In this document: one piece after another, positions 1-24,663 of the stretch
How positions within the stretch are numbered: position 1 is the first letter of the stretch
Layout: every line of letters starts with the position of its first letter
Virus record (IMG/VR): IMGVR_UViG_3300020125_000226
Span: 1-24,663 of that record
Reading direction: 5' to 3' (one strand)
Source of the DNA: a virus
Length of the DNA stretch: 24,663 nucleotides
The notes under the pieces: model-generated
The model's database searches: none
What the model saw: only the letters and a program-made list of their open reading frames with translations
What the model was told of the DNA's origin: nothing
Translations under genes and position numbers: made by a program

Positions 1-80
1 GCACCGATAGCGTTGATCTCGCTGGCGGCTGCACCCGCACCGGTAGTGCGGATAATAAGTTCGAGTGTTTCGGAAACCAT
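1..80 (-). CDS. tail tape measure protein, N-terminus only (cut by window edge)
   Basis: Only 26 codons are visible, reading MVSETLELIIRTTGAGAAAS and on. The short amphipathic opening followed by Gly/Ala-rich sequence is the way many tape measure proteins begin (for example LxLxIxxTxxGAxxAxxEI). The ATG overlaps the stop of the upstream gene as TAATG and has GGAG nine bases before it, so the start is well supported. The main argument for function is position: in siphoviruses the long tape measure gene follows the frameshifted tail assembly chaperone. The protein sets tail length and passes through the tube during DNA ejection. The rest lies outside the window, so the identity is inference. 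Confidence 0.5.
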   Translation of the reverse strand, partial: MVSETLELIIRTTGAGAAASEINAIG

Positions 81-436
81 TACAGGGTCTCCTTCAGGCG
101 CCACGTGCCGACGATGGACTTACGCGCAATCTGAAGCGCGCGCTCGAAGAAGCCCGCAGGAGTTTGTGCGGACCAGCCCTCGTTCAGCCGTTCGATGTGC
201 GGAGTGTTGTTCGTGATGTAGATCGCGTCATGCTCGTACGAATCGAATTCACGCGCAACGACATTGTGCTGAAAGCGAACGGCGTCGAGATTGGCCGTCT
301 CCTGCTTGCGGCCCATGGCCTGCTCGATCTTGACGCCCGGCGCTCCGGCCGGGATGTGCGTGCCTCCAGCCGTGCGGAAGGCTCCGGGGCGACCGGAACG
401 GTTCACGTGGGCTCCTGAGAATCGCAGCACAGCCAT
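80..436 (-). CDS. C-terminal half of an HK97 gp10-type neck/tail protein (split gene)
   Basis: 118 residues. The last 50 contain IYITNNTPHIERLNEGWS followed by QTPAGF, which is the hallmark C-terminal block of the HK97 gp10-like family (head-tail joining or minor tail proteins). The family's N-terminal block (TPVDTGxAxxNW) is missing here but present in the gene just upstream. The two genes meet at a TAATG stop-start overlap, and this ATG has its own GGGGAG ribosome site six bases upstream. The frame stays open for some distance upstream of the ATG in the -1 direction, so a fusion by frameshifting is also conceivable. The first 45 residues (Gly/Arg-rich) match nothing I recognise. Confidence 0.6.
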   Translation of the reverse strand: MAVLRFSGAHVNRSGRPGAFRTAGGTHIPAGAPGVKIEQAMGRKQETANLDAVRFQHNVVAREFDSYEHDAIYITNNTPHIERLNEGWSAQTPAGFFERALQIARKSIVGTWRLKETL

Positions 437-768
437 TACGGGCTCCCCGCGTTGAACGAGCCGGGGCGGAAGCCACGAGCGGTCACACGACGGCCAGGGA
501 CACGCACCACAGCCGTCTTGACCATGGAGTGATGACTGTCGCGGTAGGACGGGTACGGCACGTAGGCGGGCAGCAGACCGGGAAAGGGGGCATCAATGGT
601 CATGACCCAGTTCGAGCGGGCGACGCCGGTATCGACCGGGGTCTCTTCGGCGAGGTAACTACCGCCAGCCAGCGCAGCCTTTTGGACCACGAGCGAGATC
701 GCGCGTTGCATGCGCTTCACGTTCTCGTCGATCACTTCCGGCGTATCTTCGAAAAGGTGGATGCCCAT
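436..768 (-). CDS. N-terminal half of an HK97 gp10-type neck/tail protein (split gene)
   Basis: 110 residues. Residues about 40-57 read ETPVDTGVARSNWVMTID, the characteristic N-terminal block of gp10-like proteins, preceded by a helix (VKRMQRAISLVVQKAALAG). The family's second half (YITNN...LNxGxSxQxPAGF) is absent and is supplied by the next gene, which overlaps this stop codon by TAATG. ATG at 768 has AAGGA nine bases upstream. Together the pair would make about 228 residues, somewhat longer than usual relatives. Position is odd: gp10-like genes usually sit between head closure and tail terminator, whereas this pair follows the tail chaperone. Confidence 0.6.
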   Translation of the reverse strand: MGIHLFEDTPEVIDENVKRMQRAISLVVQKAALAGGSYLAEETPVDTGVARSNWVMTIDAPFPGLLPAYVPYPSYRDSHHSMVKTAVVRVPGRRVTARGFRPGSFNAGSP

Positions 769-779
769 GGGCCGTATCC

Positions 780-1133
780 TTAGTCCATTGTTGGCTTTTT
801 CCGGCCTGCGTCGGCCTGGGCTGCTCGGAATTTAAGATACGCGGCATCCATGAAACTGACAAGAACCCACAAATCCTCGAACTCCTCGGAATCGAGTTCA
901 AGGGCTTGGGCGTACTGGTAGGCCGAATGCCACGGAATACGGCCCTCCCCCATGCCAATCGGGCGGCAGGAAGACAGCGCGAGGAACGCGTTGAAGTAGA
1001 ACCCAAGGCCCGGCAACAGTCGCGGGGCGCCTGCGATCTTCGACGGCACGGGCTTGCGTTCGGCCCGTGCGCGTCGGATCAGGGTCTCTTCGAGCGGTCC
1101 TTGCTCCAACTCATAGAGCAGGACCGATGTTAG
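780..1133 (-). CDS. tail assembly chaperone, -1 frameshift extension (lambda GT-like)
   Basis: This frame has no credible start of its own. It is entered by a -1 slip at the end of the upstream chaperone gene. After the slip it reads LTSVLLYELEQGPLEETLIR and continues for 117 residues, so the fused product is about 262 residues. The extension contains IPWHSAYQYAQALELDSEEF and FMDAAYLKF, the kind of alpha-helical segment seen in the T part of G/GT chaperones. In lambda, G and GT bind the tape measure protein and recruit tail tube subunits, and are absent from the finished virion. A TTG at 1109 could be read as a start but lies inside the frameshift hairpin and has no separate ribosome site. 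Confidence 0.8.
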   Translation of the reverse strand, partial: LTSVLLYELEQGPLEETLIRRARAERKPVPSKIAGAPRLLPGLGFYFNAFLALSSCRPIGMGEGRIPWHSAYQYAQALELDSEEFEDLWVLVSFMDAAYLKFRAAQADAGRKKPTMD

Positions 1134-1139
1134 TTTTTT
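1095..1139 (-). promoter_or_regulatory. programmed -1 ribosomal frameshift signal
   Basis: On the minus strand the zero frame ends GCA AAA AAC TAA. The heptamer A AAA AAC (1139-1133) is in the correct X XXY YYZ register. Six bases after it (TAACAT) begins a stem: CGGTCC TGCTC (1126-1116), nine-base loop, GAGCA, one bulged A, GGACCG (1106-1095). That is 11 base pairs at the standard distance for stimulating -1 slippage. Slipping bypasses the TAA and enters the downstream frame exactly. Confidence 0.85.
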
Positions 1140-1567
1140 GCGGCGACAGCGAGCGTCGAGGCGCGGAAGTTCGCGTAGCTCTGTGCTTCCGTGCGAAGAC
1201 GCGAGTAGAGGTCCGGCAAGTCGGCGAACAGCTTCACAGCCGCGTCCGAACTGAAGGCCACCGGCATATCATCGGCGCCGGGAATCTCGTGCTCATGCAC
1301 AGTGCCGTCTTCGTCGGTCCACTTCCAATCGACGAGAATGGTGTCGATGAAGACCTTGCGCAGAATCGGATCGAGCGCCGCATCGTCGATGACGCCCAAC
1401 TGAATTTCGCGCATGTACGGCTTCATTGCCGCCGTCATGGCTTTCTGAAACTTCGTGTTGGCGCCACCCATGCGCGCCAGCTTGAAGCTCGCGCCAGAGT
1501 CGTCGATCCAAACGCCGTTCAATTCGGCGGCTTTGTCAGTCTGATAGTTGTCGTACAGCTTGCTCAT
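1130..1567 (-). CDS. tail assembly chaperone (lambda G-like)
   Basis: 145 residues from ATG 1567, chosen because GGAG lies eight bases upstream; a GTG three codons earlier is possible. The protein opens MSKLYDNYQTDK and contains VWIDDSGASFKLARMGGAN, the pattern of siphovirus chaperones whose early segment describes a substrate-like (D)SGxxFKLARxG motif. It lies directly after the tail tube gene and before the tape measure, the conserved place for this pair. Its last codons form the slippery site for the longer product. Expected role: keep the tape measure soluble and load tube subunits. Confidence 0.75.
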   Translation of the reverse strand: MSKLYDNYQTDKAAELNGVWIDDSGASFKLARMGGANTKFQKAMTAAMKPYMREIQLGVIDDAALDPILRKVFIDTILVDWKWTDEDGTVHEHEIPGADDMPVAFSSDAAVKLFADLPDLYSRLRTEAQSYANFRASTLAVAAKN

Positions 1568-1589
1568 TGCATTCACTCCGCGTTACAGC

Positions 1590-1630
1590 ACCGACCCTCG
1601 ATGCTTTTGAGAAACCGACCCGCGATGCTT
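1590..1630. repeat. two imperfect 17-bp direct repeats
   Basis: ACCGACCCTCGATGCTT (1590-1606) and ACCGACCCGCGATGCTT (1614-1630) differ at one base, with a 24-bp period. They fill the gap between the tail tube stop and the chaperone start. The second copy runs into the last codons of the tube gene, so the gap may have arisen by a small duplication. Confidence 0.6.
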
Positions 1631-3587
1631 AGACAGGCATCGCGAGGTCCGGCAGATAGTCGAAGAACTCCATCAACATCGTGTGATCGAAGTTGCGGTC
1701 CGCGCCCATGGTCATGTTGATCGGCAACATGATCGGCTCGTTGATCTTCACGTCCAAGCCCTTCGTGTTCAGCGTGAGCAACGGCAAGTCAAACAGGATG
1801 CCCTGGTTGTTCTTGGCCATCGCAAATTCGATGGACACATCGGCGTTCGTGCGCACGGCCTGCACCGAGGCAACTTGGTCGAAGTAAGCCTGCACCGAGC
1901 CCGAACCCTCGAAGAAGCCGAAGGTGATCTCGAACGGGCCAAGCTTGCCAATCGCCTTGTTGGCCTTGTCGTTGTTCTTGACCGAGAACTTCAATTCGGT
2001 CACTTCCGCGAACAGCGAGGTCGGGGCCGAGTCAGTGTCACTCAGGACCGACATCTTCGCGCGGACAACGTGCGAGGTCGTATTGAACGCGTCTTCCGAA
2101 ACGATGGTCGGAGCCGTGGCGCCAATCGCTTCCGACAGGATGGTGCCGGTCGTGTCGATGGTCGTGTAGTCCGTTCCGAGGAACGTCATGTCGAGCGTGA
2201 CCTTTTCGGCCGTCGTCATGTTGAACGTGATCTCGTTCGGGACCGCGCCCATGATGTATTCGGCTTGCGGCTTCGTGGGGTTGTCGCTGTCGGGATTGCC
2301 GAGCGTGCGCTCCATGGTGTACGTGCGGCGCTTCTGAATGGCGGGCGTCGCTTCGTTGCGAAGCACCTTGCCGAAGAAGAACTGCACAGTCTTGCCAGCG
2401 CCGTTATCCGTGACCATCTCGCTCGAAGTCTTATCGAACGTCAGGCGATGCGTGACGATGGAGCGGATACGCGCCCAACCGTTGTTCGCAGCAGTCGCGA
2501 ACGCGCTGTTGGTAACGTCGCCGCCGATCCAAATCCACTGACCGGCAATGAGCGGCAGCGTGGTGAAGTCGAGAACCGTCGCGTCCATGTGCGGGAAGTT
2601 CACGCTGTCATTGGTGATCGTGAGATCGCCGGACGCGCCCTGACGGCCAACTTGCTCCAAGCGAGCAGCGGAAGTCGGGGTCTCGTCCACGACATTCGTG
2701 TCCGTGACAACAATGGTCGTCGCAGTCGCGTCCGAACCACCGGCAAGAGTCGTGGTCGTCCAGGCCGCATTCGCTGCGGTCTCGGTCGTGCCAACGCTAT
2801 TCTCGGAAGCACCGGCAACGCGCGCCGTAACAGTGATGGTGTGCGTGGCATCGTCCGTCGCGGAAACGTACGGGTTCTGAGCCGGGACGCTGTAGTCCGT
2901 TCCGGGGACGCCGCCAGATGCGTTGATCGCGTGATGGAGGTTCAACATCGACGCGGCTTCTGAACCGCCGACAAGAACTTCGTACGCGACGGCAACCGAG
3001 GCGCGGAAGGTGTACGTGAACCCGCCGATTGTGACGGTCTCACCGGCCGCATAGTTGGCCGAAGACACAAGCGTGTTGGTGGCCGCGACGGCAGCGGAAC
3101 CGCCCGACGTGGATGACACAACCTTCAGACCATTGTTCTGCGAATTGGCGAACTTGCTTGCGGAGAGCAAATCGTTGGCAGCGAGCGAACCGAACACATT
3201 GTTGTTCGTGACGGTGTACTCGTGCGAAGAATGCACGACCGATGCGATGGGCGTGGTGTTGTTGTTGAACGACTGGGAGTCTTCCGGCTCGCGAAGGTTC
3301 GCGACGAAGAAGCCCTGGAGCAAACGAGTGAGACCGTCCTGCGTCAAGTCGTTGGAGAAACCGGCGGCCGGGTCGAGGTCAGTCAACACACCCTTGCGCA
3401 ACTGACGCGAAGGGTTGATCGGCATGCGGGCGACAGTCTTGGTGTTCGCACCAAAATCGTTGTACGTGTTCGGCTCAAGAGGATACCAAATTTGGCTGGA
3501 GGCGACGGGCAGAACTCCGATGGTGGTCTCTTCCGCATAACGGAGGCCGGTGACGTTCGAGTCCAATTTCTTGACGAGGTTGGTCAT
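1629..3587 (-). CDS. major tail tube protein with inserted beta-rich module
   Basis: 652 residues from ATG 3587, with a good AGGAG eight bases upstream. The N-terminus (LRYAEETTIGVLP, then LTQDGLTRLLQGFF near 82-94) and the C-terminal half (MGAVPNEITFNMTT, VTLDMTFLGTDY, LTLNTKGLDV, PINMTMGADR) follow the pattern of siphovirus tube proteins. Those form stacked hexamer rings around the tape measure and carry the DNA. The gene sits between tail terminator and chaperone, as expected. It is roughly twice the length of a simple tube subunit. Part of the excess is a module at residues about 171-286 (TVTIGGFTYTF ... GGSEAASMLNLHHAIN ... PGTDY) that also occurs in two other virion genes here. It probably projects from the tube surface (inference). 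Confidence 0.8.
   Translation of the reverse strand: MTNLVKKLDSNVTGLRYAEETTIGVLPVASSQIWYPLEPNTYNDFGANTKTVARMPINPSRQLRKGVLTDLDPAAGFSNDLTQDGLTRLLQGFFVANLREPEDSQSFNNNTTPIASVVHSSHEYTVTNNNVFGSLAANDLLSASKFANSQNNGLKVVSSTSGGSAAVAATNTLVSSANYAAGETVTIGGFTYTFRASVAVAYEVLVGGSEAASMLNLHHAINASGGVPGTDYSVPAQNPYVSATDDATHTITVTARVAGASENSVGTTETAANAAWTTTTLAGGSDATATTIVVTDTNVVDETPTSAARLEQVGRQGASGDLTITNDSVNFPHMDATVLDFTTLPLIAGQWIWIGGDVTNSAFATAANNGWARIRSIVTHRLTFDKTSSEMVTDNGAGKTVQFFFGKVLRNEATPAIQKRRTYTMERTLGNPDSDNPTKPQAEYIMGAVPNEITFNMTTAEKVTLDMTFLGTDYTTIDTTGTILSEAIGATAPTIVSEDAFNTTSHVVRAKMSVLSDTDSAPTSLFAEVTELKFSVKNNDKANKAIGKLGPFEITFGFFEGSGSVQAYFDQVASVQAVRTNADVSIEFAMAKNNQGILFDLPLLTLNTKGLDVKINEPIMLPINMTMGADRNFDHTMLMEFFDYLPDLAMPV
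2730..3077 (-). repeat. shared virion module, copy in tail tube gene
   Basis: Codes for residues about 171-286 of the tube protein. Key shared positions: TVTIGGxxYTF, VGGSEAASMLNLHHAIN, GGVPGTDYSV, LAGGSD. The 16-mer ATCGACGCGGCTTCTG at 2947-2962 (plus strand) is identical in the copy at 7986-8001. Confidence 0.8.
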
Positions 3588-3600
3588 GCCAGTCTCCTAA

Positions 3601-4044
3601 TTACCGAATACGGTCGTACTCGAAATCCACATTCACGTTCACGAGGAACCAAGTACCGTCGTGGCCGAATTCAACGGGAGTGACATTTCGAAAGATCACC
3701 CCATCTGTGCCGCCGACGTTCTGGCCCTCAAAGATAGCCTGCACATTGTTGACCATGGTGTCTGAATCTGTCAACCCGCCACCGGTCGGCGAGCGGACTT
3801 CGATGGTCAGGGTGCCTTTGTCTCGGAAACGGCGGTTTCCGGGGGTGTTGATGGTCGCCTGAAAGCCAACCTTATGCTTCCACATGAAGCGGACCCACGA
3901 CTCGCTGTCCTTGGGGGTCGGCGCGTTGGTGTCCTGCCAAGCGATGAACGGCGCCGGAGGAGTGGACGTGTAAGCCGCTGTCCAGGCATCGTTGAAGTGC
4001 TTCTGAACTGCGTCGCGCATCGCGCCGATGTTTTGGAAGGGCAT
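3601..4044 (-). CDS. tail terminator protein
   Basis: 147 residues. Opening MPFQNIGAMRDAVQKHFNDA, then SWVRFMWKHKVGFQATI, NRRFRDKGTLTIEVRSPTG and a closing VNVNVDFEYDRIR. This is the arrangement of lambda gpU-like terminators and the related DUF4128 family: N-terminal helix, then beta strands with a charged loop. The protein caps the tail tube and provides the face that docks to the head. It follows the head closure gene by one base and precedes the tail tube gene, the canonical place. I did not see an obvious strong ribosome site, so translation may be coupled to the upstream gene. Confidence 0.7.
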   Translation of the reverse strand: MPFQNIGAMRDAVQKHFNDAWTAAYTSTPPAPFIAWQDTNAPTPKDSESWVRFMWKHKVGFQATINTPGNRRFRDKGTLTIEVRSPTGGGLTDSDTMVNNVQAIFEGQNVGGTDGVIFRNVTPVEFGHDGTWFLVNVNVDFEYDRIR

Positions 4045-4045
4045 C

Positions 4046-4441
4046 TTAGTGCTCCAGTTCTGCGGTGTAGAGCACGCGCAACGAACCCGGATTGATGACC
4101 TTCACACCATGGACGTGCCACGTGTAACCTTCATCGTCGATCATCGTGTCGATCAAGACGAGATCAGCAGCCGCGAACGGATTGCCGTTTCCGAACGTCG
4201 ATGCAGCGATGTACGCGGTGGCGTCACCACGACGCATCGCTTCCTTGTCGTCGATCTCGTCGTTCGGGATCACAACGGCAAAGGCCACGATGGTCAAAGC
4301 CTCATTGCCTGCACCGCCGCCGCGCCACGGTTTGGCATTATCGGCGGGCGTCTGAGTTTGCTGTTTGAACGTGACTTGCTTTCCGTTCTGAGAGATCAGG
4401 CGGTCAGCGGTCGCGGCGAGCTTGGGATAATTGAGAGCCAT
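4046..4441 (-). CDS. head closure / head-tail joining protein
   Basis: 131 residues from ATG 4441, one base after the TAA of the connector gene, so it is probably translationally coupled. An upstream ATG at 4540 would only extend into the preceding gene. Features typical of head closure proteins: a DRLISQNGKQVTFKQQ strand, KPWRGGG, a loop with EAMRRGDATAYIAAS, DLVLIDTMIDDEGYTWHVHGV, and a closing PGSLRVLYTAELEH. Such proteins form a ring under the connector that seals DNA in the head and gives the tail its docking site. The assignment rests on motif pattern and gene order. Confidence 0.65.
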   Translation of the reverse strand: MALNYPKLAATADRLISQNGKQVTFKQQTQTPADNAKPWRGGGAGNEALTIVAFAVVIPNDEIDDKEAMRRGDATAYIAASTFGNGNPFAAADLVLIDTMIDDEGYTWHVHGVKVINPGSLRVLYTAELEH

Positions 4442-4442
4442 G

Positions 4443-5471
4443 TTACGACCCTCGAACCATGCGTGTTCCCGAAGAAGCGTTGCGCAGGACCATCTCAAGC
4501 CAGAGATCGGCTTCAGGATATTCCGGCAGATAGAAATCATTCACGATGTTCGACTGCACTGAACGCGAAGTGTCCTTGTCGCGGATCGCGAGCGCCGAAT
4601 ATCCGTCGTACGTGGTCTGCTCTTCGAGCGGGCCGACCTTCTCGGTCTTGCTGCGAACCGGACCGACCACGAGATCGAGCGTCGGAGGATTGTTCGAATA
4701 GCCGGACAGGCTCGTGACGCCTGCACCCCAAGTGCCGTGCGAAGAGCCGAACGGCGCGTAGGCCACCGCGATGCTATTCGCATTCGCGTTCACGTCCGAG
4801 ACGACAAGCGTCGTCAGAGTGGCAACAGCAGTCACATTAGGATCGGACTGCGTGACGTGATAGTCGGTGTCCGGCGTGCCGCCGCCGTTATCGTTGATCG
4901 CGTTTGCGATGTTGAGCAGCGTCTCGGCAACCGTGCCGCCGAGCAGCACATGACCGTCCGTCAACGTGAGCACGGTCTGCATCGTGTACTTACGAGTGCC
5001 GATAGCAAGAACGTCTCCGTCTGCGAGATTTGCCGAAGGCGTAAACGTGGCCGTGCCCGCCGTGAGACCCGGCTGCGAGATCGAGAGGTCTTGCGTGGGG
5101 ACCGAGCGGATCGGGTCCGGCGCCAACACACCGAGGCGCGCGGCGCGGATCGCGTATTCTGCGCAAGCCCAACGGACTTGAAACGGCACGCCGGTCAAGA
5201 GGTAGCTATCGTTGTCGAACGCGCCGATGCGCGGCCAGCCGAGCGCCTGCTCGACTTGCTGACGAAGACCACGGAAGCGATTGCGGAGACGCTTCTCGAT
5301 ATACATGGTGGCGGAGATCGTGGCGCGGGCCTGCTCGTTCGCAGTGTAGTTCTCCCAATCGAGAACACCCTTGTTCGTGAGGTACGCGGTGATCGAGTCC
5401 AAGTCCCAATAGGCGTTCGAATCAACGCGGGCCGTTCCGTCTTCGACGATCATGAATGCGGGTGCGACCAT
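4443..5471 (-). CDS. head-tail connector (DnaT-like/adaptor family) with inserted module
   Basis: 342 residues. Residues 1-120 (MIVEDGTARVDSNAYWDLDS, YLTNKGVLDWENYT, RFRGLRQQVEQALGWPRIGA, VPFQVRWACAEYAIRAA) match phage proteins often annotated 'DnaT-like ssDNA-binding'. In tailed phages these are head completion adaptors that bind below the portal. The C-terminal KTEKVGPLEEQTTYDGYS ... LPEYPEADLWLEMVL belongs to the same family. Between the two parts, residues about 138-257 carry the module also found in the tail tube protein and in the gene at 7430-8413, making the protein much longer than usual. ATG 5471 has GGAG about nine bases upstream; Met7 is an alternative without a good site. Confidence 0.7.
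   Translation of the reverse strand: MVAPAFMIVEDGTARVDSNAYWDLDSITAYLTNKGVLDWENYTANEQARATISATMYIEKRLRNRFRGLRQQVEQALGWPRIGAFDNDSYLLTGVPFQVRWACAEYAIRAARLGVLAPDPIRSVPTQDLSISQPGLTAGTATFTPSANLADGDVLAIGTRKYTMQTVLTLTDGHVLLGGTVAETLLNIANAINDNGGGTPDTDYHVTQSDPNVTAVATLTTLVVSDVNANANSIAVAYAPFGSSHGTWGAGVTSLSGYSNNPPTLDLVVGPVRSKTEKVGPLEEQTTYDGYSALAIRDKDTSRSVQSNIVNDFYLPEYPEADLWLEMVLRNASSGTRMVRGS
4701..5060 (-). repeat. shared virion module, copy in connector gene
   Basis: Codes for residues about 138-257: DVLAIGTRKYTMQ, VLLGGTVAETLLNIANAIND, GGTPDTDYHV, DPNVTAVATL, and WGAGVTSLSG at the end. It is the most diverged of the three copies. Confidence 0.75.
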
Positions 5472-5500
5472 GGGGCTCTGCTCCGTTTGCTCAAAAGCAT

Positions 5501-5538
5501 AACCCCCGCGATCCCGTTTGACCAGGACCGCAGGGGTT
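5501..5538 (-). terminator. hairpin upstream of connector gene, possible attenuator
   Basis: On the minus strand AACCCC-T-GCG-GTCC pairs with GGAT-CGC-G-GGGGTT (one mismatch, one G-U), with a ten-base loop. The stem is followed by ATGCTTTTG. It lies in the 93-bp gap between the stop at 5565 and the connector start. The weak T-tract makes it a partial terminator or attenuator at best. Confidence 0.45.
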
Positions 5539-5564
5539 GAAGCGCAACAGGCTGAAACTCAGGC

Positions 5565-5927
5565 TTAGACCGGAGTGTACTTCGTGTGATCGACATAAAC
5601 CGGCGCGACGGCAGGCTCAGGGATCACATAGGCGTCGCCTGCGACCGAACCATTGCCCGACGCCGGAACACCGGCAGAGGCAGACACGGCAACCGCCGTA
5701 TCGAAATAGGTCGCGGGGAAGAGCACCGAACCGGCGTCGAAGAATTCCTTCTCCGTGTCATCCGTCTGCGGGAACTCATTTGCGAACGCGGCGTTGCATG
5801 CGAGAGCGGCGTTGGTCTTTGCATTCGAGGCGCTGGACGCGTTCACGAGGCAAGCGACAACACCGTTAATCAGGCGCGCGCCCAACTGGGGCTGCGAGAC
5901 GGAGACGAGGAATGTAAACTGGGCCAT
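5565..5927 (-). CDS. unknown virion-region protein
   Basis: 120 residues, not recognised. It opens MAQFTFLVSVSQPQLGARL and is rich in Ala, Ser and Val. It ends with PVYVDHTKYTPV after a Gly/Ala/Val-rich stretch, and shows no membrane segment or catalytic motif. A strong AGGAG lies eight bases before the ATG, and a promoter-like site lies about 30 bp further upstream. Position between capsid and connector suggests a head decoration or head-tail joining protein, but that is only context. Confidence 0.8.
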   Translation of the reverse strand: MAQFTFLVSVSQPQLGARLINGVVACLVNASSASNAKTNAALACNAAFANEFPQTDDTEKEFFDAGSVLFPATYFDTAVAVSASAGVPASGNGSVAGDAYVIPEPAVAPVYVDHTKYTPV

Positions 5928-5954
5928 TGGTGGTACTCCTGTTGGGCGACGTGG

Positions 5955-5983
5955 ATTGTGGGGCTACGGGGAACGCTTGTCAA
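5955..5983 (-). promoter_or_regulatory. promoter-like site, TTGACA-N17-CACAAT
   Basis: TTGACA (5983-5978) overlaps the TGA stop of the upstream small gene. A 17-base spacer leads to CACAAT (5960-5955), four of six to the sigma-70 -10. A start here would give a short leader before the gene at 5927. Confidence 0.4.
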
Positions 5984-6159
5984 CTCTGCTTGGACTGACC
6001 GGTTTCGGACAGCATAATCGCGATGGCTTGCTTGCGGTCCTTCACGACCGGGCCGTTCTTCTTGCCCGAATGCAGATGGCCGCCCTTGAATTCGTGCATG
6101 ACGAATTTGGCGTTTGCGCGCTTTCCCGCTTTCGTGGAATTGGAGGCTGGCAGAGGCAT
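5980..6159 (-). CDS. small DUF6496-like phage protein, 59 residues
   Basis: Reads MPLPASNSTKAGKRANAKFV at the start, then VMHEFKGGHLHSG, KNGPVVKDRKQAIAIMLSE and a short basic tail. The pattern (V)MxEFKxGxLxSGxxxxVxxRKQAIAIxLSE is that of the small DUF6496 family, common in phage and bacterial genomes and of unknown function. The ATG overlaps the preceding stop as TAATG, so it is translated in the same operon. At 59 codons it is easy to miss with a 60-codon cutoff. The many Lys/Arg/His residues would allow nucleic acid or acidic-protein binding (inference). Confidence 0.85.
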   Translation of the reverse strand: MPLPASNSTKAGKRANAKFVMHEFKGGHLHSGKKNGPVVKDRKQAIAIMLSETGQSKQS

Positions 6160-6467
6160 TAGTCCATGCTCCGCTGACCGCGAGGATTGCCGAGACCGGC
6201 CGGAGGAATTTGGGCCGTGGCTGAGTCAATCGGGCGAGTGAAACGATCTTGGCCCGTACCGGGCTGCGTCGCGCCAACGGTCGATCCCAATTTCTTGAGA
6301 CGCTGCGCGCCCCAGTTGTTCGCGAGAATCTTGCCGGTGCTCGGCATCGGTTCGTTGCCGCGACCGCTTGCTGAAGCCGGAGCACCATGACCGGTCATAA
6401 GCGGCTCGGAGTTCGTGCCGTGGCCGTCGTGCTTCCGGGGGTCGATACGATTCTTGATCGCGGCCAT
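6159..6467 (-). CDS. unknown basic, disordered-looking protein
   Basis: 102 residues from ATG 6467, five bases after the upstream TAA; a start ten codons earlier would overlap the previous gene. It begins MAAIKNRIDPRKHDGHGTNS and is rich in Gly, Pro, Ser, Asn and Arg, so it looks mostly unstructured. A central KILANNWGAQRLKKLGSTVG may form a helix. No family is recognised. It sits in a run of small genes between capsid and connector that are probably co-transcribed. Confidence 0.7.
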   Translation of the reverse strand: MAAIKNRIDPRKHDGHGTNSEPLMTGHGAPASASGRGNEPMPSTGKILANNWGAQRLKKLGSTVGATQPGTGQDRFTRPIDSATAQIPPAGLGNPRGQRSMD

Positions 6468-6472
6468 GACGC

Positions 6473-6709
6473 TTACATCTTCTCGGCGTTGTCGCAATCG
6501 TTGCCGACCATGTACGTGCGGTCGTTACGATTTGCTTTGCACTTCACGTTCTCCGTGACCGCGACGTTCTTCGGAACGCTCGGAACCGGATCGCGCTGAT
6601 TGAGTTGGCGGTCCATCAAGAGCGGCGTCTTGCCGTGCGAGGTCTGGAACATGCCGCGCGACACAGGCTGCTCGGAAGGCTTGTTGTCCGGGGTATACAT
6701 CTTGGCCAT
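6473..6709 (-). CDS. unknown small protein
   Basis: 78 residues from ATG 6709, preferred because GGAG lies seven bases upstream; a TTG five codons earlier is less likely. It starts MAKMYTPDNKPSEQPVSRGM and ends with NDRTYMVGNDCDNAEKM. It has two Cys, no membrane segment and no recognised motif. It is spaced tightly with its downstream neighbour (five bases), so the two are probably translated together. Confidence 0.7.
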   Translation of the reverse strand: MAKMYTPDNKPSEQPVSRGMFQTSHGKTPLLMDRQLNQRDPVPSVPKNVAVTENVKCKANRNDRTYMVGNDCDNAEKM

Positions 6710-6754
6710 CGGGATGCTCCACAAAATTCGGGTTTAGGCGATCAGCCTACACCC

Positions 6755-7402
6755 TCAAAACTGGGGCTGCAAGTCCTCGGCCTGACGCTTGTCGAAACCG
6801 GGGCACGCGGCCGAAATCATCTCGCGTGTGACAGACTGGTCCTGCACAGCCAGAGCCACGTAATCGACTGAAGGCAAACCGTCTTCGGTCCACTGCTCCG
6901 GCACGGTCGGATCGAGCTTTTGCACCGCCGTTTGAATGGCGTGCATTAGGGCGATGGATTGCTGTTGCGGGTCGGGTTCCACTCTTTCGCCCACCCCGGC
7001 GTCCGCGTGTCCAGCCCCACCGGAAACCAACCCCTCACTCCCGGACGGATTTGCATCATCTGCGCTGCCGTGTAGTGCTCGTGGATCGGGAACCGACCCG
7101 GACGCAGTTCCGCCAGCACTTTGTATTGCTGCTGGTGCCCCGTCAGTCGGCGCGGAATCTTCTTGAAGATGATGCTGAATGCCATTTTTCTCGTCTCTCT
7201 CGATAGCCGCCGCCAAAGCGTGCGACCCACGCGGATAAGCATGATACGAACGGGCCATGAGTGTCAAGAAGGCGTCGAAGCTTTCCGGGTACACATAGAC
7301 TTTGCAAACGCCCTTCACGAACGAATGCTTGTTGAGCAGAACTGTTTGACCGGCGCGACCGCCCGTCAGAACCATCTCGATTGTTTGGCCACGTTGCAAC
7401 AT
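6755..7402 (-). CDS. unknown virion-region protein with Pro/Gly-rich middle
   Basis: 215 residues. ATG 7402 has GGGAGGG just upstream. Residues 1-65 (GQTIEMVLTGGRAGQTVLLN, VYVYPESFDAFLTLMAR) look like a compact beta-alpha domain. Residues about 80-140 are low complexity (Gly, Ser, Pro, Asp). The C-terminal 60 carry a helix, then EQWTEDGLPSVDYVAL and VTREMISAACPGFDKRQA. The C-terminal pattern (W, DGxPxV, then a helix) resembles short segments in several phage head-region proteins, but I cannot name a family. It is a probable virion-associated or assembly protein by position only. Confidence 0.8.
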   Translation of the reverse strand: MLQRGQTIEMVLTGGRAGQTVLLNKHSFVKGVCKVYVYPESFDAFLTLMARSYHAYPRGSHALAAAIERDEKNGIQHHLQEDSAPTDGAPAAIQSAGGTASGSVPDPRALHGSADDANPSGSEGLVSGGAGHADAGVGERVEPDPQQQSIALMHAIQTAVQKLDPTVPEQWTEDGLPSVDYVALAVQDQSVTREMISAACPGFDKRQAEDLQPQF

Positions 7403-7429
7403 TAGACCCTCCCAGGACTGTTGAACTTG

Positions 7430-8413
7430 TTACTGCAAAACGCGCGCCTGCACCACCAGTTTAGGAACGCCGTATGTGTCGGCAGCGAGAATGACTGTGA
7501 GCGCAGCACCCGCGATGCCACCGTCCGTGATCGTGCTGACGAAGCCGGGCACACTCTGGCCAGCCTTCGTCGCAACACCAGTCGGAGAAACGGGATTGAG
7601 TTGCGGAGGCACAACTTCGACATGAACCTTGTGATCGCCGATGTTGTCGGCAATCGTGGAAATCGTCAGCGTGTGCGTGCTGTTGTCGAACGATGCGTGC
7701 AGCGCGGGCAGGAGCGCGGCAACCATGAGTTCGGCCAACGAGGACACCTTGTTCTCGCTATCCACTCCACCGGTCAATGTGGCCGAGCCCCACGCGCCGT
7801 TGCCGGTCGTCATGGATGCTGTGGTCGCAACCGCATTCGCGGTGGCTGCATTGAGCGTGGAGCGCGCGGTGACTGTCGCGGTGTGGGAAGCCGCCACTGC
7901 GGTGACGTTCGGATCGGGTGCCGTGACCACGTAGTCGGTCCCAGGCGTGCCGCCCGAACCGTTGATCGCATGAACGAGATTGAGAATCGACGCGGCTTCT
8001 GTGCCGCCGATCTTCACGTCGCCGTCCACGGCCGGGCTGGCGACGAAGCTGTAAACGCGAGTGCCGATGGTGACGGTATCACTTGTGCCATAGTTAGAGC
8101 TTGATGTCAGCACGCCGGACGCGAGCACAACGCGCTCGATCTGGTTGGCGTTCGTGACCGTGATGTCGAGATAGCTGGAATCGTCGCTCGGATTGAAGAC
8201 TGCAACGCGCAGGCTCCAGCCGGACATATCCGCCGCTTCGGCGAGCGTTGCCGGTGTGACATTCGCCCAAACCTTGCGGCTGGCAAAATTTTGCACGAAA
8301 GCTTTTGCGTCTGCGCTGGACTCAGCCACGACCACGAAAGTATCAGGGCCGTCCGAAGGTGCGGGCGACGTGTCGGGATCGGGCAATTGGAGGAGGTACG
8401 GAGTTGCGGTCAT
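7430..8413 (-). CDS. head-region structural protein with inserted module
   Basis: 327 residues from ATG 8413, which has GGAG six bases upstream; a TTG five codons earlier lies in poorer context. Residues 1-98 (MTATPYLLQLPDPDTSPAPS, DTFVVVAESSADAKAFV, SGWSLRVAVF) and 220-327 (SSLAELMVAALLPALHASFD, HTLTISTIADNIGDHKVHV) look like one domain seen after the capsid gene in many siphoviruses, probably a minor head protein. Residues about 100-219 are the shared module also present in the tube and connector proteins. A hairpin separates it from the capsid gene, so it is likely made in smaller amounts. Confidence 0.7.
   Translation of the reverse strand: MTATPYLLQLPDPDTSPAPSDGPDTFVVVAESSADAKAFVQNFASRKVWANVTPATLAEAADMSGWSLRVAVFNPSDDSSYLDITVTNANQIERVVLASGVLTSSSNYGTSDTVTIGTRVYSFVASPAVDGDVKIGGTEAASILNLVHAINGSGGTPGTDYVVTAPDPNVTAVAASHTATVTARSTLNAATANAVATTASMTTGNGAWGSATLTGGVDSENKVSSLAELMVAALLPALHASFDNSTHTLTISTIADNIGDHKVHVEVVPPQLNPVSPTGVATKAGQSVPGFVSTITDGGIAGAALTVILAADTYGVPKLVVQARVLQ
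7757..8116 (-). repeat. shared virion module, copy in head-region gene
   Basis: Codes for residues about 100-219: TVTIGTRVYSF, KIGGTEAASILNLVHAING, GGTPGTDYVV, DPNVTAVAASHTATVTA, WGSATLTGGVD. It is close to the tail-tube copy in both protein and DNA (identical 16-mer at 7986-8001). Confidence 0.8.
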
Positions 8414-8449
8414 GGCTGACTCCAGCAAGGAGGCAAGGAAAACCCAGAA

Positions 8450-8486
8450 ACGAAGAGGGGGAGCTTTTTGGGCTCCCCCGTTTCGT
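8450..8486 (-). terminator. strong hairpin just after the capsid gene
   Basis: On the minus strand ACGAA-AC-GGGGGAGC, a seven-base loop (CCAAAAA), GCTCCCCC-TC-TTCGT. That is eight G/C-rich pairs plus five more beyond a small internal loop, followed by TTCTGGGTTTTCC. It begins six bases after the capsid stop. Likely role: partial termination and 3'-end protection of capsid mRNA. Confidence 0.65.
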
Positions 8487-8491
8487 GGGTC

Positions 8492-9469
8492 TTAGTTCTT
8501 GATGCCCGGCGCGATGGCCAAACCCTTCTCGCTGAACAGAGCGAGACCGGTGTACCACTTGATGCGCCAGATGCGAACGTCCTGACGTTCCGACTCGCCG
8601 ACATCGACGATGTGGATACCAGCGGCTTCGCTGGCGGTCAGACCGGCAACGCCGTGCTGGCGTGAGCCGTCGTCGAACGTACCGGCGAAGATCGTGGTCG
8701 CCACGTGGTACGACGCGTCCGGGGTGTCCTGGTTCAGCGGAATCCAGTCATTACGGAAGATCGGAATGCCGAGGTAGACGGGAACCGTCGCACCGGAAGG
8801 CAGTTCCATCACTTCCGTGATGTGGGCGCCGCCGAGCGCACGAAGCAGCGCCTTGAAGCTGCGGATCGTGCGGGCATGCATCGCGAGGTAATCGACTTCG
8901 CCGTCCTTATCGACCACGAGGTCGGTCAGGTTGTCGATGATGTCGAACGAGAGGTTGGAACCAGCCGAGCCGGTATCAACTTCTTGGTTGGCCGAGGCCA
9001 GCGCGAGCAGGCCGGGGAACGTCGCGTTCGTGCCGTCGCCGTTGATGAAGAGGTCTTGCCACTTGCGGCCAGCCGCCTTCGCCTTCGACGCGATCTGGAT
9101 CGCAGTCTGGTCGTTGCCGTCGCCGGAACGAGTTGCCTGGATCAGACCGTTGACTTCCGCGTCACCGATGATCGTGGTGAGCGAGGAGGTCAGATGGGTG
9201 AACGTCGCCGGGTCTTTCGCGGCTTCGCGTTCCGTCTGGTTGACACCGCCCGTCGCGAATGCGCCGAGTGTGCCGTCCGTGTCGCCAACGCCAACGGTCG
9301 CAACCGGGCCAAGCGAATTCTCGCGGTTGTACGCGAGGGCGTTACCCTCGATCCCGTCGAACGGAATCTTTTCGTACATGCGATTGACGGTGATGATGTT
9401 CTCGATCACGCCTGCGACAAGCTCGTCCTGAGCCAGCTTGGCGGATTCCGTGAGGGTAACTGAGGTCAT
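8492..9469 (-). CDS. major capsid protein (HK97-fold)
   Basis: 325 residues from ATG 9469, with GGAGAAAG just upstream; more upstream in-frame codons lie in the leader. It begins MTSVTLTESAKLAQDELVAG and continues with VIENIITVNRMYEKIPF and GNALAYNRENSLG. Later come KWQDLFINGD, DYLAMHARTIRSFKALLRAL (spine helix region), PVYLGIPIFRNDWIP and a closing GLALFSEKGLAIAPGI. This is the pattern of the HK97-fold capsid proteins that pair with DUF4055-type portals. No N-terminal delta domain is obvious, consistent with the separate scaffold gene upstream. It has its own promoter-like site and a hairpin after its stop. Confidence 0.9.
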   Translation of the reverse strand: MTSVTLTESAKLAQDELVAGVIENIITVNRMYEKIPFDGIEGNALAYNRENSLGPVATVGVGDTDGTLGAFATGGVNQTEREAAKDPATFTHLTSSLTTIIGDAEVNGLIQATRSGDGNDQTAIQIASKAKAAGRKWQDLFINGDGTNATFPGLLALASANQEVDTGSAGSNLSFDIIDNLTDLVVDKDGEVDYLAMHARTIRSFKALLRALGGAHITEVMELPSGATVPVYLGIPIFRNDWIPLNQDTPDASYHVATTIFAGTFDDGSRQHGVAGLTASEAAGIHIVDVGESERQDVRIWRIKWYTGLALFSEKGLAIAPGIKN

Positions 9470-9635
9470 GGTCTTTCTCCTGGTTGATCCAAAAAACTTT
9501 TCAACGACACCGGCCAGAGGCTCCCAGTTGGGACTTCTTGCGCGATCTCGGCGGATCACCCGTCGAAGAATCGACCCGCTCTTTCATCCCTCACCATCAC
9601 GGTGAATGAACTACGGAGCACCGAAATTCGAGATC

Positions 9636-9664
9636 ATGATGGGGGCAAGGAAAACTCCTGTCAA
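9636..9664 (-). promoter_or_regulatory. promoter-like site, TTGACA-N17-CATCAT
   Basis: TTGACA (9664-9659), 17 bases, then CATCAT (9641-9636), four of six to the -10. It lies in the 218-bp gap between scaffold stop and capsid start, the longest gap inside the head block, which holds no gene. The long leader also contains a small TCACC/GGTGA hairpin at 9591-9605. Confidence 0.4.
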
Positions 9665-9687
9665 CCCCGCCCCCTAGCATGATCCTT

Positions 9688-10518
9688 TTACTTCTGACGG
9701 CCCAGTCCGTGCTCGACTTGGCCCTTCGTCAAACCGGCCGCGATTTTCTGGGTCGGGGTCATCTTGTCCCGATCCGTAACCGTGCGAGTTTGCGAGTTAT
9801 TTTTCTGCTGCTGCGCACCGCCGCCGCCCTTGGTTTCGCTTTCAAAAGCGCGGGCATACGTCGTGTTCAGCTTCATCTCGGCGACGAGACCTTCGATGTC
9901 AAGGAAGCCGCCCTTTCCGTCCGTGCGAACGTCGCCGGTTTTCGGATCAACGACGCGGACCACGTAGTCCTCGCCGTCCTGCACGACCTTAACTTGGCTG
10001 CGAACGATGGGGAGCAGAAGATCGACCGACCCCTTGGCCTTCGCGAGTGCCGCGTTGGCTTGCTGGCCGACGAGATACTTCTCCAGCGACTTCGACATGA
10101 CGCTGATCTTGCCATCGGCGAGGTCCGTCAGTTCTTTCGCTTTCTTCTCGAAGTCCTTGCGGATCGCGTCCATGTTGACTTTGAGTTCGCCACCGTTCTT
10201 CGCTTTGAGAACGAGATCGTCGATGTGGGCTTTCAACGCTTCCTTCGCGTCCTTGCCGTCTTCGACTGTGATGCCCTGCGCGGTCATCAACTCTTCGAAC
10301 GCCTGAAGCACGCCGCGACGATCCGCAGCTTCTTTCTGGGCCTTCTTCATGTTGAAGTCCGTACGACCGAGCGTTTCATTCAAACCGGTGATCGCAGTCG
10401 CGAACGGCTTGAACTCCGGCTTGAGTGTGAACTTGCCGTCTGCACCGGCCGCATACGCGGGGCGATACTCTTCGGCAACGCCGTCGAGCGAATCGACGGT
10501 CTCTGCAAATTTGGTCAT
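9688..10518 (-). CDS. capsid scaffolding protein
   Basis: 276 residues from ATG 10518, with GGAAAGAG upstream; a GTG eight codons earlier lacks a good site. It begins MTKFAETVDSLDGVAEEYRP, then a predicted long helical, charged middle (residues about 50-160, Lys/Glu/Asp/Ala-rich). It ends with a Gly/Gln-rich linker (GGGGAQQQKNN) and a basic helix. This is the composition of phage scaffolding proteins, which fill the procapsid and leave during maturation. The segment VDLLLPIVRSQVKV and the following DYVVRVVDPKTGDVRTDGK are also usual in such proteins. Position directly before the capsid gene supports it. No protease motif is seen in it. Confidence 0.8.
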   Translation of the reverse strand: MTKFAETVDSLDGVAEEYRPAYAAGADGKFTLKPEFKPFATAITGLNETLGRTDFNMKKAQKEAADRRGVLQAFEELMTAQGITVEDGKDAKEALKAHIDDLVLKAKNGGELKVNMDAIRKDFEKKAKELTDLADGKISVMSKSLEKYLVGQQANAALAKAKGSVDLLLPIVRSQVKVVQDGEDYVVRVVDPKTGDVRTDGKGGFLDIEGLVAEMKLNTTYARAFESETKGGGGAQQQKNNSQTRTVTDRDKMTPTQKIAAGLTKGQVEHGLGRQK

Positions 10519-10585
10519 TGTAGTTCTCTTTCCGACAATCACCGTCCGCCCAGGATCACCCTGAGATGTACGATGTCCTCAACCA

Positions 10586-10816
10586 TCACTTCCGTGCGTC
10601 GTGACGCTTCTTCAGTGCTGGATACTTTGCGTAGACCTTGCGGTCAACCTTCGCTTCTGTGGAGCCACCAATTGCGGCTGCGCGTGAAAGCGCATCGCGG
10701 GCATGCGGGAGATCGTTGTCGGGATACTTACGAATCTCTTTGCCGTTGTGGTGGACAATGAGAGCAAAGTCGCTGTCGGGGAGCGCGTTGCGGATTTTTG
10801 CGTGCATCTTGGACAT
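10586..10816 (-). CDS. DUF6582-like small protein, unknown role
   Basis: 76 residues from ATG 10816; a GTG three codons earlier is an alternative, and neither has a strong ribosome site. It reads MSKMHAKIRNALPDSDFALI, then NDLPHARDALSRAAAIG and a Lys/Arg-rich end VYAKYPALKKR. The pattern (RxxLPDSxFAxP...HARxALxRxxxxGxxxxxxxVxxxVxxKYP) is widespread in phages and bacteria, near or fused to capsid and protease genes, without known function. It lies between TerS and scaffold and has its own promoter-like site. Confidence 0.75.
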   Translation of the reverse strand: MSKMHAKIRNALPDSDFALIVHHNGKEIRKYPDNDLPHARDALSRAAAIGGSTEAKVDRKVYAKYPALKKRHDARK

Positions 10817-10843
10817 TTGGATCACCCAAATAGTTCAAAAGCT

Positions 10844-10872
10844 AAAATACGGGCCGATCCCCAGGCCGTCAA
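10844..10872 (-). promoter_or_regulatory. promoter-like site, TTGACG-N17-TATTTT
   Basis: TTGACG (10872-10867) overlaps the TGA stop of TerS. A 17-base spacer leads to TATTTT (10849-10844), four of six to the -10. It could drive the DUF6582-like and scaffold genes. Confidence 0.5.
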
Positions 10873-11450
10873 GTCCGCACGACTTTAAGGGCGGTCGAGG
10901 GCAGCGGCTCCGGCGCGACAGGGGTGGCCGTGGCGTCCACGACTTGCGTAAGACCTTGGTGCAGTTCGATGCTGCCCTTCTCCCAATCTTCGAGGCCGGG
11001 ATTGGTCATAGGCACGACGGCGAGGCCAACGCGGACATTGATCGTCGGCGCGGCGGCATCGCGCTTGCGCTGGTACTTGTCCGGCTTCGAGCCGTCCAGA
11101 AGCTTCGCGAGAAGTCCATCTGAGTAGTTCGTCTTTTGGCCGACGATCTCGCCCTGATAGTAGACATCCTCTTCGACCCCGGTGATCGCACGACGAACGG
11201 CTTCGGCTTCGAAGCGATCTCCGGCGCGCTCAATCGCTTCGGCCCACGCAATGGCGAATTCTTGGTCGGTCTTCTTGCGATAGTACAGCGGGTTCGTATT
11301 TTTGAATCCAGCCAATTGCGCAGCTTCAGGAACGCGGCCGATCTCTCCGAGAAGTTGGAGGAACAGCTTCGCGCGCTTCGCGCTGAAATTCTGATCGGCG
11401 GAAACGATCTCGTAAGTTTTAGAGCGAGTGGTCGTGATGGCTTTGGTCAT
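10869..11450 (-). CDS. terminase small subunit
   Basis: 193 residues. Residues 25-110 show the phBC6A51-type/terminase small subunit pattern. There is a helix-turn-helix with RVPEAAQLAGFKNTNPLYYR, then DQEFAIAWAEAIERAGDRFE, EAVRRAITGVEEDVYYQGEI, VGQKTNYSDGLLAKLLDG and PDKYQ. The protein recognises the packaging site and regulates the large subunit. The C-terminal 60 residues are Pro/Ala/Val-rich and probably flexible. Position is unusual: it lies about 3 kb downstream of TerL, after portal and the Ntn hydrolase, rather than before TerL. There is no ribosome site; a TAAAAT box six bases before the ATG suggests a leaderless transcript. Confidence 0.8.
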   Translation of the reverse strand: MTKAITTTRSKTYEIVSADQNFSAKRAKLFLQLLGEIGRVPEAAQLAGFKNTNPLYYRKKTDQEFAIAWAEAIERAGDRFEAEAVRRAITGVEEDVYYQGEIVGQKTNYSDGLLAKLLDGSKPDKYQRKRDAAAPTINVRVGLAVVPMTNPGLEDWEKGSIELHQGLTQVVDATATPVAPEPLPSTALKVVRT

Positions 11451-11456
11451 AACACG

Positions 11457-11484
11457 ATTTTACCGCATATTCGCTGTTCAGCAA
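11457..11484 (-). promoter_or_regulatory. candidate leaderless promoter for TerS
   Basis: TAAAAT (11462-11457) matches the -10 at five of six. TTGCTG (11484-11479) lies 16 bases upstream. Only six bases separate the -10 from ATG 11450, so transcription would start at the A of ATG. No Shine-Dalgarno is present. Confidence 0.4.
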
Positions 11485-11489
11485 ATATC

Positions 11490-12032
11490 TCACTTCTTCG
11501 CGCGCTTGGGCTTGGGCTTCGCCAACGGGACCGGCGGAATCTCAGGCGCAGGCGGCACTTCGAAAGACCCTTGCTGCACCGGCAGCGCGCAAGTCAAATC
11601 TCGCTTGCACGCAGCACGAACTGCTTCAGCCGCCGAGGCTCCGTGTTCGAGCGCACCGTATGCGAATTGCGAACCGTGGCCGACCGCGACAAACTTCTCG
11701 CTGATCGCATCAACGCTCGCGCGCCACTCGCCTTCGCTTTCGTGCTCTTCCCAGTCGATGTCGATGACGAACACGTGGCCCTTCGGAAAAATCATGATCC
11801 CGGAGAATGCCGTCTTCGTGGCAGCGAGCTTATCGCGCGGCGGCATCTTGCGCGGCGACGCGGTGGCGAGGATGGCGCGGACATCGCGATCATCGTTGTC
11901 GCCCGCCGTGCCGAGCAGCGCGCCGTTCTTCAGCTTGAAGATTTTGCGGACGTTGGTGACATGCATGAGATGCGTGTCAGAACACCGGCTATCGGCAGCG
12001 AGAACTTTGCCGTCCCACACAATCACCGTCAT
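11490..12032 (-). CDS. Ntn-hydrolase, proteasome beta/HslV-like
   Basis: 180 residues with a strong GGAGGG site. The start MTVIVWDGKVLAADSRCSD matches the HslV/proteasome beta opening. After Met removal the N-terminal residue would be Thr1, the nucleophile, with Asp13 and Lys29 (NVRKIFKL) where the family has its catalytic Asp17 and Lys33. Later come LLGTAGDND, VAVGHGSQFAYGAL and EHGASAAEAVRAACKRD, all typical of the fold. The last 30 residues are a Pro/Lys-rich tail. Such genes occur in some phage head regions. A role in capsid or scaffold processing, or in host protein turnover, is possible. No HslU-like ATPase is in the window, so function is inference. Confidence 0.75.
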   Translation of the reverse strand: MTVIVWDGKVLAADSRCSDTHLMHVTNVRKIFKLKNGALLGTAGDNDDRDVRAILATASPRKMPPRDKLAATKTAFSGIMIFPKGHVFVIDIDWEEHESEGEWRASVDAISEKFVAVGHGSQFAYGALEHGASAAEAVRAACKRDLTCALPVQQGSFEVPPAPEIPPVPLAKPKPKRAKK

Positions 12033-12050
12033 GACGACCCTCCACGGTCT

Positions 12051-13778
12051 TTACGATCCGATAAGCTTTGCTTTGCCCTTGACCGGGTGATTGATGTCCA
12101 CCGGCACTTTCTTTTTCTTCACGCCCTTCGGCGACGTGCCGGGTTTCGATTTTGCTGCGGGCTTCGAAGTTGACGGAGCTTTTGCCGGTGTATTGCCGCC
12201 AGCAGGATTGTCCGTATTGTCGTCGCCACCGCCCGGAACGTCGTTGAGAATATCCGTGGCGGTGCTGTCGTCTGCGTTGTTGACGGTCTCGACCGAACGA
12301 ATCTGCTCGCTCGCCGTGACGAAGCTCGGCTTGACGATAAGGTTCGTGGCTTCCCACTCGATCTGATCCATCTCTTCCTCGGTGTCGAGGTCGGCGGCCA
12401 GAACTTCGAGGCGCTTCATTTCTTCCAGCCAAGTCCAACGCGAGATGTCGCCGCGCTTGCGGGCTTCCGTCAGCGTGTTGATCGCGGCGGTGTTCGCGTC
12501 TTCCTCGGTGAAGTCGGTGTTGATAAGGCACGTGCCGCCGTCAGACTTGTTGATCCAGTCGGCGGTGATCTTGAGCGCCTGATTGACCGAGACCATGAAG
12601 CGCAGGCTCATGTCCTTCAGCGGCGAGATCGCTTCGCTGGAGTCCAACGCGCGCTCGGTCGCCGTACGGCCACCGATCTTGCGGCGCAGGAATTCGGCGC
12701 CCCACGAGGCCATCTTGTCTTCGAGCTTTTCGAGATCGGTTTCACCGGCACCAATCGCCTTGCCCGTGTGCTCGACGTAATAGAACTTGCCGTTCGCGTC
12801 GCGCGTGGCAAGCAACTGACGCGGACCGATGGCCATGTTCTCTTGCGAACCCTGCACCATCTGCGCGCCGGAAACCGCGAGCATCGGGAAACGCGCCACG
12901 GTCAGAATGTTGATTTGGTCCGATGTGGACTGCCAGTGACGCACGTTCAGATGCGCGAGGTCTTCCAGCGGCGGCTTCGATGTCATGAAGCCGGAGCGGT
13001 TCGCGTAGAACGTCACCAGCGGAATGTAGTCGAGATCGGACAAGCCCTCTTCGATCTTCACCCAAATCGGGTCTTTCTGCTCGTCGGTTTTGCGAAGCTC
13101 CCAAAGCTCCCAACGGCCGGGTTCGAGAATGCGGATGCGCTGCTTCGTGACTTCCCTGAAGCCGTCCATCACGGTTTCGACTTCCGCGATGCGAACGTGC
13201 TGAAGAACTTCGACGCCGTTCTTCACGATGGCGTACGCGAAGAGCATGTTCTCCGGGCGAATGAGCGTCCAGTACGGACGGCGATTTTCTTTGAGATCGT
13301 CTTCGAGCGTGCGCGTCGCCTTCTCGGCCGGGTCGAGTTTCGGCATGTCGATCAGGATGTGCGAGAAACCTTTTGCGATGGCGTCACGAAGCCACTCGCG
13401 TGCGAAGCTCGTCAGGCTCGCGCCTTGGAGGTCGATGTTTTTCCAGTAGCCGGTGTCTTCGTTCGCGATCTCTTCCGGCACATCGGAGTTCAGCTTGATC
13501 GGCTCAACGAACGGCTTGCCGACAAGACTGTCGAGCGTCAACTCGAACATATTGAACAGCGTATTGCGGTTCAAACGCTCGTTGTAATTCTCGTTGCTTT
13601 CTTCCGCGTGCTGCGGGAGGTACGTGCGCTCCGCCATGCGCATCGCATCGGTGCCGCCCATGAGCGTGATAATCATCGCCCACTTGGATTCCATTTCGAG
13701 ATACGCAAGCGACTTCACCGACGGATCGGGCTGTTCGGCGGCGGCTGCTTTCGCTGAAGGCTTGACGTTCTTGGCCAT
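12051..13778 (-). CDS. portal protein (DUF4055 family)
   Basis: 575 residues from ATG 13778, preceded by AAGGGG eight bases upstream; an upstream in-frame start lacks a site. Residues about 20-110 (DPSVKSLAYLEMESKWAMII, GGTDAMRMAERTYLPQH, NENYNERLNRNTLFNMFE, LDSLVGKPF) are diagnostic of DUF4055 portal proteins. The middle has LRDAIAKGFSHILIDMPKL, RPYWTLIRPENML and DIPLVTFYANR-like wing strands, and ERALDSSEAISPLKDMSLRF contributes to the long crown helix. The C-terminal 80 are Asp/Gly/Pro/Lys-rich and probably disordered. The dodecameric portal forms the DNA gate at one capsid vertex and docks TerL during packaging. Confidence 0.9.
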   Translation of the reverse strand: MAKNVKPSAKAAAAEQPDPSVKSLAYLEMESKWAMIITLMGGTDAMRMAERTYLPQHAEESNENYNERLNRNTLFNMFELTLDSLVGKPFVEPIKLNSDVPEEIANEDTGYWKNIDLQGASLTSFAREWLRDAIAKGFSHILIDMPKLDPAEKATRTLEDDLKENRRPYWTLIRPENMLFAYAIVKNGVEVLQHVRIAEVETVMDGFREVTKQRIRILEPGRWELWELRKTDEQKDPIWVKIEEGLSDLDYIPLVTFYANRSGFMTSKPPLEDLAHLNVRHWQSTSDQINILTVARFPMLAVSGAQMVQGSQENMAIGPRQLLATRDANGKFYYVEHTGKAIGAGETDLEKLEDKMASWGAEFLRRKIGGRTATERALDSSEAISPLKDMSLRFMVSVNQALKITADWINKSDGGTCLINTDFTEEDANTAAINTLTEARKRGDISRWTWLEEMKRLEVLAADLDTEEEMDQIEWEATNLIVKPSFVTASEQIRSVETVNNADDSTATDILNDVPGGGDDNTDNPAGGNTPAKAPSTSKPAAKSKPGTSPKGVKKKKVPVDINHPVKGKAKLIGS

Positions 13779-13803
13779 TTCCGACCCCTTGGGGAGAGCG
13801 GCC

Positions 13804-13832
13804 AGGGTAGGTCGATGGCCGAATTCTGTCAA
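13804..13832 (-). promoter_or_regulatory. promoter-like site, TTGACA-N17-TACCCT
   Basis: TTGACA (13832-13827), 17 bases, then TACCCT (13809-13804), three of six. It lies in the 61-bp gap before the portal gene. The perfect -35 and the spacing are the argument; the -10 is weak. Confidence 0.35.
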
Positions 13833-13839
13833 TCAGAGG

Positions 13840-14400
13840 CTAGATCACCTTGCCGGTCGCGCCCGAATTGCCGTAGACCGGGATGAAGTACCCCCGCGCA
13901 CTGGCGTCGATCCAGCGGGCTTTGACCATATTGCCGCTTCCGCGAGCCTTCGAAGCCGCGTGAATCGCGTTGTGCCGACCGTAGTCGTGACAGACGAGCT
14001 TGCCCTTGTAGAGACCCCAATTGTCGCGCTTCAAGTCGCTGTCGAGAACATTCGGTATCATCTTCGGCAACTTGAAATCCCACGGCACCTTCTTAGTGCG
14101 TTTCTGGATCAGCACGATGCCGTTTGGCGAGATCGAAACGCACGGCGCCAACCAACCGGCTGTCGATGTGCCAGCGTGCGCATGCTGCTTCCACAAATCC
14201 CATTCATGGATATTCTGGAACGAGCCCGCACTTTCTTCGAACTTGAGCACGAGCGACTTGTCCGTCGCGTGCTCGAACACGATTCGGCCGATCCCGAAGC
14301 CTAGTGGCTTGCCACAGAGCATGTCGAACGTATCTCGCGTCACAGAGTCGCGAAAATGGTCCTTCATGAACTCACCGAAGTAACTGAACTCACGTTCCAT
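13840..14400 (-). CDS. small kinase-like protein between TerL and portal
   Basis: 186 residues from ATG 14400, which overlaps the TerL stop as TGATG and has GGAGGG seven bases upstream; an ATG 12 codons earlier lies inside TerL. Several protein-kinase-like signatures occur in order. They are a glycine-rich GFGIGRIVFEH (34-44), a beta-3 lysine in SLVLKFE (K53), E66, a hinge-like GIVLIQKRT, a catalytic-loop-like CHDYGRHN (D139, N144, spacing of five as in HxDxxxxN), and WIDAS (D165) where DFG would be. The protein is much shorter than a full kinase domain. I recognise the general phage protein type but know no function. It may phosphorylate a head or host protein, or be a pseudokinase (inference). 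Confidence 0.45.
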   Translation of the reverse strand: MEREFSYFGEFMKDHFRDSVTRDTFDMLCGKPLGFGIGRIVFEHATDKSLVLKFEESAGSFQNIHEWDLWKQHAHAGTSTAGWLAPCVSISPNGIVLIQKRTKKVPWDFKLPKMIPNVLDSDLKRDNWGLYKGKLVCHDYGRHNAIHAASKARGSGNMVKARWIDASARGYFIPVYGNSGATGKVI

Positions 14401-15977
14401 CAAAAATCCCTCCGTGCCATTCCCATGAACTCCCAAGTCAGTCTATACCGCGTCGAGTCCGCCGGATGGTCCTCGTACGTCTTCGGAATGTCATCCGGGT
14501 CATCGAGAGCGCGCGGCATCGTCGGAACGAGTTCAAGCCAGTGCTTGTTGCGAACGCAGACAAAAATTCCGGGTTTTTCACGCGTGCCGTCGAAATTCGG
14601 GATCGAGCCCGCGACGCGCTCGCGCAAAAGCGTCCATCCGCGTTTTCTCGACCCGTGCGACTTATCGGCTTGATCCCAGAACACTTGCTTGTCCTGAAAG
14701 TCGTCAATTGGCGCGCGACCGGTTCCTTGGTTCGATTTTGACCAAAGTTCGGTGTCGGCGGGTCCGCCGAGCACGCGCGCCGAAATTCCGTTGTCGCGTT
14801 CGCGATCTTTGACGCCTTGCGCGATTTTCGCGGTGGACATACGCAATCCGGTGTCTTCTTGACCGTTTGTGCCGTACCACTCCATGAAGAGGAGCAAATC
14901 GCCGCGAATTTGTCCGATCCAGCGTCCATCGGGCAATCTGATCGGCTCGCCGTTGCTTTCGGCCCACCACAACACCGAAAACGGTTTTGCTTGGCCATGG
15001 TCATACGAACGACTGAATTTCCAACTCGCGGGAATCTGTTTTGACACCAAATTCGGAATGACGTGAACATTCGCGCGCCAGAGGTCGTCGATCATGCCGC
15101 CTTCGGTGACATCCCAGTTTCCGGTCGCCCACGCGTCGGCTTGTGCCTTCGAGAGCGCGGCGGAGCGCACGACTTGCGCGTAGTTCGGCATTTCGTGCAG
15201 TAGGACGAAATTTTCCTTGAGTGACGACTGAATTGCGACGCGCGGAGCTTCGCCGGGCTCGCGAATGATCTTGCCGAACATTCCGGGCAACTGAAAACGC
15301 TTTTTCACGACGTTGTGGCCTGGGCCGGACGGATTTGTGTTCACGCGGATGCGAACAGGCACGCCGGGGCCAGTTGGACGGCAACACGAGAACATGAGCT
15401 TGTACGCTTTGAGATCACCCCACTGCGTAAGCTCTTCCCAACCAATCCACGGATATTGATGGCCGTGGTATTCCTTGTACTCGGTTTCGTCGAGCATGTG
15501 ACGGAAAAGAAGCTGCTCGCCGCTCGGCCAGCACGCCGCGTAGTCCGCTTTCGAAAGTTTGAAGTGAAATCCGGGAAAAATCGGTTTGAAAAGCGTCTCG
15601 GTCTTGCGAACCATCTCGTCGAGGTCGCCGAGTTGCTGCCGGAAGAGAATTCCACGCCAATTCGAGCCGAAGCCCTTGCCGACATCCTTCGCGAAATCCA
15701 TCAAGAGCATTTCGGACTTGCCGGTGCCGCGCGGACCCGCGTACATCGTCTCGAAGACCGGCGAAGTGAGAAATTGGTACTGCGAACCCGGCAACGGCAT
15801 CCAATCGGGCCATTGCTTGATCGTTTGACCGTCGAGTTCGGTGATGAATGGTCTCCAGATGCCGCGAGGGCTCTGTTCTTCGAGCACCAACCACCAAACT
15901 GCGATCCCTTCACCCCATCGGCCGACTAGCCGACGATCAAGGACTTCCCAGTCTTCGTATTGGCGCTCTTCGCGCAT
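14400..15977 (-). CDS. terL: terminase large subunit
   Basis: 525 residues. Walker A GPRGTGKS lies at 81-88, a Walker B-like YPWIGWEE at 175-182 with the catalytic Glu pair, and the coupling motif NTNPSG at 213-218. The nuclease part has SYDHG (D326), LLLFMEWYG (E366) and LGGPADTELW (D408), the acidic residues expected of an RNase H-like nuclease. Length and order fit a headful or cos-type motor. It pumps DNA through the portal and cuts concatemers. ATG 15977 follows the previous TGA directly and has AAAGG eight bases upstream. The start of the downstream gene overlaps its stop. Confidence 0.93.
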   Translation of the reverse strand: MREERQYEDWEVLDRRLVGRWGEGIAVWWLVLEEQSPRGIWRPFITELDGQTIKQWPDWMPLPGSQYQFLTSPVFETMYAGPRGTGKSEMLLMDFAKDVGKGFGSNWRGILFRQQLGDLDEMVRKTETLFKPIFPGFHFKLSKADYAACWPSGEQLLFRHMLDETEYKEYHGHQYPWIGWEELTQWGDLKAYKLMFSCCRPTGPGVPVRIRVNTNPSGPGHNVVKKRFQLPGMFGKIIREPGEAPRVAIQSSLKENFVLLHEMPNYAQVVRSAALSKAQADAWATGNWDVTEGGMIDDLWRANVHVIPNLVSKQIPASWKFSRSYDHGQAKPFSVLWWAESNGEPIRLPDGRWIGQIRGDLLLFMEWYGTNGQEDTGLRMSTAKIAQGVKDRERDNGISARVLGGPADTELWSKSNQGTGRAPIDDFQDKQVFWDQADKSHGSRKRGWTLLRERVAGSIPNFDGTREKPGIFVCVRNKHWLELVPTMPRALDDPDDIPKTYEDHPADSTRYRLTWEFMGMARRDF

Positions 15978-16280
15978 TCATCGGACCTTTGCAGGCGTGA
16001 GAGACGAGCCCGCGCGCAAATTTTTTCCGTATGCGGACGAATTTGCGGTATTTTGGGCCATCGCCGCACGCGCGATCTGCATATTCACGAATTGCAGCGT
16101 GAGGAAGAAGCCGAACGCCACAACTCCGTACCGGCGGATGCCGACGTTGCCCTGCCGCACGAGTCCGAAGAGGTTCATGTACCACGGGCGGTTCGCGTAC
16201 GTCGCGAGACCCCATCCGGCCGACAGCGTAGCGACGTTTCCAGCGGCTTGCCCTTCGAGGGCGATCCCGATCTGTATCAT
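15978..16280 (-). CDS. unknown small protein with one possible TM segment
   Basis: 100 residues. GGAG lies eight bases before ATG 16280, and ATGA overlap links it to the upstream gene. Its stop abuts the TerL start. It begins MIQIGIALEGQAAGNVATLS and contains GVVAFGFFLTLQFVNMQIA (about 53-71), long enough to cross the membrane, followed by a short Ala/Asn/Ser-rich, basic tail. The N-terminal half has aromatic residues (WGLATYANRPWYMNLFG). No family recognised. Tight coupling to TerL suggests co-expression with packaging genes but gives no function. Confidence 0.75.
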   Translation of the reverse strand: MIQIGIALEGQAAGNVATLSAGWGLATYANRPWYMNLFGLVRQGNVGIRRYGVVAFGFFLTLQFVNMQIARAAMAQNTANSSAYGKNLRAGSSLTPAKVR

Positions 16281-16684
16281 TTCTTGCGCTCCATCTCGCG
16301 AATGACTTCCTTGAATTTGCGGGAGCCGTCTCGCGCGCAGACTTCCGCATCGAAATTATCGTTGTGCAGGACGTGCAGACGCTCGGCCATCGCGCCAAAG
16401 GCGACGCCAATCTCGAAGTCGATCTCGTCCAGGCTCTTGCCGGTAAACTCGACGGGCGCCTCAAGCAGATTGTTCGGCTTCATGTGCGAGTAGAGAGCCA
16501 AGCGCGCCCAGTACGATCCGTTCTGGCGCTTGAATATCTGGATGTCGAGACGCGGGTCTTTCTTGTGCTGCGCCGCGAACGCGGAGTTCGCCGTTACCGG
16601 CCGCTCCTTCGCGGGAGCGTGGTCGGCTTTGACATGCAACGGGTCGTTCTTGTTGTGATCTGGAATCTTCGAGATGTGAGCCAC
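16277..16684 (-). CDS. unknown protein
   Basis: 135 residues from GTG 16684, chosen because AAGGG lies nine bases upstream. A TTG at 16690, overlapping the previous stop as TTGA, is the alternative; there is no early ATG. The first 45 residues are His/Lys/Pro-rich. The rest has RLDIQIFKRQNGSYWARLAL, EFTGKSLDEIDFEIGVAFG and a basic helical end KFKEVIREMERKK. It looks like a soluble alpha/beta protein. No motif recognised. It is part of the overlapping gene chain that leads into TerL. Confidence 0.7.
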   Translation of the reverse strand: MAHISKIPDHNKNDPLHVKADHAPAKERPVTANSAFAAQHKKDPRLDIQIFKRQNGSYWARLALYSHMKPNNLLEAPVEFTGKSLDEIDFEIGVAFGAMAERLHVLHNDNFDAEVCARDGSRKFKEVIREMERKK

Positions 16685-16686
16685 GA

Positions 16687-16944
16687 TCAAAAGCCCTTGT
16701 GGCGCTCAGGCAGAGCCAGATGCGCGTAGTTGCTCTTGTCGCCGTGGTTCGTGCGGCCTTCGACCTTGTATCCGCAATTGTGGATGTAGGTCATGAACGT
16801 GGCCATGTCGATTTCGCCACGCCAACGACGGTCGCGGGTGAAGATCAGTTTCGCTTGAAGCCAAACGCTGTCCTCGCTGTCGCCCGTGATCGGGCCGGGG
16901 TTCGTCTGAATCCACTTCGCGATTTCTTTCGAGAGACTGCTCAT
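16687..16944 (-). CDS. unknown small protein
   Basis: 85 residues from ATG 16944, with GGAGGAAG upstream and an ATGA overlap with the previous gene. It starts MSSLSKEIAKWIQTNPGPIT, then DSVWLQAKLIFTRDRRWRGE and IDMATFMTYIHNCGYKVEGR. Helices with Trp and Arg and a closing His/Gly/Lys-rich segment could suit a small DNA- or protein-binding domain, but I see no known family. Confidence 0.75.
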   Translation of the reverse strand: MSSLSKEIAKWIQTNPGPITGDSEDSVWLQAKLIFTRDRRWRGEIDMATFMTYIHNCGYKVEGRTNHGDKSNYAHLALPERHKGF

Positions 16945-17090
16945 TGATCTTCCTCCGTCTGGTGCTGCACGATCCACTCCGCGTTTTTAGACGCGTAGGC
17001 GATCCACAGATGACCAGCGAAAAACATTCCGACGATAACGCCGACGAAGAACCCGATGACGACGTGACTGATCTTGATGTTCTTCGTCAT
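16941..17090 (-). CDS. small single-pass membrane protein, 49 residues
   Basis: Starts MTKNIKISHVVIGFFVGVIV at ATG 17090, with GAGG eight bases upstream. One transmembrane segment spans about residues 9-31, followed by a hydrophilic tail with NAEWIVQHQTEEDQ. The basic N-terminus predicts an N-in orientation. The stop overlaps the next ATG (ATGA). It could be a small accessory membrane protein; a holin or spanin role is possible but there is no specific motif. Confidence 0.7.
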   Translation of the reverse strand: MTKNIKISHVVIGFFVGVIVGMFFAGHLWIAYASKNAEWIVQHQTEEDQ

Positions 17091-17107
17091 CGGGTTTGCC
17101 TCGGCCT

Positions 17108-17179
17108 GGACCGGTATGGGGACCGGTCCTTCGCGATGCTCGCTTCCCTTGTTACAAACGAGCGACGGTCGGGACCGGT
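17108..17179. repeat. three copies of GGACCGGT
   Basis: GGACCGGT at 17108-17115, 17120-17127 and 17172-17179, all in the 97-bp gap between two small genes. The ACCGGT core is palindromic, so the copies can pair with each other on either strand. It could be a binding site or an RNA structure; unresolved. Confidence 0.5.
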
Positions 17180-17187
17180 GTAACGAC

Positions 17188-17544
17188 TTACGACTTGACG
17201 GTCGGCGCCGGAGCGACGGCCGGAGCAACTGCCGGAATCGACGCGACTGCGCTCTTCAGCGAAGCGGCGGCGGAAACGGCGGTCGTTGCATTAGCGGCTG
17301 CTTGCGACGCGAGAGCGGTGTGCGTGGTGGCAGCAGCGGTGTGTGTTGCGGCAGCGACGTTCTGTGCCTTCGCGTGCGCTTCGAGGCGCGCGACAACGGC
17401 TTCGGCATCGGTGACGATCTTGCTCAAGCTGTCACGCGCGACATTGAACGCGTTGAGCAGAGCGGTGTGAAAAGCGGGGACGAAAAAGTAGAGACCGGCG
17501 ACGACAACGGCGACGACGATCAGAGCGGCGACGAAAAGGGACAT
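17188..17544 (-). CDS. membrane-anchored Ala-rich coiled-coil protein
   Basis: 118 residues from ATG 17544 with GGAG upstream. It starts MSLFVAALIVVAVVVAGLYF, a single N-terminal transmembrane anchor. Next comes a helical segment (FNVARDSLSKIVTDAEAVVA), then an Ala/Thr/Val-rich region with many heptad-like repeats, ending in a Pro/Ala/Val tail. The architecture of anchor plus periplasmic coiled coil resembles inner-membrane spanins or other phage membrane proteins, but there is no paired outer-membrane lipoprotein nearby. It has its own promoter-like site immediately upstream. Confidence 0.75.
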   Translation of the reverse strand: MSLFVAALIVVAVVVAGLYFFVPAFHTALLNAFNVARDSLSKIVTDAEAVVARLEAHAKAQNVAAATHTAAATTHTALASQAAANATTAVSAAASLKSAVASIPAVAPAVAPAPTVKS

Positions 17545-17582
17545 GGGGTGACTCTCCTGGCAGGGGGCTTTCGATCCCCTTG

Positions 17583-17610
17583 AAGATAGCATGTGGTTTC
17601 GATTTTCCAA
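17583..17610 (-). promoter_or_regulatory. promoter-like site, TTGGAA-N16-TATCTT with TG extension
   Basis: TTGGAA (17610-17605), 16 bases, then TATCTT (17588-17583), four of six and preceded by TG (TGCTATCTT). It lies between tRNA-Asn and the coiled-coil gene. The leader holds a small GGGG/CCCC hairpin at 17564-17580. Confidence 0.5.
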
Positions 17611-17622
17611 AGTCGGAGAAAA

Positions 17623-17698
17623 TGGCTGAAGCGGATGGGTTCGAACCACCGACCATCGGATTAACAATCCGGCGCTCTACCAACTGAGCTACGCTCCA
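17623..17698 (-). tRNA. tRNA-Asn (anticodon GTT)
   Basis: 76 bases including encoded CCA. Acceptor TGGAGCG pairs with CGCTTCA (one G-U), and D-stem GCTC/GAGC with loop AGTTGGTA. The anticodon arm reads CGGA-TTGTTAA-TCCG with GTT at 34-36. T-arm GGTGG-TTCGAAC-CCATC. All conserved loop bases are present. It would read AAC/AAU codons and probably supplements the host pool for late expression. Confidence 0.93.
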
Positions 17699-17702
17699 AA
17701 AA

Positions 17703-17783
17703 TGGTTGCGGAGGATGGACTCGAACCACCGACCTTCGGCGTATGAAACCGACGAGCTACGCTTCCCGCTGCTATACTCCGCA
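17703..17783 (-). tRNA. tRNA-Met (anticodon CAT) with enlarged D-loop
   Basis: 81 bases including CCA, four bases upstream of tRNA-Asn. Acceptor TGCGGAG/CTCCGCA, T-arm GGTGG-TTCGAGT-CCATC, anticodon stem TCGGT/GCCGA with loop TTCATAC. The segment TAGCTCGTCGG...CCGAAGGTC is close to bacterial initiator tRNA, but the first pair is T-A rather than mismatched and the anticodon stem lacks three G-C pairs. The D-loop is about 13 bases, four longer than E. coli tRNA-fMet. It could also carry a modified CAT (Ile-AUA), which sequence alone cannot settle. Confidence 0.88.
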
Positions 17784-17872
17784 ATAGTGGCGGTTCCCCG
17801 CTTTGAGCCATTTCGGGCGCTGGCGTCAGCGGAGGAGGGTCGGGGTAACGCCTACAGGGAACCACCGCCGTC

Positions 17873-17901
17873 ATCATGGGGGAGACGGCTTTGGTCGTCA
17901 A
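17873..17901 (-). promoter_or_regulatory. promoter-like site for the tRNA genes, TTGACG-N17-CATGAT
   Basis: TTGACG (17901-17896), 17 bases, then CATGAT (17878-17873), four of six. It faces the two tRNA genes and overlaps the -35 of the divergent plus-strand promoter. The 90-bp leader to the tRNAs holds no gene. Confidence 0.45.
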
Positions 17902-17918
17902 CCCGACCGTGTTAGACT
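17891..17918 (+). promoter_or_regulatory. candidate leaderless promoter for the plus-strand gene
   Basis: TTGGTC (17891-17896), 16 bases, then TAGACT (17913-17918). Exactly six bases separate the -10 from ATG 17925, the same geometry as before TerS. No Shine-Dalgarno is visible. Confidence 0.4.
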
Positions 17919-17924
17919 TTGGAC

Positions 17925-18212
17925 ATGAAACGGCACAACCTCGTCGCCACGCTAGAATGCGTGATGAATTTTCAGAAAGCGTATCGCAACAGCGGTACGT
18001 TCGAAGGGTCTATGCCAATCGAAAAGAGCGATAAGTGGCCGGAAGTCGGCGACAGCATCGCGATCAAAACCATCGGCCACAACATCGTGCTCGTCGCGTT
18101 CCTTCGCACGCTGGAGCCGGGAGAGAAATCTCCGAATGGGGTCACGTCACGGCTGAACTTCACAGCCGGTGTGCCGGTCAAGCCTTTCGGCCACGCTCTA
18201 TCAAAAGTCTAG
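17925..18212 (+). CDS. unknown protein, only complete plus-strand gene
   Basis: 95 residues from ATG 17925; a TTG two codons earlier is less likely. It starts MKRHNLVATLECVMNFQKAY and contains GDSIAIKTIGHNIVLVAFL and SRLNFTAGVPVKPFG. The core looks like a small beta-rich domain. Codon choice (third-position G/C) matches the minus-strand genes, and no minus gene covers most of this interval, so it is likely real. Its 3' end overlaps the convergent gene at 18178 by 35 bases. It probably escapes the leftward block in timing; early expression or regulation is a guess. Confidence 0.65.
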   Translation: MKRHNLVATLECVMNFQKAYRNSGTFEGSMPIEKSDKWPEVGDSIAIKTIGHNIVLVAFLRTLEPGEKSPNGVTSRLNFTAGVPVKPFGHALSKV

Positions 18213-18588
18213 CCTCGCCGAACGTGCTCGTGCTCCCATACAACGGGCCGGACAAGCGACGCGCGATGGCGTCGAGATAATCGCGGCGCATCTGACGGCT
18301 CTTCTGACGCTTGATGAAATCGTGATACTCGACGATGTGTGCTTCGAGTTCTTCGTTGAAGCGCCACGCTGGATTCGCAATGTAGTAGTCCCACCACTTC
18401 ACCGGGCCGATCACCGCCTGCTGACGCTCGTGGACTTCCTCGTGCGCGATCAGTTGTGGCGGGATGTAGCCGCCGCTCGGATTGTAGATCGTGCCATCGT
18501 AGCAGAACAGAACGCCGGGATCAGCCGCATTCGGGAAGACTGCTTTGATCGCGTTAAAGTTCGGCGGATTGCTGTCCACGATTAGCAT
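18178..18588 (-). CDS. HExxH metalloprotease-like protein
   Basis: 136 residues from ATG 18588 with GGGAG eight bases upstream. The motif IAHEEVHERQQ at 47-57 gives HEEVH (His49, Glu50, His53), the zinc site of zincins. EELEAHIVEYHDF about 25-35 residues later offers a Glu (79, 80 or 82) as third ligand. The context VHERQQ...WWDYYIANPAWRFNEELEAH resembles small HExxH proteins found in phages. Preceded by a segment with YNPSGGYIPPQL. There is no signal peptide. Target unknown; possibilities include a head-maturation or cell-wall-associated activity. Downstream lies the convergent plus gene. Confidence 0.6.
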   Translation of the reverse strand: MLIVDSNPPNFNAIKAVFPNAADPGVLFCYDGTIYNPSGGYIPPQLIAHEEVHERQQAVIGPVKWWDYYIANPAWRFNEELEAHIVEYHDFIKRQKSRQMRRDYLDAIARRLSGPLYGSTSTFGEARLLIERGRKA

Positions 18589-18766
18589 CGTGTCTCTCCC
18601 GCTTGCGCAGATTGTCGGCGACAAGCTGCATGTGCTTCAGTTCGTTTGCGATGGTGCCGAGCGCGATCTCGTCCACCTTCAGGAGATGGAGCGCGAGAAT
18701 ATCGCGCGCCTCGCGGACGAGCGATTCGGCTTTCACAAGTTTTTCGTGCGCCTTAGCGATGGTCAT
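18554..18766 (-). CDS. small helical protein, unknown
   Basis: 70 residues from ATG 18766 with GGGGA upstream. It starts MTIAKAHEKLVKAESLVREA and continues as an almost uninterrupted charged helix (RDILALHLLKVDEIALGTIA, NELKHMQLVADNL). It looks like a coiled-coil oligomer. It overlaps both neighbours (14 and 35 bases), compact even for a phage. No family recognised. Confidence 0.7.
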   Translation of the reverse strand: MTIAKAHEKLVKAESLVREARDILALHLLKVDEIALGTIANELKHMQLVADNLRKRERHDANRGQQSAEL

Positions 18767-19040
18767 CGTCTTCCCCTGTGTAGTATCCGAAGACGCGGCG
18801 CACCGCCTGTTCAATCGGCAAATCGTCTGCGCGATAGAAGTACAGCGCGCCGTCCGGCAACTCGATGCGTTCGAGATGATACAATCCGGTTCGCGTAGTA
18901 ACGCGCTCCTCGGCGGCGTTCATATCCGCGAGCGAGTACGCCGGGCGACGCGGCTCTTCGAGGCGAACGATGTTCGTGTGGAATCCGACGATCTCGGATT
19001 CGTACCCGTCACGCACTCCGCCGATGCATTTGATCTTCAT
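18753..19040 (-). CDS. small phage protein, unknown
   Basis: 95 residues. Starts MKIKCIGGVRDGYESEIVGF and ends with ADDLPIEQAVRRVFGYYTG. Small phage proteins of the form MxIxCxGGxxDG...YxLxxxxxxxxxYxxxD..PIExVRRLFxxY are common in tailed phages and have no known role. It is translated by TGATG coupling with the upstream gene. A beta-rich fold is likely. Its end overlaps the next start by 14 bases. Confidence 0.8.
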   Translation of the reverse strand: MKIKCIGGVRDGYESEIVGFHTNIVRLEEPRRPAYSLADMNAAEERVTTRTGLYHLERIELPDGALYFYRADDLPIEQAVRRVFGYYTGEDDDHR

Positions 19041-19348
19041 CAGAAGAACGGCCCCATTCCGTATCCGTAGCTAATCGGTTCGTCGTCATCGGACTTCCAC
19101 TCGACGGTGAAGAACCCATAAATCTTTTCGATGCAGGCGAGCCCGTCATCGTCGAGGATGTAGCCGCCGTAGTCGTTGCGCTGCCAGCGCACCGCGTAGC
19201 AGCCAAGGATGTCTACCTCAATCGCGTCGCGGAAGACAACACCGCTGCGCTTGATGACCACGGCATCCCAACCGGGCGTAACCCCCGCGCGCATGAACAG
19301 CGGCGGGGGCTTGCTCTTGTCGAGAGGCTTTGGTTCTTCGTCGGCCAT
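19040..19348 (-). CDS. unknown acidic protein
   Basis: 102 residues from ATG 19348, overlapping the upstream stop as TGATG. It starts MADEEPKPLDKSKPPPLFMR, then VTPGWDAVVIKRSGVVFRDA, EVDILGCYAVRWQRND and a closing Gly/Tyr/Phe-rich GYGMGPFF. It is net acidic and probably soluble. No motif recognised. The gene is one of a coupled chain running from 20730 to 18178. Confidence 0.7.
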   Translation of the reverse strand: MADEEPKPLDKSKPPPLFMRAGVTPGWDAVVIKRSGVVFRDAIEVDILGCYAVRWQRNDYGGYILDDDGLACIEKIYGFFTVEWKSDDDEPISYGYGMGPFF

Positions 19349-19929
19349 CAAGCTTTGACGGACTCGTCCCCCGGATCGCGACCACCGGCCGGAACGAACT
19401 CGCTGTCGCGAAGATGCGGCGGCTGCTCGGCCACGACATCGAAGCCGTGATCTCCGGCACCACAGTGATCGTCGTACAGCGGAGCGCGCTCGCGCTCGTC
19501 GCTGAATGTGCCCTGGCCGTCAGTCTTGCCATATCCGAGCGGTGTCGATGCTGCGGCTGGCGCGTTCTTACCGTCGGGCTGCGCGGCTTCCACCACGCCG
19601 GTCGGCATCGGAACTTCATTGACGCCGCCAACTTCTGCGGCTCCGAGCGTGAGACCGTTCGCGATGTGCGCGGTCGCGATCTTCGCGTCTTCCTCGCCGT
19701 AATGCTCGCGGATGGAATCGGCGAGATCGAGCGCCTGCTCTTTCGAGATGACGACAGTCGCAACGAACCCCGGCACATAATGCGCGCCGTTCTCCGTGTG
19801 CTCGACAATGGCCGCGTCGCGCACGATGATACGAACACCGTCGTTCGCCGGATCACCGACGATCCCGGAGACGTTCACGTAAGGCGCGTGCTGTCCCGCT
19901 TCGCGCTGTGCGTAGATCACTTTCAGCAT
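19348..19929 (-). CDS. unknown two-part protein
   Basis: 193 residues from ATG 19929 with AGGAGAAG upstream; longer in-frame starts are unsupported and run into the upstream gene. It begins MLKVIYAQREAGQHAPYVNV. Residues 1-90 look like a beta-alpha domain ending in VVISKEQALDLADSIREHYG. The remaining 100 are Gly/Pro/Ala/Asp-rich and probably disordered. The first part may be a small binding domain; nothing specific is visible. It lies in the coupled chain of accessory genes. Confidence 0.7.
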   Translation of the reverse strand: MLKVIYAQREAGQHAPYVNVSGIVGDPANDGVRIIVRDAAIVEHTENGAHYVPGFVATVVISKEQALDLADSIREHYGEEDAKIATAHIANGLTLGAAEVGGVNEVPMPTGVVEAAQPDGKNAPAAASTPLGYGKTDGQGTFSDERERAPLYDDHCGAGDHGFDVVAEQPPHLRDSEFVPAGGRDPGDESVKA

Positions 19930-19930
19930 G

Positions 19931-20161
19931 TCACTTCTCCTGTTTCCAAATACGGCATCGCGGCTGCGATGCGATCCGCCCCTGCGGGCATTCGGTGCCT
20001 GCGTCACAATCGCAGGACACCAAGCTGTACTTCGGCGGCGCGAACTTCGGACGCGGCGTATTCCGGTTGATGATCCTCGCGTGGACGTACGCCGCAATGA
20101 AACCGAGCGGCGCCGCCGTCGCGATAATCAAAACACCGGCAACGAGAAGATCGAGTGTCAC
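19931..20161 (-). CDS. single-pass membrane protein with Cys-rich tail
   Basis: 76 residues from GTG 20161, which overlaps the upstream stop as GTGA. It starts MTLDLLVAGVLIIATAAPLG, a transmembrane segment to about residue 27. Next comes a basic stretch, then a tail with four Cys (SCDCDAGTECPQGR ... RCRIW). The Cys spacing could bind a metal or form disulphides, depending on topology. No family recognised. Confidence 0.7.
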   Translation of the reverse strand: MTLDLLVAGVLIIATAAPLGFIAAYVHARIINRNTPRPKFAPPKYSLVSCDCDAGTECPQGRIASQPRCRIWKQEK

Positions 20162-20730
20162 GGCTTCGTCGGGTCGAACTTGAAGCTGCCGATGAAGTCG
20201 CGGATGATCTTCAACTGCACCACGTTGGCCTTGTTCAGAACGTGCGACTTTGAAGGCGAAGCCAATTGCTCATTGATCGAGCGGATCATGCGCGAGCGCG
20301 CATCGTTCCAGCCCTCACGGCGCCACTCGTTGCGGCCGAAGATGTCGTCGATGAACTTCTGGAAGTCCGGCACGTCCGGCGTGACCGGAGCAGGCGCGAA
20401 GCCGTTCTCGATCTTAGTCGCGATCTCTTCCGCGTTCGTGTGCAGATAGTTCAGACCCCATTTCGCTTCCGGCAGACCGGCGGCGTAGGCGTACGCCTTG
20501 TCGCGAATGACTTGCTCGCGCGTCAGATGCGAATAGATGGCTTCGGCCTTCGCCTCTTCCTTCGCGCCTTCAGCGATGGCTTGAACGGCTTTGAGTTCGA
20601 GAAGAACGGTGACGGCCTTCGTGATGCGGTCGGCCAGTGAGATCGAGCGTTCCGTGTAGATCGCGTGATGCTCGGTGATCGCGCTGGATACGACTTGTTT
20701 GGTTTCGTATTCGTCGATAAAGATGCTCAT
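20158..20730 (-). CDS. unknown helical protein
   Basis: 190 residues from ATG 20730, with GGAG nine bases upstream. Residues 1-90 are mainly helical and charged (SIFIDEYETKQVVSSAITEH, ADRITKAVTVLLELKAVQAI, GAKEEAKAEAIYSHLTREQV). Then a Pro-rich linker (GFAPAPVTPDVPDF) and a second helical part with FQKFIDDIFGRNEWRREGWN. It looks like an elongated structural or scaffold-type protein; no motif. It is the first gene of the coupled chain and has a promoter-like site upstream. Confidence 0.75.
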   Translation of the reverse strand: MSIFIDEYETKQVVSSAITEHHAIYTERSISLADRITKAVTVLLELKAVQAIAEGAKEEAKAEAIYSHLTREQVIRDKAYAYAAGLPEAKWGLNYLHTNAEEIATKIENGFAPAPVTPDVPDFQKFIDDIFGRNEWRREGWNDARSRMIRSINEQLASPSKSHVLNKANVVQLKIIRDFIGSFKFDPTKP

Positions 20731-20756
20731 GAGCCTGGGCTCCGCAAGGTTGGATT

Positions 20757-20790
20757 CCGCCCGTCATACCACACGACGGGCGGTTTCCAA
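20757..20790 (-). promoter_or_regulatory. promoter-like site overlapped by a perfect 9-bp inverted repeat
   Basis: TTGGAA (20790-20785), 16 bases, TATGAC (20768-20763), same -35 and spacing as the site at 17583. CCGCCCGTC (20757-20765) and GACGGGCGG (20775-20783) form a perfect inverted repeat with a nine-base loop. It covers the -10 and the transcription start region, as an operator would. There is no T-tract, so it is not a terminator. Confidence 0.5.
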
Positions 20791-20800
20791 AGCAGTGATT

Positions 20801-21061
20801 TTACCGCCCGATATTTGGGCTAAACGAAGCGATGGTCTTCCCGGCTTCGTTCATCACGTAAACATCGCCCTGCACGTCTCCGTGCTCGGTGATCGCGTCG
20901 CCGTAAGGAACGTGAGGCGGCCGGGTCATGTCGTAGACCGGAACGCCGTCGTTGCGATGGAAGGAGATGTCTGCGACGCCCGTGACGAGCCGAAACGATT
21001 TCACTTTGTCGTCGTCGTTGAGCGAATTTTCGGCAGACATGAATTTGACGATAAGGGTCAT
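20801..21061 (-). CDS. unknown small protein
   Basis: 86 residues, AGGAG upstream of ATG 21061. It starts MTLIVKFMSAENSLNDDDKV and continues KSFRLVTGVADISFHRND, VPVYDMTRPPHVPYGDAITE and a closing VYVMNEAGKTIASF. It reads like a compact beta-rich domain. No family recognised. It lies alone between the lysis-like pair and the accessory chain, with gaps on both sides. Confidence 0.75.
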   Translation of the reverse strand: MTLIVKFMSAENSLNDDDKVKSFRLVTGVADISFHRNDGVPVYDMTRPPHVPYGDAITEHGDVQGDVYVMNEAGKTIASFSPNIGR

Positions 21062-21073
21062 GATGGTCTCCTA

Positions 21074-21117
21074 GTGCTAGTGAATGCCGATCTCTCGGCG
21101 GAGACTCAAACTAGCAC
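21074..21117. repeat. 8-bp inverted repeat in a short gap
   Basis: GTGCTAGT (21074-21081) and ACTAGCAC (21110-21117), perfect, spacing 28, with an inner CCGA/TCGG hairpin. A weaker TTGAGT-N17-CATTCA lies within it on the minus strand. Possible terminator or operator; undecided. Confidence 0.4.
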
Positions 21118-21118
21118 G

Positions 21119-21586
21119 TCACCCGATCCTGCGCAACAGGGGCGAAATGCGCACGTCGCGCGGCGTGATGCGGAAACACTCGTCGTCATCGAGCAGCGGC
21201 ACACCGGCCTGGATGAAAGCCTCCGCCACAAGCTCGGAGCAGAACCACGAATCGTCTTCGTGCCAATTGCGTTCGCGCAGCGCGATTCCAAGAATGCCGG
21301 ACCAGTCGTACGGGCGACCGAGTTGCGTGCGCGTCCACTCGACAGCTTTCGCAACGACTTTCTGATCGCCGAGGAACTGGTAATACTGCGCCTTGCGAAA
21401 GCGGTCTGTGCTCACCGGCCGCAGCGCGACGCCGTGATGCGATGTTGCATCGAGCAGAACGTGTTCACCGAACTGCGGATCGAAATCGAGAGCAAAGGAA
21501 ACGTGGGAACACCAGTCCCAAGTCGCGGCGCGGATGATGGCGGAGCCGATAGACTTCCCCGTCGCGAATCGGACGAATGTGCGCAT
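21119..21586 (-). CDS. permuted NlpC/P60-like (YiiX/papain-fold) hydrolase, candidate endolysin
   Basis: 155 residues from ATG 21586 with GAGG upstream; the earlier start is inside the holin-like gene. The conserved order of permuted papain-like enzymes is present: WDWCSHVSFAL with His28 early, GRPYDWSGILGIAL in the middle, and DSWFCSELVAEAF with Cys116 late, followed by GVPL. In this family Cys and His act in amidase, peptidase or acyltransferase reactions, and some cut peptidoglycan stem peptides. It has no signal peptide and lies eight bases after a two-TM protein, so an endolysin role is attractive but unproven. No separate lysozyme or amidase is in the window. Confidence 0.65.
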   Translation of the reverse strand: MRTFVRFATGKSIGSAIIRAATWDWCSHVSFALDFDPQFGEHVLLDATSHHGVALRPVSTDRFRKAQYYQFLGDQKVVAKAVEWTRTQLGRPYDWSGILGIALRERNWHEDDSWFCSELVAEAFIQAGVPLLDDDECFRITPRDVRISPLLRRIG

Positions 21587-21594
21587 GACGATCC

Positions 21595-21798
21595 TCAGAT
21601 GGTGATGTACCAGCAGAGAGCACCGACAGCGGCGATGGACAGCGTGATCCACGCGAGAGACTGCGCACCGGAAGCGAGACCGCGTGTGATGTCTTCGACC
21701 TCCGGGTTGTTGCGGTCGCTACCCATGACGAAACACAAAACCGACACGACGGCGAAGATGGAAGCGGCAAGACCGAACAATGCGTTCACGAGAGACAT
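21595..21798 (-). CDS. two-TM membrane protein, candidate class II holin
   Basis: 67 residues with a strong AAGGAGG site. It starts MSLVNALFGLAASIFAVVSV (TM1, about 3-26). A short polar loop with DRNNPEVEDITRG follows, then SLAWITLSIAAVGALCWYI (TM2, about 47-66). Two segments, short length and N-in/C-in topology match class II holins such as phage 21 S. The direct neighbour is a possible cell-wall hydrolase. Two-TM proteins of other function exist, so the call rests on context. Confidence 0.5.
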   Translation of the reverse strand: MSLVNALFGLAASIFAVVSVLCFVMGSDRNNPEVEDITRGLASGAQSLAWITLSIAAVGALCWYITI

Positions 21799-21822
21799 GG
21801 CGAGCCCTCCTTGGTTGAGCCC

Positions 21823-21851
21823 ACAATGCGCTCGCGGCCGAAAGCCGTCAA
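21823..21851 (-). promoter_or_regulatory. promoter-like site, TTGACG-N17-CATTGT
   Basis: TTGACG (21851-21846) overlaps the TGA stop of the fibre gene. After 17 bases comes CATTGT (21828-21823). It would start the lysis-like pair. Confidence 0.4.
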
Positions 21852-23170
21852 ATCTCGGTTGCTGTGATGCTCACGCCCGCGATGCCGACGAGCGACGCGC
21901 CGGTCACTGACTTCGCGGCCAAGTCGATCCAGTGCGCGACGTTGAGCGAGAGCCCGGTTACGACAGCCTGAATCGAGAACGGCACATGCACGTCGGCCGC
22001 AGTGACAGCGACCGGGTTCGTATATTCCTGCGCGGTGCCGACTTGCGTGCCGGTGAGCGCCGCCGCATTCACGGGCGCCGTGCCGGTGCCGTGCGAAATC
22101 TGGTAGAGAATTCCTTCGTTGATCGTGCCGCTCGAAGAGATCAGATAGCCGGAGATCGTGATAAGCACGCGGCCACTCGCGACCGGCGTGATCGAGCCAG
22201 CCAATCCTTGCATCGCGAAAACGGAAGTGCTCGCGGGCGCGGTCTTGTTCGCAGGCGACGATTGAGAAACTGCGCCAGCAGAACCGGCCGGACCAGTTGG
22301 TCCCGTTGCACCAGTCGCGCCGGTCGGACCCGTTGCACCTTGCGGCCCCTGAATTCCTTGCGGGCCTTGAGCGCCGGTCGCACCAGTTGATCCAGTCGCG
22401 CCCGTTGCACCGGGATCACCTTGATCGCCCTTCACACCTTGCGGACCAGTCGGCCCCGTCGCTCCAGTTGCTCCCGCAGTTCCTTGCGCGCCGGTTGCAC
22501 CGGTCGATCCTGTGTCGCCCTTCGCACCTTGCGGACCCGCAGGACCAGTTGGTCCCGTCGCGCCTGTTGCACCGGGCGCACCATCGACACCGTTCGTTCC
22601 CGCTGCGCCGGTATCACCCTTGTCGCCCTTCGGACCTTGAGCACCAGTTGCACCTTGCGGTCCCGTCGCGCCTGTTGCACCGGGCGCACCATCGACGCCG
22701 TTCGTTCCATTCGCTCCGGCCGGACCAGTTGGACCGATGTCACCGGTATCGCCTTTGTCGCCCTTCGCACCTTGCGCACCGGTTGCTCCCGCAGGACCAG
22801 TTGCACCGGTCGCTCCAGGCGCACCATCAATTCCATTCGTACCGTTCGTTCCCGCGTCGCCCTTCGGACCTTGTGGTCCGGCTGGACCAGTCGCACCGAC
22901 TGCGCCATCGGCGCCGTTCACTCCGGGGTTGCCTTGCGGACCAGTTGGTCCCGTCGATCCGTCGTCGCCCTTCACGCCGCGATCACCAGCCGGACCTTGC
23001 GCGCCGGTATCACCCTTGTCGCCTTTCGGTCCTTGCGGTCCTTCGGGGCCATTCAAGTTTCCGTTCACGCGGTCGTGCCATCGCTGAATCGCGGAAAGAT
23101 ATTTCGCGACCGATGCCATCACTGGCGTGGTCTCGTCGAGATCGAGAAATTGTTCGAGATCGTCTGCCAT
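21848..23170 (-). CDS. collagen-like fibre protein
   Basis: 440 residues from ATG 23170; the ribosome site is weak, and an upstream GTG at 23230 would add 20 residues. Residues 1-40 ([20 protein letters not shown], then [15 protein letters not shown]) form a short helical head. Residues 41-301 are about 87 uninterrupted Gly-X-Y triplets, rich in GAT, GPQ, GPT, GDK and GDT, which form a bacterial-type collagen triple helix without hydroxyproline. Residues 302-440 are a beta-rich C-terminal domain ([20 protein letters not shown] ... [17 protein letters not shown]), probably the trimerising or receptor-binding tip. In phages such proteins are head fibres or tail fibres. Codon repeats make the DNA prone to recombination and length change. 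Confidence 0.85.
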
Positions 23171-23198
23171 TCGGGTAGGCGCCTTCGTTCGGAGTTCC

Positions 23199-23227
23199 AC
23201 CGTGCAGCCGGAAGTGTCGATTGTCAA
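23199..23227 (-). promoter_or_regulatory. promoter-like site before the fibre gene, TTGACA-N17-CACGGT
   Basis: TTGACA (23227-23222), 17 bases, CACGGT (23204-23199). The -35 is perfect and the -10 poor (two of six). It is the first such site of the leftward block, just downstream of the paired dyads, which suggests regulated late transcription. Confidence 0.35.
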
Positions 23228-23253
23228 CACTCATTGCCGGAACGTGTCCGAAC

Positions 23254-23306
23254 CGATAGGGTCCAGGCTATCGAGATCGAGCGCCGCGATAGGTTTGAGC
23301 CTATCG
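23254..23306. promoter_or_regulatory. two 20-bp operator-like dyads
   Basis: CGATAGG-N6-GCTATCG at 23254-23273 and CGATAGG-N6-CCTATCG at 23287-23306. Centres are 33 bp apart, about three helical turns, so both lie on one DNA face. They are flanked by CGAACCGAT (23249-23257) and ATCGGTTCG (23320-23328), another inverted pair. They sit upstream of the leftward fibre gene, as repressor or activator sites would. Confidence 0.6.
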
Positions 23307-23344
23307 GCCCGGTTATAACATCGGTTCGAACGTGCCGGACGCCG

Positions 23345-23489
23345 TGAGACTTGCAGGGAGGGTCGAAATTGCGGCGATTTCTGCGCTCGGACCCCAAAAT
23401 TTGGCCGTTTACCACGTTTTCGGCCCAAATCCGGCGCGACAAACGCCCTGTAAGTCTCATTCGGGCTCCAAAATTCCCTGGAAGTCTCA
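23345..23489. repeat. CCCTGNAAGTCTCA motif, three copies
   Basis: Copies at 23345-23358 (minus, CCCTGCAAGTCTCA), 23446-23459 (plus, CCCTGTAAGTCTCA) and 23476-23489 (plus, CCCTGGAAGTCTCA). The two plus copies are 30 bp apart. Two more copies lie in the 35-bp repeats at 24205-24283. Confidence 0.7.
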
Positions 23490-23564
23490 TTTTCGGCGAA
23501 TTGTGGGAGGGAGGGGCGCCCCACCCCCCGTCGATCTTAACCGGTTTCGACATTTCTGACGCAA

Positions 23565-23774
23565 TTAACCATCTAAGTCCTTGATATTAACCACGTTATG
23601 CCCGCGTTGGCACGCCGATTGCATGCGTTAACCATCTAAGTGCTTGATGTTAATGGTTAATTGGTTAACGGCGTCCCATTATGGCACACATTAACCATCT
23701 AAGTCATTGAAGTTAATGGTTAATTGGTTAACCGCGGCGCTAAGTGCTTGATGTTAATGGTTAATTGGTTAACC
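23565..23774. repeat. TTAACCA/TGGTTAA repeat cluster, iteron- or operator-like
   Basis: Four related units: 23565-23593 (partial), 23627-23669, 23690-23733 and 23740-23774 (lacking the left box). A complete unit is GTTAACCAT, CTAAGTGCTTGATGTTA, ATGGTTAA and TTGGTTAAC, so its ends are inverted repeats. The CTAAGT cores start at 23573, 23636, 23699 and 23740: spacings of 63, 63 and 41 bp, about six, six and four helical turns. Solo GTTAACCA boxes follow at 23805 and 23899. Unit length varies at the edges and the spacers are short, unlike CRISPR. Confidence 0.85.
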
Positions 23775-24204
23775 GGCAGGCCCGGACGGCACGAGATCGC
23801 CCGCGTTAACCATGTTTTTCGAGGATTTCCGCCACGCGGCGTTGAGGGTGCTTGCGGCCCCTGCACGAAGCTTGGTTAAGATCAAAGGCTTAGAGCACGT
23901 TAACCATGGCAAGGCTGTGTGCAGGCGCACTTTCGCTGGCAATCGAAGGTTAACGCCGTCAGTGTCCCATTGATTGCCTTCCCTTGTGCTTTCTTGGCGA
24001 CGTAAAGCCCTAGCGCGGCAAGCTGACGGGGTAAGGCCGGACCGGCTTGGACTATCCAGTCCCTTGCGGCGCGCTTCCCTAGGTGACTTCGCCAAGCCAT
24101 GGCCGGGCATAGTCCGCCGCGCCTTTCCCCTTCTTTCAATCTCTCTGGGAAGGCGGACCGCGAAGCGGGCACGCCGGACGCTATGCTTACGATAGGCTAG
24201 GCTT

Positions 24205-24283
24205 AGCTGAGCTTATAGGCGTTCCCTGTAAGTCTCACAGACGGCCTAAGCTGAGCTTATAGGCGTTCCCTGTAAGTCTCACA
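24205..24283. repeat. 35-bp direct repeat, two copies, with palindromic core
   Basis: Identical 35-bp units at 24205-24239 and 24249-24283 (44-bp period). Each starts AGCTGAGCTTATAGGCGTTC and ends with CCCTGTAAGTCTCACA. In the second copy the preceding bases make TAAGCTGAGCTTA, a 13-bp palindrome around a central G. Confidence 0.85.
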
Positions 24284-24356
24284 AAGACGGATTTTTGACC
24301 GGCGCACGGGCGCGCACTGGTAGAGGCTGGTGCGAAGTCGCCGCTAGACGCAAAAA

Positions 24357-24403
24357 CAAAGGCTTGCGCGGAAGTCTCGAATTGGCACACAGCTAAGCCT
24401 TTG
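24357..24403. repeat. 9-bp inverted repeat
   Basis: CAAAGGCTT (24357-24365) and AAGCCTTTG (24395-24403), perfect, 29 bp apart. It lies between the direct repeat and the rightward gene. Possible operator; low certainty. Confidence 0.4.
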
Positions 24404-24548
24404 ATACTGCGGGCGCGAAGTCGCGGCCTATTGGAGCAAGCCGGGCGCGGCGAAAAAGACCGGCGCGGGCTCTATCTTTCCGGCGCGAATTAGTGTTTTG
24501 TTAAGTTCCGGCCTAGTAGAGTGGCCGCTCACAAACGGAGTTTTTGAC

Positions 24549-24663
24549 ATGACCAAGCCCCTCGCACTTTCGCCGGAATATCGCGCGACGGTCCGCGCCG
24601 CTCTTCGCCGCAACGCTTCGCAGTCAGTAGCGGAGCGCCTTTCGAAAATCGAAAACGCAACGC
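24549..24663 (+). CDS. N-terminus of an unknown rightward gene (cut by window edge)
   Basis: 38 codons visible: MTKPLALSPEYRATVRAALR and on to RNASQSVAERLSKIENAT. ATG 24549 has ACGGAG eight bases upstream, a good site. The visible part is basic and helical. It is probably the first gene of the opposite (early or regulatory) arm. No function can be assigned from this fragment. Confidence 0.65.
   Translation, partial: MTKPLALSPEYRATVRAALRRNASQSVAERLSKIENAT

Follow-up and report, generated by a model that had tools for sequence, protein, structure and literature searches.

A domain inserted in the head, head-tail adaptor and tail tube proteins of a YuA-like siphophage

How does one segment of about 120 residues come to lie in a head protein, the head-tail adaptor Ad1 and the tail tube of a single YuA-like siphophage, and what might it do there? 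The question is raised by the IMG/VR virus record IMGVR_UViG_3300020125_000226, of which the whole stretch of 24,663 bases analysed here is termed the window. The three host genes, all on the minus strand, encode unrelated proteins, as a sequence-only reading of the window had proposed. The first, a head-region virion protein of 332 residues (7430..8428), matches phrog_15312 ('virion structural protein', E=1.9e-12) and is a homologue of YuA gp57, a protein annotated as a phage particle protein and encoded directly after the major head protein; its gene adjoins the major capsid gene (8492..9559, minus strand; phrog_212, E=1e-65) in the gene order of YuA, and match and position together identify it as a head protein of the YuA gp57 type. 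The second, of 342 residues (4443..5471), is identified as the head-tail adaptor Ad1 by its matches to Pfam DnaT_2 (PF20557, E=1.7e-19) and phrog_477 (E=3.4e-27). The third, of 652 residues (1629..3587), is the major tail tube protein of a siphophage, matching Phage_tube_2 (PF18906, E=4.7e-20) and phrog_290, with an AlphaFold2 model that has the two-barrel tube fold and resembles the solved tube 8xan (Z 27.6 over 300 residues) as well as the tubes of P74-26 (Z 26.2) and T5 (Z 22.4). Further virion and packaging genes on the minus strand encode the tail assembly chaperone (1130..1576; phrog_313, E=1.7e-25), the tail terminator (3601..4044; phrog_179, E=2.2e-18; PF13554), the head closure protein Hc1 (4046..4540; phrog_161, E=1.9e-10), the portal protein (12051..13832; phrog_145, E=3e-116) and the terminase large subunit (14400..15977; phrog_979, E=5e-21).

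Searched end to end, the record holds exactly three copies of the module, with bounds within a few codons of those first noted and all on the minus strand: residues 101-224 of the head protein (7757..8128), residues 138-258 of Ad1, between QDLSISQP and PPTLDLVVGPVRSK (4698..5060), and an insert at residues 161-286 of the tube (2730..3107). Alignment of the proteins bears out that these are homologous, the tube and head copies being 51% identical over 125 residues (BLASTP, E=5e-27), the connector and head copies 48% over 83 residues (E=1e-15), and the tube and connector copies 40% over 100 residues (E=7e-11). The motifs by which the module had been recognised are real, although each is found in two of the three copies and not always in all three; GGTEAAS/GGSEAAS is confined to the head and tube copies, and DPNVTAVA to the head and connector copies.

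Relatives that do without the module were found for each of the three hosts, and it is therefore an insert in all of them. The Ad1 site is empty in four relatives (L007, which is 57% identical, L030, L031 and L033). At the tube site YuA gp66 is contiguous, NNGLKNVAS running directly into STATTVVVT, whereas the window tube has NNGLKVVSS, the module and then ATATTIVVT; this copy is nested within a tube domain that the minimal tube 8xan itself lacks. The Ad1 family has no solved sequence relative at E<=1, so the insertion site in Ad1 is placed by sequence only. Across the family, Ad1 has gained the module at three different sites, represented by the window, L043 and L130. The module itself indicates which loops, in proteins of the head, neck and tube, can accommodate a domain of 120 residues.

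Structure models, which cover the head and tube proteins, predict an independent fold for the module. In the AlphaFold2 model of the head protein, residues 101-222 are placed at pLDDT 91-98, with one block at 86, while the rest of this host is poorly modelled (pLDDT about 45-55); the tube model, made separately, shows the same module fold, which includes a predicted central helix of 13 residues. Alignments mixing module-only rows with empty-site hosts were misaligned and were excluded from folding. A single-sequence search retrieved no solved relative of the module, and the sole profile match among solved structures, a designed repeat protein, was spurious. The module is rich in Thr, Ala and Gly (17%, 16% and 12%) and low in charge (K+R 3%). 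Core positions are well conserved across 114 copies; the well conserved ones, Y24, F26, N48, A52, Y64 and G115, resemble residues of the core and of turns, and no conserved patch for binding is obvious.

The sequence-only reading further held that the module had been moved within the phage, its hosts being unrelated, and that a 16-base stretch shared by two copies suggests recent exchange. The stretch is indeed identical in the tube and head copies, the minus-strand sequence CAGAAGCCGCGTCGAT lying at 2947..2962 and at 7986..8001, but it has no value as evidence for recent exchange, because codons at residues shared by these copies agree barely above chance (33 of 66, against 28 expected) and an identical run of at least 16 bases arises in 1.8% of pairs simulated from codon usage alone. 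Synonymous sites are saturated between the copies, which diverge down to 39% identity, and a single clade for the three window copies is rejected (AU test, p=0.001), so that recent movement within the phage is not supported and the spread of all three copies inside this genome is rejected. The connector copy groups elsewhere in the tree, apart from the other two, and by this phylogenetic evidence has a different source. The head and tube copies, in contrast, are linked by descent or exchange, though not recently: in a relative (L109) a head-type module, 78% identical, occupies the tube site, and a tree that pairs the two tube copies to the exclusion of the head copies is disfavoured (p=0.012).

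Members of the module family occur in about 100 distinct ORFs, among them tail tubes, Ad1, head closure, sheath, distal tail, hub and fibre proteins, including collagen-like fibres, as well as Acidobacteria-type flagellins. Neither Pfam nor NCBIfam has an entry for the family, and a literature search found no paper describing it. A cultured phage, Xanthomonas phage DoCa5, bears a diverged copy (34% identity) in its tube. Some module-bearing proteins also match Laminin_G (lectin-like), Mtd_N or glycoside-hydrolase families. Tandem arrays reach about eight copies in L097, and a second phage, L130, bears the module in five virion proteins; the sequence-only reading had called three hosts in one genome less usual, which is too modest given those five. 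The domain has been gained repeatedly, at different sites and in a wide range of hosts.

We favour, with some confidence, reading the module as a promiscuous surface tile: a domain with its own fold, inserted separately in the three hosts, that most likely serves weak multivalent adhesion; the adhesive function, taken by itself, is roughly an even call. According to this model, separate insertions into surface loops would have left the host cores intact, the head and tube genes having shared or exchanged modules at some time in the past and the connector having received its copy from another source. Since insertions into surface loops spare each host core, the assembled virion would be expected to display the module on its head and neck ring and along the tail, where each tube ring would have three copies. 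That the module faces outward in the particle may reasonably be inferred from the host folds and from the location of related domains: add-on domains of contractile sheaths lie away from the tube (PMC9230969), and domain III of the Mu sheath points outward and is its divergent part (PMC11915804). The module may then bind weakly and multivalently to glycans or proteins of the host envelope or the environment, adding avidity before receptor-binding proteins engage. Against adhesion, no member of the family is known to have a binding activity, no carbohydrate-binding family matched above the cut-off, and the conserved positions show no obvious patch for binding.

Appreciably less probable, though the strongest competitor, is that the module is coating bulk, stabilising the particle or hiding it from proteases or competing binders with no specific ligand. 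Its low charge and Thr/Ala/Gly-rich composition would suit such a coat, as would its occurrence in flagellin and sheath add-on positions of variable sequence, and for the add-on domains of sheaths a stabilising role in the virion has been proposed alongside adhesion (PMC9230969). However, the module is also present at sites of host contact (collagen-like fibres, distal tail and hub) and not on bulk surface only, and the lectin-like, Mtd_N and glycoside-hydrolase matches of some bearers likewise argue against a mere coat. Unlikely, in turn, is a neutral hitch-hiker that spreads as a tolerated, nearly harmless insert with no selected function; the diversity of hosts and sites, the low identity between copies and the many close relatives that do without the module would fit it, but a phage with five module-bearing virion genes, at least three independent sites in Ad1, the tandem arrays and the conserved core positions point to retention by selection. 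That the segments are integral to three different folds and alike by chance or convergence, the outcome that the sequence-only reading had named as fatal to it, is highly improbable: the head host does hold a short module-like stretch, V.V.G....T...IA..M..ALN (HHalign p=0.008, probability 5%), but this reading is contradicted by the BLAST similarity, by the empty sites found in relatives of each host and by two separate models that agree on the fold with high confidence.

Accounts of phage accessory surface domains usually concern the tail tip, fibres or Ig-like add-ons; in the window phage one family absent from Pfam and NCBIfam is found in proteins of the head, neck ring and tube of the same virion. 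Whole-particle adhesion is testable, because the module is present in three window proteins, in five L130 proteins and at three Ad1 sites.

Among known systems, the module family connects the surfaces of siphophages with two others, the add-on domain of contractile sheaths and the inserts of flagellins. The module has the predicted fold of the sheath add-on domain found in Mu gpL (about residues 97-215), cyanophage A-1(L), PhiTE and Milano, with Z 7.8-10.7, rmsd 2.1-2.8 A over about 90-100 residues and conserved elements in the same order. The module of the head model gave Z 10.4 to A-1(L), 9.1 to PhiTE and 8.2 to Mu, and that of the tube model Z 10.7 and 8.2. Sequence identity to the Mu sheath is only about 22-24%, and HHalign found no match to Mu gpL alone; against nine Mu-like sheaths, residues 102-183 or 102-208 were aligned with a score of 32-34 and a probability of only 34-78%, while 40 column-shuffled profiles scored at most 15.8. 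One family member (L087) sits in an annotated tail sheath protein with Phage_sheath_1 (PF04984). The window hosts, by contrast, have no match to Phage_sheath_1, and carry the module at unrelated loops of head, neck and tube proteins of a non-contractile siphophage. By fold alone the likeness to the D2/D3 domains of flagellin FliC and the central variable domains of the flagellar cap FliD is middling (Z 4-7, best about 6-7), weaker than that to sheaths. By sequence, the module belongs to the same family as the insert of some bacterial flagellins: two proteins from Acidobacteria-type genomes (L052, L054) carry tandem members between Flagellin_N and Flagellin_C, and two more (L142, L145) are likewise of flagellin type, judged by their ends. 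The flagellin case concerns a bacterial filament with three copies in a row, whereas the window hosts are virion proteins in which the module has no Flagellin_N/Flagellin_C placement. Presence in flagellins would also be compatible with a generic filler or shield. It is unlikely that the module is a general surface tile that virions and flagella exchange; if it were, phages that bear it from the head over the neck and tube to the tail tip would show an outer face like that of a flagellar filament, and adhesion or camouflage would be a property of the whole particle and not of the tail tip alone.

Phage Ig-like domains, such as T4 Hoc and tail-tube Ig domains, are likewise promiscuous accessory surface domains of head and tail proteins, and have been proposed to bind glycans. 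The module differs from them in its predicted central helix and in having sheath domains as its best matches; none of the three copies matched an Ig family in Pfam at E<=10, which argues against an Ig domain, and antibody chains reached only Z 2.7-2.8 against this part of the model, for which sheath-type matches filled the list. Nor is it a known carbohydrate-binding module, since no such family matched above the cut-off, the only match, below it, being CBM_5_12 at E=0.54. A parallel in arrangement is offered by the 936 lactococcal siphophages, in which one kind of accessory domain decorates the neck passage structure, a tail-tube extension and an evolved Dit; these carbohydrate-binding decorations give avidity and bind host cells (PMC6669499). 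Those decorations are a different domain, and their neck copy lies on the neck passage structure, whereas in the window phage the adaptor ring protein itself contains the module, as does a head protein. They offer a precedent for the adhesion that the module would, we infer, serve.

The virion genes of the window, an IMG/VR virus record of 24,663 bases, lie on the minus strand, ordered from terminase through portal, capsid, head protein and head-tail adaptor (Ad1) to head closure, tail terminator, tail tube and, last, chaperone, the nearest annotated relatives being the YuA-like phages (Mesyanzhinovviridae). Three of the encoded proteins share one module of about 120 residues, as the sequence-only reading had proposed: the head protein (phrog_15312, YuA gp57-like; module at 7757-8128), Ad1 (DnaT_2, phrog_477; 4698-5060) and the tail tube (Phage_tube_2, phrog_290; 2730-3107), with pairwise BLASTP E-values of 5e-27, 1e-15 and 7e-11. 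A search of the whole record returned three copies and no more, and two larger contigs of 41,980 and 82,527 bases, apparently from the same virus, likewise hold exactly three each. Elsewhere in the window, a 460-residue protein with collagen-like Gly-X-Y repeats (21848-23230, minus strand) is probably a tail fibre, and a tRNA-Asn (17623-17698) is adjoined by a 76% similar stretch (17699-17760) that has the look of a second tRNA, with anticodon CAT by eye, uncalled by ARAGORN. An iteron-like array occupies 23564-23777, its repeats (ATTAACCATCTAAGT...TTAATGGTTAATTGGTTAAC) spaced about 63 bases apart, and a direct repeat of 38 bases, 97% identical and 44 bases from start to start, lies at 24202-24283.

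Judged by sequence comparison, the module is an insert, since module-free relatives are known for each of its hosts. YuA gp66 matches the window tube on either side of residues 161-286 and is contiguous there, and the Ad1 of the closest relative, locus L007 (57% identical), has no module at the corresponding site. Head proteins of L048, L032, L033 and YuA are also without it; a simple pairwise aligner gave no single large gap against YuA and Sphaerotilus SN1, so the head-protein junction rests on L033 and L048, the latter a single contig with all three host genes in module-free form. In L007 itself, two head-protein paralogues stand side by side (7090-9177), each module-bearing, their modules 52% identical.

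Independent folding, which the earlier reading had named as a point to check, is borne out by the models: AlphaFold2 assigns pLDDT values of 91-98 across most of residues 101-222 of the head protein and predicts the remainder poorly, a contrast owed partly to the depth of the module rows. In a separate tube model, whose two barrels match 8xan (Z 27.6), P74-26 and T5, residues 166-285 take up the same predicted fold, nested in a domain that the minimal solved tube 8xan is without. That tube domain is apparently absent from the tail tube of the cultured Xanthomonas phage DoCa5 (L001:11704-13011), which carries a diverged module (34% identity) and may offer an experimental system.

Foldseek found no significant PDB match for the head model; a second aligner placed add-on domains of contractile tail sheaths first (A-1(L), Z 10.4; PhiTE, 9.1; Mu, 8.2), with T7-type tail proteins at about 8-10 and then flagellin and FliD at about 6-7, which alone are weak evidence since Z below 8 may reflect a common arrangement. 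Sequence gives the flagellin and FliD matches further backing: one member of the module family lies within a tail sheath protein (L087), two flagellins hold three tandem copies each between Flagellin_N and Flagellin_C (L052, 7110-9341; L054, 7041-9008), and two further flagellin-like ORFs with the module (L142, L145) are recognised by their ends. Among 150 genomes drawn from the order of these flagellin loci, four gave a module match at E<=1e-6. Compared with nine Mu-like sheaths, the module profile picked the add-on domain (score 32-34; shuffled-column controls at most 15.8), though at a probability of only 34-78%.

Across the fetched loci, iterated profile searches located module copies in 104 different ORFs. 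When 86 of these were scanned, 12-13 were named as tail tubes, three each as baseplate hub proteins, Ad1 and phrog_15312 head proteins, two each as DUF2460 distal tail proteins and flagellins, and one each as a sheath and a head-closure Hc3, while some others matched fibres, lectin-like proteins or glycoside hydrolases; some proteins carry tandem copies, up to about eight. The sites in the three Ad1 proteins differ, being the C-terminal region in the window, residues 77-202 in L043 and residues 45-163 in L130. Near the L043 site, another Ad1 (L041:9926-11140) holds a tail-tube domain in place of the module (tube profile 78-285, E=3e-50), a second kind of domain common to neck and tube. The L130 phage (84.5 kb record) has six copies over five virion proteins, two of them in the tube and one each in the head protein, Ad1, the hub and the DUF2460 distal tail protein. 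Between its neck and tube genes sit four ORFs that by eye resemble GIY-YIG homing endonucleases (7738-8286, 8663-9220, 9642-10292 and 12698-13333; YRITSPSGKSYIGVT... motifs), which might promote local recombination.

The three window copies were earlier taken to have spread within this phage, which the tree of 28 modules does not support. The head copy groups with the L007 head and L109 tube copies (100/100), joined next by the window tube copy (95/83), and the connector copy is placed elsewhere; a single clade for all three was rejected (p=0.001) and a union of both tube copies without the head copies disfavoured (p=0.012), values somewhat optimistic in that the groups were picked after inspecting identities. 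Nor does the proposal of recent exchange hold up: the 16-base identity between tube (2947-2962) and head (7986-8001) copies, reached in 1.8% of simulations, adds little, and codons of shared head and tube residues agree little more often than expected from codon usage, at 33 of 66 positions against 28, so that any exchange between the two would be old.

The module is a mobile, independently folding insert, repeatedly gained at loops of virion proteins, and its copies probably face outwards. Exposure is probable because the tube lumen, which also takes the DNA, could not house the three modules of each ring, and because domain III of the Mu sheath, its divergent part, reaches outward (PMC11915804; presuming that residues 97-215 of gpL are this domain) and sheath add-on domains sit away from the tube (PMC9230969). 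The likeliest role of the exposed copies, at about even odds, is to lend the particle weak multivalent adhesion; the main rival is that they shield or stabilise it. Against adhesion count the conserved positions, which look structural, and the lack of a match to CBM families; for it speaks the analogy with 936 lactococcal phages.

What sets this case apart is the family itself, with no entry in Pfam or NCBIfam, only a weak match to phrog_28344 and no description found in the openly accessible literature, along with its presence in head protein, adaptor ring and tube of one virion and its tie to sheath and flagellin inserts. Accessory surface domains common to several virion parts are already known as a kind, the precedent for adhesion being the 936 phages, whose carbohydrate-binding domains, carried on the neck, the extension of the tube and Dit, attach to host cells (PMC6669499).
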